Below, piece after piece: positions 1 to 64,000 of a stretch of DNA of 64,000 nt. Made by a program: the position numbers and the translations under genes. Where the stretch lies: assembly GCF_016592555.1 (NCBI RefSeq), contig NZ_AP014546.1:310001-374000 (forward strand), given 5' to 3'. Numbering within the stretch: the first letter of the stretch is position 1; every line of letters starts with the position of its first letter. The stretch comes from Neptunomonas japonica JAMM 1380 (GTDB lineage: Bacteria > Pseudomonadota > Gammaproteobacteria > Pseudomonadales > Balneatricaceae). The notes under the pieces were generated by a model. That model did no database searches, was not told the DNA's origin, and saw only the letters and a program-made list of their open reading frames with translations.

Positions 1-509
1 GCTGTTTTGTCGGTGTTGTTAACAAGAAATAGAGGATCATAACCAAAACCGAATTCACCGCGTGGGGCGTGAGCGATACTACCTTCTAGTGTACCTTGGC
101 AAATAAGAGGCATGGGGTCTTTAGCATGACGCATATAGACCAACACACAACGATAGCGTGCGCTTCTTTCGCTATCGGGTACATCTTGCATTGATTCAAG
201 GAGTTTTTGGCTGTTGTCTGCGTCACCTTTGCCTGCTCCTGCAAAGCGTGCTGAGTAGATGCCAGGAGCGCCTTGTAAAGCATCGACCTCGAGACCTGAG
301 TCGTCAGCAAGCGCCGGTAAGCCGGTTATCTCGCAAGCATGACGCGCTTTAATAATAGCGTTTTCGACAAAAGTTAACCCAGTCTCATCAGCATCTTCCA
401 CATTGAAATGTGATTGTGGAAGAACGCTAACGCTGAATTGTTGAAGTGTTTCGTTAAATTCTTTTAACTTACCTTTATTGCCGCTGGCGAGCACGATAGT
501 CTGGGTCAT
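1..509 (-). CDS. rdgB: Non-canonical purine NTP pyrophosphatase RdgB/HAM1 (3' end cut by window edge)
   Basis: This family hydrolyses dITP, XTP and related deaminated purine nucleotides to monophosphates and so keeps them out of DNA and RNA. Translating the minus strand from the ATG at 507-509 gives MTQTIVLASGNKGKL, with the SGNxGK substrate-binding motif at residues 9-14. ADDSGLEVDAL with the catalytic Asp and GFGYDPLF with the base-recognition residues follow. About 169 codons are present, and the last part of the roughly 200-residue protein lies outside the window. It is the last gene of the metX-metW-DUF4426-rdgB run, starting 4 bases after the DUF4426 gene. The family assignment is secure. 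Confidence 0.95.
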   Translation of the reverse strand, partial: MTQTIVLASGNKGKLKEFNETLQQFSVSVLPQSHFNVEDADETGLTFVENAIIKARHACEITGLPALADDSGLEVDALQGAPGIYSARFAGAGKGDADNSQKLLESMQDVPDSERSARYRCVLVYMRHAKDPMPLICQGTLEGSIAHAPRGEFGFGYDPLFLVNNTDKT

Positions 510-512
510 GGG

Positions 513-947
513 TTATTCCGTATAAAACTTTTGATCGAAGCGAATTTTAGTAGCTGCTTGGTTAGGATCGGGTTGAACGTCAATAGTGACATGCATGATC
601 TCTTCATTACCAAAATTAAAGCTGCCAATGTAATACAGAGCTTTATCTTCCTTGATCGGCGTAAATGAGATCTGTTGTGTTTGTTGCATCAGATTAGCTA
701 CATTGCCTGAAAGCACTGCTTTAATTGCTTGTTTAGATCCATCTTTTTGTTTTTCAAAAACAGCAATATTCAGCATGGCGGTATAACGGCTGCGTAGTAA
801 ATTGTGTCGTTGTGCTACTTCCGGGGCAACAATACTACTGTTGAAGGCGTTGTAGTGAATAATGTAACGATCAGTTTCAACTGACTGCTCAGCCAGTACG
901 ACCGGCGATACCAGTAATAATAAAAACAGTGTACGGAAAAGTTTCAT
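513..947 (-). CDS. DUF4426 family exported protein
   Basis: A 144-residue protein with a classic Sec signal peptide (residues 1-19, MKLFRTLFLLLLVSPVVLA). The mature domain begins with SVETDRYIIHYNAFNSS and is predicted to be a small beta-rich periplasmic fold. The sequence pattern matches DUF4426, whose biochemical function is unknown. An AAGGAG ribosome binding site lies just upstream of the ATG. It sits between metW and rdgB, the place this family usually occupies in Pseudomonas-type genomes, so co-expression with methionine genes is likely. A role in methionine metabolism is not shown. Confidence 0.85.
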   Translation of the reverse strand: MKLFRTLFLLLLVSPVVLAEQSVETDRYIIHYNAFNSSIVAPEVAQRHNLLRSRYTAMLNIAVFEKQKDGSKQAIKAVLSGNVANLMQQTQQISFTPIKEDKALYYIGSFNFGNEEIMHVTIDVQPDPNQAATKIRFDQKFYTE

Positions 948-959
948 GGTGTTCTCCTT

Positions 960-1550
960 TTAACGTGTGATCCGGTAGATGGCAATTTCGCCCAACATGT
1001 TGGGCCATAAATTAGTCCACCATCTGTGTTGATGCTCATTATCAACAACGGTTCGATTCAAAATATGTATATTTTTTTGCACACAAAGTTGTTCGAAATC
1101 TTTAAAGGTACAAAAGTGAATATTGGGTGTGTCATACCAGCTATAGGATAGAAACTTGGAAACAGGCATGTGTCCTCGAAAACCAAGGTAGCTGCGTGCG
1201 CGCCAATGCCCAAAGTTTGGAAACGTAACGATGCATTCTTTACCGATGCGTAGCATTTCATCAACGATTAGGTCGGGCCGATGCATTACCTGTAAGGCTT
1301 GAGTCATGATGACAGAATCAAAACTATTATCTTTTATAGAAGCTAAGCCTTTGTCGATATCTTTTTCTATGACGTTCACATTGTTTTTTATGCAGGCAGT
1401 GATGTGGTCATGGTTGTTTTCTATACCGTATCCGCGCACCTGTTTGTTATCCATAAGGTGTCGCAACAGCTTTCCATCACCACAACCCAGGTCTAAAACG
1501 CGTGCCGCGGGTTTGATCCACTCATGAATGATTTCCTGATCAGCGCGCAT
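960..1550 (-). CDS. metW: Methionine biosynthesis protein MetW
   Basis: A 196-residue class I SAM-methyltransferase-fold protein. The glycine-rich SAM motif [12 protein letters not shown] is at about residues 18-29, followed by [13 protein letters not shown] and the typical MetW stretch [20 protein letters not shown]. MetW works with MetX in homoserine acylation for methionine synthesis. The ATG at 1550 is preferred over the GTG at 1556 because the AAGGAG site is 7 bases from the ATG and only 1 from the GTG. The gene overlaps the metX stop by 11 bases, which implies translational coupling. Confidence 0.95.
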
Positions 1551-2736
1551 GAGCACTCTCCTTTGCGGGTGTTTTTATATCACCAGGCTTCTCGATAGAT
1601 ACATCAGCAGCAATACGGCCCATATAAGCATTGAAAATTTCCATATAGCGCGGAATTGGGATTAAAAATGCGTCATGCCCTTGAGGAGAATCCACCTCGG
1701 TATAGCTGACCTCTTTTCCAGCATCAACTAATGCGTCAAGAATCTCTCTTGAGCGTTCAGGAGAGAAACGCCAATCGGTTGTAAATGCAATGAGCATAAA
1801 TTTGGCCGTGACATGTTGTAACGCCTGGGCTAGATCATGATTGAATTCAGATGCAGGGTCGAAGTAGTCGAGTGCTTTTGTCATTAACAGGTAAGTATTA
1901 GCATCAAATGCTGTTGAAAATCGTTCCCCCTGATACTGTAAATAAGACTCAACCTCGAACTGCGGGTTGAAATCGAACATCAATTTTCCTGCATTCATTT
2001 CACGGCCAAACTTCTCACGCATACCATCATCTGAAAGGTAAGTAATATGACCGACCATACGAGCTAGCATTAGGCCCGTTTTGGGTACAACATTATGATC
2101 GTAATAGCGCCCGTCATAAAAATGTGGGTCTTTAGAAATAGCTTGGCGTGCTACTTCATTAAAGGCAATGTTTTGGGCTGATAGTTTTGGGGCAGCAGCA
2201 ATCACCATGCAATGCCGTAAACGTTCAGGATAGCTAATAGCCCACTGCATAGCTTGCATGCCTCCTAAGCTTCCCCCAATTACCGCAGCCCATTGTTGAA
2301 TGCCTAAGTGATCGGCGAGGCGAGCTTGGCTAACCACCCAGTCTTTCACTGTCATGAGTGGGAAGTCGGGGCCGTAAGGTTTACCTGTTTGCGGATCTGT
2401 TTGGTTGGGACCGCTGGAACCGTGGCAACCGCCAAGGTTATTAAGACTGACGACAAAGAACTTATTAGTATCAATGGCTTTACCCGGTCCTATGGCGGAA
2501 TCCCACCAACCGGGCTTGCTATCACCTTCGTAATAACCTGCGGCGTGGTGATGGCCTGATAGCGCATGACATATCAAGATGGCATTGGATTTATCGGCAT
2601 TGAGCTCACCGTAAGTCTCAACCATCAGTGTATATTGGTTAAGAGACCTACCGCATGTAAGGGCTAGTGGCTCTGTAAATTCTATGGCTTGAGGTGCAAC
2701 TAGGCCAATAGAATCATCTGGGAATTTCTTCAACAT
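1540..2736 (-). CDS. metX: Homoserine O-acyltransferase MetX
   Basis: A 398-residue alpha/beta hydrolase-fold acyltransferase that activates the hydroxyl of L-homoserine in methionine synthesis. Seen: [15 protein letters not shown] in the N-terminal part, [11 protein letters not shown], the nucleophile elbow [12 protein letters not shown] with the catalytic Ser, and the distal acid/base residues in the [10 protein letters not shown] and SPQGHDAFL segments. Whether it uses acetyl-CoA or succinyl-CoA cannot be told safely from sequence; several gammaproteobacterial MetX enzymes paired with MetW use succinyl-CoA. Start ATG at 2736 with GAGG about 9 bases upstream. It heads the metX-metW-DUF4426-rdgB run. 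Confidence 0.95.
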
Positions 2737-2842
2737 ATTTATGTACCTCGACTAAGAAAAAGAACAAGCGCTAGTCGAGCATCACATTTCATATAAGAGC
2801 AGAGGTGCTCGTTGTGGTATGAGCACTTTTTGTCGAATAAAC

Positions 2843-3133
2843 TCATGTGCGTTCAATGTTGAGGAGCTCCGGTAATTTGCGCGGATGACTAATCCGGACC
2901 ACTTTATGTCGGCCTGATTCGCCGCTAGCTATAATGACTGATGATTTGCTAACACCAAAAACTTTAGCCAGAAACTTAATCAAATGTGCATTGGCTTTTC
3001 CATCAACTGGCGGCGCTGTAATGCGGATTTTAACACTATTGTTGTGTAGACCCACTATTTCGTTACATGAGGACTTTGGTTGAATGTAGCAAGACAGCGT
3101 TAACCTGCTGTCTTGCCAGTGATAAAATGCCAA
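2843..3133 (-). CDS. yggU: DUF167/YggU family protein, TTG start
   Basis: A 96-residue small basic protein with the DUF167 signature: [14 protein letters not shown], then [29 protein letters not shown]. The function of the family is unknown. The only start codon after the in-frame stop is a TTG at 3133, with AGG a few bases upstream; it lies 12 bases after the yggT stop. The yggT-yggU pairing between proC and metX is a conserved arrangement. Cotranslation with yggT is likely. Confidence 0.88.
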
Positions 3134-3145
3134 AAACTGCCTATA

Positions 3146-3694
3146 TCACATCACCAAACGTGCTAATTGTGATTGGATTATTTGTATTGTCAGAAAAATT
3201 AGAATAGGTGACAGGTCTAAGCCTCCCAAGGGGGGAATCACTTTTTGAGCTAGCTTAAACAGCGGTTCAGTTATTTGCCCGATAAGCTGTGGTGCAGGAT
3301 GGTAGCTGCCTGGAGCAACCCAGCTAATAATAACTGAGCCAATAACGGCCCAAAAATAGATGTTTAGGATACTATCTAGTAAACCTACAACGGCATAAAT
3401 CACAAGGCTGACAATATCAGCTTGGACGTTACCTCCTGCCATCATGATCAAAGCAGCAAAAATCCCAAGCTTCACAATGAGCGCGACAGCTAAAGGCGAA
3501 AGGTCCATACGGCCCGCTTTAGGCAGGATTTTTTGTAGTGGTGCGAGCATCGGCTGCGTTAGGCGTACTATCGATTGAGATATCGGGTTGTAATAATCTG
3601 CTCGCGCTAGCTGTAGTAAAAAACGCATCAACAAAATAAATATAAACAGTTCACCAAGTGTTCTGATGATGAGAATAATCGGATCTTGTCCCAT
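3146..3694 (-). CDS. yggT: YggT family integral membrane protein
   Basis: A 182-residue hydrophobic protein made of two repeats of the YggT domain (roughly residues 5-90 and 100-180). Each repeat ends with a related motif (PLQKILPKAGRMDLSPLAVAL and KLAQKVIPPLGGLDLSPILIFL), and four to six membrane segments are predicted. YggT homologues are linked to osmotic tolerance in E. coli and, in other lineages, to envelope or division functions; the exact role is unresolved. It is between proC and yggU in a conserved order. Start ATG at 3694 with AGGAA upstream. Confidence 0.9.
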   Translation of the reverse strand: MGQDPIILIIRTLGELFIFILLMRFLLQLARADYYNPISQSIVRLTQPMLAPLQKILPKAGRMDLSPLAVALIVKLGIFAALIMMAGGNVQADIVSLVIYAVVGLLDSILNIYFWAVIGSVIISWVAPGSYHPAPQLIGQITEPLFKLAQKVIPPLGGLDLSPILIFLTIQIIQSQLARLVM

Positions 3695-3848
3695 GGTTGG
3701 ATCAGTTCCTAATCAAGTAATAGTTTATGGCAGTATAGTGTCTTTCTGAAAATGAAAGAACCATTAAACCATGCTATCAATAAGACTTATGAAGCAATAG
3801 TCGCTAGCATATAAATCTCTACTAATCGGCACGGTTGAAAGATAGGGT

Positions 3849-4676
3849 TCAGTCGTCGCCTAGTTCTTTAGCCATTTCTATCGATCTGCTAGCGCATGCT
3901 TGCATAGCGTTGTCGACCAAAGTGTCTAGATGGTTAGCTTGAAAAGAGAAAACTGCTTGCTCTGTTGTGCCGTTGGGAGAACAAACTCTGCGTCTTAATT
4001 CTGCCGGATCAATATCACTTAGAAGAGCCATCTCAGCCGCCCCGCGAGCGGTTTGTAGTGTAAGTTGGGTTGCTACTTCCTTCGTTAAACCTTGCTTTTG
4101 AGCGGCTGTAATCATCGCTTCCATGAATAGGAAGTAATAAGCAGGCCCTGAACCTGAGACAGCCGTTACGGCGTGCAACTGCTCTTCTTGTTCTACCCAT
4201 AATGTAAGGCCTGTCGCTGATAAAACCCTTTCAGCTTGGTCGCGTTGTGCTTGGCTAACGTGTGAATTGGCGTATAAACCATTGGCTCCCATTTTTACCA
4301 AGGCCGGTGTATTAGGCATACAGCGGACGATAGCTTGGTTGCCTCCAAGCCATTGATTAATGCTATCTGAAGTAATGCCAGCCGCTACAGAAATGAAAAG
4401 TGGTTTGTTTTTAGCGGCTGTAATGGCGAGTGGCTGTAATACAGCTTTGAACATTTGTGGCTTAACCGCTAATACAACGATATCAGCAGATAGCATGGCT
4501 TCGTTATTGTTAGCGCTAACGAATAGTCCCTGAGACGCTAAGTCTGCTAATTTGCTTACAGTAGGAGAGCTAGCTCGAATTTTGTCAGCAGGAAAACCAT
4601 TGCTGATTAAACCACCGATGATAGCGCGTGCCATATTTCCAGCACCGATGAAGGCAAGAGTAGGGTGTTGACTCAC
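3849..4676 (-). CDS. proC: Pyrroline-5-carboxylate reductase ProC
   Basis: A 275-residue cytosolic enzyme that reduces pyrroline-5-carboxylate to L-proline with NAD(P)H, the last step of proline synthesis. The Rossmann motif FIGAGNMARAIIGGL is at residues 9-23, CMPNTPALV near 120, and the family signature SGSGPAYYFLFMEAM at about 172-186. The GMAxGxxxxxA-type helix is represented by RGAAEMALLSD. The start is a GTG at 4676. The gene begins 18 bases downstream of yggS, as in many gammaproteobacteria. Confidence 0.97.
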   Translation of the reverse strand: MSQHPTLAFIGAGNMARAIIGGLISNGFPADKIRASSPTVSKLADLASQGLFVSANNNEAMLSADIVVLAVKPQMFKAVLQPLAITAAKNKPLFISVAAGITSDSINQWLGGNQAIVRCMPNTPALVKMGANGLYANSHVSQAQRDQAERVLSATGLTLWVEQEEQLHAVTAVSGSGPAYYFLFMEAMITAAQKQGLTKEVATQLTLQTARGAAEMALLSDIDPAELRRRVCSPNGTTEQAVFSFQANHLDTLVDNAMQACASRSIEMAKELGDD

Positions 4677-4694
4677 AATTAATACCTGCAGAAA

Positions 4695-5402
4695 TTAAGT
4701 AGGTTTTTTGGAATTAGGGTATTGGCGAGGGCCGAATAAAGCTGTACCAATGCGTACCATAGTAGCACCTTCCTGAATCGCAATCTGCATATCACCAGAC
4801 ATCCCCATTGATAGAGTGTCGAGCTCAGGGTGTGTGTGTTTTAGCGAGATGAAAATAGATTGCATCTTCGCCAATGCTGCTTGTTGTTTCGCTTTGTCGT
4901 CTGTTGCTTCGGGTATTGCCATGAGCCCGCGAACTGACAATCGAGGTAAATTGGCAACTTGCTGTAGTAATGCTTCAGCCTCATTAGGTAAGCATCCTGA
5001 CTTACTAGTTTCACCGCTTATGTTTATTTGTAAACAAATGTTAAGAGGTGGCAGGTGGTTTGGTCTTTGCTCTGAAAGTCTTTGCGCTATTTTTAAGCGA
5101 TCTACACTATGTACCCAGTCAAAATTCTCAGCTATTGCACGTGTTTTATTGGATTGAATTGGACCTATAAAGTGCCAGATTATCGCCAAATCATTGAGTG
5201 TTTCTTTTTTATCAAGAAACTCTTGGAGATAATTTTCACCAAAGTGCCGTTGGCCGTGCTGATAGAGTTCACGTAATTCATCTGGTGAGCGTGTTTTACT
5301 AACGGCAAGAAGCGTTATTTCTTCAGGCGAGCGATGAGCGTGATGAGCCGCTTGATTTATCCGCTGGCCAACACTTTTTAAGTTCTCTGCTATGCTAGAC
5401 AT
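4695..5402 (-). CDS. yggS: Pyridoxal phosphate homeostasis protein YggS
   Basis: A 235-residue alanine-racemase-fold protein that binds PLP but has no known catalysis. It keeps vitamin B6 and amino acid pools balanced. The PLP lysine is K36 in LLAVSKTRS, and HFGENYLQE and WHFIGPIQSNK follow. The phosphate-binding end LSMGMSGDMQIAIQEGATMVRIGTALFG is intact. It is transcribed with proC and lies divergent from pilT with an 86-base spacer. Confidence 0.96.
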   Translation of the reverse strand: MSSIAENLKSVGQRINQAAHHAHRSPEEITLLAVSKTRSPDELRELYQHGQRHFGENYLQEFLDKKETLNDLAIIWHFIGPIQSNKTRAIAENFDWVHSVDRLKIAQRLSEQRPNHLPPLNICLQINISGETSKSGCLPNEAEALLQQVANLPRLSVRGLMAIPEATDDKAKQQAALAKMQSIFISLKHTHPELDTLSMGMSGDMQIAIQEGATMVRIGTALFGPRQYPNSKKPT

Positions 5403-5488
5403 ATGGTTATTAAGAGTTCTTCAGATTAGAGATATGTGTCTATTCTGAAGTAACTGGTGAATTTAAGTAAGCCCTGAGTAAATACATT

Positions 5489-6523
5489 ATGGATATTACA
5501 GAACTTCTTTCGTTTACAGTTCAGCAGGGCGCTTCCGACCTGCATATAACGGCAGGCATGCCGCCAGTTATTCGTGTTGATGGAGATGTACGGCGCATTA
5601 AGCTGCCAGCGTTAGAGCAGAAGCAAGTTCAGACGCTTATTTATGACATCATGAACGATAAAATCCGTAAAGATTTTGAAGATAGGTTTGAAGCGGATTT
5701 TTCTTTTGAAGTCCCTGGGTTAGCACGTTTTCGTGTCAATGCTTTTAATCAGAACCGCGGAGCTGCAGCTGTTTTTCGTACTATTCCAAGTAAAGTTCTG
5801 ACAATGGACGAGCTGGGAATGGGAAAAGTTTTCCAAGACTTATCAATGCAGGCACGAGGTTTAGTACTCGTAACAGGACCTACCGGTTCAGGTAAGAGTA
5901 CAACATTGGCAGCGATGGTTGATTATGTTAATGAAGTGCGCTCCGATCATATCTTGACGATTGAAGATCCTATTGAGTTTGTACATGAAAGCAAAAAATG
6001 CTTAGTGAATCAGCGTGAAGTACACAGAGATACGCAGAGTTTTGCTAATGCATTACGTTCAGCGTTACGTGAGGATCCTGACATTATCCTTGTGGGTGAG
6101 ATGCGAGATCTAGAAACCATACGTTTGGCATTGACTGCTGCGGAAACGGGTCACCTTGTGTTTGGTACCTTGCATACAACATCTGCTGCGAAGACGATTG
6201 ACCGTATTATCGATGTGTTCCCTGCGGCTGAAAAAGATATGGTGCGTTCAATGCTATCAGAGTCTTTGCAAGGTGTTATCTCCCAAACATTGCTTAAAAA
6301 AGTTAATGGGGGGCGTGTTGCCGCGCATGAAATCATGATGGGAACTCCTGCTGTTCGAAACTTGATTCGTGAAGATAAAGTCGCGCAGATGTACTCCGCG
6401 ATTCAAACGGGTGCTTCGCATGGAATGAAAACATTAGATCAATCCCTGACAGAGCTTGTTCAAAAAGGCCTGATATCAAGAGAAACGGCTCGCGATAAAG
6501 CCAAAAACCCACAAGGTTTCTAA
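5489..6523 (+). CDS. pilT: Type IV pilus retraction ATPase PilT
   Basis: A 344-residue hexameric ATPase that powers pilus retraction and twitching at the inner membrane base of the pilus. The N-terminal PAS-like domain includes GASDLHITAGMPP. Walker A GPTGSGKST is near residues 130-138. The Asp box IEDPIEFVH, Walker B DIILVGEMRD and His box GHLVFGTLHTTSA follow. The C-terminal AIRNLIRE-type region appears as AVRNLIRE. Length is typical. It is followed by pilU after 55 bases, probably in one transcript. Confidence 0.98.
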   Translation: MDITELLSFTVQQGASDLHITAGMPPVIRVDGDVRRIKLPALEQKQVQTLIYDIMNDKIRKDFEDRFEADFSFEVPGLARFRVNAFNQNRGAAAVFRTIPSKVLTMDELGMGKVFQDLSMQARGLVLVTGPTGSGKSTTLAAMVDYVNEVRSDHILTIEDPIEFVHESKKCLVNQREVHRDTQSFANALRSALREDPDIILVGEMRDLETIRLALTAAETGHLVFGTLHTTSAAKTIDRIIDVFPAAEKDMVRSMLSESLQGVISQTLLKKVNGGRVAAHEIMMGTPAVRNLIREDKVAQMYSAIQTGASHGMKTLDQSLTELVQKGLISRETARDKAKNPQGF

Positions 6524-6578
6524 AATCGTGATTTTATTATGTTAACGCGATTATAGTTTTTAAAAGGAGAGTTGCAGC

Positions 6579-7745
6579 GTGGAGTTTACTCAGCTTCTTA
6601 AAGTAATGATTGAGCGCGGAGCGTCAGATCTGTTTGTCTCGGCAGGGGCTCGACCGAGTATTAAGGTTGATGGCACGCTGAAGCCATTAACAAAGGATCC
6701 GTTGAAACCATCTCAGGCGCGCTCGTTAGTGTATTCGACGATGACGGATAAGCAAATATCCGAATATGAAAGTACACATGAATGTAATTTTGCTATTAGC
6801 GCGCCAGGTTTGGGGCGTTTTCGTGTAAGTGCTTACTTTCAGCGTAACTCACCAGGCATGGTGCTTCGACGAATTAATGCGACTATTCCTAGCTTTGAAG
6901 AGTTAAACCTTCCTCCCGTAATGAAAGACCTTTCCATGTCTAAGCGTGGTTTGATCTTATTTGTTGGTGGTACATCAACGGGTAAATCAACATCGCTGGC
7001 GTCGATGATCGACTATCGTAACCGGCATAGCCGTGGACACATCATCACGATAGAAGACCCGATTGAGTATATTCATGAGCATAAAGAGAGCATTGTGACT
7101 CAGCGTGAAGTGGGCATCGATACGGACTCATTTGAAGTGGCGTTAAGGAATACCTTAAGACAAGCCCCTGATGTTATTCTGATGGGTGAGATTCGAACTC
7201 AAGAATTGATGAAATACGGATTGGCGTTTGCAGAAACTGGGCATCTTTGTATGGCCACTTTACATGCAAATAATGCTAACCAGGCCCTTGATAGAGTTGT
7301 AAGTTTTTTCCCGCCAGAACATCATGACCAGCTCTGGATGGAGTTGTCGCTTAACTTAAAAGCGATTGTTGCCCAGCAATTACTGCCTACAAAGGATGGT
7401 AAAGGGCGTCGTGCGGCAATAGAAGTAATGATTTGCACGCCATTAATTCAGGATTTAATCCGTAAAGGTGATATCCATGAAATTAAAGAGGTCATGAAAA
7501 AGTCGACTAACTTAGGGATGCAAACATTTGATCAGGCGTTGTTTGAGCTTTATAAAGAAGAAGCTATTAATTATGACACTGCGTTAGCGCATGCTGACTC
7601 AGCGAATGATTTACGTCTGATGATTAAGTTAAGTGCGGATACAAACCCTGGATTAAGTATGCAAGATGATACTGATTCGCTGTTTTTGCAGGAAGAAGAA
7701 GACTTTATGAATGTGTCTGGTGAAATGGAAATTGGCAAAATGTAA
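6579..7745 (+). CDS. pilU: PilT-dependent retraction ATPase PilU
   Basis: A 388-residue PilT paralogue that assists PilT in forceful pilus retraction. The Walker A region is VGGTSTGKSTS at about residues 127-137; IEDPIEYIHEH, VILMGEIRT and GHLCMATLHANNANQA follow. The longer acidic C-terminus (about 40 residues beyond PilT, ending LFLQEEEDFMNVSGEME) is typical of PilU. The start is a GTG at 6579 with AAAAGGAGAG about 8 bases upstream. A strong terminator follows the stop. Confidence 0.97.
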   Translation: MEFTQLLKVMIERGASDLFVSAGARPSIKVDGTLKPLTKDPLKPSQARSLVYSTMTDKQISEYESTHECNFAISAPGLGRFRVSAYFQRNSPGMVLRRINATIPSFEELNLPPVMKDLSMSKRGLILFVGGTSTGKSTSLASMIDYRNRHSRGHIITIEDPIEYIHEHKESIVTQREVGIDTDSFEVALRNTLRQAPDVILMGEIRTQELMKYGLAFAETGHLCMATLHANNANQALDRVVSFFPPEHHDQLWMELSLNLKAIVAQQLLPTKDGKGRRAAIEVMICTPLIQDLIRKGDIHEIKEVMKKSTNLGMQTFDQALFELYKEEAINYDTALAHADSANDLRLMIKLSADTNPGLSMQDDTDSLFLQEEEDFMNVSGEMEIGKM

Positions 7746-7760
7746 TACGGATTAACGTAT

Positions 7761-7801
7761 AAAAAAACCGAACTGTATATCAATAGAGTTCGGTTTTTTT
7801 G
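7761..7801. terminator. Bidirectional terminator between pilU and pyrC'
   Basis: Inverted repeat with arms AAAAACCGAACT and AGTTCGGTTTTT around a loop of about 12 bases. It is flanked by an A-run on the left and a T-run on the right. The two flanking genes converge here, so it can serve both. Confidence 0.85.
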
Positions 7802-7807
7802 TGTCTG

Positions 7808-9079
7808 TTATGCCTGATAGACCATTTCGCCCTTTATCAAAGTGTGTGTAACCTTACCTTTGAGAGGGGTGTTCATAAATGGTGAGTTGTGGCCAGCAGA
7901 TACGCAGTTATCAGAGTTTAATTGCCATTGGGTTTCAGGGTTAAAGATGCAAATATCCGCATCACAACCAATACCTAATGAGCCTTTGTTTAGTTCTAGA
8001 ATAGCGGCAGGAGCAGCGGTTAGTTTCTCTATGAGTTGTGGTAAAGAGAGGAGCTCTTGTTCTACAAGCATTAAACCTAGAGGAAGCAAAGTCTCGAGCC
8101 CAGAAATTCCGGGTTCTGTAGCTGCGAATGGCGCTTGCTTGGCGGCAGGGTCGTGTGGTTGGTGGTCAGAGCAAATTGCTTGAATACCATCGGTAACTAA
8201 GCCGTGTCGCAAACCGGCACGATCGAGTTGGCTTCTTAGTGGTGGAATAACATGAAACATGCTGTTGAAGCCATTTACGTTCATATCCGTTAAGAGTAAG
8301 TGGTGTATGGAAACATCGGCAGTGACGTTAAGGCCACGTTTGCGCGCATCCGTTACCATTCTTACTGAGCGCTCTGCTGATAGTTGGCCAAAGTGCGCGC
8401 GAACACCCGTTTGTTCAACAAGTAGTAAGCAGCGAGCCACTTCGATTGTTTCGGCAGTTTCAGGAATGCCGGTTAGTCCTAGTCGGGTACAGGTTGTATC
8501 ATCGTGCATACAGCCTTCACCAGTTAAGTCGTGATTTTGCGGTTGAAAAATGACCAAAAAATCATGGGTGGCAGCGTATTCAAGGCAACGTAATAATACC
8601 AATGCACTAGGGATGCTTTCTCGGGCATTACTGAACGCCACACAACCTGAGCGGCTAAGAGCATGCATGGGTGCTAGCTGCTCCCCTTGTAGCCCTTGTG
8701 TTAATGCGCCAACAGGCATTACATTGGCAAGCCCTGTTGCTTCGGCACGATCAATGATCAATTCAGCAACGGCAGGGTTATCCACGACAGGTTTAGTTGT
8801 AGGTGGCGTTATCATGGTGGTTATACCACCTGCCACGGCGGCAGCCGTTTCGCTAGCTATTGTTGCTTTCTGTGTGTAGCCAGGTTCGCGAACATGTGCA
8901 CACATGTCTATTAAGCCAGGTATGACAATGTGGCCGCTAGCATCGATGGTTTTGTTTGCTGAAAAACCTGTTGGTGCTTGACCAATAGAGATAACTTTGC
9001 CGTTTTGGATGTATAGGTCGCAGACTTTATCGTGGTTATTTTGGGGGTCTATTAGACGTCCATTTTTTATGATTAGCAT
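7808..9079 (-). CDS. pyrC': Dihydroorotase-like protein PyrC' (probably non-catalytic partner of PyrB)
   Basis: A 423-residue amidohydrolase-fold protein of the type I dihydroorotase group. The metal motif normally DxHxHxREPG reads DMCAHVREPG at residues 58-67, so the first zinc-binding His is Cys60 while His62 is kept. Later motifs VSIHHLLLTD and ICSDHQPHDP are recognisable. In Pseudomonas the pyrB-linked pyrC' has lost activity and serves as a structural subunit of the aspartate transcarbamoylase complex; I infer the same here, which requires an active dihydroorotase elsewhere. It starts 5 bases after the pyrB stop. Confidence 0.92.
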   Translation of the reverse strand: MLIIKNGRLIDPQNNHDKVCDLYIQNGKVISIGQAPTGFSANKTIDASGHIVIPGLIDMCAHVREPGYTQKATIASETAAAVAGGITTMITPPTTKPVVDNPAVAELIIDRAEATGLANVMPVGALTQGLQGEQLAPMHALSRSGCVAFSNARESIPSALVLLRCLEYAATHDFLVIFQPQNHDLTGEGCMHDDTTCTRLGLTGIPETAETIEVARCLLLVEQTGVRAHFGQLSAERSVRMVTDARKRGLNVTADVSIHHLLLTDMNVNGFNSMFHVIPPLRSQLDRAGLRHGLVTDGIQAICSDHQPHDPAAKQAPFAATEPGISGLETLLPLGLMLVEQELLSLPQLIEKLTAAPAAILELNKGSLGIGCDADICIFNPETQWQLNSDNCVSAGHNSPFMNTPLKGKVTHTLIKGEMVYQA

Positions 9080-9084
9080 GCTGA

Positions 9085-10083
9085 TTATGCCTCCGTCTTC
9101 AGATTTTTTTCAGTCATTTGGCCTGACATCGACATCGACATAACCGCCATTCTGACAGCAATGCCATTAGTTACCTGGTCAAGAATTAATGACTGTGGGC
9201 CATCTGCGACAGCTGATTCAATTTCTACGCCTCGGTTGATGGGGCCGGGGTGCATGACGACAGCATCAGGTTTGGCGTGTTGAAGCTTTTCGTTGGTTAA
9301 CCCGAACAACTTATAGAATTCTGATTCGCTCGGTAATAGCGCGCTTTTCATGCGTTCTTTTTGTAAGCGCAGCATGATAACCACATCAGCATCTTTAAGG
9401 CCAGATTCCATGCTAGTGAATACCTTGACTCCAAGTGCTTCAATGTTACGTGGCAGTAAGGTATTAGGTGCAACTACACGTATTTCGGCTGCACCTAACG
9501 TGCGCAGTGCATGAATTTGTGAGCGTGCGACACGTGAATGCAAAATATCACCAATAATGGTGACCACTAAGGGTGAAAAATCTCCTTTATGGCGCTTTAT
9601 AGTCAGCATATCTAGCATGGCTTGCGTAGGGTGAGCGTGGCGCCCATCACCTGCGTTTATCACAGCAACGTTAGGTGTAACATGCTCTGCAATAAAGTGT
9701 GCTGCTCCGCTATCTGAATGGCGAACAACAAACATGTCTGAATGCATCGCTTCTAATGTCTGTAGCGTGTCTTTGAGCGTTTCACCTTTTGAAGTAGATG
9801 AGGTGCTGATATTCAGGTTAAGCACATCGGCAGAGAGTCGCTTAGCCGCTAACTCAAACGTACTTAATGTCCGTGTACTTGATTCAAAAAACAGGTTAAC
9901 AACCGTTTTTCCACGCAGTAAAGGCACTTTTTTGACCTGCTGAGCGTTCATGTCTACAAATGAGTCGGCAGTATCAATAATTTCTGTCAGGAGTTCTCTG
10001 GAAAGCCCTTCGGTGGTGATGAAGTGCTTAAGTTGGCCCTCGCTGTTTAGCTGAATGTTGTTCGGGTCGGTAATTTCAAACAT
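9085..10083 (-). CDS. pyrB: Aspartate carbamoyltransferase catalytic subunit PyrB
   Basis: A 332-residue enzyme that condenses carbamoyl phosphate with L-aspartate, the committed step of pyrimidine synthesis. The carbamoyl-phosphate site is [13 protein letters not shown] near residues 65-77, followed by [32 protein letters not shown] and the aspartate-side motif [12 protein letters not shown]. The usual STRTR motif reads STRTL (Leu73), a departure to check. A roughly 20-residue N-terminal extension before the fold is common in the Pseudomonas-type enzyme. It lies in pyrR-pyrB-pyrC', 18 bases after pyrR. Confidence 0.96.
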
Positions 10084-10101
10084 GCTGTGCTCCAGCTCGG
10101 G

Positions 10102-10611
10102 TTAGTCTTTTTGGCTGATTTCCAGTTCCAGAGGGTTGGGTCCGGTCAGTTTAACTTGTTGGTTTGGGCCTAAAGATAAAGTGCTGCCGTATACATCAGC
10201 CTGAATCGGTAATTGCCTGCGTTGCAGATCCAATAAGGTCACTAAGGTAACAGATGATGGACGGCCGTAATCGAATAGCTCATTCAGTGCTGCGCGAATG
10301 GTTCGCCCGCTCATGATGACATCGTCCACCAGTACTATATCGCGTCCCTCTGTAGCGAAAGGGATATGAGATGCTTGAACTTTTGGGTGTAAACCAATTT
10401 GAGAAAAGTCATCACGATAAAACGAAATGTCTAGTGTGCCTATAGGGCTTTCTAATGCAAGTTCTGTATGAAGCCTCTCTGCAATCCAGATACCACCGGT
10501 GCGAATACCTATAATTAGTGGGGCATCTATTTGGCGGTGTATTAAGAGTGTTTTAAGCTCAGAAAGCATTTTGTCGAGTAGGGATTCAACACTCAGTGTT
10601 CCCGATACCAT
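10102..10611 (-). CDS. pyrR: PyrR bifunctional pyrimidine regulator / uracil phosphoribosyltransferase
   Basis: A 169-residue phosphoribosyltransferase-fold protein. The PRPP-binding loop is [19 protein letters not shown] at about residues 90-108, and [14 protein letters not shown] lies near residues 36-49. Start ATG at 10611 is chosen because GGAGA lies 6-7 bases upstream; an upstream in-frame start at 10671 would run far into ruvX. Even so the gene overlaps the ruvX end by 26 bases. In Gram-positive bacteria PyrR binds mRNA; in Pseudomonas-type operons its role is less certain, and I see no clear attenuator ahead of pyrB. Confidence 0.93.
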
Positions 10612-11068
10612 AAAAGTTCTCCAATCGTGTGTGGCTTGGAATGCGCGATGTGCTGCTAAACCAGCTTTCAAGAATTATTTGTGCAGCGATGCCATCGACA
10701 GATTCTTTACGAAAATTAGTACCTCCGCCCTGAGCGAAATGCACTTCTTTTGCTTCAGCCGTTGAAAGTCGCTCATCTACAAGATAACAGGGGAGTTGGT
10801 AGCGGTCTTGAATACGATTGGCAAAGCGGCGTGCTCGGCGTGACATTTCGCTGATGCTGCCATCCATATTTAAGGGTATACCGACAACTAATGTTGCGGG
10901 TTGCCACTCTTTGATGGTGTTGTCTAATGCAGGCCAGTCAGGGGTTCCATCTCGAGCCAGAATGGGGGGTAATGCTAATGTTGTTTCTGTCGTTGGTTGG
11001 CCTGTGGCTATGCCTATGCGGCGTGTTCCAAAATCAAATGCGAGCACTTGTTGGTTGGGTTGGGTCAT
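10586..11068 (-). CDS. ruvX: Putative pre-16S rRNA nuclease / Holliday junction resolvase RuvX (YqgF)
   Basis: A 160-residue RNase H-like protein. Seen: [15 protein letters not shown] at residues 9-23 with the first catalytic Asp, [24 protein letters not shown] and the distal [13 protein letters not shown] with the last acidic residue. YqgF proteins process the 5' end of 16S rRNA and have been called Holliday junction resolvases. The tail beyond the fold, ending YGIGNTEC, overlaps pyrR. The algH-ruvX-pyrR-pyrB-pyrC' order is conserved. Confidence 0.94.
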
Positions 11069-11100
11069 AGTTATTAGAATTCAGGGTTCTCAGGTTTAAG

Positions 11101-11667
11101 TCAGGCATGCCCAGTGTGGGTCGTCATTAAATTTAAATTAACCCCCAAAATGGTAGCTGCTGCTTGCAATCTTTCTTCAGCGGGTTTGTGAAACATTATA
11201 TCCGAATTTGCTGGACAGCTTAACCATACATTATCAGTTATTTCTTGTTCCAGTTGTCCCGGCCCCCAGCCTGTATGTCCTAAGGTAATCAGTGCTTCTG
11301 CATTATCGTTTAAGGCAATTGCTTCAAGAATGTCCATTGATGTTGTTAAAAACAGCTCATCTGTTACCGCATGGGTAGCAAGCCAAGGATTGCCTAAATA
11401 GTTTTTATGTAGCACAAAGCCTCTGTCACTTTGTACTGGGCCACCAGAATATACTGGAATAGATCTGGCTGTGTTGCTACTGGCTATGCCAAGATGAGAA
11501 AGCATTTTATCGAGGTGAAAGTTTAAGGGACGATTGATAATAAGCCCCATAGCACCGTATTCACTGTGGTCGCAAATATAGATAATTGTTTGTGCAAATG
11601 TCTCATCTTCAAGGTGAGGCATTGAGATTAAAAAGTGGTCGCGCAAACAGGTTTGAATACTAAGCAT
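11101..11667 (-). CDS. algH: AlgH/YqgE family protein (UPF0301)
   Basis: A 188-residue protein with the UPF0301 pattern: DHFLISMPHLEDETFAQTIIYICDHSEYGAMGLIINRPL in the first 50 residues, VYSGGPVQSDRGFVLH in the middle, and LGHTGWGPGQLEQEI near residue 130. AlgH was named for an effect on alginate regulation in Pseudomonas, but the molecular function of the family is not established. It is placed between tonB and ruvX, 38 bases after tonB. Confidence 0.93.
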   Translation of the reverse strand: MLSIQTCLRDHFLISMPHLEDETFAQTIIYICDHSEYGAMGLIINRPLNFHLDKMLSHLGIASSNTARSIPVYSGGPVQSDRGFVLHKNYLGNPWLATHAVTDELFLTTSMDILEAIALNDNAEALITLGHTGWGPGQLEQEITDNVWLSCPANSDIMFHKPAEERLQAAATILGVNLNLMTTHTGHA

Positions 11668-11705
11668 GATAAAACCACATATAATGAAAAACGGACTACT
11701 AAGGT

Positions 11706-12668
11706 TTAGTACAGTTGTGTGGTTTTCTCAAATTTCCAGCTGCGAATGATCTCAAGAACATCCGTATTTTTTCTCATTTCAGTACTGAACGGCTGAAAGG
11801 GGGAGGCCAGTTTGACGATGCGAATAGCAGCATCATCTAAAGTTTTGCTGCCAGATGATTGCGTAATTTCGATGCTTTTTAAACCGCCGTCAGGAAGAAT
11901 CGCAACAAGTACACGTAATGTGCCATACAGTTTTTGGCGTCTTGCTTCTTCTGGATAGTTCATATTGCCTATCATCTCAATACGTCGGCGCCAATTATCA
12001 AGATAGATGGCATCTTCATGAATTGTCGTTGAAACAGAGGATAAACGGCGCGTTTTAGGGCGTTTAGCAAACTGCTCTTGTTGCATCTTTATTTGTGCTT
12101 GAAGGTTGGCAATTTCTAGGCTTTTAGCCAGTAGGGAAGTTGATTGTCCGGTTCTTGGTTGTGCTACTGTTGGTTTGCTTTTACGAGGTTTTGTCGATGC
12201 CTTTTTTTTCTTCTTTTCAGCAGTCGTTGTCACGACCTTGCGTTTACTTTTAGCCGCTTGGTTTGAGTCACCTTTATTGGTTATAGGTTTTTCTAGTACT
12301 TGTCTAGCCTCTGGTGTGGGTTCTGGCTGTTTGGTGGGCTGCGTTGGGCGAGCGGACTGATTGCGAATTTTATTGTCTTGAAACGTTGATCGCTCAGTTG
12401 TTGATGGTAAACGTTTCTCTTCAACGGTACCGCTAGCAAGTTGGTTCGCTTGTGCAAGAAAGTCTGTTTTTTCAGGAGGCTTCTCTACAGCATATTGAGC
12501 GAGTGTTATTTCAAGTGTTTGTACCGCAGGTGTCGAAGATGGACTGATGAATGAGCTACCCAAAATAAGTACAGCATGTAATGCAACCGCCATAAAAAGC
12601 GTAAAACCCAACCGGTCAGTTGCGCTGATAATAGAGCTTGCTGGTATATTTTGAGTAGCACCAGACAC
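11706..12668 (-). CDS. tonB: TonB family energy-transducing protein (TonB3-like)
   Basis: A 320-residue inner-membrane anchored protein. A single membrane helix lies at about residues 20-38 (LGFTLFMAVALHAVLILGS), followed by a long Pro/Lys/Thr-rich periplasmic spacer (about 95-175). A short region with coiled-coil character ends in KMQQEQFAKRPK. The C-terminal TonB domain begins MNYPEEARRQKLYGTLRVLV. The start is a GTG whose G overlaps the gshB stop TAG (TAGTG). In P. aeruginosa the TonB at this locus (TonB3) affects twitching motility, which fits the nearby pilTU; the functional link here is inference. Confidence 0.9.
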   Translation of the reverse strand: MSGATQNIPASSIISATDRLGFTLFMAVALHAVLILGSSFISPSSTPAVQTLEITLAQYAVEKPPEKTDFLAQANQLASGTVEEKRLPSTTERSTFQDNKIRNQSARPTQPTKQPEPTPEARQVLEKPITNKGDSNQAAKSKRKVVTTTAEKKKKKASTKPRKSKPTVAQPRTGQSTSLLAKSLEIANLQAQIKMQQEQFAKRPKTRRLSSVSTTIHEDAIYLDNWRRRIEMIGNMNYPEEARRQKLYGTLRVLVAILPDGGLKSIEITQSSGSKTLDDAAIRIVKLASPFQPFSTEMRKNTDVLEIIRSWKFEKTTQLY

Positions 12669-13621
12669 TATGGCTTGTTCCGTTTCTCTTCGATGGCATT
12701 CATTAGCTGCATTCCAATATCTAAACCAAATTGGTTATCTAGCTCGCGAATACAAGTTGGGCTAGTGACATTAATTTCAGTCAGGTAATCACCAATAACA
12801 TCTATCCCGACAAATAATAACCCTTTCTCTTTGAGTGTAGAACTTACCTGGTCGCATATCCAGCGATCACGATCTGTCAGAGGGCGGCCTTCGCCTTTTC
12901 CTCCGGCTGCTAAGTTGCCTCGGGTTTCTCCTGCCATCGGTACGCGCGCTAAGGCGTAAGGAATGGCTTCGCCATCAATGATCAATATACGTTTGTCGCC
13001 GTTTACTATCTCAGGAAGATATTTCTGCGCCATAATCGTCTGTTTGCCGTGCTCGGTAAGCGTTTCTATAATAACGCCCAAGTTCACACCATCTTCTTTG
13101 ATTCTGAAGATGGATGCTCCACCCATACCGTCGAGTGGTTTGAAAATGACATCTTTATGCTCTGCATGAAATGCCCGCAGCAGTGTTTCATCTGATGTAA
13201 CCAAAAGTGGAGGGCAGCATTGTGGAAAATGCGTGGCAAAAAGCTTCTCGTTAAAATCACGTAAGCTTTGTGTGCGGTTAACAATCATGGTTCCTTGTGC
13301 TTCAGCCATTGCTAAAAGCTGAGTGGTATAAAGGAACTCGTTATCAAATGGAGGGTCTTTTCGCATTAAGATGACATCGAGAGATGAAAGATCTTCAGCT
13401 TGGTATTCGCCTCGCGTAAAAAATGCATCAGGATCCATCGCAACACTTAACGGCGCCATGTTGGCTTTAGCTTTTCCGTCATGCAGGAACAGATGCTTTT
13501 GCTCCATGTACCATAACTCCCAGCCTTTTTGTTGAGCAGCCCATAGCATGGCAAGAGAACTATCTTTTTTGTAGTTAATCCCATCAATGGGGTCCATAAC
13601 AATACCGACTTTTAATGTCAT
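12668..13621 (-). CDS. gshB: Glutathione synthetase GshB
   Basis: A 317-residue ATP-grasp ligase that adds glycine to gamma-glutamylcysteine. The N-terminal MDPIDGINYKKDSSLAMLWAAQ is typical of proteobacterial GshB. ATP-grasp elements are VIFKPLDGMGGASIFRI near residue 160 and VNVTSPTCIRELD at the C-terminus, and the glycine-rich loop is RGNLAAGGKGEGRPL. It is transcribed with tonB through a 1-base stop/start overlap. Confidence 0.97.
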   Translation of the reverse strand: MTLKVGIVMDPIDGINYKKDSSLAMLWAAQQKGWELWYMEQKHLFLHDGKAKANMAPLSVAMDPDAFFTRGEYQAEDLSSLDVILMRKDPPFDNEFLYTTQLLAMAEAQGTMIVNRTQSLRDFNEKLFATHFPQCCPPLLVTSDETLLRAFHAEHKDVIFKPLDGMGGASIFRIKEDGVNLGVIIETLTEHGKQTIMAQKYLPEIVNGDKRILIIDGEAIPYALARVPMAGETRGNLAAGGKGEGRPLTDRDRWICDQVSSTLKEKGLLFVGIDVIGDYLTEINVTSPTCIRELDNQFGLDIGMQLMNAIEEKRNKP

Positions 13622-13685
13622 TCTCTGCTGTCCTCTAGGTCATTTGCCTGATGAGTTTAATCTAAATAGATGGTGCTGGGTTAAC

Positions 13686-14414
13686 CTAACTTAAGTCGCC
13701 CCATAAATACTGTAATATGGCCTGCGCGGCAACCGGTGCGGTTTCTGTGCGCATTACCCTAGGACCAAATGCCACTGGTTTAAAGCCTGCGGCAAGAGCT
13801 ATCTCTACTTCTGCTTCGCTAAGACCGCCTTCTGGGCCTATTAGTAACGCGATGGAGGTGGGACGCTCCAGCTCTTCAAGTGGTTGCTCTGTATGATGGT
13901 GTAACACGAGCTTTAAATCAGCTTCAGTATTGTCTAACCATTGTTGTAATGGTTGGATAGGAGCGATAACAGGAAGCTCATTCCGAAGTGATTGCTCGCA
14001 TGCGCTAATCGCTACTTGTTGCCAGTGTTTAGTGCGCTTGTCTTGGCGGTCATTGTTTAAGCGAACCTCACAGCGTTCGGTAAACAGTGGTGTCATGCAG
14101 TGCATGCCTAGCTCAGTGGCTTTTTGGATAGCGTAATCCATTCGTTCGCCACGAGATATTGCTTGACCAATATGAATTTGTAATGGGCTAGTGCGTGATT
14201 GTGAATGCTCAGAGATGACGGTTACATCGACATGACGTTTATCCACGCGTTCCAGTGTACAAAGAAACTCACTACCATAGCCGTTAAACAAGGTGATGTT
14301 GTCACCTGCTTTCATTCGTAGCACGCGGGATACATGCTGTGTTGTTGCATCACTTAGCGAATAAGTTTGCCCTGTATGTAATTCACAAGGCTCAAAGAAT
14401 CTAGGTATACGCAT
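13686..14414 (-). CDS. rsmE: 16S rRNA (uracil1498-N3)-methyltransferase RsmE
   Basis: A 242-residue SPOUT methyltransferase. The N-terminal PUA-like domain includes HVSRVLRMKAGDNITLFNG. The C-terminal trefoil-knot SAM site shows ALLIGPEGGLSEAEVEIA and the final FGPRVMRTETAPVAAQAIL. It methylates U1498 of 16S rRNA. The gene lies just upstream of gshB with a 64-base spacer, an arrangement also common in Enterobacteria. Confidence 0.96.
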   Translation of the reverse strand: MRIPRFFEPCELHTGQTYSLSDATTQHVSRVLRMKAGDNITLFNGYGSEFLCTLERVDKRHVDVTVISEHSQSRTSPLQIHIGQAISRGERMDYAIQKATELGMHCMTPLFTERCEVRLNNDRQDKRTKHWQQVAISACEQSLRNELPVIAPIQPLQQWLDNTEADLKLVLHHHTEQPLEELERPTSIALLIGPEGGLSEAEVEIALAAGFKPVAFGPRVMRTETAPVAAQAILQYLWGDLS

Positions 14415-14466
14415 ACCATTAAGGTCCGATATTAAAAAGACACATTATGCCATTGTTCGCCTTGGT

Positions 14467-16587
14467 TCAGTCTACTTCTATAATAAGATTTTGATTGTCG
14501 AGCAGTTCAATAAGCTTCTCGTTTTTCAATGGTCTGCTTAATAAGAAGCCTTGTGCTATATCGCAGTTAATCGAGCGTAAGATGTTTAGCTGCTCTACAG
14601 TTTCAACTCCTTCCGCGACTACTTTTACATTGAGTCCTTGAGCCATGTGAATAATGGCTTCTACAATTTTTTTATCGCCTTTGCTGTTTTCTAAATCCTG
14701 GATAAATGATTGATCTATCTTCACCTTATTGATTTGTAAGTTACGGATGCGGCTTAATGAAGAGTAGCCCGTACCAAAATCGTCAATTGAGATACTAATG
14801 CCCATGTGTTGTACCGTCTGGATTTTTTCTTGTAGCATCTCTAAAGAGGCGATCAGCACCCCCTCGGTAAGCTCTAGTTCTAAAGACTCCAATGGGATGT
14901 TGTATTCTTCGGTTGCTTCATGGATAAGCTGCTGAAGATCGCTACGCATGAATGTTAAACCAGAAAGGTTAACGGCAAGCTGAGGAACGTCGAGGCCCAT
15001 TTGCCTCCATTGCTTGATTTGCTTAGCCGCGGCTTTTAAAACCCAGTTATCTAAACGAGTCACTAGCCCGCTTTGTTCTGCAAATACAACAAAAGTTGCG
15101 GGTGAAATAAAGCCGCGTTCAGGGTGCTCCCAACGCAAGAGCACTTCAGCTGAGATGATTTTATTGGTGTGTAAGTCATGCAATGGTTGAAATACGAGGT
15201 AGAACTGATCTTCTTCGATGGCTTGCTGGATGTCTTTCCACAGAATTAGTCGCTCATCTAATGCAAAGGTTTTCAACTGGTTGAAAAACATGTAATCAAG
15301 TTCAAGACGGCGTGCTTCGCTTAGTGCTTCTTCTGCATGGCTTAAAAGTGCTAACTCTTGATCTGCGTCATCGGGCGCAATACTGATGCCTACGCGCGAT
15401 TGAAAAGATAGTTGCTGACCTTCAACCGTTGAAGGCCGCATGATCTCAGTTTGAATTGCATTGATGAGAATGTTTATTTCACGAAGGTCTGACAACTCTG
15501 GGCGTATGACAGTAATAATGTCATCACTGTAGCGTGCCAGTAGGTCGTCACTATGAAGTGTTTTCTTTATTCGGTTGGAAATGTCTATCAAAATTATATT
15601 GCAATAATCTGTTCCCCATTGTGCCAGAATATCTCGAAGCAAAGGCAGCTTGATGGTGATCACTGCACACTTTTTGCCATTGGGTAAAATGGCTAAAAGG
15701 CGAGCGAGTTCATCCTCTAGTGCTTTGCGTGATAGTAGGTGAGTGACAGGGTCGTAAGTGGCAAGGTGCTGGGCTTGAATGCTGGCTTGTTTGAGATCTT
15801 CATTTTCAATGGTTTGTTGGCGAAAGTGCACCAGTGCTTTGGCAATGCTGCCAATTTCGTCGTGGCGCTCGTTGTCGGTAATTTCTTCTGTAATATACCC
15901 TGATGTAAGGCGTTGTATCTGGTCGACAAGTCTGCCCGTAGGTGCTGTGATGCTATTTGCGATACGCCCTGAAACAAGGTATGCCAAGAGGCCTGCAAAA
16001 GTAGCTAACAGTACGAAGGTTATGTGGCGGGAAAAATAAGTATGCTGAATATCATTAAGGTAAATGCCTGAGCCCACAATAAGGTCGGTACCCGGGATGA
16101 GCTTCGCATAGCTAAGCTTTTGAGTGGGTGTCGCGCCCTCTGATTTTGGCCAAAAGTAGGTTGTAAATACCTCTCCTTTTTGACGTACGCCTTCTAGTAT
16201 TGGTTGTGTGATGTAGTCGCCATTGTGGTCTTTGAGCAGGCTGGCATCACGTCCATTAATGTTTGTTAGTATTGGGTGAACAATATTAATGCCAGCGAGA
16301 TCGATAATAAAAATATAGTTGTTATCATCATAGCGAAGAGTGTGTGCAAGTTGTTTTGTAAAGGAGAGCTTTTCTTCTTCAGAAAGCGTGTGGTTATCTG
16401 AAGATAGCACAGGCTTTAATTGACTAATGGCACTATCGACAACGCTTTTGATAATGCTTTTACGAGAGTCAATTAAATCATCATGTGAATACTTGAGTGC
16501 AATAAGAGACACTGCCGCAATACTGAACATTATCAGTGCGACTAGAATAAACAGTTTCCAGCGAATGCTGATGTCTTGTAAACGCAT
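14467..16587 (-). CDS. Membrane c-di-GMP signalling protein: Cache-HAMP-degenerate GGDEF-EAL
   Basis: A 706-residue sensor. The first membrane helix is at about 11-31. A periplasmic Cache domain spans about 35-185 (NNYIFIIDLAGINIVHP is the single-Cache signature), the second helix is near 190-207 and HAMP follows to about 260. The GGDEF-like domain (about 280-435) has RYSDDIITV where RYGGDEF is expected, so cyclase activity is unlikely. The EAL domain keeps EVLLRW, DDFGTGYSSL, KIDQSFI and VAEGVET, so it is probably an active c-di-GMP phosphodiesterase. Two juxtaposed regulators of surface behaviour (pilTU and this gene) share the region, but no link is shown. Confidence 0.93.
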   Translation of the reverse strand: MRLQDISIRWKLFILVALIMFSIAAVSLIALKYSHDDLIDSRKSIIKSVVDSAISQLKPVLSSDNHTLSEEEKLSFTKQLAHTLRYDDNNYIFIIDLAGINIVHPILTNINGRDASLLKDHNGDYITQPILEGVRQKGEVFTTYFWPKSEGATPTQKLSYAKLIPGTDLIVGSGIYLNDIQHTYFSRHITFVLLATFAGLLAYLVSGRIANSITAPTGRLVDQIQRLTSGYITEEITDNERHDEIGSIAKALVHFRQQTIENEDLKQASIQAQHLATYDPVTHLLSRKALEDELARLLAILPNGKKCAVITIKLPLLRDILAQWGTDYCNIILIDISNRIKKTLHSDDLLARYSDDIITVIRPELSDLREINILINAIQTEIMRPSTVEGQQLSFQSRVGISIAPDDADQELALLSHAEEALSEARRLELDYMFFNQLKTFALDERLILWKDIQQAIEEDQFYLVFQPLHDLHTNKIISAEVLLRWEHPERGFISPATFVVFAEQSGLVTRLDNWVLKAAAKQIKQWRQMGLDVPQLAVNLSGLTFMRSDLQQLIHEATEEYNIPLESLELELTEGVLIASLEMLQEKIQTVQHMGISISIDDFGTGYSSLSRIRNLQINKVKIDQSFIQDLENSKGDKKIVEAIIHMAQGLNVKVVAEGVETVEQLNILRSINCDIAQGFLLSRPLKNEKLIELLDNQNLIIEVD

Positions 16588-16708
16588 TAACCCTCAAACC
16601 TCCATACCTACGATTGGGAGTTACAACTGAATAGTAATACTAAGGATGGTTGATATATGAGTTTTGGACACAAAGGTGAAAAATGCCAGTTTTTGGCAAA
16701 TATAGAAA

Positions 16709-16736
16709 CAAAAAAAGGCGCTAGAGCGCCCTTTTT
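16709..16736 (-). terminator. Rho-independent terminator downstream of metK
   Basis: Perfect 6-base stem GGCGCT/AGCGCC with a 2-base loop. It is preceded on the plus strand by an A-run, which reads as a T-run in the direction of metK. A second small hairpin, TGCCA/TGGCA, lies at 16684-16698. Confidence 0.8.
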
Positions 16737-16749
16737 CAGTGTGTGGTGT

Positions 16750-17940
16750 TTAGATGCCCGCGTCTGCTTTTAGGGCTGCTACTTTATCGGTGCGTTCCCA
16801 CGTAAATGCGGTAAAGGTGTCATCCTTTACGGACATTTCATAAGGCAGGCGTCCAAAGTGTCCGTAAGCAGCTGTCGCCTGGTACATAGGGTGTAAAAGG
16901 TCGAGCATACGAGTAATTGCGTGTGGGCGCAGGTCGAAGTGGCGATTGATTAGTCCGATAATCTTCTCATCAGATATTTTGCCCGTTCCGAAAGTATTGA
17001 TAGACACTGATGTAGGTTCAGCAACACCGATTGCATATGATACTTGGATCTCGCAACGATCAGCTAAACCTGCCGCGACGATGTTTTTAGCAACATAACG
17101 GCCAGCATAAGCGGCAGAGCGGTCTACTTTTGATGGGTCTTTGCCCGAAAATGCACCGCCACCGTGACGCGCCATGCCGCCGTAGGTGTCTACAATAATT
17201 TTACGTCCAGTCAGGCCGCAGTCTCCTACAGGGCCGCCGGTAACAAATGAGCCTGTAGGGTTGATGTGGAATTTGGTCTCTTTGGTGAGCCACTCTGCTG
17301 GTAAAACATGCTTGATGATAAGCTCCATGACCGCTTCGCGTAAATCGGACTGGGAAACATCGGCGTTATGCTGAGTTGATAGAACAACCGCATCGATGCC
17401 TGATGGTTTGCCATTTTCATAACGGAATGTCACTTGTGATTTTGCATCAGGGCGCAACCAAGGCAATAAGCCGGATTTTCGAACTTCAGCTTGGCGCTCG
17501 ACCAAGCGATGAGAGTACGTGATCGGTGCTGGCATGAGTACATCAGTTTCGTTCGAGGCGTAACCAAACATCAGCCCCTGATCGCCTGCGCCTTGGTCTT
17601 CTGGTTTCGCTCTATCTACCCCTTGGGCAATTTCATGTGCTTGTTTACCAATAATATTGATAACACCGCATGTCGCTCCATCATACCCAACGTCTGAAGA
17701 GGTATAACCGATATCGCAGATAACGTTACGTACGATGTCTTCAAGGTCGACCCAAGCGGAGGTTGTTATTTCTCCAGAAACAATCGCTACACCTGTTTTA
17801 ACCAGTGTTTCGCAGGCAACACGCGCATATTTATCTTCACTGATAATGGCGTCAAGAACGGCGTCTGAAATTTGGTCGGCAATTTTGTCTGGGTGGCCTT
17901 CAGACACGGATTCAGAAGTAAATAGGCTATATTCGCTCAT
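16750..17940 (-). CDS. metK: S-adenosylmethionine synthetase MetK
   Basis: A 396-residue enzyme forming SAM from methionine and ATP. Seen: [19 protein letters not shown] (residues 9-27), [12 protein letters not shown] near 117-128, the P-loop-like [19 protein letters not shown] near 261-279, and the KVD motif. Full length with no odd residues noticed. It is divergent from tkt across a 359-base spacer that contains repeated CATGAA elements. No methionine or SAM riboswitch could be recognised in front of it. Confidence 0.98.
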
Positions 17941-18299
17941 CGCGTGTTTGTATCCTCAATTAAAGCTATCTATAAGAAGTGTCTAATAGAAATTAATTTA
18001 ACTAAATAAAGTCATTTCTATGTAGAACGGTTTCTCATGAAACGATGGAATTCAGAGCATGTGTGGAAGATCACTAACGTCTCTGGTTTGAACTAATGAC
18101 GTATTTTAGCTTTGTTGTGCACTTATTGCATGATATTAGGTCTGGTTTTTCATGAAAATTTCATGAATTAACATGAAAATCCTTCAGTTTTCGTCGAAAT
18201 TGGGTTTAACCGTTGAAGCGAAGCCGTATCTGCGAGAAAATTGCGGCCTGTTTTTATACTTCGCTTCATTAAATTGGGAAAATCCCAGGAGTTGATTGA
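17941..18299. promoter_or_regulatory. Divergent metK-tkt intergenic region with phased CATGAA repeats and structured tkt leader
   Basis: No gene is seen in these 359 bases. Three CATGAA elements start at 18151, 18162 and 18172, spaced 11 and 10 bases, about one helical turn; the first lies in the 12-base palindrome TTTTCATGAAAA (18147-18158). A further TCATGAAA is at 18035. Nearer tkt, TGAAGCGAAG (18214-18223) and CTTCGCTTCA (18259-18268) form a perfect 10-base inverted repeat with nested GCCG/CGGC. TGGGA-AAA-TCCCA (18275-18287) directly abuts the GGAG ribosome binding site at 18288-18291. The regulatory role is inferred. Confidence 0.55.
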
Positions 18300-20294
18300 A
18301 TGTCCTCTCGTAGAGAACTGGCCAATGCTATTCGCGCTTTAAGTATGGATGCTGTTCAAAAAGCAAAATCGGGTCACCCAGGTGCACCAATGGGTATGGC
18401 TGATATTGCCGAAGTGCTTTGGAACGATTTTATGCAGCATAACCCAGCTAACCCGCAATGGTTTGATCGTGATCGTTTCGTTTTGTCCAACGGCCATGGG
18501 TCTATGTTGATCTACTCTTTGTTGCATTTGACCGGTTACGATGTATCAATTGATGACATCAAAAACTTCCGTCAGCTTCATTCTAAGACAGCAGGGCATC
18601 CAGAATATGGTTATTGCCCAGGCGTAGAGACAACCACAGGTCCATTAGGGCAGGGTATTTCTAATGCCGTAGGTTTTGCTACAGCTGAGAAAATCTTAGC
18701 TGCGCAGTTTAACCGTGAAGGGCACGAAATTATTGACCATAACACCTATGCATTTATGGGCGATGGTTGCATGATGGAAGGTATTTCTCATGAAGCGTGT
18801 TCACTCGCTGGCACATTAGGTTTAGGTAAGTTGATCGTCTTTTGGGATGACAACGGTATCTCTATCGACGGGGAAGTCGAAGGTTGGTACACCGACGATA
18901 ACGTTAAGCGTTTTGAAGCATACGGATGGCAGGTTATCCCGGGTGTTGATGGGCATGATGCTGATCAGATCCGCAGTGCTATTACCCGTGCTAAAGAAGC
19001 AACTGATCGTCCAACATTGATCTGCTGTAAAACAACGATTGGTTTTGGTTCTCCCAATAAAGAAGGTAAAGAAGATTGCCACGGCGCACCTTTGGGCGAT
19101 GACGAAATCGCATTAACACGCGAGCGTCTGAACTGGCCTCATGCTGCATTTGAAGTTCCAGAAGATATTTACACCGACTGGAGTGCAAAAGATGCGGGTG
19201 TGCGTGCTGAAAATGACTGGAATACACGTTTTGCTGCTTATAATGCGGCTTTCCCAGAGCTAGCTGCTGACTTGTTACGTCGTATTTCTGGTGACTTGCC
19301 AGCTGATTTCTCTGAAAAAGCTGATGCGTGGATTGCAGAAATCGCTGCTAAAGGTGAAACGATTGCTTCACGTAAAGCGTCACAGAACTCACTGAATGCG
19401 TATGGTCCATTATTACCAGAACTGCTTGGTGGCTCTGCTGATTTAGCGGGTTCAAACCTGACACTATGGTCGGGTGCTAAAGGCATTAGTAAAGATGATG
19501 CTTCTGGTAACTACTTATATTATGGCGTACGTGAATTTGGTATGTCAGCCATGATGAATGGCTTAGCATTGCATGGTGGTTTTATTCCATACGGTGCTAC
19601 TTTCTTAGTATTTATGGAATATGCTCGTAATGCGTTGCGTATGGCTGCATTGATGAAACAGCGTGTCATCCATGTTTACACGCATGACTCAATTGGTTTG
19701 GGTGAAGACGGACCTACTCATCAACCAGTTGAACAGGTTTCTAACCTGCGTCATACACCGAATATGAGCTGCTGGCGCCCTGGTGATGCTGTTGAATCTG
19801 CTGTCGCGTGGAAAGCAGCACTTGAGCGCGCTGATGGCCCTACCGCTATGGTGTTCTCTCGTCAGAATCTGCCTCATCAACAGCGTACTCCTGAGCAGGT
19901 TGCTAACATTGCACGTGGAGGATATATCCTACGTGATACGGATGGTCAACCTGATGCAATCTTGATTGCCACGGGATCTGAATTAGGACTAGCAATGGAT
20001 GCGGCTGAAGCGTTAACTGCTGAAGGCAAGAAAGTTCGCGTAGTCTCTATGCCAGAAACGGGCGTGTTTGACCGTCAGGATGCGGCATACCGTGAATCAG
20101 TTTTGCCTGCTGCAGTGACAGCGCGAGTCGCTGTTGAAGCGTTGCAAGCGGATTTCTGGTACAAGTATGTCGGCTTAAACGGCGGGATTGTTGGTATGAC
20201 TACCTTTGGTGAGTCTGCACCTGCTGGCGATCTGTTTAAGCACTTCGGATTTACTGTGGATAACGTTGTAGCAACAGTAAAATCAGTACTGTAA
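18300..20294 (+). CDS. tktA: Transketolase
   Basis: A 664-residue thiamine-diphosphate enzyme of the pentose phosphate and Calvin-type carbon rearrangements. Seen: [19 protein letters not shown] near residue 25, the thiamine motif [13 protein letters not shown] at about 155, the pyrimidine-domain segment [14 protein letters not shown] near 405, and [18 protein letters not shown] near 460. It heads a plus-strand cluster with epd, pgk and fba. A terminator immediately after the stop suggests tkt can be transcribed alone. Confidence 0.97.
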
Positions 20295-20302
20295 AAAGCT
20301 AT

Positions 20303-20330
20303 AAGCCGGGCGCTTGTCCGGCTTTTTTTT
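20303..20330 (+). terminator. Rho-independent terminator after tkt
   Basis: Stem AAGCCGG/CCGGCTT with an 8-base loop, followed by a run of T. It lies between the tkt stop and epd, so epd expression needs readthrough or its own promoter. Confidence 0.85.
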
Positions 20331-20353
20331 ATCTAAATATATAAGCGAGTTAG

Positions 20354-21385
20354 ATGAGCTTTCGAATTGCGATTAATGGCTACGGTCGAATCGGACAGTG
20401 TGTCCTGCGGGCAATCTATGAGAATGGATTACAGCAGCAGTTGCAGGTGGTTGCTTTAAATGAACTATCCGATATAGAAACCGTTACATATCTGACGCGC
20501 TACGACACAACACATGGTCGTTTCCCTCTTCCCGTAGAGCACGATGGCGAAAGCCTGATCATCGCTAATGACCGCATTAAAGTCATTAATCAATCAGACC
20601 CGTCGTTGCTTCCCTGGGGTGAAATGGGTATTGATCTTGTGATCGAATGCTCCGGCTCTTTTAGTGATCGAGAAACAGCCGAGCAGCATTTGCAATCGGG
20701 TGCCAAAAGGCTGCTTTTTTCTCAGCCTGCAATGCCTGATGTAGATGCAACCATTGTTTATGGTTTGAATCATCAGCTTCTTATGCCTGACATGACAGTG
20801 GTTTCGGCTGCGTCTTGTACCACCAATTGTGTTATTCCGGTACTGGATCTATTGGATAAGGAGCTGGACATTGTATGTGGAGTTACCACAACGATTCACT
20901 CTGCAATGAATGATCAGCCAGTCATTGATAGCTATCACCAAACGGATCTGCGTTTAACAAGAAGCGCTATGCAATCGATCATTCCTGTTGATACTGGCTT
21001 AGGCAAGGGGATAGATCGTTTACTTCCTCAGTTAGCAGGGCGTTTTGAGTGTTTGCATTTGAGGGTTCCGACTATCAACGTATCTGTTATGGATATGAGT
21101 ATTAATGTATCTAAACCAACCTCTGCTGATGAGGTGAATCAGATATTTAAAAATGCTTCTGCGCAGCATTTAAAAGGCTTGTTGGGCTATACCGAAGAGC
21201 CACACGCTTCAGTTGATTTTAATCGTGACCCTCGTTCCGCCATTGTTGATGGTACGCAAACACGCGTGAGTGGCGAAAAGATGATCAAGTTACTCTGCTG
21301 GTTTGATAACGAGTGGGGGTTTGCGAATCGTATGTTGGATATAGCTCAGGATTGGCTATACCTATCTGGAAAAGATGTGAGTTAA
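20354..21385 (+). CDS. epd: D-erythrose-4-phosphate dehydrogenase Epd (GapB-type)
   Basis: A 343-residue member of the glyceraldehyde-3-phosphate dehydrogenase family. The NAD motif is INGYGRIGQCVLRA (residues 7-20) and the catalytic Cys is in SAASCTTNCV near 155. The segments YLTRYDTTHGRF and TIHSAMNDQPVIDSYHQTD, and the SIIPVDTGLGKGIDR loop, are typical of Epd rather than GapA. Epd feeds erythronate-4-phosphate into pyridoxal phosphate synthesis. GapA activity cannot be fully excluded by sequence alone. The context tkt-epd-pgk-fba supports Epd. Confidence 0.88.
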   Translation: MSFRIAINGYGRIGQCVLRAIYENGLQQQLQVVALNELSDIETVTYLTRYDTTHGRFPLPVEHDGESLIIANDRIKVINQSDPSLLPWGEMGIDLVIECSGSFSDRETAEQHLQSGAKRLLFSQPAMPDVDATIVYGLNHQLLMPDMTVVSAASCTTNCVIPVLDLLDKELDIVCGVTTTIHSAMNDQPVIDSYHQTDLRLTRSAMQSIIPVDTGLGKGIDRLLPQLAGRFECLHLRVPTINVSVMDMSINVSKPTSADEVNQIFKNASAQHLKGLLGYTEEPHASVDFNRDPRSAIVDGTQTRVSGEKMIKLLCWFDNEWGFANRMLDIAQDWLYLSGKDVS

Positions 21386-21478
21386 CGTAAGCAGCGTTTT
21401 CCAAGGCAAAGATTGTAGAGAATATAGAGTAAATTTTTCGAATTAAACCATTAGCTAAATAGTCAGTAGGACACGATC

Positions 21479-22645
21479 ATGAGTGTATTGAAGATGACAG
21501 ACCTGGATTTGAACGGAAAGCGCGTACTTATCCGTGAAGATCTCAATGTTCCTGTTAAGGATGGACAAGTAACCTCAGATGCCCGTATTCGTGCGTCATT
21601 GCCAACGATTGAGTTTGCATTGAAGGCCGGCGCTCAAGTAATGGTGATGTCTCATTTGGGGCGCCCTACTGAAGGTGAATATGAAGAAAAATATTCGCTA
21701 GCACCTGTTGCCGAACATATTAGTAAGCTTTTATCACGCCAAGTACCTTTAGTTAAAAATTGGCTTGAAGGTGGTTTTGAAGTGGCTGCTGGTGAGCTCG
21801 TGTTGCTGGAAAATGTGCGCTTCAATACCGGCGAGAAGAAAGATAATGAAGCACTGTCACAAAAAATGGCAGGATTGTGTGATATCTATGTAATGGATGC
21901 ATTTGGCACCGCACATAGAGCTCAGGCTTCTACTCACGGTGTTGCTCGTTTTGCCCAGGTTGCATGCGCAGGCCCATTGTTAGCCAATGAGTTGGATGCA
22001 TTGGGTAAAGCACTGAAGCAGCCTACGCCTCCATTGGTAGCTATTGTGGGTGGCTCAAAAGTATCCACTAAGTTGGAAGTGCTAAACTCGCTGTCTGATA
22101 AAGTCGATCAGCTCATTGTAGGTGGCGGTATTGCCAATACATTCTTAGCAGCAGCGGGTAAGCCGGTAGGTAAGTCATTGTGCGAACATGACTTAATTCC
22201 AGTCGCTCAAGAGCTAATGAAAAAAGTAAACATTCCGCTACCAGTAGATGTTGTAGTGGCAACGGAGTTTTCAGAAACAGCAACGGCAACGGTGAAGTCT
22301 GTCGATGATGTGGCAGAAGATGACATGATTCTGGATATCGGCCCTGTCTCTGCCCAAGCACTTGCCAGTACGCTTAAAGATGCGGGTACTATTATCTGGA
22401 ATGGACCTGTTGGCGTATTTGAGTTTGATCAGTTTGCTGGTGGTACGAAAACATTATCGTTAGCCATTGCTGAAAGTGCAGGATTCTCTATAGCAGGAGG
22501 GGGCGATACACTCGCTGCTGTAGATAAATATGAGATTGCTGATAAAGTATCCTATATCTCAACGGGTGGTGGCGCTTTCCTTGAGTTTGTTGAAGGAAAA
22601 GTACTACCCGCAGTCGCAATTTTGGAAACACGTGCAGCACAGTAA
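21479..22645 (+). CDS. pgk: Phosphoglycerate kinase
   Basis: A 388-residue two-domain kinase converting 1,3-bisphosphoglycerate and ADP to 3-phosphoglycerate and ATP. Seen: [14 protein letters not shown] near residue 15, [20 protein letters not shown] near 57, [12 protein letters not shown] near 190, and the ATP-side loop [11 protein letters not shown] near 340. Full length. It is 93 bases after epd and 69 bases before fba. Confidence 0.98.
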
Positions 22646-22714
22646 AGCGCTTTGCTTATTTTGTATCTTTTATAGCTAAGCTGAAAAATAAATTAAAGAA
22701 ATAGGTGAAACACA

Positions 22715-23779
22715 ATGGCTTTAATATCAATGCGTCAGCTGCTGGATCATGCAGCTGAATATGGTTACGGAATCCCTGCATTCAATGTGAATAACTTGGA
22801 GCAGATGCGTGCCATTATGGAAGCGGCAGATAAAACCAACTCTCCGGTGATTGTGCAGGCTTCTGCTGGCGCCCGCAAATATGCAGGCTCTAACTTCCTG
22901 CGTCATATGATTTTGGCTTCTATCGCTGAGTTTCCACACATTCCTGTTTGTATGCATCAGGATCATGGTACTTCTCCTGATATTTGTCAGCGCTCTATCG
23001 CGATGGGTTTCTCGTCAGTCATGATGGATGGTTCGTTAATGAGTGATGGCAAAACACCATCAAGCTATGAGTACAACGTTGATGTAACACGTCGTACTGT
23101 TGAAATGGCTCACGCCTGTGGCGTTTCAGTTGAAGGTGAGCTGGGCTGCTTGGGATCATTAGAAACGGGGCAAGCCGGTGAAGAAGATGGCGTAGGTGCT
23201 GAAGGTACGCTTTCAATGGATCAGATGTTAACTGATCCTGATGAAGCGGCTGATTTTGTAAGCAAAACAAATGTTGATGCCTTGGCTATTGCGTGTGGTA
23301 CTTCACATGGTGCATATAAATTTACGCGTCCACCAACCGACGATATTCTGGCAATTGATCGTATTAAAGCAATTCATCAGCGCATACCGGGTACGCATTT
23401 GGTTATGCATGGCTCATCTTCTGTCCCACAAGAGTGGTTGGCTGTGATCAATGAGTTCGGTGGTGATATGCCTGAAACTTACGGTGTGCCCGTTGAGCAG
23501 ATCGTTGAAGGTATCAAGTACGGTGTGCGTAAAATCAATATTGATACGGATTTACGTTTGGCTTCTACGGGTGCGATTCGTCGTTTCTTGGCTGAAAACC
23601 CATCTGAATTTGATCCACGTAAATACTTGAAGAAAACTATTGAAGCGATGAGCGATATCTCAGCTGCTAGATACGAAGCTTTTGGTGCTGCAGGTCAAGC
23701 ATCAAAAATCAATGCAATATCGTTGGAAAATATGGCGGATGCATATGAGGCTGGCAAGCTGGATGCGAAAATAGCCTAA
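22715..23779 (+). CDS. fba: Class II fructose-1,6-bisphosphate aldolase
   Basis: A 354-residue zinc aldolase of the Cbb type. Metal and phosphate residues are in [18 protein letters not shown] (near residue 80), [19 protein letters not shown] and [12 protein letters not shown]. It cleaves fructose-1,6-bisphosphate in glycolysis and works in reverse in gluconeogenesis. Last gene of the tkt-epd-pgk-fba cluster; a terminator follows. Confidence 0.97.
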
Positions 23780-23795
23780 AGTGATGTGTCTGTGA

Positions 23796-23824
23796 AAAAG
23801 CCGCCTTCATAGGCGGCTTTTTTG
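23796..23824 (+). terminator. Rho-independent terminator after fba
   Basis: Perfect stem AAGCCGCC/GGCGGCTT with a 6-base loop, followed by T5. It closes the carbon-metabolism cluster. Confidence 0.92.
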
Positions 23825-23864
23825 TATATATCGAATGCAATTAATGTATTGAGAATGCTTTGTT

Positions 23865-24473
23865 ATGGCTTTAATTCTGTCTACCTGGGTTAAGTTTGCT
23901 TTCCTGTTTGCGCCTTTCTTTGTTGTCTCGATGTTTTTGGCATTGACACGTACAGATTCGGTAGCAGATAGGCGTTCTATTGCTAACCGTGCAGTCTTTG
24001 CTGCTTTGTGCATTAGTCTTGTGCTGTTTTTCTTTGGTTCTGCCTTGTTTGCATTACTGGGAATAACATTGGATTCATTTCGTATTGGTGCAGGGATCCT
24101 GCTGTTTCTTTCTGCTATTAGTTTGGTAAGAGATGGTGTTAGAGCAAACGCTGAGGTGCCTTCTGAGCAGCGTGATGATGTATCTGTTGTTCCCTTAGCT
24201 ATTCCCACAATTATAGGCCCTGCGACTATCGGTACAATTTTGGTGTATGGCGCTGAGCTGCATGGCCTTGATATCGCTTATGGCTTGATTGGTTTGGTAT
24301 TAGCGTTAGTGAGTCTATTGGTTTGTCTTCATCTTTCTACTTGGATGGAGAGAATATTAGGCAAAACAGGGCTCAATGTATTAAGTAAGGTGACTGGGCT
24401 CATTCTTGCTGCAATGGCATCTCAAATTGTGCTGACAGGCATACATGGGTTTCTTCAGTCTGTGGGGGTGTAA
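23865..24473 (+). CDS. MarC family integral membrane protein (UPF0056)
   Basis: A 202-residue protein with six predicted membrane segments. The central motif VPLAIPTIIGPATIGTIL near residue 110 is the MarC signature. MarC was once linked to multiple antibiotic resistance, but that link was withdrawn for E. coli; the substrate, if any, is unknown. The motif is complete and the length typical. Confidence 0.88.
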   Translation: MALILSTWVKFAFLFAPFFVVSMFLALTRTDSVADRRSIANRAVFAALCISLVLFFFGSALFALLGITLDSFRIGAGILLFLSAISLVRDGVRANAEVPSEQRDDVSVVPLAIPTIIGPATIGTILVYGAELHGLDIAYGLIGLVLALVSLLVCLHLSTWMERILGKTGLNVLSKVTGLILAAMASQIVLTGIHGFLQSVGV

Positions 24474-24574
24474 TAAGATTAACATGCGATTCATGTTGGT
24501 AAGCGTAGCTTATCAATCATTAATCAGGCACCTAATTAGGCACCTGCAATCACCCATAAAGAGGAGATACACCG

Positions 24575-24997
24575 ATGGACTTATTAAAAATTGCAGCTGA
24601 TTTGTTTCTGAATAAATTAGGTACTTCTGCTGATGGCGTTGATTCTAATCAACTAACTAGCGCTCTAGGCTCATTACTAGGTGGTGCAGACGGTCAGATT
24701 GATCTGAGTGATCTTATTTCAAAAGTGAGCAATGGTGGTTTAGCTTCGTTGGCGCAATCATGGTTGGGCGATGGCGCAAATGATGGCTTTTCTGTAGAGC
24801 AGGTGATGTCAGTGTTAGGGCAATCGCAGGTTAGTGAATTTTCATCTTCATTGGGTTTAGATGAAGGTGCTGCTTCGAATGCGTTATCAGACATGATTCC
24901 TGAGCTTATCGATCAAAATAGCTCAGCGGGTGGTTTATTAGAGGCTGTAGGCGGTGTTAGCGGTTTGGCTGGAATGGCATCAAAGTTTTTTAAATAA
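24575..24997 (+). CDS. DUF937 / YidB-like protein
   Basis: A 140-residue acidic, glycine/serine/leucine-rich protein without a signal peptide. It contains VEQVMSVLGQSQVSEFSSSLGL and LSDMIPELIDQNSSAGGLLEAVGGVSGL, the pattern of DUF937 (YidB-like) proteins. An AAGAGGAG site lies upstream of the ATG. Function is unknown. It stands alone with a terminator behind it. The 101-base region in front contains a direct repeat AGGCACCT around 24524-24543. Confidence 0.85.
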   Translation: MDLLKIAADLFLNKLGTSADGVDSNQLTSALGSLLGGADGQIDLSDLISKVSNGGLASLAQSWLGDGANDGFSVEQVMSVLGQSQVSEFSSSLGLDEGAASNALSDMIPELIDQNSSAGGLLEAVGGVSGLAGMASKFFK

Positions 24998-25047
24998 GTA
25001 CGATTAAGCGCTGTTGTGATTGTTCATGACAATGCTTACCTGTGACT

Positions 25048-25079
25048 AAAAGCGGGCCCTTATACGGGCCTGCTTTTTT
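25048..25079. terminator. Terminator between the DUF937 gene and ridA
   Basis: Hairpin with arms AAAGCGGGCCC and GGGCCTGCTTT (one mismatch) around TTATAC, then a T-run. The two neighbouring genes converge on it; the short A-run on the left may also serve ridA. Confidence 0.85.
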
Positions 25080-25098
25080 GCAGAAGTCGTAGATTTTT

Positions 25099-25455
25099 TT
25101 AGCGTTGTGGAACCGCCGCAACAACAGAAACTTCTACTAATAATTCAGCTCTAGCCATACGTGCTTCAACGCATGCTCTTGCTGGAGCATAACCTTCAGG
25201 AACCCAGGCATCCCACACTGCATTCATGGCAGCGAAATCTTTCATGTCGCGAATATAAAGTGTCGCAGACAGAATGTTTTTATTATCAGTTCCCGCTTGT
25301 TCTAGTAAAGCGTCAACCTTGGCAAGCATGGTGCGAGTCTGCTCTTGGATATCGGTATTAGCATCTGCAGCAACCTGACCACATAGGTAAACGGTATCGT
25401 TATGGATGACAATACGGCTCATGCGCTGCTGAGTTTCAAGGCGAGTAATGCTCAT
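25099..25455 (-). CDS. RidA family protein (enamine/imine deaminase)
   Basis: A 118-residue YjgF/YER057c/UK114-fold protein. Seen: [34 protein letters not shown] and the C-terminal [22 protein letters not shown] with the conserved Arg and Glu. Such proteins hydrolyse reactive 2-aminoacrylate and other enamines made by PLP enzymes. The ATG at 25455 is chosen because CAGGAA sits about 8 bases upstream; an in-frame start 30 bases earlier lacks a clear site. It follows the sirtuin gene by 32 bases. Confidence 0.9.
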
Positions 25456-25487
25456 GTTTTTTCCTGTCTTTGTAATTGCTGGCAACT

Positions 25488-26318
25488 TTAACTGAGTTGT
25501 TCCAACGTCTCTTTAATGGGTGAGTTAAGCTTCAATGTCAGTAGTTCGTCTGCACGTGTTTTTCCAAGCGTTAGTGCCGCTATTGGGATGCCCCACTCGT
25601 GCGCCCTTTTGCAAAAACGAAAACCTGAGTAGACCATCAGAGATGATCCGATTACGAGCAAACCATCTGCTTTTTTTAGTTGTTTGAGTGATCGTTCAAC
25701 GTGTTGTCGCGGAACATTATCACCAAAAAACACGACATCGGGTTTTAATATGCCTTCACAAACAGGGCAGTCACTGACTTTGAATAGACCAAAGTCTACA
25801 CGCTCAAGATCCGCATCGCCATCGGGAGCGGCAACCGCCTGCAAATTTTTGAAACTAGGATTTAATTCAAGCATCCAATCATGAACTTGGTTGCGAGTGT
25901 AATTAGCTGCACACGCCATACATAGTACGTTATCAGAGCGACCATGAAGGTCGATAATATTCTTCTGCCCTGCCTCTTGGTGTAAACCATCAACGTTTTG
26001 TGTGATAAGAAGAGATATGTGCCCAGCTTTTTCGAGTTCAGTTAGCTTGTTGTGCGAGGCATTAGGTTGGGCATCTCGCATCATTGGCCATCCTGCTAAG
26101 CTGCGCGCCCAGAAGCGCTGCCGTGTTGCAAGGCTGCTCATGAAATCATTGTGTTGGACCGGCTGCTTGCGTTTCCACTGAGCGTTGTGGTCCCGGTAAT
26201 CAGGAATCCCCGAGTCAGTACTGATGCCGGCACCCGTTAAAATAACTAAGCGGGGATGCTTTTCTATAAAGGTCTGTAGCTTAGCGGCTGCAAGCTGTGC
26301 GATTAATATTTCACTCAT
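25488..26318 (-). CDS. SIR2 family NAD-dependent protein deacylase
   Basis: A 276-residue sirtuin. The NAD motif [17 protein letters not shown] lies near residues 28-44, followed by [12 protein letters not shown] and the catalytic His in DLHGR. Two zinc Cys pairs (CMAC and CPVC) and [11 protein letters not shown] and [14 protein letters not shown] are present. ATG at 26318 is preferred because it overlaps the antiporter stop by 8 bases, a coupled arrangement; upstream in-frame starts would lie deep in the antiporter gene. Targets are unknown. Probable operon antiporter-sir2-ridA. Confidence 0.92.
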
Positions 26319-28167
26319 ACTGGGGTTTGGCACTATCAGTTTCATGATTGGTGTTGGTGGTTTTTTCATCAGGAGGTGACGTTTCAATCGACAGGATCGT
26401 CCAACCCTCTTTAACCGCTAGTTTTTCTTCTGGTGAAAAAAATCTGAGTCGTCCCTCAGGAGTGACAGCCATCAGAAGTGAGCGTTTATTACTGTGTTCC
26501 TCTTCCCAATGTGACAAGCTGTAATCTTTTGATAGTGCTGTGGCTTTGAGGCGAGCTTCTTGGCTCATTAAGCTTGACAGTTTCTTGAATGAGAAGCTGT
26601 CTTTGCCCATTGTTTTACCTTGATGCTCTGAAGCGACAGCGTGGCGTGATGATGACGTGCTGTTTTTTTCAGCCTTGATAGCATAAATAAAACGGGTTTC
26701 AAATTCGCTGCGAAAATGCAGGCAAGCCAGTGCGTTTATCTCATGCTGTGGTGTGGCGGCTAGTAGTTGTCCATACCCTCCTAATTCGAGCTTCTCTGAG
26801 ACCCGCGTTGAAAGTGGATTGCCATGTAAGGTTTGTAGTCCAGACATACGAGCTTCACTAATGTTTTCCCAACTTGGGTCTATTAACAGTGTCGGTATGT
26901 CTTGTTTAGCTAGTGCTGTAGCAATCGCACGAGCTACTTTATTAGCACCAATAATGACGAGTCCTTTTGACTCTGGTTCAGTTACGCCTAGTTTTTGTGC
27001 AACAAAACGTGCCGTCGCACTTTGAAATACCACTGTTCCAATAATCACGGAGAAGGTAAGTGCGGTCAGCAGCTCGGCGTTAGCATAGCCATTTTCTTCT
27101 AGGCGTAGAGCAAAAAAAGCAGAAACTGCCGCAGCAACAATACCACGAGGTCCAACCCAAGCAATGAGGCTTTTCTCTTGCCAGCTAAGATCGCTGCCAA
27201 TGCTGCAAAGCCCTACAGAGATGGGGCGAATAATAAATTGAATCACGGCGAGCAGTGCCAGTGCAGGCAAGCCGAGAGCGATGAGGTGATCTAAGTTTAA
27301 ACGGGCTGCTAATAAGATGAATAAACCAGAGATGAGAAGAAGAGTGAGGTTTTCTTTAAAGGATAAAATCTCCTCAATATGAATGCCTTTGGCGTTGGCC
27401 AGCCAAATTCCCATTACAGTGACGGCTAATAACCCTGATTCATGTGCTAGGTAGTTAGAGAGGGTGAATGTGGTAAGGACTAAGGCGAGTGTGCCAAAGG
27501 CGTGTAGGTATTCGGGGAGCCAATGGCGACGGATCACAAAAGTCAGCAAAAAGGCTGCAAATGCTCCAAGTGCAGAGCCTACTAGAATAATTTCGCCAAA
27601 AAGTAGAGCGGTATGGGATATTAGCCCGCTGGCTTGCTGGCTTGATATTATCCACTCGAATACAAGTACAGCCATGAGGGCGCCAATTGGGTCAATAATG
27701 ATCCCTTCCCAGCGTAAAACGTTAGCGATACGACTGGTGGCGCGCAACGTTCGTAGCATCGGAATGATAACAGTGGGGCCTGTAACGACCACAAGCGCAC
27801 CAAATAATGCGGCTAGCTCGACAGGTAATTTAATAATCAAATGAGAAGCGATAGCTATCAGTGCCCAAGTGATTAGTGCTCCCCAGGTCACTAATCGCCG
27901 GACAACACTACTGACATCGCGTACCTGATTAAAGTGAAGCGTTAAGCTGCCTTCAAACAAAATGATGGCAATGGAAAGTGACACAACAGGAAAGAGTAGA
28001 TCACCAAACAAGGCGTCTGGGTCGAGTGTTTGGCTGACCGGACCCAGCAAAATACCGGTAACGAGTAAAAACAAAATAGCAGGAAGTTTTAAACGCCATG
28101 CTAACCATTGGCAAGCGATGCTACACAGGGCGATAACTGCCAGCAATGAGGTATCAGAGAGTTGCAT
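26311..28167 (-). CDS. Cation/proton antiporter (CPA family) with C-terminal TrkA-N domain
   Basis: A 618-residue membrane protein. Residues 1-400 carry about 12 hydrophobic segments of the sodium/hydrogen exchanger fold, including LFGALVVVTGPTVIIPMLR and IAWVGPRGIVAAAVSAFFA. A Rossmann nucleotide-binding domain (GLVIIGANKVARAIATALA, about 405-520) and a hydrophilic tail of about 100 residues follow. It resembles NhaP/KefC-like antiporters, and ion specificity cannot be read from sequence. It is first in a run with sir2 and ridA. Confidence 0.88.
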   Translation of the reverse strand: MQLSDTSLLAVIALCSIACQWLAWRLKLPAILFLLVTGILLGPVSQTLDPDALFGDLLFPVVSLSIAIILFEGSLTLHFNQVRDVSSVVRRLVTWGALITWALIAIASHLIIKLPVELAALFGALVVVTGPTVIIPMLRTLRATSRIANVLRWEGIIIDPIGALMAVLVFEWIISSQQASGLISHTALLFGEIILVGSALGAFAAFLLTFVIRRHWLPEYLHAFGTLALVLTTFTLSNYLAHESGLLAVTVMGIWLANAKGIHIEEILSFKENLTLLLISGLFILLAARLNLDHLIALGLPALALLAVIQFIIRPISVGLCSIGSDLSWQEKSLIAWVGPRGIVAAAVSAFFALRLEENGYANAELLTALTFSVIIGTVVFQSATARFVAQKLGVTEPESKGLVIIGANKVARAIATALAKQDIPTLLIDPSWENISEARMSGLQTLHGNPLSTRVSEKLELGGYGQLLAATPQHEINALACLHFRSEFETRFIYAIKAEKNSTSSSRHAVASEHQGKTMGKDSFSFKKLSSLMSQEARLKATALSKDYSLSHWEEEHSNKRSLLMAVTPEGRLRFFSPEEKLAVKEGWTILSIETSPPDEKTTNTNHETDSAKPQYE

Positions 28168-28327
28168 TGACCATCCTGTATATTTTCTAATTGTCCGAGT
28201 ATTACCCGTTATATGTATTCACTTTACTGGCTTCTCACTGAAAATCCAGTGTTGCCAATCGAGGGCTAAATATAGCAGTGTATTGTTTTTCTTAGTAAAA
28301 CAGCGCATTTCACTAATGGTGCGTTAG

Positions 28328-28723
28328 TTATACCGCGCCTGTGCCGAGAAGCCCTAATACCCCAATTGGCAATAACAACACCCACTGCGGCAGTTTGTAA
28401 AACACTTGTGCATTGAAGAAGATCCAGCCAATCACGATAAATAACACAGCGAACAAGATGTAAAAGCTGGATAGTGCGTTTAGTAACAGCTCAAGTCCTA
28501 GTAGTTGGTCTGGCTGAGGATTGAAACCAGCGTAAACGTATAGGCAGGATGTCAACAACAGATACGCAGAAATCACGTGCCAGCAGACCAGCAAACAACC
28601 TTTGATGTCGTGTGCTAAATCTGTTTGTAGGAAAGGGCGTATGAGGGTTATTTGACCACCAAATATGTGTATAGCGGTGGTAAGTAAGCCAATAGCCCCG
28701 GCGCTGAGTAGAAAGTTATTCAT
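28328..28723 (-). CDS. Small integral membrane protein, unrecognised
   Basis: A 131-residue protein with four predicted membrane helices (about residues 5-22, 38-60, 75-98 and 104-128) and the motif AIHIFGGQ near residue 13. I do not recognise the family. The ATG at 28723 is preferred over an upstream TTG at 28771, which would overlap the preceding gene. It lies 31 bases after a DUF3995 protein and is probably in the same TetR-controlled transcript. Its role is unknown. Confidence 0.75.
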   Translation of the reverse strand: MNNFLLSAGAIGLLTTAIHIFGGQITLIRPFLQTDLAHDIKGCLLVCWHVISAYLLLTSCLYVYAGFNPQPDQLLGLELLLNALSSFYILFAVLFIVIGWIFFNAQVFYKLPQWVLLLPIGVLGLLGTGAV

Positions 28724-28754
28724 GCTTTGTGTCCCGTTGTGGGTGAGTGACGTT

Positions 28755-29183
28755 TTAAAGGCTGAGTACAATGCTCAAATAACTAGCTGCTAGTATTAAG
28801 CACAAGGGAGCAAAGTAGCACCGATCAAGTGACTTGAAAGGTTCCGTTCTGGGGAGCTTGGGTAGTGCATAAGTGGATAGCCCGCGCAGAAAGAAAACGA
28901 CAAAAAGAACCCACATTGATGTTAGCCTGCACCATTCGGGTAGAGGAAGAGAGATTATATTGATGGCCCATAAAGGCAGCACGGCCGCTGCTAATATTAG
29001 TAGTGCAACGAGCGCCGTGAGTCCCATACCCGGTGAGCCCTTGTCTGAATCAACGCCAGCGACTGAACGAGCAAATTGTTTAGGGTCTTTAACTGGCCAA
29101 GTGCTACCACTGGCCCATAAAAAATGTAGAGCCGAGACTCCAGCTAAAACGATAAACACTAGCCAAGCAATGAAAAGAATCAT
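28755..29183 (-). CDS. DUF3995-like membrane protein
   Basis: A 142-residue protein with four membrane helices. The N-terminal segment SALHFLWASGSTWPV with a Trp/Pro-rich loop is the DUF3995-type pattern. Function is unknown. GGAG lies about 7 bases before the ATG. A perfect -35 hexamer (TTGACA, plus-strand 29245-29250), 17 bases from CACCAT (29222-29227), can drive it leftward, and the -10 is covered by palindromic operator 1. It is divergent from the TetR gene. Confidence 0.8.
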   Translation of the reverse strand: MILFIAWLVFIVLAGVSALHFLWASGSTWPVKDPKQFARSVAGVDSDKGSPGMGLTALVALLILAAAVLPLWAINIISLPLPEWCRLTSMWVLFVVFFLRGLSTYALPKLPRTEPFKSLDRCYFAPLCLILAASYLSIVLSL

Positions 29184-29207
29184 ATCTATCTCCGGTTTTA
29201 TATGTAT

Positions 29208-29225
29208 CCATACGCTAGCGTATGG
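29208..29225. promoter_or_regulatory. Palindromic operator 1 (TetR-type)
   Basis: Perfect 18-base palindrome CCATACGCTAGCGTATGG in the divergent promoter region. It overlaps the candidate -10 of the leftward membrane-protein operon. Confidence 0.8.
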
Positions 29226-29249
29226 TGTAGTAAGCGCTTGTTGCTGTCA

Positions 29250-29263
29250 ATACGCTAGCGTAT
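29250..29263. promoter_or_regulatory. Palindromic operator 2 (TetR-type)
   Basis: The 14-base core ATACGCTAGCGTAT repeats the core of operator 1 exactly, 40 bases away (about four helical turns). It overlaps a candidate tetR promoter (TTGTTG 29238-29243, 17 bases, TATGGT 29261-29266), which fits autoregulation. Confidence 0.8.
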
Positions 29264-29269
29264 GGTTAC

Positions 29270-29830
29270 ATGATGGAAGATAAACAACGATTAGATAAAA
29301 CTGCTTGGATCAACGCGGGCTTTAGAGCGCTTTGTGTGAATGGACCTGCGGCGTTAAAGGCTGAGCCTTTGGCGCGAGAGCTGGGCGTGAGCAAGGGCTC
29401 TTTCTATTGGCATTTTGCCAACTTGGCTGCCTTTCGAGAGGCGATGATAGAGCACTGGGTGGCGGTGGCGACAAGAGGCATTATTGAGCTTGTAGAAGCG
29501 CATAGCAAAAATCCAGATGAACGCTTGCGGTATTTGGTGCATTTGTCGACTGAGCCGCCACCAGAGGCAGTGGGAGGTCGGGGAGCAGAAGGGGCTATTC
29601 GTTGTTGGGGTCGAGCTGATTTAGTGGTGGCGGAGCAATTGCGTGCAGTGGACGCTGCTCGGCTGGACTTTTGTTCAGAGCAATTTTTGCAGCTCAATTT
29701 CAGCGCTGCAGATGCACGGTTAAGGGGGCGGTTGCTCTATGCATCTTTGATTGGTCTAGAGGACCTTGATCAGTCAGGGCTGGCAGTGTTGCGCGATGAT
29801 TTACAGGCATCTTTGGGTGTTTTGTTGTAG
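29270..29830 (+). CDS. TetR/AcrR family transcriptional regulator
   Basis: A 186-residue regulator. The helix-turn-helix is at about residues 12-50 (AWINAGFRALCVNGPAALKAEPLARELGVSKGSFYWHFANL), with a variable ligand domain behind it. It is divergent from two membrane-protein genes, with two copies of the same palindrome between them, so autoregulation and repression of that pair are expected. Two ATGs in tandem start the gene; no clear ribosome binding site precedes them, and the candidate promoter would give an almost leaderless mRNA. The ligand is unknown. Confidence 0.93.
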   Translation: MMEDKQRLDKTAWINAGFRALCVNGPAALKAEPLARELGVSKGSFYWHFANLAAFREAMIEHWVAVATRGIIELVEAHSKNPDERLRYLVHLSTEPPPEAVGGRGAEGAIRCWGRADLVVAEQLRAVDAARLDFCSEQFLQLNFSAADARLRGRLLYASLIGLEDLDQSGLAVLRDDLQASLGVLL

Positions 29831-29947
29831 GGGCTTTGTTTAGTGATATTGAGAAGGCTGCGTCTGTTTTATAAAAGTGCACCTTGACCCATAGACTTGT
29901 GCCGTACCATACTTTTACCTATAGATTTTAGAGGTGGTTAATCACAT

Positions 29948-31411
29948 ATGCCTTTTCATTTATTCCACCTTGAAGCAGGCAGTAGCCGAACCTTACAGCA
30001 GCAGATCCGCTCTCAGCTAACGGCAGCTATTTTGAACGGCAATATTCCTGTGGATATGGCGTTGCCTTCAAGCCGTAAACTGTCTGAGTTGCTGGGTGTT
30101 TCACGTAATACAGTCATTCGCGTTTATGAGCTGATGCTCAGTGAAAATGTCATTATTTCGCGTGAGCGTAGTGGCTACTACATCAATCCAGAATACCGCG
30201 TTCAAGCAGTCCTTCCTCGCAGTGAGGCGAGTGGCAATGATAAAGTGCATTGGCAACGGTTCTTACACCAAAAACCCAGTGAACAACGCAATATTGTTAA
30301 ACAAAGCCACTGGCAGCGTTACTCCTACCCTTTTGTTTATGGGCAATTCGATCCACAAAGTTTTCCCGTGCAACAGTGGCGAGAGTGTTGTCGCGATTCA
30401 GTTACTGAAGCTGCGGTAGGTAATTGGGCATCTGATCAGCTGATGGACGACCCTATGCTGATTGAACATATTCAATCACATATTTTGCCCAGGCGAGGCA
30501 TATGGGCTAAACCTGAGCAGATTCTGATTACGGTTGGGGCGCAGCATGCTATTTATCTCGTATCACAGTTGGTGCTACGGCCTGGCGATACGTTTGGTAT
30601 TGAAGACCCTTGCTATGTGGATGTGCGTAATATTGCAGCAGCTCGTCCAGCAAACGTTGTACCAATCCCACTAGATAATGAAGGTTTGATAGTAGATGAG
30701 CGTTTGTCGGACTGCGATTGCATTTATGTCACGCCGAGCCATCAATTCCCCACGACGGTAACGATGACATTGGAGCGTCGTAAGCAGCTTTTATTAAAAG
30801 CCGCTGAAGATGACTTTTTGATAATTGAAGATGACTACGAAGCTGAAGCCAATTTCACCGGTACGCCGTGCCCCGCATTAAAAAGTATTGACCATGCCGG
30901 ACGAGTTGTTTATATCGGTAGCTTTTCTAAAACCTTGGCGCCAGGTTTACGGTTGGGCTACATGGTGGCAGATGAGGCGCTGATTAAAGAGGCACATGCC
31001 TTGCGGCGCCTAATGCTTCGCCAAGCGCCTATGAATAATCAACGTACGGTTGCACTATTTATTGCGCGGGGTTATTACGACGCGCTCATTAATCGCCAGA
31101 GCCTAATTTATAAAGAGCGTTGGCATCTCATGCAAAACGTATTAGCACGGCATCTGCCTAATAGTACTAATCCACCTACGTTTGGAGGTTCTTCATATTG
31201 GATTGAAGGGCCGGTTGAACTGGATTCTAGAAAGTTATCTGAGCTGGCTAGGGCGGACAGTATTTTAATTGAACCTGGAGAGGTTTATTACGCGCACGCA
31301 CCATTGCTAAATTGTTTTAAGCTGGGATATAGCTCGATCGCATCAGATAGAATTGAATCGGGTATCGATAGGCTAGCGCAACTAATTAATCGTCATTGGG
31401 GCGGTAGTTAA
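29948..31411 (+). CDS. MocR-type regulator (GntR winged helix fused to aminotransferase-like domain)
   Basis: A 487-residue protein. The N-terminal GntR winged helix (about residues 10-80) contains ALPSSRKLSELLGVSRNTVIRVYELM, followed by a class I aminotransferase fold from about 110. The PLP lysine is in GSFSKTLAPGLRLGY, and IIEDDYEAEANF is the other PLP motif. MocR proteins use bound PLP to sense amines or amino acids, usually controlling an adjacent gene. Here the next gene in the same direction is the semialdehyde dehydrogenase, with CTGGTT repeats between them. Effector unknown. Confidence 0.93.
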   Translation: MPFHLFHLEAGSSRTLQQQIRSQLTAAILNGNIPVDMALPSSRKLSELLGVSRNTVIRVYELMLSENVIISRERSGYYINPEYRVQAVLPRSEASGNDKVHWQRFLHQKPSEQRNIVKQSHWQRYSYPFVYGQFDPQSFPVQQWRECCRDSVTEAAVGNWASDQLMDDPMLIEHIQSHILPRRGIWAKPEQILITVGAQHAIYLVSQLVLRPGDTFGIEDPCYVDVRNIAAARPANVVPIPLDNEGLIVDERLSDCDCIYVTPSHQFPTTVTMTLERRKQLLLKAAEDDFLIIEDDYEAEANFTGTPCPALKSIDHAGRVVYIGSFSKTLAPGLRLGYMVADEALIKEAHALRRLMLRQAPMNNQRTVALFIARGYYDALINRQSLIYKERWHLMQNVLARHLPNSTNPPTFGGSSYWIEGPVELDSRKLSELARADSILIEPGEVYYAHAPLLNCFKLGYSSIASDRIESGIDRLAQLINRHWGGS

Positions 31412-31448
31412 AAATATGTTGTCTTGGCGTAATCTTTAACCGCTACGG

Positions 31449-31518
31449 CTGGTTATCTGGTTCCTTTTTCATTCTAAGGTGTGGTACCAGCTATTAGGGT
31501 TAAGTTAATAAACTGGTT
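31449..31518. promoter_or_regulatory. CTGGTT repeat cluster, candidate MocR operator
   Basis: Within the 223-base spacer between the MocR gene and mmsA, CTGGTT occurs at 31449-31454 and 31457-31462 (8-base step) and again at 31513-31518. An inverted version, GGTACCAG, is at 31483-31490. MocR proteins often bind two direct repeats plus an inverted one. Binding is inferred, not shown. Confidence 0.45.
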
Positions 31519-31634
31519 CTCTGCGATCATCCAATAGCCCCATACACTAGGGGTATTCTGAAATGGCGATACTATCGATGGTTGTTGAAAATACAGCCTC
31601 AGCTAGCTCGCTGAACGCATGAGGCTTGGTTACC

Positions 31635-33173
31635 ATGAGTGCAACGACTCCCTATTACAAAATTCGTGATTTTATTAATGGCGAATGGATTGAAAATAAT
31701 ACACTTGAAACTGCACCACTTTACAACCCATCTACAGGGGCGGTACTGGGTGAAGTGCCTTTAGGTAACGAGGAGTCTTCTCGTGCAGCTACCGCTGCCG
31801 CTGCACAAGCTTACCCTGCATGGCGCGACACTCCGCTACCTAAGCGTATGGATTATATCTTTGCTATGCATTCAGCTATGGTCGAGCGCAAAGAAAGCCT
31901 TGCTCAAGCGATTGCTATTGATCAAGCAAAGCATATCGCAGAAGCTCGAGGCGAAGTGCAGCGCGTTATTGAAATTATACAGATGGCTTGTACTATCCCT
32001 GCTTTGATTCAGGGCGAAACAGTTCCTAGTATCGCTAACAATATCAGTGGTCGTATTATTAAGGCGCCAATGGGAGTCTTTTGTGGTGTTGCACCGTTTA
32101 ATTTCCCTGCACTGGTATTTGGTTGGTTTATTCCGTTTGCTATCGGTGTTGGTAATACCTTTGTGTACAAGCCATCGACTGAGTCACCGTTGTTCATGCA
32201 AGGAATTATGGAGCTATTAACCTCTATTGGTTTGCCTCAAGGCGTGGTGAACATTGTGCACGGTGATCGTGAGGTTGTCGAAGCGTGGTATGACGATGAA
32301 AATGTAGCAGGTGTTTGTTTGGTTGGCTCGACACCGACGGCAAAAGCAATAGCGCAGGGGTGTGGGCGTAACGGTAAAAAAACGATGCTGCTCGGCGGTG
32401 CTAAGAACTTTTTGGCAGTGATGGATGATGCGCCGATGGACCTGTTAATTGAGAACGTTTTGATGTCAGGTTATGGCTCGGCTGGCCAGCGTTGCTTAGC
32501 GGTATCTAACATTGCCTGTGTTCCAGAGATTCACGATGAGTTTGTTACACGACTGTTAGCAGCTTCAGAAAATGTCACAGTAGGGGATGCTATGGATCCT
32601 GATGTTTTCATGGGACCTGTGATTTCTAAAGCGGCAAAAGAGCGTATCGAGAAATACATTCAAATTGGCCTAGATGAAGGCGCTACTCTTCTTTTGGATG
32701 GACGTAACCCTACAGTTTCTGCCGGCAATCAAGATGGCTATTACGTAGGCCCAACAATATTTACGGATGTAACACCTTGCATGCAGATCGCTAAAGAAGA
32801 GATCTTTGGGCCTGTACTAAGCATTATGAAAGTAGGTTGCATCGACGGTGCATTGCGAATGATTAAGAACCATCCGATGGGTAATGGTGCTTGTATCTTT
32901 ACTCAAAATGCATACAACATTGAAAAATTTATCAATGAAGCTGATGTGGGTATGGTTGGCGTTAACGTAGGCATTTGTGCTCCTCATCCTTATATGCCAT
33001 TTGGTGGTATCAAAGATTCATTGGTCGGTAACAACAAAGTACAGGGTAAAGAAGGCATAAACTTCTTTACGCAAAACAAAGTAGCTACTGTGCGTGTGGT
33101 TGACCCTAAAGAGGGGCAAGTTGCCGCGCCTGCATCAACAAACAGTGATGTTCGAAGTTGTGTTGCTAGTTAG
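31635..33173 (+). CDS. mmsA: CoA-acylating (methyl)malonate-semialdehyde dehydrogenase MmsA
   Basis: A 512-residue aldehyde dehydrogenase of the MmsA group. Seen: FINGEWIENN, MGVFCGVAPFNFPALVFGWF near residues 145-165, and the catalytic Cys in GSAGQRCLAVS near 285. EEIFGPVLSI and the C-terminal FFTQNKVATVR follow. These enzymes convert methylmalonate or malonate semialdehyde to propionyl-CoA or acetyl-CoA in valine, inositol or beta-alanine breakdown. The ATG at 31635 is chosen over an in-frame TTG 9 bases before it. No partner transaminase or 3-hydroxyisobutyrate dehydrogenase is adjacent. A terminator follows. Confidence 0.92.
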   Translation: MSATTPYYKIRDFINGEWIENNTLETAPLYNPSTGAVLGEVPLGNEESSRAATAAAAQAYPAWRDTPLPKRMDYIFAMHSAMVERKESLAQAIAIDQAKHIAEARGEVQRVIEIIQMACTIPALIQGETVPSIANNISGRIIKAPMGVFCGVAPFNFPALVFGWFIPFAIGVGNTFVYKPSTESPLFMQGIMELLTSIGLPQGVVNIVHGDREVVEAWYDDENVAGVCLVGSTPTAKAIAQGCGRNGKKTMLLGGAKNFLAVMDDAPMDLLIENVLMSGYGSAGQRCLAVSNIACVPEIHDEFVTRLLAASENVTVGDAMDPDVFMGPVISKAAKERIEKYIQIGLDEGATLLLDGRNPTVSAGNQDGYYVGPTIFTDVTPCMQIAKEEIFGPVLSIMKVGCIDGALRMIKNHPMGNGACIFTQNAYNIEKFINEADVGMVGVNVGICAPHPYMPFGGIKDSLVGNNKVQGKEGINFFTQNKVATVRVVDPKEGQVAAPASTNSDVRSCVAS

Positions 33174-33194
33174 TAATACTGTGTAGCCTCCATT

Positions 33195-33220
33195 GGCCGA
33201 TCAATTGATCGGCCTTTTTT
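33195..33220 (+). terminator. Rho-independent terminator after mmsA
   Basis: Perfect 20-base palindrome beginning GGCCGATCAA and ending TTGATCGGCC, followed by T6. It separates mmsA from the pxp operon. Confidence 0.88.
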
Positions 33221-33293
33221 GTGTTCATAATTTGAAAAATCATCTGATAAATAAAATTGATCAGTTGTAACAATTATTTTTCATTAGACACGG

Positions 33294-33334
33294 AACTACT
33301 TTACAGAGCAAGCTATGGGTATCCGAAAGTAGTT
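33294..33334. promoter_or_regulatory. Inverted repeat upstream of the pxp operon
   Basis: AACTACTTT at 33294-33302 and AAAGTAGTT at 33326-33334 form perfect 9-base arms separated by 23 bases, about 30 bases before the first gene of the operon. It could be an operator or an mRNA hairpin; no T-run follows, so it is not a terminator. Confidence 0.45.
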
Positions 33335-33362
33335 TAAAAAGTAAACAGATTAGAGGCATGCT

Positions 33363-34151
33363 ATGGACGTTAATATCTCTCCCTACGACCTTCGTCAGTT
33401 AATTCGCAGTGGTGAATTTACGGGTAATACCTCCGGTTATTCACAAGGATTTGTGCAGGGTAATTTGGCTATTATGCCAAAAGAGTGGGCGAACGATTTT
33501 TTACAGTTTTGTCAGTTAAACCCTAAGCCGTGTCCAGTTATTGGCATGTCCTCAAACCCTGGTGACTTCCTATTACCTGATCTGGGTAAAGACCTAGACA
33601 TCCGTAGTGATATTCCGCGCTACCGCATTTATGAAAACGGCCAGCTTACTCAAGAAGTAACAGATGTCCGTGAATTTTGGCGTGATGATCTCGTCACTTT
33701 TCTTCTGGGTTGCTCTTTTTCATTTGAAGAATCATTGATTGCCGATGGTCTAGAAGTGCGCAATATCACCGAAGGTGTCAACGTGCCTATGTATCGCACT
33801 AATATTGACTGCCGTCCTGCAGGACGCTTCAGTGGCACGACAGTTGTGAGCATGCGACCAATGAAACCAAAAGATGCGATTCGTGCGATTCAGATCTGCA
33901 CACGTTTCCCATCTGTACATGGCGCACCGCTACATTTTGGTAACCCTGCTGATATCGGTATCGATAATATTAACCAGCCTGATTTTGGGGATGCGGTAAC
34001 GATCAAAGAAGGTGAAGTGCCAGTGTTTTGGGCATGTGGTGTTACGCCTCAAGTGGCGATAGAGCAAGCACGTCCATCTTTCTGTATTACTCATAGCCCT
34101 GGCCATATGTTGGTTACGGATATTCCTAACAGCCATCTGGCGATTATGTAA
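33363..34151 (+). CDS. YcsI/UPF0317 (DUF1445) putative hydro-lyase, homologue of the N-terminal half of DGLUCY
   Basis: A 262-residue cytosolic protein. Seen: [28 protein letters not shown] near residues 20-47, [16 protein letters not shown] near 140, and the C-terminal [14 protein letters not shown]. This matches UPF0317/DUF1445, usually annotated as putative hydro-lyase. The same domain forms the N-terminal half of mammalian D-glutamate cyclase. Its own reaction is not established. It opens a five-gene run with pxpA, pxpB, pxpC and a DUF4392 gene, 20 bases before pxpA, which argues for a role in D-glutamate/5-oxoproline metabolism. Confidence 0.88.
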
Positions 34152-34171
34152 TTTCTGCTGGGAGGTTGAAA

Positions 34172-34933
34172 ATGTCTTTGAAATTGAACTGTGATTTAGG
34201 TGAAAGCTTCGGTTCTTGGAAAATGGGAATGGATGATGCGGTAATGCCGCATATTGATCAGGCTAATATTGCGTGTGGTTTTCATGCGGGAGATCCGCTT
34301 GTTATGCAAAAAACACTACAGCTTGCTAAAACGCATGGCGTCAGTATTGGTGCTCATCCGGGTTACCCCGACCTAGTAGGATTTGGACGTCGATCTGTTA
34401 AAGCCAGTGACGCTGAGATTCAAGCGCTGATGTTGTATCAGATTTCTGCTTTAGATGGCATGGCGGCATCCATGGGGTTGTCTTTGGCGTATGTGAAGCC
34501 ACACGGTGCTTTATATAATGACATGATGGCTGACGAAGCGGTACGTAAAAGTATTATGCAAGCGGTTGCGAGTTATCATCGTCCCATCGTTTTGATGTTG
34601 CAGGGCACGCCTGACGCAGTAAAACACCGTGCTGAAGCAGCCCAATGGGGCTTGAATCTGTGGTTTGAAGCCTTCGCTGATCGTTGTTATGCCGATGATG
34701 GCAAGCTGCTATCACGTACAAAAGAAGGAGCGGTGCATAACCGAGAGAAAATGTTGGCGCAGGTTATACAGTTGGCTAATACCGGTACGGTTACCAGTGT
34801 CAGTGGTCATACCTTAAACCTGCATGCTGATACCTTATGTGTGCATGGTGATAATCTTGCCGGTGTGCAAGCTATCGAGGAGATTCGTCAATTGATCTCT
34901 GCAGATGGTGATTCTGGAACGACAGAAAAATGA
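34172..34933 (+). CDS. pxpA: 5-oxoprolinase subunit A PxpA (LamB/YcsF family)
   Basis: A 253-residue protein with the LamB/YcsF signature LNCDLGESFGSWKMGMDD at the N-terminus. IACGFHAGDPLVMQKTL, GAHPGYPDLVGFGRR, YVKPHGALYNDM and the final TLCVHGDN follow. With PxpB and PxpC it forms the prokaryotic ATP-dependent 5-oxoprolinase that opens 5-oxo-L-proline to L-glutamate. The ATG at 34172 is chosen because GGGAGG lies 6 bases upstream. It overlaps pxpB by 4 bases (ATGA). Confidence 0.95.
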   Translation: MSLKLNCDLGESFGSWKMGMDDAVMPHIDQANIACGFHAGDPLVMQKTLQLAKTHGVSIGAHPGYPDLVGFGRRSVKASDAEIQALMLYQISALDGMAASMGLSLAYVKPHGALYNDMMADEAVRKSIMQAVASYHRPIVLMLQGTPDAVKHRAEAAQWGLNLWFEAFADRCYADDGKLLSRTKEGAVHNREKMLAQVIQLANTGTVTSVSGHTLNLHADTLCVHGDNLAGVQAIEEIRQLISADGDSGTTEK

Positions 34934-35607
34934 ATGTTGAAATTGCAGGCGAAAACTCCCTAATTATTTATTTTGGCGAAACCACTGATCCTCTTGTGTC
35001 GGCTCAAGTACAGCAAGCAGCGGCAAGGTTAGAGACAGTGATGGCAGATGCCTTGATAGATATGGTGCCTTCCTATGCATCGCTGTTGGTGATTTATGAT
35101 CAGCATAAAACTGATCATTACGCAGTGCGCCGCCATATTCGTGAAACACTTGCGCAGCTTGGCCATACGGCGCAGCAAGCCGGGCAGGTTATCACCCTGC
35201 CTGTCTATTACAGTGCTGAATCAGGCCCTGATCTTGAGGCGTTGGCGGAGAATGCAAAGCTGACGGTCGCCGAAGTAATCAGAATCCATAGTGAGATGGA
35301 ATACCGCGTGTATGCTATCGGCTTTGCGCCAGGCTTTGCTTATTTAGGTGAGGTTGATCCTCGTATTGCTGCTGCTCGTTTAAGTACGCCTCGCCTTAAG
35401 GTGCCTCGTGGTGCTGTGGCTATTGCTGACCGCCAGACGGCGGTATACCCCGCCGTATCTCCGGGCGGCTGGAACCTTATTGGATTGTGCCCAACGCGCA
35501 TGTTTAATCCTGAAGCGGATCCTACCATGCCTGTTCAGGTCGGAGATCGAGTACGCTTTTCGCCGATTGAGCGCGCTGAGTTTTTAGCATTGGGAGGTGA
35601 GCTATGA
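34930..35607 (+). CDS. pxpB: 5-oxoprolinase subunit B PxpB
   Basis: A 225-residue carboxyltransferase-domain protein (allophanate hydrolase subunit 1 type). The family motif is complete: YAIGFAPGFAYLGEVD near residue 127, LKVPRGAVAIADRQTAVY, and SPGGWNLIGLCPTRMF. It is thought to form the ATP-dependent phosphorylating complex with PxpC. It overlaps both neighbours by 4 bases, so the three subunits are translationally coupled. Confidence 0.95.
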   Translation: MNVEIAGENSLIIYFGETTDPLVSAQVQQAAARLETVMADALIDMVPSYASLLVIYDQHKTDHYAVRRHIRETLAQLGHTAQQAGQVITLPVYYSAESGPDLEALAENAKLTVAEVIRIHSEMEYRVYAIGFAPGFAYLGEVDPRIAAARLSTPRLKVPRGAVAIADRQTAVYPAVSPGGWNLIGLCPTRMFNPEADPTMPVQVGDRVRFSPIERAEFLALGGEL

Positions 35608-36542
35608 GTGGTTTTTTAGTTAAGCAACCTGGTTTACTAACCCTTATCCAAGATGCCGGACGTTATGGCCAGCATCGCATCGGCTTGACGACCGGCGGGC
35701 CGCTGGATGGTGAAGCATTTAATTGGGCTAACCGTTTGTGCGGTAATGAACTAGATGCATCAGGTTTAGAAGTTAGTATTGGTGGGCTTGTGCTAGAGGC
35801 ACAAGTTGATACTGCTTTGGCTGTTACTGGCGCAGATATGCCTTTCAAGATTAATGGTCAAGATGTGGCCCGTTGGTGTACTCACAAGGTAAAAGCAGGC
35901 GACAAAATAGAATTGGGGTTTGCTACTTCGGGCTCGCGTGCTTATTTGACGGTAGCAGGTGGCTTTAATGTTGACCAGAGCTTTTCCAGTACGGCAACTG
36001 TTACACGTGAAGCGGTCGGTGGATTGAGTGGCGATAAGCTAAAACAGGGCGATCTACTGCCTTGTCAGGCGCATTCACCTACTGAGCTTTGGGCACTGCC
36101 TGAATCTGAGCAACCTGATTATAACGCTGATGTCACTTTGCGAGTGATTCTAGGCTATCAGCATCAAACATTTGACAGTGTGCAGCAGCGTTTATTCTTT
36201 TCCAGTGAGTATGCGTTATCTAGCCGCGCTGACCGCATGGGTTTTCGTTTAGAGGGGCAGCCGGTAAAGTCTCAGCTTAACGGTATTCTTTCTGAAGGGA
36301 TTTGCCATGGTGCTATTCAAATTCCTGCAGATGGGCAGCCTATTGTCCTCTTAAATGATCGCCAGACGATTGGCGGTTACCCAAAAATTGGTTCCGTTAT
36401 TTCGCGTGATACTGCTCATCTATCACAAAGAATGCCGGGAGCGAAGATCCGTTTTGAAGAGATTAGCCTGGAGAAGGCTCATAACATCAATTGCTTGGCT
36501 CAACGACGGTTTATCAACATGTCGTTACAACAAATAGCCTGA
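35604..36542 (+). CDS. pxpC: 5-oxoprolinase subunit C PxpC
   Basis: A 312-residue carboxyltransferase-domain protein (allophanate hydrolase subunit 2 type). Seen: LLTLIQDAGRYGQHRIGLTTGG near residue 11, GPLDGEAFNWANRLCGN, TVAGGFNV, and LSSRADRMGFRLEGQPV and VLLNDRQTIGGYPKIG toward the C-terminus. With PxpA and PxpB it hydrolyses 5-oxoproline. It is followed after 28 bases by the D-glutamate cyclase homologue. Confidence 0.95.
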   Translation: MSGFLVKQPGLLTLIQDAGRYGQHRIGLTTGGPLDGEAFNWANRLCGNELDASGLEVSIGGLVLEAQVDTALAVTGADMPFKINGQDVARWCTHKVKAGDKIELGFATSGSRAYLTVAGGFNVDQSFSSTATVTREAVGGLSGDKLKQGDLLPCQAHSPTELWALPESEQPDYNADVTLRVILGYQHQTFDSVQQRLFFSSEYALSSRADRMGFRLEGQPVKSQLNGILSEGICHGAIQIPADGQPIVLLNDRQTIGGYPKIGSVISRDTAHLSQRMPGAKIRFEEISLEKAHNINCLAQRRFINMSLQQIA

Positions 36543-36570
36543 GCTTGACCCTAATTCCGGAGAATAATAA

Positions 36571-37425
36571 ATGACTAATCAATGTAGATTAAATGAAGCG
36601 GCTTTGAGCTTGCAAATTGAAGATGCGCTAGTAGCAAGAAACTTACGTGGCATGAAAACGGTACAACCTGCTTTGCAGACGGGGTATTACTTGCGTGCTG
36701 CGCGTATCCTTAATAAATGCAAAGGGCATGTGTTGATTGGTACTGGCTTTCCGGTGATTGATACCTTTGAAACCGATGGCCCTGTGGGTGCAATTGCCCT
36801 TTACAATGCGTTAGAAACGTTGGGAGCAACCCCTGTTATTGTGTGTGGCCCTCCTGTCTCTCAGGCATTGATGAAAAATTATCGCGTCCATGAAATCCGT
36901 GTCGGTGAGCACCAAGAGCGCATGTTAGAAGCGTTTAAAGCCTTGTACCACTTTCAGCCCGATGCTGTGCTGTCTATTGAGCGACCTGGGCAAGCAGCAG
37001 ATGGCGGCTATTACAACATGCGTGGCGAAAGCATCAGTGAACGTACGGCGTGCTTTGATACATTTATCAACAATGCGAAGTGTCCAACAATTGGCATTGG
37101 TGATGGCGGTAATGAAATTGGTATGGGGAATATTACCGATGCATTGAAAGATTTAGATATTGTCTCGGCTACGACGCAAGTTGATGAGTTGTTGATTGCA
37201 GACGTCTCTAACTGGGGAGCCTATGGCATTATGGCTATGTTAAGTGTGATGAATAACATCGACTTGTTAGCAGCAGTTAAACCACGTGACATTTTAGAAT
37301 ATCTTTCTAGCCTTGGCAGTGTCGATGGTGTGACACGGCAAAACGAATTAACGGAAGACGGGTTAGACCCATGTGAAGGTGAAGCGGTGTTACAGCAGCT
37401 TCGCCAGATCATTGGTATGCAGTAA
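36571..37425 (+). CDS. D-glutamate cyclase family protein (DUF4392), homologue of the C-terminal half of DGLUCY
   Basis: A 284-residue protein with the DUF4392 pattern: VLIGTGFPVIDTFETDGPVGAI near residues 54-75, SIERPGQAADGGYYNMRG near 137, the highly conserved GIGDGGNEIGMGNI near 176, and LLIADVSNWGAYGI near 207. In mammals the protein carrying this domain converts D-glutamate to 5-oxo-D-proline. Placed after pxpABC, it most likely makes or handles a 5-oxoproline. The name rests on family recognition; enantiomer and direction are unproven. It converges with a LysR gene 21 bases away, without a visible terminator. Confidence 0.88.
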   Translation: MTNQCRLNEAALSLQIEDALVARNLRGMKTVQPALQTGYYLRAARILNKCKGHVLIGTGFPVIDTFETDGPVGAIALYNALETLGATPVIVCGPPVSQALMKNYRVHEIRVGEHQERMLEAFKALYHFQPDAVLSIERPGQAADGGYYNMRGESISERTACFDTFINNAKCPTIGIGDGGNEIGMGNITDALKDLDIVSATTQVDELLIADVSNWGAYGIMAMLSVMNNIDLLAAVKPRDILEYLSSLGSVDGVTRQNELTEDGLDPCEGEAVLQQLRQIIGMQ

Positions 37426-37446
37426 TACTGTTTGTTATAGCTCTGC

Positions 37447-38361
37447 TTATTTCCCCGCGCTAAGGTTTCTCGCTTGCGCTGGGAACTGCATAATAGCCCG
37501 GCTGCTATCTGCTAGTAAGCTGGGTAATGTGCGGTCATCATCTAGTCGCCAGCTGTAGCAAAAAGCTAATTCTGGTGGATCTGTTTCGGTACTTAATGCG
37601 ATAAGCTCTTTGTTTTGTATTGATTGCTCCACTAAAGGTCTTGGCAGCAGAGCGATACCTACACCTTGGCGGATAAGGTTGAGCATATTAGCAACGGAGC
37701 TACAGGTGTGGATGACGGGTTGCTCATCTAATGTGTTAAACAACTCTTGTAAGTAATGCCAAGGGCGGCTGTCTCGGGGAAAACTCAATATTGGCGATGT
37801 TGCTAGAGCTTGCGTCGTACAACTTTCTTTATCAGTGAGAGGGCTTTCGGGTGTGGCGACCCAGCATTGTGGATAACTACAAAGTGGGTCGATGACTAGG
37901 TTGGGCGGGATGCTTTGTTCGGCAACCATCAATGCGAAATCAATCTGATGATTTTGTAACTGGCGAATCAGCGTAGGGGTCACGTCACTGGTCAGTTCGA
38001 ATGAGATCAGAGGGTGTAATTCTTGCCAATGTTTTAGTAATGCTGATAACCACAAGTGCGCTAGCGTATCAGCAATACCAATGCGTAATGTGCCTTTTTG
38101 TGGTTTATCGTGGCTGACTTGAGCTTTCATCTCTTGGCTAATAGCGATAAGTTTTTCTGCATAAGGTAAAAGCTGGCTCCCCCATGCCGTAATTTTTGTG
38201 CCGCTTTTATCACGAATAAACAGCTGGACACCTAGCTCTTCTTCCAGTGCAATGATGCGTGCGGAAATAGCGGGCTGGCTGGCATGCAGCTGCTGTGAAG
38301 CGGCATGAAAACTTCCAAGACGAGCTACTTTAATAAATGTAGAAAGGTTGCGTAGGCGCAT
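37447..38361 (-). CDS. LysR family transcriptional regulator
   Basis: A 304-residue regulator. The N-terminal helix-turn-helix is STFIKVARLGSFHAASQQLHASQPAISARI (about residues 7-36), and the substrate-binding domain follows from about 90. The ATG at 38361 is preferred; an in-frame GTG at 38376 is possible, and neither has a strong ribosome binding site. It lies convergent to the D-glutamate cyclase gene and divergent from the D-amino-acid aminotransferase gene, making the latter a likely target. Confidence 0.9.
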   Translation of the reverse strand: MRLRNLSTFIKVARLGSFHAASQQLHASQPAISARIIALEEELGVQLFIRDKSGTKITAWGSQLLPYAEKLIAISQEMKAQVSHDKPQKGTLRIGIADTLAHLWLSALLKHWQELHPLISFELTSDVTPTLIRQLQNHQIDFALMVAEQSIPPNLVIDPLCSYPQCWVATPESPLTDKESCTTQALATSPILSFPRDSRPWHYLQELFNTLDEQPVIHTCSSVANMLNLIRQGVGIALLPRPLVEQSIQNKELIALSTETDPPELAFCYSWRLDDDRTLPSLLADSSRAIMQFPAQARNLSAGK

Positions 38362-38828
38362 AGAGTTTTTAAACACTGCAAGAAGATGAGTGCTGTAGAG
38401 TATATTGCTACAACAAGCGGTTTAATAGTGCTGAGGCTTATGGAATGTTTGTCAAGGTTTTCAATTCAGCTCTCTTTCACTTACTAGGATATTCTTGTTA
38501 GGATGGAGAATATTCTCTAATGATAATGAGAGTATTACGACTTTGGAGTGAGTTGATGAGCGGGTTTATTCTCTGTTCATAAATCTTTTTTTAGGCTTAA
38601 AGTCTGTTTTTTATTGTTTTTAGGTGTTTTTTGTTTAATTGGTTGGGTGCTTGCAAAGAATCCACTTTTCGTAATATAAACCGTCTTCAATTTTATTAAT
38701 CAGTGAAGCAGTCTTGCTTTCAAGAACGTCTTCAACAAATACTCTGCAGACTTGGCAACTCTCATATTGGAACTGCCTTTCGTTCGTCCGCAAGTACCCA
38801 TAGTAAGTACAATAAGAGGTAACTACAT
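38362..38828. promoter_or_regulatory. LysR-dat intergenic region with palindromic element
   Basis: No convincing gene is seen in 467 bases. A perfect 12-base palindrome GAGAATATTCTC lies at 38506-38517, with a related half site GATATTCT at 38488-38495. GATAAT at 38522-38527 is a plausible -10 with a weak -35 (TTAGGA, 38498-38503), so the palindrome would sit in the spacer. T-rich tracts occur at 38588-38640. The dat leader would be about 300 bases. Confidence 0.4.
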
Positions 38829-39695
38829 ATGAGCATCGCATACTTAAACGGTGAATATCTTCCGTTAGAAGAGGCACGCATTTCACCGCTAGATCGCGGA
38901 TTCTTGTTTGGTGATGGTATCTATGAAGTAATCCCATATTACAATGGCAAGTCTGTTGGTTTGGTTCCTCATATTGAGCGTATGATTGATGGCTTAGCGT
39001 CTGTTGAAATCAAATGCAAAAAATCTGCTGATGAATGGAAAGTTCTACTGGACGATCTGATTGCTCGTAACGAAGGCGCTACTAACAACTTGGGCGTGTA
39101 TGTACATGTATCACGCGGCACAGATGTTAAGCGTTTTCATGCATACCCTGAAAATGTAGAACCAACCATCTTTTGTTTTACATTCGCTATTAAAGATCCT
39201 GAACCAGTTGATCGTGAAAAGGTACATGCCTACACGGTAACGACTTCAGAAGATCTTCGCTGGAAGAGATGTCATATCAAATCTACAGCGTTGTTGGGTA
39301 ATGTTATGCATTTTCAACAAGGCCATGCATCAGGTAATAGTGAGTGCTTGTTGTATAATGCTAATAATGAATTAACTGAAGGCAGTTCTGTCAATGCTTA
39401 CATCGTCAAAGACGGTGTAGTGATTACGCCTATCCAAGACAATCAGATTCTGCCGGGTATTACGCGTCGGATTATCATTGATAGCTTGGTTGCTGATGGC
39501 TCAATCAAGGTTGAAGAGCGTAATGTGACTATGGATGAAGTATACAGCGCTGATGAAGTTTGGATCAGTAGCTCTTCTAAAGAGATCGCTCCAATTACTC
39601 AGATTGATGGTAAGCCAGTAGGTAATGGAAAAGTAGGTCCTGTTTGGGAAGCTGCTTTTCGTATCTACACTGATGCTAAATTCACTCATAGCTAA
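38829..39695 (+). CDS. dat: Class IV aminotransferase, D-amino-acid (D-alanine) aminotransferase-like
   Basis: A 288-residue PLP enzyme. Seen: AYLNGEYLPLEEARISPLDRGFLFGDGIYEVIPYYNGK at the N-terminus (the DRGFLFGDGIYE motif), the PLP lysine in RCHIKSTALLGNV near residue 150, and LTEGSSVNAYIVKDG near 185. Dat enzymes swap the amino group between D-alanine, D-glutamate and 2-oxo acids. The separate branched-chain (IlvE) and aminodeoxychorismate lyase groups share the fold, but the N-terminal pattern and length fit Dat. AAGAGG lies upstream of the ATG. The D-glutamate cyclase gene nearby supports a D-amino-acid role. Confidence 0.87.
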   Translation: MSIAYLNGEYLPLEEARISPLDRGFLFGDGIYEVIPYYNGKSVGLVPHIERMIDGLASVEIKCKKSADEWKVLLDDLIARNEGATNNLGVYVHVSRGTDVKRFHAYPENVEPTIFCFTFAIKDPEPVDREKVHAYTVTTSEDLRWKRCHIKSTALLGNVMHFQQGHASGNSECLLYNANNELTEGSSVNAYIVKDGVVITPIQDNQILPGITRRIIIDSLVADGSIKVEERNVTMDEVYSADEVWISSSSKEIAPITQIDGKPVGNGKVGPVWEAAFRIYTDAKFTHS

Positions 39696-39721
39696 GCGCA
39701 TGTGAATTAAAAATGTGAGTT

Positions 39722-39762
39722 AAAAAAGCCCTGGTACTTATTAAGTATCCGGGGCTTTTTTG
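39722..39762. terminator. Bidirectional terminator between dat and the Yip1 gene
   Basis: Long hairpin with A6 before GCCCTGGTACTT and AAGTATCCGGGGC before T6; one bulged base. The neighbouring genes converge. Confidence 0.88.
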
Positions 39763-39787
39763 TTTTTAGCTTATCTAAAAAATACAG

Positions 39788-40393
39788 TTATCCCGAAATG
39801 TAGCTAAGCGGTATTACGGTGCTCCAGAGGATGACAGTAGTAACCATTAAACCTACCAGTACACATAAGCCAACAGTCAGAACTGAAGATGCAAACAAAA
39901 ATGCACGGTCTTCAGATATCTGCATAATGATAGGAACGCCAGTATAGAGGAGGTAAATACTATAGGTAAGCGCTGCTAATACCACCATGACGTTTAACCA
40001 TAGCATAGGGTAAAGTCCTGCAAGACCAGATAGAAACATAGGTGTTGCAGTAAAGGTAGTTAATAGTAAGCAATCCTCATAAGAGGCTTCTCCACCATAA
40101 GTTTTTTCCATCCAGCGTACTCCATAGGCAATGAGGCCAACTGCAACCCACATGGCAAAGTAGAAGGCGACTGCGGCCATCATCGCGCTGGAGGTTTGTA
40201 ATTTAACAAACTCACCCCCTGCTATGCTCCAGCCTATCTGTGTTGTACCAATAAATAATGATATCGCTGGTATAGCAGCTAATATGCTGATTTGCGCCAT
40301 GAATACATGCGTTGCAGAATAGTGTTCGTTTTTAATCATTCCCCACTCAGTTTTTGGGTGGTATAGAATGCCCATCATATGTTGAATAAACAT
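39788..40393 (-). CDS. Yip1 family inner membrane protein
   Basis: A 201-residue protein with five predicted membrane helices. The N-terminal MMGILYHPKTEWGMIKNEHYS is the usual start of bacterial Yip1-domain proteins (YohC-like). Function is unknown in bacteria. It stands alone, downstream of the heme O synthase gene but separated by 132 bases. Confidence 0.85.
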   Translation of the reverse strand: MFIQHMMGILYHPKTEWGMIKNEHYSATHVFMAQISILAAIPAISLFIGTTQIGWSIAGGEFVKLQTSSAMMAAVAFYFAMWVAVGLIAYGVRWMEKTYGGEASYEDCLLLTTFTATPMFLSGLAGLYPMLWLNVMVVLAALTYSIYLLYTGVPIIMQISEDRAFLFASSVLTVGLCVLVGLMVTTVILWSTVIPLSYISG

Positions 40394-40525
40394 GTGTATT
40401 CTCCCTTTGGCGTTATCGCCCGCCCGGGTGATACGCCTATCAGTTGCGTTTTCTCAATTGCAGTTTCCTTTATTACTACTTCAGGAATTTTTGATCCTTA
40501 AAATTCTATTTTGTGCCCGTTATTA

Positions 40526-41455
40526 TCATGAAAAAAATGCATAGTAATGATCAATAAGTAATATAACGAATAACAGCATGATGTAAGTGATGCTGTATTT
40601 GAACATGCCCATAGCGACTTTTTTGTCGTCGCTGTTGTACACCCACCAAGCCCATTGCATAAACCTAATATTCAGTGCGACTACGCCTATTAAATAAAGC
40701 TCTCCACTCATTTTTGTAAGATAAGGGAAGGCAGTGGTAGCGACCATCAAGAGGGTATAGAGAATAATTTGTAACTTAGTAAAGGCTTCGCCATGGGTGA
40801 CGGGAAGCATGGGAATGCCTGCTTTTTGATAATCTGCTTTGCGTGCAATACATAAAGCCCAAAAATGAGGAGGTGTCCAAGCAAAGATAATAAGCATCAA
40901 TAATAGGCTATTGGGCTCGAGTACTCCTGTCACAGCAACCCAGCCAAGCAGAGGAGGGGCAGCACCAGCTACACCCCCAATCACAATGTTTTGCGGCGTA
41001 GCACGTTTTAACCACATTGAATAAATGACGGCATACCCGATAAGTGACGCCAGCGTTAGCCATGCAGTAAGCGCATTTACAAATATGACGAGTGACGCTA
41101 TCCCTACTACCCCAATAAAAGCAGCAAACAACAGGGCTTGCTGGTGGGTGACCTTTCCTTGAGGGAGGGGGCGGTGGCGTGTCCTTGTCATTTTTTCGTC
41201 GATACGACTATCCACCACGTGATTAACCGCAGCTGCAGAGCATGAGGCTAAACCTATACCAATAAGACCCCAGAATAGCGTACTAAAAGCGGGTAGTTCT
41301 GGGACGGCTAAGCACATGCCAACCACCGCTGTTAACAGCATTACAGCGACTACTTTTAGTTTACAAAGGCCTAAGTAGTCACGCCAATGTGAAGTTGCTT
41401 CACTGCTGGGAGACTGAGTAATATGGTTAACCTGCTCTACGTTAGAGTGCTGCAT
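40526..41455 (-). CDS. ctaB: Protoheme IX farnesyltransferase (heme O synthase)
   Basis: A 309-residue UbiA-family membrane enzyme adding a farnesyl group to heme b. The Asp-rich motif NHVVDSRIDEKMTRTRHRPLP is near residue 75, with FAWTPPHFWALCIARKADY near 200. Eight to nine helices are predicted. ATG at 41455 is chosen because TGGAG lies about 6 bases upstream; it overlaps the heme A synthase stop by 14 bases. Its product is the substrate of CtaA for heme A, used by the aa3 oxidase here. Confidence 0.95.
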   Translation of the reverse strand: MQHSNVEQVNHITQSPSSEATSHWRDYLGLCKLKVVAVMLLTAVVGMCLAVPELPAFSTLFWGLIGIGLASCSAAAVNHVVDSRIDEKMTRTRHRPLPQGKVTHQQALLFAAFIGVVGIASLVIFVNALTAWLTLASLIGYAVIYSMWLKRATPQNIVIGGVAGAAPPLLGWVAVTGVLEPNSLLLMLIIFAWTPPHFWALCIARKADYQKAGIPMLPVTHGEAFTKLQIILYTLLMVATTAFPYLTKMSGELYLIGVVALNIRFMQWAWWVYNSDDKKVAMGMFKYSITYIMLLFVILLIDHYYAFFS

Positions 41456-42500
41456 AAGTAACTCCACTTGATGAGAATCGGGTGCTACGTTGGTAAAGCC
41501 ACAACATGGCAAGTAATAAGCCTACGGCTCCTGCATGATGTGCTGTTGCTAGTGGTAGTGGTACAGCCCAGATGACGTTGGCAATGCCTAAACCTGCTTG
41601 TGTTATCGTCAATAGCAATACCAGTTGAACGGGGCGTTTAAATACACCTGAAAGTTTGTGTAGGTTCCAGCTAAGCCATAGAAGATAAGCTATTAGCAGT
41701 AACGCCATACCGCGATGTGTCATTTGAATGGCAGCACGTGCTTCTAGTGATAGCAAGCCGCCTTCATAATTTGCTTCAATGTCAGTTGAAAGCTCAAAGC
41801 CACGTACAAAATCCAGTGTAGTGTCTGCATTATGGTTACAAAGGATCCAGTCAGAGCATGCCCAGCCAGCGTAGTTAGCACTGGTCCAACCACCGAGTGC
41901 TAGTTGGATAAAAAGAAGAATGACACCGATTAAAATTTTAAAGCGTGTGATTGAAAATACTCGCAATGAATGGCTAGGATCAGTTTTTTTAGAAACTGTG
42001 GAGCATACAGCAGCTCTAATTCTTCGCAGTTTGGCTTGTAGTATGAAGAGCAACGTTAAGGTGAGAAGTCCTCCCAGTAAATGCAGCGTCACAATGGGAG
42101 GTAAAAGTTTCAGAGTAACTGTCCACATGCCGAACAGTGCTTGTATAGTGACTAAAACGAGTAATGCTAGGGGTAAATAACCTAGAGATAATTCGGTATT
42201 ACGGTTTTTATAATTTAAGAGTGCGATGCCGAGTATGAGCAAGCCCAGAGTTCCTGCTGCATAACGATGAGTCATTTCCAACCAGCCCTTATAGGTATCA
42301 ATGGGTTGGTTTGGAAAAGCGCTTTGTAGTTGCTGCAGCTGTATGGGCTCGCTGGGTAGTATTAGTGATCCATAACAGCCCGGCCAGTCAGGACAACCTA
42401 ACCCTGCGTAATTTATGCGCGTCCAGCCGCCAAGCAATACTACCACTAGGGCAAGTAGTAGGGCTGAGTTGACTAGAATCGATAAATTACGTTGCATCAT
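41442..42500 (-). CDS. ctaA: Heme A synthase CtaA/COX15
   Basis: A 352-residue membrane oxygenase that oxidises heme O to heme A. Seen: GGWTRINYAGLGCPDWPGCYG near residues 24-44 with a Cys pair, EMTHRYAAGTLG near 75 with a heme His, LALGGWTSANYAGWACSDW in the second half, and QMTHRGMALLL. Two four-helix halves, typical length. It overlaps ctaB and lies 15 bases after the thioredoxin-like gene. Confidence 0.95.
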   Translation of the reverse strand: MMQRNLSILVNSALLLALVVVLLGGWTRINYAGLGCPDWPGCYGSLILPSEPIQLQQLQSAFPNQPIDTYKGWLEMTHRYAAGTLGLLILGIALLNYKNRNTELSLGYLPLALLVLVTIQALFGMWTVTLKLLPPIVTLHLLGGLLTLTLLFILQAKLRRIRAAVCSTVSKKTDPSHSLRVFSITRFKILIGVILLFIQLALGGWTSANYAGWACSDWILCNHNADTTLDFVRGFELSTDIEANYEGGLLSLEARAAIQMTHRGMALLLIAYLLWLSWNLHKLSGVFKRPVQLVLLLTITQAGLGIANVIWAVPLPLATAHHAGAVGLLLAMLWLYQRSTRFSSSGVTYAAL

Positions 42501-42515
42501 CTATATTCCTATTTT

Positions 42516-43004
42516 TTAGCCGATACGTGAGACTTTTAATAAGCGTTTTAAGTCTTTTAATAGATCTTTGGGTGTTTGTTCTAATGAGTATTGCAATACT
42601 AAGTTGCCATTGGGGTCTGCTAACCAAATGGCACTTTTCTGTTGGGTTAATGGCTCATTGCTTACTTGGTTTTGTTGTGTGTTTCCAGCCACCAATGCCC
42701 AGATAACTCTGTCCCTATCTTTACCTAGAGCTTGGTTCACCTGTGGGAGCTGTTGTTGCCAATAGGCACAACGGTCAGTGCAGGGTGCTGTGCTGATAAG
42801 GAGTAGTTGCCATTGACCATTAGCGTCGTGTTTTTTGCCTGTAGGGTCTATCAGCGCCCAGTCGCTTAATGTCACACCGGGAGGTAGCAATTCACCTCGT
42901 TGGCTGCTATTTGAGGGAGAGAATCCACTAAAGTAAAGGAAAACAGCTAATAACATAGGGCCTGCACCAAATAGCCAAATGAGCCAGAAACTAAGACGAT
43001 TCAT
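42516..43004 (-). CDS. Membrane-anchored thioredoxin-like protein of the cytochrome oxidase cluster
   Basis: A 162-residue protein with one N-terminal membrane helix (residues 5-26). The soluble domain has LLISTAPCTDRCAYWQQQLPQV near residue 70, a CxxxC pair as in SCO copper chaperones, but no clear distal His motif. It probably helps oxidase assembly, perhaps copper delivery. It overlaps SURF1 by 4 bases. No separate SCO/SenC gene is seen in this cluster. Confidence 0.75.
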   Translation of the reverse strand: MNRLSFWLIWLFGAGPMLLAVFLYFSGFSPSNSSQRGELLPPGVTLSDWALIDPTGKKHDANGQWQLLLISTAPCTDRCAYWQQQLPQVNQALGKDRDRVIWALVAGNTQQNQVSNEPLTQQKSAIWLADPNGNLVLQYSLEQTPKDLLKDLKRLLKVSRIG

Positions 43005-43735
43005 GCCATATTCTCCTTGTTAGTGAGCGTCTTTTTAGCCAGAACAGCACTACAAATTAACCAGGCAGCTGCTAATCCATACCATTGAACGGCATAACCA
43101 GTATGGCGTTGTGGAGGTAATACAACAGGCTCCCAAGTAAGTGTAAGTTCGGGTATTACCTGCTTTGTCGGACGGTATAACCAGTCAGAAACAGGCGTAT
43201 TGAGGGCAACTGATATTTTATTCAGATCAAGGTGCTGAATTCGTTTGGGCCATCCTTGGGTCCAGTGGTCTTCGCCAAGCAATAAAGGCGCTGAAGGTTT
43301 GTCAGCATAAGCGATGATGCTAGGTATGGCATTGGGAAGAGATAAAGCCGGAAGCGTGCGTCTATCGTCCCCTGCTGCTAACCAGCCTAAGCTGATGAGC
43401 TGGGCTTTTTGGTTATTGGCCATTAAGGCTACGATGACCTCATAGCCTACTTGCCCCTGCCAGGTGCGATTATCTAGTAGGAAGTAATGTTTATTGAGCA
43501 TGCCGCTGAGCTCAACTTTATCAAATAAACGAATGTTGGTGTTGTTGGCTTGCTTGGTTTCCCCGTAGGAAAACTGCAGCAAAAGCTGTTCTTTCTCAGC
43601 AGCTCGCTGTAGTTGCCAGTTGCCTAAAAAAATGAGTAACGAGCAGATAAACACCGCCTGCAGAGTGAGAATCCACTTGAATAGATTTCTCTGCCGGTTT
43701 TTACTGTTAATGTATCTGCATTGGAGGTCACTCAT
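43001..43735 (-). CDS. SURF1 family cytochrome oxidase assembly protein
   Basis: A 244-residue protein with one membrane helix near each end (about 22-40 and 218-236) and a periplasmic loop. Motifs: LGNWQLQRAAEKEQLL near residue 38, HYFLDNRTWQGQVGYEV-like segment near 82, LISLGWLAAGDDRRTLP, and HTGYAVQWYGLAAAWLI at the end. SURF1 helps insert heme A into subunit I. Its start codon overlaps, on the opposite strand, the start codon of the small DUF2909 gene. Confidence 0.92.
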   Translation of the reverse strand: MSDLQCRYINSKNRQRNLFKWILTLQAVFICSLLIFLGNWQLQRAAEKEQLLLQFSYGETKQANNTNIRLFDKVELSGMLNKHYFLLDNRTWQGQVGYEVIVALMANNQKAQLISLGWLAAGDDRRTLPALSLPNAIPSIIAYADKPSAPLLLGEDHWTQGWPKRIQHLDLNKISVALNTPVSDWLYRPTKQVIPELTLTWEPVVLPPQRHTGYAVQWYGLAAAWLICSAVLAKKTLTNKENMA

Positions 43736-43940
43736 GATTAAGTTCCTACTTCTGCTACTATTTATTGGGGCCGTTGTTAGTTTATTTGGCGGCCTGTTCT
43801 TCCTTATTCGGGATCGAGGTTCTTCCCGTCGTATTGTCTATTCCTTGTACCTACGTGTACTGTTTTGCGTGTTGTTGTTCGTACTGCTTCTATACGGATT
43901 TTTTAGTGGCCAATTGGTTTCTCATGCTCCTTGGCTTTAA
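43734..43940 (+). CDS. DUF2909-like twin-transmembrane small protein
   Basis: A 68-residue protein with two membrane helices separated by the basic loop FLIRDRGSSRR. The ATG at 43734 is chosen because TGGAGG lies 7 bases upstream; a longer reading frame continues upstream inside SURF1 antisense but lacks a site. It is the only plus-strand gene in the oxidase cluster. The family commonly lies by cox genes; function unknown. Confidence 0.8.
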   Translation: MIKFLLLLLFIGAVVSLFGGLFFLIRDRGSSRRIVYSLYLRVLFCVLLFVLLLYGFFSGQLVSHAPWL

Positions 43941-43963
43941 TGTGAATTTAGTTATTCAGATTA

Positions 43964-44845
43964 TTAAAATACATAAACAAACAGAAACAAACCTACCCAA
44001 ACCACATCAACAAAGTGCCAGTACCAGGCGACTGCTTCGTATCCAAAGTGACTATCCGGTGTGAAGTGGCCTTTGAGCACTCGCAACCAAATGATAATCA
44101 ACATGAGTGTGCCTAACGTGACATGTAGTCCATGAAAACCGGTCAATATAAAGAAGGTGGCGCCGTAAATGCCTGAGTGTAGAGTGAGTCCAAGCTCTTG
44201 ATAGGCTTCTATATATTCGGTGGCTTGGAAGAATAGAAAAATTATTCCTAAAATAATCGTTACGCCATGCCAGAGGATAAGCGCTGAGCGGCGTTGTGCT
44301 TTTAAAGCATGATGTGCCAGTGTAATAGTGAAGCTAGATGAGATAAGAATAGCGGTATTAAGGAGAGGCAAGTGCCAAGGGTCGATAACTGCGCTAGCCC
44401 CTGGGAACTGCTCCATATCAGGCGTGGTGAGTAATGGCCATTGTGCTTCAAACCCCTGCCACAGCATATTGCTGACGCCTTTCTCGCCTTCCCCTCCTAA
44501 CCATGGAACAGCAAGTGTGCGTACATAAAAAAGGGCACCGAAAAAGGCGACAAAGAACATGATTTCAGAAAAGATAAACCAGCTCATGCCCCATCGAAAA
44601 GACAGGTCTGCCTGAGGGCTGAATTTTCCGTCGATACTTTCATTAATGACATGTCTAAACCAGCCGATGAGTATTAAGCTCATCATGAAAGCACCTGCTA
44701 AAAGCAAAAGTAAGCCCGTATCTCCTGTTTGCGTTTTCAGCCCATTAATCAAGGTGCCAGCACCATAAGCCAACAAGAATAGGGCAATTGAGGCCAGAAT
44801 CGGCCAGCGACTTTGCGCGGGAACATAATAAGTCTCATGGCTCAT
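43964..44845 (-). CDS. coxC: Cytochrome c oxidase subunit III
   Basis: A 293-residue seven-helix protein. Seen: the N-terminal YYVPAQSRWPILASIALFL, FRWGMSWFIFSEIMFFVAFFGALFY near residue 85, TGFHGLHVTLGTLMLIIIW, and the end YWHFVDVVWVGLFLFVYVF. It overlaps ctaG by 4 bases (ATGA), so it is translationally coupled. GGGAGG lies upstream of the ATG. Confidence 0.97.
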   Translation of the reverse strand: MSHETYYVPAQSRWPILASIALFLLAYGAGTLINGLKTQTGDTGLLLLLAGAFMMSLILIGWFRHVINESIDGKFSPQADLSFRWGMSWFIFSEIMFFVAFFGALFYVRTLAVPWLGGEGEKGVSNMLWQGFEAQWPLLTTPDMEQFPGASAVIDPWHLPLLNTAILISSSFTITLAHHALKAQRRSALILWHGVTIILGIIFLFFQATEYIEAYQELGLTLHSGIYGATFFILTGFHGLHVTLGTLMLIIIWLRVLKGHFTPDSHFGYEAVAWYWHFVDVVWVGLFLFVYVF

Positions 44846-45444
44846 AATGTGTGCCTCCCTGTACTATTAGGTAGAGATGGGTTAGACGGGATGTTGTTTG
44901 CAGCTATTTGTGTCGTGGTGATATCAAAGAGCGTGTAGGATAAAGTGACAGTGCTTATGTGGTCGGGAAGCTTTGGGTCGATGACAAATACCAGTGGCAT
45001 CTCTTTTGTTTCTAAGCTGTTCAATGGTTGTCTATCAAAACAAAAGCAATTCACTTTATGCAGGTACTGCGCCGCTTCTGAAGGAGATACCGAAGGAATT
45101 GCCTGGGCTACCATCCTTTGTGTTGTGGGGTTATGTGCTAAATAAGCGGCATGTTTACTTTCACCCGGGTATACCTTCACAACAGGGGACAGCGCGCGAA
45201 AAGCCCACGGCATTGACTCATTATTAACCGCGATCATTTGTACGCGGACAATCCTGCTTTTATCACTACCTGCAGGTGCCACAGGGCCGGTACTCGTTAC
45301 TTTGCCGTTCAGTCCAGTGATGCGACAAAAAACATCATAAAGTGGCACCAATGCAAAGCCAAAACCAAACATCAGAACGCAGCTAAATAGCAATGTGCGT
45401 ACGATTGATCTGTTTTTTTGTTGAGTTGAGTTTATAGGCTTCAT
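44842..45444 (-). CDS. ctaG: Cytochrome c oxidase assembly protein CtaG/Cox11
   Basis: A 200-residue membrane-anchored copper chaperone for the CuB site of subunit I. One helix at about residues 15-35 is followed by PLYDVFCRITGLNGKV and the copper motif VNCFCFDRQPL near residue 130. Residues near the end include MPLVFVIDPKLP. It follows coxA by 8 bases. Confidence 0.96.
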   Translation of the reverse strand: MKPINSTQQKNRSIVRTLLFSCVLMFGFGFALVPLYDVFCRITGLNGKVTSTGPVAPAGSDKSRIVRVQMIAVNNESMPWAFRALSPVVKVYPGESKHAAYLAHNPTTQRMVAQAIPSVSPSEAAQYLHKVNCFCFDRQPLNSLETKEMPLVFVIDPKLPDHISTVTLSYTLFDITTTQIAANNIPSNPSLPNSTGRHTL

Positions 45445-45452
45445 GAGAACAC

Positions 45453-47036
45453 CTACTTCACTTCAGGTGGTGTTGTGAAAGTGTGATAAGGCGCTGGTGA
45501 AGGAATGGTCCATTCTAATCCCTCTGGTTCATCCCACACTTCAGGTGTGGCAGGGCTGCCACCTCGGATGGTTTTGATGATTAAAACAAGAAAAATAAGT
45601 TGTGAAAAACCAAAAATGAAAGCACCGATAGAAGCGACCATATTGAAGTCAGCAAACTGCAATGCGTAATCAGGTATACGACGTGGCATGCCAGCTAAGC
45701 CGATAAAGTGCATAGGGAAAAACGTCAGGTTTACACCGACAAAGCTACACCAGAAATGCACTTTACCCATAGTCTCGGGGTAGTAATGCCCAGTCCACTT
45801 AGGTAACCAGTAATACACACCCGCCATAATGGCAAATACTGCCCCGGGAACTAAAACGTAATGAAAATGTGCAACGACAAAGTAGGTGTCATGATATTGG
45901 AAATCGGCGGGAGCAATTGCCAGCATTAATCCAGAAAATCCACCGATAGTGAAAAGCACCACAAACGCGACAGCAAATAGCATGGGTGTTTCAAAGGTCA
46001 TAGAACCCCTGAACATGGTGGCAACCCAGTTAAAAACTTTAACACCCGTCGGAACGGCAATGAGCATAGTGGCGTACATAAAGAATAGCTCTCCCATTAA
46101 TGGCAGGCCGACCGTGAACATATGATGAGCCCACACGATAAAGGAAAGAAATGCGATAGATGATGTGGCATAAACCATGGAGCTATAACCAAATAGCCGC
46201 TTGCGAGCAAAGGTGGGGATAATCTCACTTACAATCCCAAAGGCCGGTAGGATCATGATGTAAACTTCGGGGTGCCCAAAGAACCAGAATACGTGCTGGA
46301 ATAGCACGGGGTCACCACCACCGGCCGCATTGAAAAAGCTGGTGCCAAAATGAATATCCATCAACATCATGGTAACTACACCTGCCAATACAGGCATAAC
46401 AGCGATCAGTAAAAAAGCAGTGATTAGCCATGTCCATACAAATAATGGAAGCTTCATCATTGTCATGCCAGGGGCACGCATATTTAAAATGGTCGCGATG
46501 ATATTGATCGCACCCATAATGGAGCTAATTCCCATCATATGGACGGCGAAAATAAAGTAGGTAACGCTTGGAGGGGCGTAAGTTGTGGAAAGTGGAGCAT
46601 AAAATGTCCAGCCAAAGTTAGGAGCACCACCGTCCATAAAGAGTGTGCTGAGCATCATGGCAAACGCAAATGGTAAGATCCAAAAACTCCAGTTGTTCAT
46701 GCGAGGCAACGCCATATCGGGAGCCCCAACCATCATAGGTAGCATCCAATTAGCTAAGCCAACAAAGGCGGGCATAACAGCACCAAATACCATGATTAGC
46801 CCATGCATGGTGGTCATTTGGTTAAAAAAGTCGGGTTGTATCAACTGTAAGCCGGGTTGGAAGAGCTCTGCTCGAATCATCAGTGCCATACAGCCACCGG
46901 TCAGAAACATAGCAAAACTGAACCATAAATAGAGGGTGCCTATATCTTTATGGTTGGTAGTATAAAACCAGCGACTTATTCCTGCTGCTGGGCCGTGATG
47001 CTCTGTATGTTCAACCTTTGTCATGGTATTCATCAT
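45453..47036 (-). CDS. coxA: Cytochrome c oxidase subunit I
   Basis: A 527-residue twelve-helix heme-copper oxidase subunit. Heme and copper ligands are visible in TMHGLIMVFG, FWFFGHPEVYIMILPAFG (His-Tyr crosslink), VWAHHMFTVG and HFHYVLVPGAVFAI. The K-channel and Glu in GHPEVY mark an A-type oxidase. AGGAGG precedes two tandem ATGs, either of which could start. It lies 7 bases after coxB. Confidence 0.98.
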   Translation of the reverse strand: MMNTMTKVEHTEHHGPAAGISRWFYTTNHKDIGTLYLWFSFAMFLTGGCMALMIRAELFQPGLQLIQPDFFNQMTTMHGLIMVFGAVMPAFVGLANWMLPMMVGAPDMALPRMNNWSFWILPFAFAMMLSTLFMDGGAPNFGWTFYAPLSTTYAPPSVTYFIFAVHMMGISSIMGAINIIATILNMRAPGMTMMKLPLFVWTWLITAFLLIAVMPVLAGVVTMMLMDIHFGTSFFNAAGGGDPVLFQHVFWFFGHPEVYIMILPAFGIVSEIIPTFARKRLFGYSSMVYATSSIAFLSFIVWAHHMFTVGLPLMGELFFMYATMLIAVPTGVKVFNWVATMFRGSMTFETPMLFAVAFVVLFTIGGFSGLMLAIAPADFQYHDTYFVVAHFHYVLVPGAVFAIMAGVYYWLPKWTGHYYPETMGKVHFWCSFVGVNLTFFPMHFIGLAGMPRRIPDYALQFADFNMVASIGAFIFGFSQLIFLVLIIKTIRGGSPATPEVWDEPEGLEWTIPSPAPYHTFTTPPEVK

Positions 47037-47043
47037 CAGCCTC

Positions 47044-48168
47044 CTATTGCTTCGCCGCTACTTTAAGTTTATCGATGGCGACAGGCTCTACCTTATCGCC
47101 CATATTGTTGCCCCATGCATTTCGCTCATAGGTTATGACCGCAGCTAGATCAACGGCACTTAGCTGCTCGCGGAACGCCTGCATAGCGGACCCCGTTTTT
47201 CCGTTTAGTACAATGTCGATGTGTTGATTGATATCGCCGGTGGCTATAGGGCTATTTTTTAGGCCTGGGAAAACATTAGGAATACCTTCACCGTTAGCTT
47301 GGTGACAAGCCGCGCAGCTTGTTTGATAGACGGCCTCACCTTTAGTCATCAGCTCTTCCATGCTGATACTTTGTTTCGCTGATGCGATCTCTTGTGCTTT
47401 GATATTTTTTTGTTGTGCTACCCAAAGCTCATATTCTGCTTGAGGGCGAACATCCACGACTACGGGCATAAAGCCATGATTTTTACCGCACAGTTCAGTG
47501 CACTGGCCGCGATAGATGCCAGGTTCGGGGACATTAGTCCAAGATTCATTTATAAAACCGGGGATCGCATCTTTTTTGACGGCAAAATCAGGTACCCACC
47601 AACTATGAATAACATCAACGGAGGTTATTAAAAAACGTACTTTTTTCCCGGCAGGAATAACCAGAGGATTATCAACTTCAAGAAGGTAGTTTTCTCCTTT
47701 CTCTTCCTCGTTGTTGATTTGTTCAAGTGGTGTTGTCGTATTCGAGAAAAAGTCGATATCTTCGCCAAGGTATTGGTAACGCCACTTCCACTGGTAGCCG
47801 GTAACCTGAATATCGATATCTGCATCAGAGGGGTCGTACATTTTGACTAGGGTTGCTGTCGCAGGAATTGCCATGGCGATGAGAATGGCAAAGGGGACGA
47901 GTGTCCATATAATTTCAACGAAAGTATTTTCATGAAAGTGGTGAGCTTTTGCGCCCCGGGATTGGCGATGGTGGAATATTGACCAGAACATTACGCCAAA
48001 TACGACGACGCCGATGGCGACACAGATCCAGAAAATAATCATGTGCAAGTCGAAGACAGACTGACTGATTTCAGTCACGCCACGAGGCATATTGAGTGCC
48101 CACTCCGCGCGGGCATGTGAAACGCTACTCATTGATATAAGTAACGTTATAAGTCTGGTCACTTTCAT
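47044..48168 (-). CDS. coxB: Cytochrome c oxidase subunit II with C-terminal cytochrome c domain
   Basis: A 374-residue exported protein: signal peptide (residues 1-21), two membrane helices, a CuA cupredoxin domain with IHSWWVPDFAVKKDAIPG and YRGQCTELCGKNHGFMP (Cys near 220 and 224), then a class I cytochrome c domain with CAACH near 283. The fused cytochrome makes it a caa3-type subunit. The ATG at 48168 has GGGGAG about 7 bases upstream. First gene of the oxidase operon, with an FNR/Anr-like box in its promoter. Confidence 0.96.
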   Translation of the reverse strand: MKVTRLITLLISMSSVSHARAEWALNMPRGVTEISQSVFDLHMIIFWICVAIGVVVFGVMFWSIFHHRQSRGAKAHHFHENTFVEIIWTLVPFAILIAMAIPATATLVKMYDPSDADIDIQVTGYQWKWRYQYLGEDIDFFSNTTTPLEQINNEEEKGENYLLEVDNPLVIPAGKKVRFLITSVDVIHSWWVPDFAVKKDAIPGFINESWTNVPEPGIYRGQCTELCGKNHGFMPVVVDVRPQAEYELWVAQQKNIKAQEIASAKQSISMEELMTKGEAVYQTSCAACHQANGEGIPNVFPGLKNSPIATGDINQHIDIVLNGKTGSAMQAFREQLSAVDLAAVITYERNAWGNNMGDKVEPVAIDKLKVAAKQ

Positions 48169-48485
48169 CACAGGCTCCCCCTTATCGGGTATCGTCCTGT
48201 TCGAAATCTGTCCACTAGGGGCGCTGTAAAACAACGTTTAGGCGGTAAAATTTACATAGTCTCAGCCTTAGCGCTGTAACTTCTGCAACGTCTGTAGTGA
48301 CGGGTTTCAATCAGGTTTGATGACCCGAGTTCCATCCCATCTTTTGTTATTATCCGTCCGTTTATGAGACTAAGTATAGCAGTGGAATATTGATATAAGT
48401 CAATATAATAAATGTTTAATTTTTTATATGTTGTAAATGTGCTTTTAAATGTGGATTAAAATCGTGAAAATGTTACTAAAATCTA
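48169..48485 (-). promoter_or_regulatory. coxB promoter region with FNR/Anr-like box and long leader
   Basis: Reading leftward, TTGACT (plus 48398-48403) and an extended -10, TGC-TATACT (48373-48381), are separated by 19 bases. The box TTGATATAAGTCAA at 48390-48403 matches TTGAT-N4-ATCAA at 9 of 10 positions and covers the -35. The centre would be near -30, which fits repression in low oxygen rather than class II activation. The roughly 200-base leader contains a hairpin CGGGT/ACCCG at 48301-48327. No gene is seen. Confidence 0.6.
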
Positions 48486-48692
48486 TTAAGCGCCAGCGAG
48501 AGATAAAGCCCACTGGGTGAGTAGCATAACTGCTACTATAAATACGATCAGAGAAATAATACCGAGTAGAACATAAGGCCATAAGCTTCCGCTGGTAAAA
48601 TCTCGTTCTCTGTTTTGCTCTGATTGAACGCCAAACATGGCGGCAATTACGCTTAAAATCATTTGCCACAAGGTGGGTTGTTGGCCTGACAT
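48486..48692 (-). CDS. DUF2970 small membrane protein
   Basis: A 68-residue protein with the start MSGQQPTLWQMILSVIAAMFGVQS and a second hydrophobic helix near residues 42-62, the DUF2970 pattern. It is often found near cytochrome oxidase genes; function unknown. The ATG at 48692 is preferred because GGAGG lies 5 bases upstream. A long spacer separates it from coxB, so it is probably a separate transcript. Confidence 0.85.
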   Translation of the reverse strand: MSGQQPTLWQMILSVIAAMFGVQSEQNRERDFTSGSLWPYVLLGIISLIVFIVAVMLLTQWALSLAGA

Positions 48693-48804
48693 AGAAACCT
48701 CCATGTGCGAATAGGCGAGCCTATTCGCAGAGAGTTTTCTTTTAGATATTACGCTTTTTTTGAGTGGCAGCGTATCGATCTTAGAAAAATTTGAAGTGAT
48801 ATGT

Positions 48805-49689
48805 TTATTTGGGCAAGGAGTTTCGTCTTTTCTTTAACTCATAAAGTGCGGCTAATGAGTTAGAAAAAATAGCCGTTAAAATGATGGCTCCACCTATGAA
48901 GGTACGTTCAGGGGTTTCTTCTCCAACGGCAAGCCAGACCCAAACAGGCCCCAGAATCGTTTCAATTAATAGAAATAAGCTAACTTCCGCAGAGGGGATA
49001 TAACGTGGTGCGCGCATTAATAGCCATGTAGCGAGAGGCATTTGAACCAGCCCCATAATGGATAACCATAAATAGCTTTGTATAGGCAACGACAATGGTG
49101 ATGCGTGTGGAATGGCTAAGAGGCCCGCGACAATACCGGACACAGCAATGATGGGTAATAACGGCAGCTTAGAAAAGTGTCTCAGTAGTGTGAGTACTGC
49201 TCCCATCGAGATAGCTAAGCATAGTGCTGCAATATCGCCTTGCCAGTGGTTTCCGTTAAAAGAACCCGCAAAGATAGTGACAACCCCAGTAAAGGCGAGG
49301 ACTATAGCGAACAATACGCGAAGCTTAATCGGCTCATAGAGGAACATTCGAGAGAAAATAGCGGCAAAAAGCGGCGAGCTAGCAAGAATAACAACCGTGT
49401 TGGCCGTGCTTGTGTGTCCTATGGAGTAAACAAAAAGTACGGTATTAACGCCGTATAGTACGGCAATAATAGCGGCAGCAATCCAGTTTTTTCGGCTGTC
49501 AGGCAAATGGCTTTTTTGCCGGTTGAACAGCATTAGTGCACTGAAGGCTAAACAGATTAACCAGCCACGCCAAAAAACAACATCCCAAGATGTGGCTTCA
49601 GTAAGCCTGATGAGCATAGCATCAAAACTGAGAACTAATGCGCCAATAGCGGCAATTTGAACGCCTGTTGTGTGAGGTGTCTGCGTCAA
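48805..49689 (-). CDS. EamA/DMT family transporter
   Basis: A 294-residue protein with ten membrane helices in two EamA repeats (about residues 8-138 and 150-282). Seen: GALVLSFDAMLIRLTEATSW and the second-repeat MRAPRYIPSAEVSLFLLIETILGPVWVWLAVGE. The substrate is unknown. The start is a TTG at 49689 with AGGG about 8 bases upstream. It is divergent from the next gene with only 45 bases between. Confidence 0.88.
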   Translation of the reverse strand: MTQTPHTTGVQIAAIGALVLSFDAMLIRLTEATSWDVVFWRGWLICLAFSALMLFNRQKSHLPDSRKNWIAAAIIAVLYGVNTVLFVYSIGHTSTANTVVILASSPLFAAIFSRMFLYEPIKLRVLFAIVLAFTGVVTIFAGSFNGNHWQGDIAALCLAISMGAVLTLLRHFSKLPLLPIIAVSGIVAGLLAIPHASPLSLPIQSYLWLSIMGLVQMPLATWLLMRAPRYIPSAEVSLFLLIETILGPVWVWLAVGEETPERTFIGGAIILTAIFSNSLAALYELKKRRNSLPK

Positions 49690-49734
49690 AATGTAACCCT
49701 AATACTATTACAAAAATAGGGAGAGTAGCTGAGT

Positions 49735-50301
49735 ATGAATCTAGATACTAGCCATGAAAAAGCATCTATTGAGCGCTTGCTAGGGGCACAACGTTCAGAT
49801 GTAGTACTGTATATTGAAAACACTCCGACGTTTCCAAAAGAGATGAGAGTTAATGGACCTATCTCTATTCCAGTGTTGGTGGACTTAAATGGCAATCATT
49901 GGCGTAAAATATTTACGATTTTTGCCAAGCTGACAGCTCCTGATGATAACTGGAGAGGATACCGAGATAGATGCTTGCTAACAAAAAATGAAGCAATCTG
50001 CTTCACTGGCCAGCGCCAAGAAAATGCTCAAGTACATATCGTGTCAGGTAAATCTTGTTGGGAAAGAATGGGGTTTGATATGGGTGAGTTTATGCCCTTA
50101 GATCCACTGCAGCGCTTATGGGTGAAAGATGATGTTTTATGTTCGCCTTATTTTGATTACCGGCAGTTCCCCAACGCATTGATTGTAATAGCGCGCGAGT
50201 GGATACAAGCGAGAAGGCTACTTATTAAAGACGGGCTAAGACAAGAAATGGACTGCGCTTTCATATGTAAAAAGCCACTTCCAGTTACTAGAAATAAGTA
50301 A
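49735..50301 (+). CDS. Hypothetical protein, unrecognised
   Basis: A 188-residue soluble protein without signal peptide or membrane segment. I do not recognise the family with certainty. It has a mixed alpha/beta look with clustered Trp and Cys (NHWRKIFTIFAKLTAPDDNW, RDRCLLTKNEAICFTGQ, SGKSCWERMGF, SPYFDYRQFPNALIVIAREW). GGGAG lies upstream of the ATG. The stop codon is inside the following bidirectional terminator hairpin. The reading frame is real on the strength of its site and composition; function unknown. Confidence 0.75.
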   Translation: MNLDTSHEKASIERLLGAQRSDVVLYIENTPTFPKEMRVNGPISIPVLVDLNGNHWRKIFTIFAKLTAPDDNWRGYRDRCLLTKNEAICFTGQRQENAQVHIVSGKSCWERMGFDMGEFMPLDPLQRLWVKDDVLCSPYFDYRQFPNALIVIAREWIQARRLLIKDGLRQEMDCAFICKKPLPVTRNK

Positions 50302-50319
50302 CTCAGAAGTGGCTTTTTG
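50269..50319. terminator. Bidirectional terminator between the hypothetical gene and glcB, overlapping the coding end
   Basis: Long hairpin: AAAAAGCCACTT and AAGTGGCTTTTT as outer arms, AGTTACT and AGTAACT as inner arms. The stop codon at 50299-50301 of the plus-strand gene lies inside the inner stem. Confidence 0.85.
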
Positions 50320-50332
50320 TAACTGAATATAA

Positions 50333-52510
50333 TTATGCGTTCAGTTTTGCTTTTATTTCTAAACGACGGCGATGCAACACAGGCTCTGTGTATCCGCTGG
50401 GTTGAGCACAACCTTCGAATACCAATTCACACGCTGCTGCAAAGGCGATGCTGTTATCAAAATCAGCGGCCATCGCATCATAAGTAGGATCGCTAGCATT
50501 TTGCCCATCTACAATAGTGGCCATGCGTTTTAACGTTTCCAATACTTGCTCCTTAGAACAAATACCGTGATGCAACCAGTTAGCTATGTGCTGGCTAGAA
50601 ATACGTAATGTAGCGCGATCTTCCATTAGGCCAACATTGTTAATATCTGGCACTTTTGAGCACCCTACGCCTTGATCAACCCAACGAACAACATAGCCAA
50701 GTAGCCCTTGTGCATTGTTGTCTAGTTCTTGCTGAATTTCTTCTGCAGACCAGTTTGGGTTTGCTTCAACGGGGATAGTCAAAATATCATCTAGGTTGGC
50801 ACGAGTACGGTTCTTCAACTCCATTTGGCGAGCGAAAACATCAACCTCGTGATAGTGTATTGCGTGTAAGGTCGCAGCCGTTGGTGATGGAACCCATGCA
50901 GTGTTTGCGCCAGACATCGGATGGCCTATTTTAGCCTGTAACATGTTCGCCATTTGATCAGGAATAGCCCACATGCCTTTACCAATCTGAGCACGACCGC
51001 TTAGGCCACACAGTAGACCGTTATCAACATTCCAATCTTCGTATGCACTGATCCACTTAGACGATTTCATTTCGCCTTTACGGACCATTGGGCCTGCTTC
51101 CATTGAAGTATGGATTTCGTCTCCGGTACGGTCAAGGAAGCCTGTGTTGATGAACACTACGCGTTCTTTTGCCGCACGAATGCACTCTTTTAAGTTAACC
51201 GTAGTACGGCGTTCTTCATCCATGATACCCATTTTCAGAGTATAACGAGCTAGGCCTAGTGCATCTTCTACGCGGCCAAAGAGTTCGTTTGAGAAGGCAA
51301 CTTCTTCAGGGCCGTGCATCTTAGGTTTTACGATATACATCGAACCTGTTGTGGTATTTCTATACTTACCGAGTTCTTTGACATCGTGTACCGAGATAAG
51401 CGAGGTAACCATCGCATCGAGAATCCCTTCAGGTACTTCGTTGCCATCTTTATCGATAATGGCGCTGTTAGTCATTAGATGACCAACATTTCGCACAAAC
51501 ATGAGGCTACGGCCTTTGAGTGCGATTGAGTCGCCATTGAGCGAAGTGTATTCGCGATCAGCGTTCATAGATCGAGTGAAGGTTTTACCACCTTTAGAGA
51601 CCTCTTCTGTCAGGTCTCCTTTCATTAGGCCTAGCCAATTGCGATAGATAACAACTTTATCTTCGCTATCAACCGCGGCAACCGAGTCTTCACAGTCCAT
51701 AATGGCAGTGAGTGCTGATTCCATAACGATATCTTTGATGCCAGCAGCGTCGTCTTTACCTATTTGGCTGTTACGGTCAATTTGGACTTCAAGGTGCAGA
51801 CCGTTGTTTTTAAGTAATATGCTCGTAGGCGAGCCGGGATCACCTAAATAACCTATTAGCTTTTCTGGTTGTGCTAATGAAGCTTCTGAGCCGTCACGTA
51901 ATACAGTGACGAGCTGGCCGTTTTGTATGCTATAGCCTGCAGAATCTTTGTGTGATCCATTTGCTAGAGGTGCGGCTTTATCAAGCACAGCACGAGCATA
52001 TGCGATTGTTTTAGCACCACGAGCTGGATTGTAGCTGCTACCCGCTTCAGCTCCGCCTTCATCAGAAATAGCGTCTGTGCCGTACAAGCTGTCATAAAGG
52101 CTACCCCAGCGAGCGTTAGCCGCATTCAATGCAAAACGCGCATTCATGACCGGGACTACCAGCTGCGGGCCAGCCATGGTGGCCATTTCTGGATCAACAT
52201 TGCTGGTTTGGGCGCTAAAGTCAGCGCCTTCAGGAACGAGGTAACCAATAGTTTTTAGGAATGTTTTGTATTCGCTAAAGTTAAAAGGCTGACCTTTACG
52301 GTTTATATGCCATTGGTCGATTTGCGTTTGAAAATCATCACGCTTTGCCAGTAGCTCTCGGTTACGCGGCGCTAGATCATGAATGACAGCGTCCATAGCA
52401 GACCAAAACTGATCATTGCTGATGCCGGTGCCAGGTAGCGCTTCGTTGTTAATAAAATTATAAAGACCTTCAGCAACCTGTAGGCTGCCAGTCTGTACCC
52501 TTTGACTCAT
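50333..52510 (-). CDS. glcB: Malate synthase G
   Basis: A 725-residue enzyme condensing glyoxylate with acetyl-CoA to malate in the glyoxylate cycle or in glycolate use. Seen: the N-terminal [58 protein letters not shown] near residue 265, [16 protein letters not shown] near 390, and [20 protein letters not shown] with catalytic residues near 450-470. The length is exactly typical of isoform G. It is a single-gene unit with no glycolate or isocitrate lyase gene nearby. Confidence 0.98.
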
Positions 52511-52681
52511 AGTAGTAATGCCTCATTGTATATGACCCGGTTCGGTGCGAGGCAACCATGACCGGTCGTTATAAAATATGCACAATATTTAGACAATAAT
52601 TGTGCAATGCAAAAATACATCAAAAATAGCTGGTTTGTCGCCCCTAGCACGCCTAAAGTATGAGATTACTAGCCACAAGAA

Positions 52682-53101
52682 TTAGTTATCGATCTGAGCA
52701 CGTATTGCAGTGGGTAAGGGAACAGATTTTCCGCTGTGATGGTCCATCCAGACAACTTTAGCATAGCCATTGCCGACAGCTTGGCTGCTATCATTGGTGT
52801 TGTAAATATCATAGAGCGTCATAAAACTAGAGCGTCCTGGCTCACTGACATAGCAATCGATGCGTAATGTAGCTGGATAAACGACGGGACGCATAAAAGT
52901 GCAACCTACATTAATAACAACCGGGTCGATGCCGTTGCCATCCATTGCAGCGCCCATTTTAGCGAGCAGTTGCACTCGTGCTTCTTCAAGGTAACGTATG
53001 TACATAGCGTTGTTGACGTGACCATAAGCGTCCATATCGCCCCAACGAACTGCTATTTCACAGCTATAAATCAGTTTTTTATTATCTGTGCTCATTAACA
53101 T
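52682..53101 (-). CDS. Acyl-CoA thioesterase, 4HBT hotdog family
   Basis: A 139-residue hotdog-fold protein. The active-site motif RWGDMDAYGHVNNAMYIRYLEEAR is at about residues 19-42 and contains the catalytic Asp; TFMRPVVYPATLRIDC and KVVWMDHHSGKSVPLP follow. It probably hydrolyses acyl-CoA or aromatic acyl-CoA; the substrate is unknown. Two ATGs 6 bases apart (53101 and 53095) could serve as start. Confidence 0.9.
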   Translation of the reverse strand: MLMSTDNKKLIYSCEIAVRWGDMDAYGHVNNAMYIRYLEEARVQLLAKMGAAMDGNGIDPVVINVGCTFMRPVVYPATLRIDCYVSEPGRSSFMTLYDIYNTNDSSQAVGNGYAKVVWMDHHSGKSVPLPTAIRAQIDN

Positions 53102-53186
53102 TATCCGTCAGTTATTGTTTTTATTTAGAAGAAATTGATGGCTCATAAGATAAGTTAAAATACTTATTATGTGAAGCGCTGGGCTA

Positions 53187-56100
53187 TCAAGTCTTCTTGC
53201 TTCTATGTAAGTGAACATCCAGCTGAGGGAAAGCAATTTCTATATTGTGCTTTTTAAAGCTTTCATCAATTACTTGGTTTATTTCATGTGTGACCGGGAG
53301 CCTATCTGCCATGGTGCTTACAAACAGTCTCAACTCTAAATCGAGTGTGCTGGCACCAAAGGCAGTGAAATATGCGTTAGGCTCAGGGTCTTTAAGAACC
53401 TGAGGGTGTTGGGTGGCTGCATCTAACAAAAGCTTATGCGCAAGTTTTGTATCTGAGCCATAAGCAACACCAACATTGATAACAATGCGTGTAATAGGGT
53501 CGGTAAGAGACCAGTTTATAAGTTGGTCGGTGACAAAGTTTTTATTAGGAATGATAACTTCTTTACGATCCCAGTCGGCGATAGTGGTTGCTCGAATTTG
53601 AATGCGTGTAACAGTACCGGTAAAGCCGCCAATGGTGATGGTGTCGCCAATACGGATTGGCTTTTCAAAAAGAATAATAAGGCCTGAAACGAAGTTGGCA
53701 ACGATCTCTTGCAAACCGAACCCTAGCCCAACCCCCATGGCTGCAATTAACCATTGTAACTTAGACCAGTCGAGCCCTAGCTGAGAGGTCCCTGTTAATA
53801 TGCTAACAACTATTAAAATGTATTTAGTAATGGTTGTTACAGCATAAGTAGTCCCAGGGGATAGGTCTAAGTGGCGCAATACCAACAGTTCTAGTAGCCC
53901 CGGCAAGTTGTAGGCTGCCAGTATGCACAAGGTAATGAGAGCAACGCTGAATAGGACGTTTTTTAAGGTAATCGACTCAGGAATGATCCCGGTTGCCGTT
54001 GTAATCTCGTTGCTCCATAGCACCACATTATCGAGGATATCTAATGTAGGTAGGGCACTTTTCAGGAGAGACCACAGCAGGGCAACAAATACGATTATTG
54101 TCATCGTTTTAAGTAACGTACGCGCTTGATCAGAGATGGATTGTAGGTCGATATAGTTCTCCTCTAAGGGAGGGACTTCTTCATTTTTCTCGCGAGCTTC
54201 TAAAATTTCATTACGACGAGCTTTAGCTCTATCAAATGCTAAATGTCTTTCTTCAATTAACAACCAACGGTTACCCAGCTTGAAAAAGAGGAAGGTGGCA
54301 TAAAAAATACCCGTAAGTACCAGTAATATCAGCATTATTATCGAGCCAGTGAATACATAGCCAAACAACGCCGCGCCAATAATGGCTAAGTGAACACCTA
54401 CTAACCCGGTGAGCCATAATTGTGAGCGTTGCCACCAGTGCGTGCTGTTGGTTGTTTGGTCAATTTGTGGGGATACTTTACGAAGCGCTGCCCAAAAAAT
54501 AGTGACTAGGATGGCTATAGACAGGAAAACTAAGCGGCCAATGCCGGATCTGAGTTCATTAGAGCCTGATTGATCGATGAGCATTAGTAAAACAATTAAG
54601 GGCATGCCCAACCAGTAAAGCGGGTGTATCAGCTTGTGGAGAGTGTTGCAGAGCTTTTGCGGAACAGAAAAGTGCCCTTGAAGTAGCCCGCTTGGTTTGC
54701 GTGCCCATGTTTGCAGTGTCAGGTAAGCCCAAGATAAAGCCGCTACGGTATAGCCAATAAGGTGGAATGATTCAAGGTTCCAAGCATCAATATTTAGCAT
54801 ATTACGCGTTAAGAGCAATAAGGCTGCAGGTATTGGTAATGTGATGATAAGAGGCATCCAGAATAAGCTAAAAGTGTGACTAAAACGGTCACGAACAACA
54901 TTGCCTACTTGCTGAATCCATATTTCGGAATGTTTATTATAATGCCGATAGATGAGCACAGAGAGTAAAGAAAGTAGTACTAACAGAACAATTTTAGGGG
55001 CCCAATGCTTGATAGGCTGCCATAAAGAGGTATTCGGAATAGGGGTTATTAATTCAAAGAAAGGATTAACTCCCTGAGCAATCTCCATTAGCCAGTTATT
55101 GGATATGGGAAGAATACTGGGTATCCAAAGAAGGTGTTGTGATATTAGCTCTCGTCCTAAATTTATCTGTTTGTTAACTTGCTCTTGGATTGAAAGTAGT
55201 TGTGACAGCTCATTAATGCCCTGATTACTGGCTTCTCTGATACGAGTAGAGAGATTGCGTTTATCTTTAAGTAGTTGGTGTAATTGAGCGCTCTCTTTTT
55301 TGTTTAAGGGAAGTGTTTGAGTATCTTCTTGTGAGTCAATATTAAAGAGGGCGCGCGTTACCTCTAAGTTAAGCAGGCGTAATTTATTGATGCTCTCGCG
55401 TGTTTTGTTTGTGGATGTTGGTTGCGATAAGCGCCGTGTGTATTTTCGTAGTTCAACACCTAATGGCTGAGTACTGAGCTCTAACTGCTGTTGGACTGCT
55501 AGGTAGCTTTGGCTGACCATGGTTAATTGTGAATCTAATAAACGGCGCCGCTTTAATGTTGTTTCATTAGAGGCAAGTGTTGATCTTAACTTTTCACTCA
55601 ATGCATGGTTTTCAACTATTTGCTCACTAATGATTGGGTGCTGGGCAGTATTTTCTTTATCAATGCCTAATGTTTGTAATGTCTGCTCTGTTTCAATACG
55701 GCGCTTGGACTGCAGCGTATCTTGTAAAGTATTGATGACATTCTGACTGTGTTTTAAATCTCTGTTGATCTTTTCCAGACTCAAACGATTGAGGTCGTTT
55801 TGCCCTGGTAAGCTTAGAACTTCTAGTTCTAGGGCTTGATTCTTTGCCGCCCTTAGGGAAAATTGCGCGTCATTCCACTCGTTATTATCTTGGCTGTCAT
55901 GGTTAACGGCTGCTTGCTTAAGCTGTACTAACTGTTCACGTAAAAATATTAGTTTTTGATCACTTTGATTAATTTGTTGTTGCAGGTGTTCCCGGCTCTT
56001 TTCAAACTCAAGAAAAGAGGCCTTCTCAAGTGTGAGTAGCTGCTCTAGCTCAGGTACCGTTTTTTCAGCGAGAGACTTAAGCTGACTGTCATTGGCTTTT

Positions 56101-56384
56101 TCTTGAAGTGTTTTTTGTAAGCTTTTAATGGCATTAGGCTGTCTTTCAAGCATTGCTCTAAGCTGAAGAGATGTCTGCTCTAGTTGAACTGCTTCTTGGT
56201 AAGCTGAGAGAATCTGTTGGTACGTTTCTTTTTGCAGCTGAATTACGGGGTTGTTTTCATCAATGGGGAGCTGTTCTAGTTTTTGTTGGTACAGAGTGGC
56301 TGACTCTTGATTAGAGGCAAAGACGAGAAAGCTTATACAGAGGGCAAAGCAGAGAAATATCCAACGACTAATAAAAGTGGTCAT
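53187..56384 (-). CDS. Large MscS-family mechanosensitive channel (MscK/MscM-type)
   Basis: A 1065-residue inner membrane protein. A signal peptide (about 1-23) precedes a long periplasmic region rich in coiled coil (30-420, the MscS porin region). About eleven membrane helices lie between 460 and 880, and the C-terminal MscS pore and beta domain begins at GLGFGLQEIVANFVSGLIILFEKPIRIGDTITIGGFTGTV. FVTDQLINWSLTDP and the vestibule end FPQLDVHL follow. Such channels release osmolytes on hypo-osmotic shock. Gating ions cannot be inferred. Confidence 0.93.
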   Translation of the reverse strand: MTTFISRWIFLCFALCISFLVFASNQESATLYQQKLEQLPIDENNPVIQLQKETYQQILSAYQEAVQLEQTSLQLRAMLERQPNAIKSLQKTLQEKANDSQLKSLAEKTVPELEQLLTLEKASFLEFEKSREHLQQQINQSDQKLIFLREQLVQLKQAAVNHDSQDNNEWNDAQFSLRAAKNQALELEVLSLPGQNDLNRLSLEKINRDLKHSQNVINTLQDTLQSKRRIETEQTLQTLGIDKENTAQHPIISEQIVENHALSEKLRSTLASNETTLKRRRLLDSQLTMVSQSYLAVQQQLELSTQPLGVELRKYTRRLSQPTSTNKTRESINKLRLLNLEVTRALFNIDSQEDTQTLPLNKKESAQLHQLLKDKRNLSTRIREASNQGINELSQLLSIQEQVNKQINLGRELISQHLLWIPSILPISNNWLMEIAQGVNPFFELITPIPNTSLWQPIKHWAPKIVLLVLLSLLSVLIYRHYNKHSEIWIQQVGNVVRDRFSHTFSLFWMPLIITLPIPAALLLLTRNMLNIDAWNLESFHLIGYTVAALSWAYLTLQTWARKPSGLLQGHFSVPQKLCNTLHKLIHPLYWLGMPLIVLLMLIDQSGSNELRSGIGRLVFLSIAILVTIFWAALRKVSPQIDQTTNSTHWWQRSQLWLTGLVGVHLAIIGAALFGYVFTGSIIMLILLVLTGIFYATFLFFKLGNRWLLIEERHLAFDRAKARRNEILEAREKNEEVPPLEENYIDLQSISDQARTLLKTMTIIVFVALLWSLLKSALPTLDILDNVVLWSNEITTATGIIPESITLKNVLFSVALITLCILAAYNLPGLLELLVLRHLDLSPGTTYAVTTITKYILIVVSILTGTSQLGLDWSKLQWLIAAMGVGLGFGLQEIVANFVSGLIILFEKPIRIGDTITIGGFTGTVTRIQIRATTIADWDRKEVIIPNKNFVTDQLINWSLTDPITRIVINVGVAYGSDTKLAHKLLLDAATQHPQVLKDPEPNAYFTAFGASTLDLELRLFVSTMADRLPVTHEINQVIDESFKKHNIEIAFPQLDVHLHRSKKT

Positions 56385-56460
56385 ACAGCCTCAGAAAATT
56401 GATAAGACATTGATGATGGATTATAAACAATAGTTATACAGACTTATTATTTTGGAAATA

Positions 56461-57432
56461 GTGCCATTGTACAAGAGTAGCAGTACGCAAGACTTAGATG
56501 TTGTAGCGCTTCGTCAATCATTATCAGACTTTCAGCACGCTGAGGCATTTCAGTCGAGTGAATTGTGGATACCTTATCTGAAAATGTACAAGCTCGCGCC
56601 ATTGCTGGAACAGTATCGGCTACGCTTAGGTGTTGTGTCGTGTGAAGCATATGAGTTAGTGGTACAGCATTATATGCAAGCTACTGCGAGTCGTGGCACC
56701 GTCATTTTAGTTCATGGTTATATGGATCATGTTGGCTTATATAGTCAGTTAATAAGTGAGATGTTAGGGCAGGGTTGGAATGTACTTTGTTATGACCTGC
56801 CTGGCCATGGTCTCTCTAACGGTGATAGTTATGCGATTGATCATTTTTCACGTTACGCAGAGCAACTAGAGGGTATTTTACAGCAAAGTGTATTTGACAA
56901 GCCTTGTGTCATGGTCGGGCAAAGTACCGGCGGGGCTATTGTTCTTGCACATCAAAAGTTATTTGCGAGTAAGCAGGCAATAGATCCGATAACACAGCGA
57001 ATTTTACTAGCCCCGCTTATTAGACCTGTTCAGTATCATGCTATTTATTGGAAGTACGCTGTATTGCGTTTTCTCTTAAAGCGTATCAGGCGTTTTCATT
57101 CTAAAAACTCTCATAGTGAGGATTTCCTGCGTTTTATTCGTTCTCAAGACCCTTTGCAGAAGCAGTGGGTGGCGGTTAATTGGGTTGGCGCTATGTTGGA
57201 ATGGGTCGATTTAATAGAAAGCAGCGAGCCTCAATCAATAGCGATAACCCTGATACAAGGAACGGATGATGGCACTGTCGATTGGCAGCATAATCTAGCT
57301 GTATTGCAACGATTATTTCCTGATATAGACGTGGAGCTAGTTGAGGACGGACGACACCATTTGGCGAATGAAGGGTTGCCGTGGCGGCAGCAAGTGTTTG
57401 ATAAAATCAGTGAAGTATTAATGCGTTTATGA
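56461..57432 (+). CDS. Alpha/beta hydrolase (serine hydrolase / lysophospholipase-like)
   Basis: A 323-residue alpha/beta hydrolase. Seen: GTVILVHGYMDHVGLYSQLI with the oxyanion region near residue 77, YDLPGHGLSNGD, the nucleophile GQSTGGA near 158, and TLIQGTDDGTVDW with the acid and GRHHLANE with the His near the end. Monoglyceride lipase-like proteins share this pattern; substrate unknown. The start is uncertain: GTG at 56461 with GGAA upstream is chosen, and a TTG at 56452 is possible. Confidence 0.85.
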   Translation: MPLYKSSSTQDLDVVALRQSLSDFQHAEAFQSSELWIPYLKMYKLAPLLEQYRLRLGVVSCEAYELVVQHYMQATASRGTVILVHGYMDHVGLYSQLISEMLGQGWNVLCYDLPGHGLSNGDSYAIDHFSRYAEQLEGILQQSVFDKPCVMVGQSTGGAIVLAHQKLFASKQAIDPITQRILLAPLIRPVQYHAIYWKYAVLRFLLKRIRRFHSKNSHSEDFLRFIRSQDPLQKQWVAVNWVGAMLEWVDLIESSEPQSIAITLIQGTDDGTVDWQHNLAVLQRLFPDIDVELVEDGRHHLANEGLPWRQQVFDKISEVLMRL

Positions 57433-57461
57433 CAATAAAGAACATAATTAAGGGGTGCTAT

Positions 57462-57490
57462 AAAAAACAGCTTCAAAAGAAGCTGTTTTT
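57462..57490. terminator. Bidirectional terminator between the hydrolase gene and serA
   Basis: Perfect stem AAAAACAGCTTC/GAAGCTGTTTTT with an AAAA loop. The genes converge on it. Confidence 0.92.
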
Positions 57491-57521
57491 ATTTAAATGA
57501 TCATCGCGCGATGTTTGATGT

Positions 57522-58754
57522 TTAGAACAAACGACGGCAGCGAATAGTCCCTTCAATCTCAAGCAGCTTTTGTAGTGCGACAACTGAGCAATCAGCATCA
57601 ACATCAATAACTACGTAGCCAACTTTATCGTTGGTTTGTAGGTACTGACCAGAGATGTTGATGTTGTTCTCAGAAAGAATGCTGTTGATGTTAGATAGTA
57701 CGCCCGGCACATTGCGGTGAACGTGCAATAAGCGGTGAACATTTGGGTGCTCTGGTAGTGCTACTTCAGGGAAGTTAACAGAAGTAATAGAAGAGCCGTT
57801 ATCACTGTACTTAACAAGCTTTTCAGCGACTTCGTAACCGATGTTTTCCTGTGCTTCCATCGTAGAGCCACCGACGTGAGGTGTCAGGATGACATTATCA
57901 AATTCGCGCAATGGAGAAATAAATTCATCATTGTTTGAGCGAGGCTCTACAGGGAACACATCAATAGCCGCTCCATGTAGTTTTCCGGCGCTTAGTGCGT
58001 CGCATAAATCATCAATGACCACAGTCGTACCGCGCGCCGCATTGATGAAGATTGAGCCGTTTTTCATCTGCTCAAACTGTGCTGCAGCCATCATATCTTT
58101 AGTCGATGCAGTCTCAGGCACATGTAAAGTAATAATGTCACACGTACGTAACAGCTCGTTTAGGTCTGCTGTTTGTTTCGCGTTCCCTAAGGCCAGTTTA
58201 TTTACAACGTCATGGAAGTAAACTTCCATGCCTAGGCTTTCTGCTAAAACACTCAGCTGAGAACCAATACTGCCATAACCTACGATACCGAGTTTTTTGC
58301 CACGAATTTCGTAAGAGTTAACAGCAGATTTTTGCCAAATACCGCGGTGAGCTTTAGCGCTTTTTTCTGCCACGCCGCGAAGCAAGATGATCGCTTCAGC
58401 CAGCACCAACTCAGCAACTGAGCGAGTGTTAGAGTATGGCGCATTAAATACTGCAACCCCTTGGCGCGTTGCCGCTTCAAGGTTTACTTGGTTAGTACCA
58501 ATACAGAAGCAGCCTACTGCGACTAGCTTTGATGCGGCTTCAAATACTTTTTCAGTGAGCTGCGTGCGCGAGCGCAGTCCGATAAAGTGAACATCCGCTA
58601 CACGCTCTAATAATTCCTCTTCCGGTAAGGAGCCGGTGTGAAATTCAATGTTGGTGTAGCCTTGTGAATTAAGCGTGTCGATAGCGGACTGATGTACGCC
58701 TTCCAACAACAGAATTTTGATTTTGCTCTTATCCAGGGATGTAACTTTGCTCAT
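57522..58754 (-). CDS. serA: D-3-phosphoglycerate dehydrogenase SerA
   Basis: A 410-residue enzyme oxidising 3-phosphoglycerate, the first step of serine synthesis. Domains: substrate-binding ends, the NAD Rossmann motif LGIVGYGSIGSQLSVLAESLGM near residue 155, the catalytic Arg in NAARGTTVVIDDL and the His in LTPHVGGST near 290, and a C-terminal ACT domain (about 335-410, HRNVPGVLSNINSILSENNINI) that binds serine as feedback inhibitor. Length and form match the E. coli type. The ATG at 58754 is chosen over an in-frame TTG 9 bases upstream. Confidence 0.97.
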   Translation of the reverse strand: MSKVTSLDKSKIKILLLEGVHQSAIDTLNSQGYTNIEFHTGSLPEEELLERVADVHFIGLRSRTQLTEKVFEAASKLVAVGCFCIGTNQVNLEAATRQGVAVFNAPYSNTRSVAELVLAEAIILLRGVAEKSAKAHRGIWQKSAVNSYEIRGKKLGIVGYGSIGSQLSVLAESLGMEVYFHDVVNKLALGNAKQTADLNELLRTCDIITLHVPETASTKDMMAAAQFEQMKNGSIFINAARGTTVVIDDLCDALSAGKLHGAAIDVFPVEPRSNNDEFISPLREFDNVILTPHVGGSTMEAQENIGYEVAEKLVKYSDNGSSITSVNFPEVALPEHPNVHRLLHVHRNVPGVLSNINSILSENNINISGQYLQTNDKVGYVVIDVDADCSVVALQKLLEIEGTIRCRRLF

Positions 58755-58943
58755 CTTCTGCAACTCTTTTGTAGTGGTCAGAAAAAATGTCGATTGTCTC
58801 GACTGCGTGAAAGCCGGCTATATTACCACACAGACAGATGAAAGGGATTGCATCCAAAGAGTGAATTTAAGGAAATATATTCATTATGAGTTGAGCCAAT
58901 TTGCTGCACAGGCACAAAACCTACGCAGCGAAAGCTAACAGGG

Positions 58944-59225
58944 TTAGCTATAGAAGCAAAGGTAGGCACTCGCTTGTGTAACTTTTAGTTGGAATTTTTG
59001 ATTAGCATCGACATTAAATTCCGTACCGGCAGGGTAACTAACATAATCAGCAGAGCCGGGTAATTTAGCAATTAGTTCGCCGCTTACTACTTTCATCAAC
59101 TCTTTCTGGCTGGTGCCAAACTCATATTCTCCAGGAGCCATCACTCCCGTCGATACTTGACCTTCACTGTTTTCAAAACCGATCGATTTTACGTTTCCAT
59201 CGAAATATTCATTTACGTTCAGCAT
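58944..59225 (-). CDS. ppnP: Pyrimidine/purine nucleoside phosphorylase PpnP (DUF1255)
   Basis: A 93-residue cupin-like protein with the PpnP pattern: [20 protein letters not shown] at the start, [25 protein letters not shown], and the [18 protein letters not shown] segment. PpnP phosphorolyses several nucleosides for salvage. The ATG at 59225 is chosen because AAGGAG lies about 7 bases upstream. It is separated from serA by 189 bases (58755-58943) in which I see nothing. Confidence 0.93.
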
Positions 59226-59257
59226 AAGGTTCTCCTTACAATTGTCAAAGCGCTGCA

Positions 59258-60154
59258 TCATAGAGCTTGATTGGCCTTTTGGCTACTTTGATAATCTAGC
59301 ACGAAGCCAACAAATGCTTGATTGGCTTTTGATAGATAGCGATCTTTACTCCAAGCAATTGAAAGGTCTAACCAAACGGGGTGATGAAATGGCAGTGCGA
59401 CCAGGTTGTCATCTTCTTCAATCACCATGCCTAGCAAAGTCGATATGCCAAAGCCTTGTTTAACAATTGATTTTATTAATGGAATGAGGTTGGTTTCAAA
59501 GCCTATATTGGGTTGTGCGCCTACCTGTTTTGCAAGCCGGTCGACAACTTTACGATGAAAGTAATCTTCTTTAAACATGACCAGCTCTTCAGAAAAAAAG
59601 TCTTCGTAAGTGACAGATTGTTGCGTTGCAAAAGTGTGATCTTTATCCACAGTGACAAGCATCTGTTCTTGTAAGAATAGTTCGGTATGTAGTGTCTCAG
59701 GTACAAATTCAGAGACGATCACTCCTAAATCTAACTCACCATGTTCAACCATTTGTTGTAGTTGCCAAGTGCCTGCCTCGATCACTTCAAGATTGAGGTT
59801 TGGATGGCGATGTTTAAAAGCCATCAGAATAGGTGGGAAGTAGTAGGATCCCAGCATGCTGGGAATCCCTACACGTACACACCCTTGTGTGAGCCCTTTT
59901 AGTTCGTGCATTTCTAACTCGGCATCGGCAAAGTTTTTCAAAATGGTTTTAGCGTGAATCAGTAAGCGCTTACCTTCGTCGGTAAGCCTTATTTTTCGGT
60001 CACTTCGATGAAAAAGTTTGAGATCGAGTTCTTGTTCTAATTTTTGGATAGACATACTGATAGCGGGTTGAGCCACATGTAAAACTTCAGCGGCTTTAGA
60101 AAAGCTTTGTTGATTGGCGACTTCGGTAAAATAGTGCAGCTGTTTGTTATTCAT
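59258..60154 (-). CDS. LysR family transcriptional regulator
   Basis: A 298-residue regulator with the helix-turn-helix [37 protein letters not shown] (residues 7-44) and a periplasmic-binding-like effector domain from about 90. It is divergent from an MFS transporter gene, a frequent control arrangement. The region between contains an ATCAGT/ACTGAT inverted repeat. Effector unknown. Confidence 0.93.
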
Positions 60155-60167
60155 ATCAATATTATTT

Positions 60168-60200
60168 ATCAGTTATATAAAATCTATATATTTTACTGAT
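60168..60200. promoter_or_regulatory. Inverted repeat in the LysR-MFS divergent region
   Basis: ATCAGT (60168-60173) and ACTGAT (60195-60200) are exact inverse complements, 21 bases apart, enclosing an AT-rich core. This is a plausible LysR binding site in the 127-base divergent spacer. Confidence 0.45.
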
Positions 60201-60281
60201 TTTCAAGTGTTGCGTATTGTTATTCAGTAATTAGTTTTTGTGCCGTGTTAGATATTGTCCTTCTAGGGCTGGGAGTAAATA

Positions 60282-61481
60282 GTGATTGATGCAGGAACAG
60301 CTTCGTTTTGGCGAGCCACGATAGCGCTTTGTCTTGGATCATTTATGATTTTTGCCAATGTTTATGTGACTCAGCCGCTTCTGCCGTTACTGATGGAGAG
60401 TTTTCAATTGTCTGAGCTTGAGGCAAGTTGGAGCTTCACCATCACGACGCTGACTCTAGGGTTTTCTTTATTAGTTTATGGGCCCTTATCTGACGCGTTG
60501 GGACGAAAAAATATTATGTTGGCCAGTATGGCTGGTGTGGTATTGATGACTTATCTTCTATCACAAACGCAGAGCTATTCAATGCTACTGTTATTTCGCG
60601 GCTTGCAGGGGGTGTTTTTAGGAGGTTTGCCTGCTATTGCTATAGCCTACATGAGTGATGAGTTTAAGCATAAAGCAATGATTTTAGCGGTAGGCTTCTA
60701 TATCAGCGGTAATTCGATCGGAGGTATCGGCGGACGTTTAATCGGAGGGTTCGTCGGTGAGTGGTTAGGGTGGTCTGAGGTATTTTGGGTTATGACACTT
60801 ATCAGCTTTATCCTGTTGGCTTTGTTTGCGGTGCTATTGCCCGCTTCAAATTATTTTATTGCTAAGAGTCTAAAGCCGCACAGCATGCTGGAGCAGTCAC
60901 TAGCTCACATAAAGAACCCGTTATTGTTGTTAGCTTATTTAATTGGTGGACTTAATTTCTTTATTTTTATTAATCAGTACAGCTTTATTACTTTTTTGTT
61001 GTCTGATGCTCCGTACAATTTGCCGCCTTCGTGGTTAGGACTGCTATTTCTGACCTATTTGAGTGGTACCGTAGGGTCTGCTTTATCTGGGCGTATAGCG
61101 CAGTGGGTGCCGCAGCCTGTTTGTATGATTATTGGCATAGTGCTTTTAATGTGTGGTTCTCTTGTGACCTTGGTGCCTAGTATTTGGGCAATAATTTTGG
61201 GTTTTTTAGTGAGTGCCTTTGGGTTTTTCTTTGCGCATTCGACCGCTAGTAGCTGGGTTAGTCATCATGCTCGTGAGGCTAAAGCCAGTGCCTCGTCTCT
61301 GTATCTACTGTTTTACTATCTAGGCGCAAGCACGGGAGGTTTTTACCTTCAACCGTTTTGGCAGTGGAGCGGTTGGTCAGGTGTGGTGCTCGGTTCAATC
61401 TTAGTACTTACAGCAACATTATTAACGGCGGTGGCTTTGTATAAAATAAGCTATCACAAGACACTAGAGCTTGCCGTTTGA
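60282..61481 (+). CDS. MFS transporter (YnfM/arabinose efflux-like)
   Basis: A 399-residue protein with twelve predicted membrane helices. Motif A appears as YGPLSDALGRKNIMLASM near residue 65; LFRGLQGVFLGGLPAIAIAY and GFYISGNSIGGIGGRLIGG fit the YnfM-type efflux group. Substrate unknown. The GTG at 60282 has GGGAG about 7 bases upstream. Its 3' end overlaps the convergent ogt gene by 18 bases. The divergent LysR gene probably regulates it. Confidence 0.9.
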   Translation: MIDAGTASFWRATIALCLGSFMIFANVYVTQPLLPLLMESFQLSELEASWSFTITTLTLGFSLLVYGPLSDALGRKNIMLASMAGVVLMTYLLSQTQSYSMLLLFRGLQGVFLGGLPAIAIAYMSDEFKHKAMILAVGFYISGNSIGGIGGRLIGGFVGEWLGWSEVFWVMTLISFILLALFAVLLPASNYFIAKSLKPHSMLEQSLAHIKNPLLLLAYLIGGLNFFIFINQYSFITFLLSDAPYNLPPSWLGLLFLTYLSGTVGSALSGRIAQWVPQPVCMIIGIVLLMCGSLVTLVPSIWAIILGFLVSAFGFFFAHSTASSWVSHHAREAKASASSLYLLFYYLGASTGGFYLQPFWQWSGWSGVVLGSILVLTATLLTAVALYKISYHKTLELAV

Positions 61482-61955
61482 GGCCGCTTCCAAATCTAAT
61501 AGGTAACGCTTCATATCAAGGCCTCCTGCAAACCCGGTTAGGTTTCCGTTTTTTCCAACGACGCGATGGCAGGGAATGATAATAATGAGAGGGTTTTTTC
61601 CTATCGCAGCGGCGACTGCTCTCGTCGATTTTGGCTGTCCTAAGCTGTTGGCCAGTTGTTGGTAGTAGCGTGTTTGGCCGGCAGGAATTTGTAGCAAGGC
61701 TTGCCATACGCTTTGTTGAAATGCGGTTCCCTTCGGCTGTAAAGCTAAGTCGAATGGAATATTGGCGTTTACTGCAAAGCGTTCCAACTGCTGTTTAAGT
61801 TGAACAAAGATAGCCTCATCAGAGGCTTCGTTCCATTGTGCGCTAATCTCAGGCTGGTATTTTTGTCCTATTTTATAACAGCCAGTAAGTTGCTGTTTTT
61901 CTGCGGTTGCTAACATCTCACCGAAGGGGCTTGTCCATGTGCAGTAGGTAATCAT
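61464..61955 (-). CDS. ogt: Methylated-DNA--protein-cysteine methyltransferase Ogt
   Basis: A 163-residue suicide DNA repair protein removing methyl groups from O6-methylguanine. The DNA-binding domain holds GTAFQQSVWQALLQIPAGQTRYYQQLA, and the active-site loop is IIPCHRVVGKNGNLTGFAGGL with the acceptor Cys. The ATG at 61955 has AGGAG upstream. It follows the Ada-AlkA gene by 60 bases in the same direction, so alkylation repair functions are grouped. Confidence 0.96.
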   Translation of the reverse strand: MITYCTWTSPFGEMLATAEKQQLTGCYKIGQKYQPEISAQWNEASDEAIFVQLKQQLERFAVNANIPFDLALQPKGTAFQQSVWQALLQIPAGQTRYYQQLANSLGQPKSTRAVAAAIGKNPLIIIIPCHRVVGKNGNLTGFAGGLDMKRYLLDLEAASNGKL

Positions 61956-62015
61956 GCTTTTAACTCCTAGGTAAGCGTTGTTTTTTGGCAGCACGCTGCT
62001 GAGTTCTGGATCGGT

Positions 62016-63479
62016 TTATTTTTCTTGTTTTAAAGATTCCCATAAATGCATGACGGCGTAAGCACGCCAAGGGCGCCACTTCTCAGCGAGTAGCAACGTC
62101 TGTTTGGGACGTTTTTCTTTTAATGCTTTCATCACGCCTAAATCAGTATGAGGGAAGGCGTCTGGCCAGTGCAGTGCGCGCATGGCAATATAATGTGCCG
62201 TCCAAGGACCAATACCCGCAAGCTTTTCTAATGCTGCTATCGTTTGCTCTGGATGTGCGGTGGGTTGTAGTGATATTTCATCTTTGCAGATGCTTTGCGC
62301 CAGAGAAATAATAGTCTGAGCGCGTTTGCTGATAATACCAAGGGAAGCAATTTGATCAATACTTAACCCTGCGACTCGCTGTGGACTTGGAAACAGCGTT
62401 GTGAGGCTTGTTAAGGGTGTCTTAATCGGTTTTCCAAAAGCTTGAGCAAAACGCTTGGCTAACGTGTGAGCAGCTTTTACTGTAATTTGTTGACCGAGTA
62501 TTGCTCTGACGGACATTTCAAAGCCATCAAAACTACCGGGAAGTCGAATCCCAGGGTTGTTTCTTGCGAGAAAATTCAGCTGATTAGATATTAGAGAGGG
62601 CTCTGCATGCAGGTCGAACTGATGCTCTAGTTTTCTTAATAAAATAGGAATGATAGCGGCAAGCGATTCTGATAACTCAACAGTGAGAGTGTTGTCTTTG
62701 TTCTTATGGGGTTGTATTTGTAACCAGCCATTATATGACTCGCCTTTGACCGATAGGCTTACTGTTCGAATATAAGACTGGCCTTCAATATGTTCTACGC
62801 CTTGAATGCTTCGGTGTTGCAAAAAATCAATTAATTGTAGCCAGTCGTAGGGTGGGCGGTATTGTAACAGTAGTTGAATGGTTATTTCAGGGCTGTTATC
62901 GGCAGCGCGATTTTGTGTGCTTGGTGGTTTGCGTAGTGCAGATGGCGTTAAGCGGTAACGGCTTTTAAAGTGGGTGTTAAATGAGCGTAAGCTGCCAAAA
63001 CCACTGATAAGTGCAATATGAGCAATTGAAAGTGGTGTCTCAGTGAGTAGTTTTTTTGCTCGAAGCAGCCTTCTGGTAAGAATGAAGTTACTGGGTGTTG
63101 TGCCCAGTTGCTCTAGAGTAATTCTACGTAAATGGCGCTCAGTAATATTGAGCTTTTTTGCCAAAGCCGAAATACTAAAATCGATCTCTCCTTGGTCTTC
63201 TAATTGAATAATAGAAGAGATAATTGTGTCTTTTTGGAATGTATTGTCTAACGTTTGTGGTGAGAGTTCGGGACGACATTTTAGACAAGGTCTAAAGCCC
63301 GCCGTTTCTGCTTGGGCTGGCGTCGTATAAAACGTGCAGTTTTCACGTTTTGGTGTGCGCACTCGGCAAATGGGGCGACAGTAGACACCGGTACTAGAAA
63401 CGCCGATATAAAAGTGCCCATCGAAGCGATCATCATGAGAAACCATCGCTTGATACAAATGTTCATGCTGCATATTCAT
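62016..63479 (-). CDS. Ada N-terminal/AraC domain fused to AlkA 3-methyladenine DNA glycosylase
   Basis: A 487-residue fusion. The Ada zinc domain (about 1-80) has Cys pairs in GVYCRPICRV and FRPCLKCRPE and repairs methylphosphotriesters. An AraC helix-turn-helix follows (about 85-185, SALAKKLNITERHLRRI and IALISGFGSLRSFNTHF). Then come AlkA_N and an HhH-GPD glycosylase with AGIGPWTAHYIAMRALHWPDAFPHTDLG, where the catalytic Asp is visible. It couples sensing, regulation and base excision of alkylated DNA. Two ATGs (63479 and 63473) are possible. Confidence 0.93.
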   Translation of the reverse strand: MNMQHEHLYQAMVSHDDRFDGHFYIGVSSTGVYCRPICRVRTPKRENCTFYTTPAQAETAGFRPCLKCRPELSPQTLDNTFQKDTIISSIIQLEDQGEIDFSISALAKKLNITERHLRRITLEQLGTTPSNFILTRRLLRAKKLLTETPLSIAHIALISGFGSLRSFNTHFKSRYRLTPSALRKPPSTQNRAADNSPEITIQLLLQYRPPYDWLQLIDFLQHRSIQGVEHIEGQSYIRTVSLSVKGESYNGWLQIQPHKNKDNTLTVELSESLAAIIPILLRKLEHQFDLHAEPSLISNQLNFLARNNPGIRLPGSFDGFEMSVRAILGQQITVKAAHTLAKRFAQAFGKPIKTPLTSLTTLFPSPQRVAGLSIDQIASLGIISKRAQTIISLAQSICKDEISLQPTAHPEQTIAALEKLAGIGPWTAHYIAMRALHWPDAFPHTDLGVMKALKEKRPKQTLLLAEKWRPWRAYAVMHLWESLKQEK

Positions 63480-63658
63480 GAAGTTACTATAAGCCTAATT
63501 AAATCTTGTTGCTCGCAGCATTCGGACATCTCCTTATTAAAAGCGGTATCTCGATATATGTACGTTTAAATCATCGAGTTAGAGGGTATTTTTATGCCTA
63601 TTATTCATTGCTTGACTACACTAATGGAGACGTAAGGGTTAAGAGAAAGGATTATTGT

Positions 63659-64000
63659 GTGGCGTTTAGAATATTAGTTTTGTTGTTACCCGCGACGCTG
63701 TTGTTGATTGGGGCACTTATATCGTTAGCTCCCGTTTCAACGTTACCTGTTGCTGATCAAAATACTTTTACGCTTGTGCCTTACCTGCTAGTGATTGTCG
63801 CCGTGTTTCTTGGCTATAGCTTTAAGCGTAGCCGGGTATTATTAGTGGCACTAAATTTGGGGGCTGCTTATTTTTTAATTCAAAATGGTCTCCAAACAAG
63901 TTTGGCAAGGCCCGATAACTATGTGCTTTATAGTGCTGTTTCGTTATTGCTACCTATTAATATCGCATTGATCTCTATTTACGAAGAGCGCGGCATCTTC
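63659..64000 (+). CDS. Membrane protein N-terminus, possibly of a GGDEF diguanylate cyclase (cut by window edge)
   Basis: The reading frame starts with GTG at 63659, with AGAAAGG about 9 bases upstream, and is open to the window end (114 codons). Four hydrophobic helices are seen: residues 5-28, 42-58, 64-80 and 91-107, ending SIYEERGIF. Such a hydrophobic N-terminus followed by an ERG-containing loop resembles that of some GGDEF proteins in Pseudomonas relatives, but the catalytic part is outside the window. The family assignment is weak. Confidence 0.6.
   Translation, partial: MAFRILVLLLPATLLLIGALISLAPVSTLPVADQNTFTLVPYLLVIVAVFLGYSFKRSRVLLVALNLGAAYFLIQNGLQTSLARPDNYVLYSAVSLLLPINIALISIYEERGIF

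Follow-up and report, generated by a model that had tools for sequence, protein, structure and literature searches.

Vertebrate DGLUCY (C14orf159 / 9030617O03Rik), the first enzyme of mammalian D-glutamate metabolism to be identified, forms 5-oxo-D-proline from D-glutamate (PMC5339696). It is built from a DUF1445/UPF0317 and a DUF4392 domain (PMC5132392, PMC5339696), and the available text of the literature we found assigns neither domain a step of its own. TON_0340 shares 36% identity with the human C-terminal domain and was described as a weak Mn2+ phosphatase with a very low rate and AMP as its best substrate; the available part of that account makes no mention of D-glutamate and gives the DUF1445 partner as absent from archaea (PMC5132392). 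In the literature found, as far as its text is available, TON_0340 is the only DUF4392 protein assayed by itself. In Bacillus subtilis, pxpA, ycsG, ycsI and pxpBC (kipI, kipA) lie in one operon (PMC10448178), and the PxpABC of Corynebacterium glutamicum has a transporter, pxpT (PMC13274462). For GLUCM_HUMAN, a table of gut-microbe homologues lists none of full length and six that are split between neighbouring genes (PMC12547972). Both the pairing of UPF0317 with pxpABC and the existence of split DGLUCY homologues are already on record. Among the matches listed from open-licence PMC papers, no title or abstract start describes the gene set reported here; we found in these papers none that links DUF1445 with 5-oxoprolinase, and none that joins pyroglutamate, a racemase, D-glutamate, 5-oxoproline and peptidoglycan.

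We analyzed a window of 64,000 nucleotides of the Neptunomonas japonica JAMM 1380 genome (contig NZ_AP014546.1, positions 310,001 to 374,000). It carries a tight plus-strand run of five genes (33363-37425), each above its Pfam gathering score in the profile search. The first encodes a UPF0317 protein of 262 aa, homologous to B. subtilis YcsI and to the DGLUCY N-terminal part (33363-34151; PF07286, 225.7 bits against a cut-off of 25; NF003969, 417.7 against 324). Three 5-oxoprolinase subunit genes follow: a PxpA-like gene of the LamB/YcsF type (34172-34933; PF03746, 308.6 bits; NF003816, 346.8 against 213), a PxpB-like gene (34930-35607; PF02682, 232.1 bits; TIGR00370, 160.9 against 145.55), and a PxpC-like gene (35604-36542; PF02626, 286.3 bits; TIGR00724, 262.2 against 230.2). 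The last encodes a DUF4392 protein of 284 aa, homologous to TON_0340 and to the DGLUCY C-terminal part (36571-37425; PF14336, 239.2 bits against 27.9). UPF0317 is separated by 20 bases from the pxpA ATG (34172), which stands behind a GGAGG and is preferred over a TTG at 34166. The overlaps PxpA/PxpB and PxpB/PxpC are each 4 bases long, and 28 bases separate PxpC from DUF4392. The preliminary description had reported this run with its overlaps and had recognized both halves of DGLUCY, and we found all of these, the two halves as separate genes above the PF07286 and PF14336 cut-offs. PxpABC is here a predicted ATP-dependent 5-oxo-L-proline hydrolase. PxpA scores below the three PxpA equivalog models but reaches the subfamily model NF003816, and PxpC reaches only the domain-level TIGR00724 (223.3 against 500 for the equivalog NF045499), hence "PxpC-like". 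A terminator-like hairpin with a T run (33195-33214, plus strand) lies between an aldehyde dehydrogenase gene and the operon. It has 6 G-C pairs, the most of the seven such sites in 33100-39000, and a 6-T tail; shuffling predicts 6.3 sites, about equal to the observed 7. Within the window, the operon has neither a transporter gene nor a peptidoglycan gene as its neighbour.

A search for co-occurrence across genomes, as the preliminary description had suggested, bore out the linkage. DUF4392 was present in 56 of the 99 genomes of the window's family, and the order UPF0317-PxpA-DUF4392 was kept in 51 of these 56, counts that are inflated by near relatives. The unit is also larger than five genes. 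A class IV aminotransferase resembling D-amino-acid transaminases (DAT-G; 38829-39695, plus strand; PF01063, 149 bits) accompanies DUF4392 in 55/56 family genomes, a tally that includes one fragment in G093 assigned by hand (193.8 bits, 69% identity over 136 residues). In other genomes DAT-G directly follows DUF4392, whereas in the window a LysR-type regulator gene (37447-38376, minus strand; profile match) intervenes. Among the 55 other family loci, LysR lies on the operon's strand in 31 and on the opposite strand in 12, once matches below 45% identity are removed. DAT-G is thus a conserved partner of DUF4392, and the limits 33363-37425 first given to the unit were too short. Three upstream genes were rejected as parts of the module: the aldehyde dehydrogenase is found upstream in 2 of 55 other family loci (L138, L140), TetR in 1 of 55 (some fetched stretches end before it), and MocR, left out of the 55-locus tally, in 2 of 21 named loci.

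The nearest PDB relatives of DAT-G are D-amino acid aminotransferases (4pbc, 4m0j, 1daa). Y32, R102, H104, and K151 are invariant in 55/55 copies (58 loci searched). We take the lysine to be catalytic and the tyrosine and the R-x-H motif to bind carboxylate, R-x-H as a carboxylate trap. DAT-G scores below the NCBIfam cut-offs for D-amino-acid transaminase (TIGR01121, 231.9 against 277.45), so we call it only transaminase-like. PxpABC is known to use the L form of 5-oxoproline. DAT-G, missed at first, may narrow the stereochemical gap that this leaves, because D-glutamate can also exit through the transaminase-like protein.

The linkage is not uniform. UPF0317 is commoner than DUF4392 (64 versus 10 among 398 genomes), and 13 of the 17 family-set copies away from DUF4392 lie near PxpA. 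Locus L117, checked with Pfam, runs LysR, UPF0317, TRAP transporter, then PxpABC, without DUF4392; the layout of L115 is identical. DUF4392 occurs without UPF0317 or PxpA in G155 and G206 and is unlinked to them in G141, G237, and G014. PxpB and PxpC are missing at the locus in the Pseudoalteromonas units, as is PxpA at L102 and L111. Alphaproteobacterial DUF4392 paralogues (25-37% identity) have other neighbours, and the stretches examined around them contain neither UPF0317 nor Pxp genes. In a UPF0317 tree the linked/unlinked label changes 8 times, at least 4 of them forced by well-supported branches; deep forks are weak. The tree holds 108 of 116 sequences, with identical ones merged and the window's own truncated locus (L083) left out; any sequence shorter than 150 residues or containing stops was excluded beforehand. 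The unlinked rows L064-L090 are mostly short loci, and PF14336 is absent from their genomes except G141 (L080).

Both DGLUCY-type proteins carry invariant residues. Among the loci compared, Neptunomonas japonica copies of DUF4392 and UPF0317 show 98% and 99% identity to those of the window. In UPF0317, C57 is kept in 114/114 sequences and C117, C225, H186, H244, and R165 in 115/115, and the cysteines and histidines look catalytic. Three invariant cysteines recall cofactor-independent two-cysteine racemases, a likeness that is suggestive only. Solved UPF0317 structures exist (PDB 2pif, 3db9). Among the 50 matches listed by either Foldseek or VIA-align 2 there is no racemase, the closest of those listed being UPF0317 structures and then MJ0159, though UPF0317 may yet have such a fold. 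Many database records still call the two families "putative hydro-lyase" and "DUF4392 domain-containing protein". The window's DUF4392 protein matches TON_0340 with 116 bits, and its E67, D69, E137, D178, E182, and D263 correspond to the TON_0340 metal ligands E59, D61, E115, D157, E161, and D246. All six are invariant in a 34-sequence alignment, on which the figure for D263 rests; in a wider blast mapping, which does not extend to D263, E67 and D69 are kept in 199/199, D178 in 201/201, E182 in 200/201, and E137 in 192/201. DUF4392 resembles DHH/RecJ phosphoesterases.

D-glutamate is a cell-wall amino acid. One UPF0317-DUF4392 pair lies within a MurNAc catabolism cluster, and DUF4392 adjoins a MurL homologue in both phylum-set genomes that have DUF4392 without UPF0317. 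MurL occurs in 19 of 398 genomes (9 over its cut-off) and DUF4392 in 10, with 2 in common: these statistics are weak alone, and the evidence is the adjacency in both genomes. Natural UPF0317/DUF4392 fusions exist in both orders, six of them with MurD-like domains between. A DUF4392-MurL fusion was also sought, and none was found among the best 120 of 697 matches. Together with the DAT-G partner and the retained TON_0340 metal site, the MurNAc cluster, MurL neighbours, and MurD-like fusions point to D-glutamate as substrate, and D-glutamate/5-oxoproline is the best-supported chemistry on these sequence grounds.

Taken together, these results suggest that the locus probably encodes a D-glutamate/5-oxoproline module. 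DUF4392 and UPF0317 most likely turn D-glutamate into 5-oxoproline, DUF4392 probably being the Mn2+-dependent ring-forming part. Since UPF0317 occurs with PxpA also in the absence of DUF4392, its most likely substrate is 5-oxoproline, which it may change from the D to the L form. At the cost of ATP, PxpABC would then open the 5-oxoproline ring to give glutamate, and DAT-G would connect D-glutamate with 2-oxoglutarate and D-alanine/pyruvate. The cell would thus regain, as L-glutamate and 2-oxoglutarate, the D-glutamate released by the turnover of peptidoglycan or taken from foreign cell walls, along with other D-amino acids channelled through D-glutamate. Gene content and order, co-occurrence, metal ligands, cysteines, fusions, and peptidoglycan neighbours elsewhere are observed directly; we infer every catalytic step here, which way the flow runs, and how UPF0317 and DUF4392 share the work. 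The preliminary reading, D-glutamate to L-glutamate via 5-oxoproline, therefore gains from gene order, DAT-G, and the peptidoglycan links as far as its chemistry goes, its direction of flow staying an assumption; UPF0317 may be a racemase, a hydro-lyase, or itself the cyclase. Several observations weigh against the module: DUF4392 outside the linkage or as alphaproteobacterial paralogues, loci lacking PxpB/PxpC or PxpA, the LysR gene that splits the aminotransferase from the operon, the phosphatase report on TON_0340, DAT-G under its cut-offs, the lack of an adjoining transporter or peptidoglycan gene, and of a DUF4392-MurL fusion among the best 120 matches. We advance a more specific version only as a speculation, with low odds: UPF0317 would be a cofactor-free 5-oxoproline racemase acting through its cysteines and DUF4392 a Mn2+ cyclase, which with PxpABC would form a one-way, ATP-driven converter of D- to L-glutamate, fed by a dedicated D-amino-acid transaminase. 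If so, a bacterial module for recycling the cell wall would survive in fused form as vertebrate DGLUCY, and the DUF4392-MurD-UPF0317 fusions would be a variant linked to cell-wall synthesis.

The same genes could instead scavenge 5-oxoproline of both hands, which we consider unlikely. PxpABC would open the L form, while UPF0317 and DUF4392 would open 5-oxo-D-proline to D-glutamate, which the transaminase-like protein would carry to 2-oxoglutarate, no racemase being needed. Pyroglutamate-binding DctP proteins are known (PMC12344293), and at L117 and L115 UPF0317 stands by a TRAP transporter and PxpABC without DUF4392. The exit that DAT-G offers D-glutamate fits as well. However, lactam opening normally needs ATP, as in 5-oxoprolinases, and neither DUF4392 nor UPF0317 has an ATP-binding domain in the Pfam search. 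DGLUCY is reported to run the other way (PMC5339696), and the peptidoglycan clusters are less well explained. We also doubt that UPF0317 alone is the D-glutamate cyclase, with DUF4392 a Mn2+ phosphatase or accessory subunit working on a phosphorylated intermediate or by-product. The Pfam name of PF07286 ("D-Glu_cyclase") and the DHH/RecJ-like character of DUF4392, with TON_0340 as a Mn2+ phosphatase preferring AMP, agree with such a scheme, but the TON_0340 rate is very low (PMC5132392), UPF0317 far outnumbers DUF4392 and when distant from it mostly lies near PxpA, and DUF4392 adjoins MurL without UPF0317. It is also unlikely that the PxpABC of this lineage takes 5-oxo-D-proline directly, without inversion, leaving UPF0317 as chaperone, carrier, or pathway regulator: PxpA and PxpB reach family cut-offs, and three cysteines and two histidines kept in all 114-115 UPF0317 sequences look catalytic. 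Finally, chance or vertical inheritance without a common pathway, already disfavoured, is very improbable: most counts come from one family, with its near relatives, yet the conserved order, the DAT-G/DUF4392 match, fusions in both orders, and linkage in separate lineages mean that the co-location is not chance.

How, then, does the module compare with known systems? Like the PxpABC of E. coli, B. subtilis, and C. glutamicum, that of the window has three contiguous subunits with short overlaps; it differs in a PxpC under the equivalog cut-off, in its UPF0317 and DUF4392 flanks, and in having no adjoining transporter. The B. subtilis pxpA/ycsG/ycsI/kipI/kipA/kipR operon shares UPF0317 (YcsI, which we take to be a member) and all three PxpABC subunits. 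The B. subtilis genome matches PF07286 in the profile search, and PF14336 is in 0 of 14 control genomes, B. subtilis included: its operon is without DUF4392 and, unlike the window, has a Mn2+ importer (ycsG, mntG) and KipR. The available text on it mentions no class IV aminotransferase (PMC10448178). DAT-G keeps the R-x-H motif of the D-amino acid aminotransferases but forms a separate subfamily that tracks DUF4392 and scores under curated cut-offs. TON_0340 (PDB 4dwz/4fc5/5gl2-4/5gkx), the Thermococcus DUF4392 protein, was studied alone and named a Mn2+-dependent phosphatase. In the gut-microbe report the split GLUCM homologues fill one table row of the main text, which, as far as available, leaves pxpABC, aminotransferase, and peptidoglycan context unmentioned (PMC12547972). 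The MurD-like fusions, MurNAc cluster, and MurL neighbours now give both families a concrete cell-wall D-glutamate substrate hypothesis. Compared by family rather than by vertebrate sequence, the window proteins are a split relative of DGLUCY (EC 4.2.1.48), short of orthologous architecture, and are predicted to be the enzyme or enzymes that turn D-glutamate into 5-oxo-D-proline. DGLUCY is one fused polypeptide, whereas here separate ORFs (33363-34151 and 36571-37425) flank pxpABC, so that, as separate genes beside a product enzyme and a substrate transaminase-like enzyme, they make each DGLUCY domain testable alone.

The preliminary description had placed both halves of D-glutamate cyclase (DGLUCY), UPF0317 and DUF4392, in one operon with the predicted 5-oxoprolinase PxpABC. 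We found all five genes as a contiguous plus-strand run, and each product scored above its own Pfam gathering score: UPF0317 (33363-34151), PxpA (34172-34933), PxpB (34930-35607), a PxpC-like protein (35604-36542) and DUF4392 (36571-37425). We use the name PxpC-like because the protein matched a domain-level NCBIfam model and not the PxpC equivalog. A terminator-like hairpin (33195-33214) lies between the run and an upstream aldehyde dehydrogenase gene. The upstream region (29270-33173) holds genes for a TetR regulator, a PdxR/MocR-type regulator and a methylmalonate-semialdehyde-dehydrogenase-like protein; across the loci that we examined, these were seen upstream of the operon in the window's closest relatives only. 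The genome carries one glutamate racemase, MurI, and a DUF4392 protein of Neptunomonas japonica is 98% identical to that of the window.

The gene set first proposed was incomplete: it overlooked the companion of DUF4392, a class IV aminotransferase gene (38829-39695, plus strand). The solved structures nearest to its product are D-amino acid aminotransferases, and all 55 copies retain residues Y32, R102, H104 and K151. Its score falls under the curated D-amino-acid transaminase cut-offs, and we therefore call it D-amino-acid-transaminase-like. Across the 99 genomes of the family (the window's own counted in), matches to this protein formed two groups, at least 355 bits versus at most about 254 bits. 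The strong group comprised 57 genomes, with a fragment in G093 counted by hand. Strong aminotransferase and DUF4392 were found together in 55 genomes, DUF4392 only in 1, the aminotransferase only in 2 (71% and 87% complete) and neither in 41. The two genes shared a contig in 53 of the 55 genomes. In all 53 the aminotransferase lay downstream of DUF4392 on the same strand, and in 51 of them the two were less than or equal to 4 kb apart. When LysR matches below 45% identity and MocR matches were excluded, the commonest layout among the 55 other family loci was UPF0317-PxpABC-DUF4392-LysR-aminotransferase with LysR on the same strand (29/55); LysR was reversed, as in the window, in 12, and the fetched stretch had no aminotransferase in 5. 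The aminotransferase directly follows DUF4392 in Pseudoalteromonas, G332, G224, G081 and others, and on pTHAF3_a there is a 4-base overlap between them.

DUF4392 was present in 56 of the 99 family genomes, UPF0317 in 67 and PxpA in 89. Of the 56 genomes with DUF4392, 51 had UPF0317, PxpA and DUF4392 in that order, on one strand and within 10 kb. The exceptions were G014 (each gene on a separate contig), G056 (PxpA near DUF4392, UPF0317 on another contig), G061 and G075 (DUF4392 on contigs of ∼3.5 kb, UPF0317 and PxpA not found genome-wide) and G081 (UPF0317 near DUF4392, PxpA elsewhere). UPF0317 accompanied DUF4392 in 54 of 56 genomes and occurred without it in 13; thus, the dependence of DUF4392 on UPF0317 is much stronger than that of UPF0317 on DUF4392, in counts that come from related genomes and are uncorrected for descent. 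UPF0317 copies away from DUF4392 had PxpA within 10 kb in 13 of 17 cases; at locus L117, a TRAP transporter sits between the two. G007 and G022 have the full unit and also a second UPF0317 copy beside pxp genes (L116 and L171), with no DUF4392 in the stretch seen.

Among 398 Pseudomonadota genomes, DUF4392 was found in 10 and UPF0317 in 64. Eight of the ten DUF4392 genomes also had UPF0317, linked in six (the window, G332, G224, G417, G445 and G425) and unlinked in G141 and G237; this search found neither UPF0317 nor PxpA in the other two, G155 and G206. In G425 (L105), a UPF0317 open frame (14573-15640, minus strand) is followed ∼170 bases downstream by a 3573-aa open frame (3680-14401, minus strand) with two DUF4392 domains and DUF4781. 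DUF4392 paralogues on alphaproteobacterial plasmids (L180, L181, L182; 25-37% identity) neighbour a threonine/serine dehydratase with RidA, an Asp/Glu racemase family protein, and an arylmalonate decarboxylase with a TRAP transporter. In a plasmid collection, UPF0317 matched 240 records, 93 of them from Klebsiella.

G417 and G445 carry the UPF0317-DUF4392 pair alone, with no pxpABC between. The G417 pair is clustered with NamZ, a MurNAc/GlcNAc kinase fused to MurNAc-6-phosphate etherase, a sodium:solute symporter, a NagZ-like GH3 hydrolase, a MurR/RpiR regulator and an FAD/FeS oxidase; of these, the etherase alone exceeded a curated cut-off within NCBIfam. The cluster resembles one for the catabolism of cell-wall sugars, a process that would set D-glutamate free as well. 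In G445 (L104), the pair neighbours a D-cysteine-desulfhydrase-family protein and an aspartokinase-like ORF, named from its start sequence only; this genome gave no MurI above cut-off (best 29 bits) and no MurL match. In both DUF4392 genomes without UPF0317, DUF4392 adjoins a MurL homologue that scores below the MurL model's cut-off of 700 bits: in G155 (L112, 12580-14944; 435 bits) DUF4392 lies 13 bases upstream of it, given the ATG start, and in G206 (L113, 8754-13711; 267 bits) DUF4392, the MurL homologue and MurD form one run. These were the only MurL homologues among the ten DUF4392 genomes. MurL occurs in 19 of the 398 genomes, so an overlap of 2 is statistically weak; the evidence for a DUF4392-MurL connection is adjacency, not the co-occurrence count.

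We also searched with the window's UPF0317 joined to its DUF4392. Both domains were present in 71 of the best 120 of 2732 matches, in the orders DUF4392-UPF0317 (55), UPF0317-DUF4392 (10, of which a eukaryote data set supplied at least one) and DUF4392-MurD-like-UPF0317 (6), counts that are not frequencies because the joined query favours fusions. Fusion in two orders suggests at least two separate fusion events. In the six triple fusions (P0128, P0133, P0153, P0161, P0165, P0173), the middle part matches the MurD model from positions 1-2 to 296-299 of 441 (183-196 bits, cut-off 212). The last, amino-acid-binding domain of MurD is missing, and UPF0317 occupies its place after MurD domains 1-2. 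A further protein, P0350 (830 aa), joins Mur ligase domains to PF26298/PF26299, domains listed for MurL-like matches. We also built a quick tree from 108 UPF0317 sequences, in which the deep forks are weak and several branches long. The linked/unlinked label requires 8 changes on it, at least 4 of them forced by well-supported branches.

Among the matches listed from the open-licence PMC literature, we found no description of the five-gene unit, of its D-amino-acid-transaminase-like partner, of the MurNAc and MurL neighbourhoods, or of the MurD fusions. Parts of the arrangement are on record: passages of one source report UPF0317 together with PxpABC in B. subtilis (PMC10448178), and a table row in another gives a count of gut-microbe homologues of DGLUCY that are split (PMC12547972). 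In vertebrates the two domains are fused, and linked steps for them have been suggested in a passage of a third (PMC5132392).
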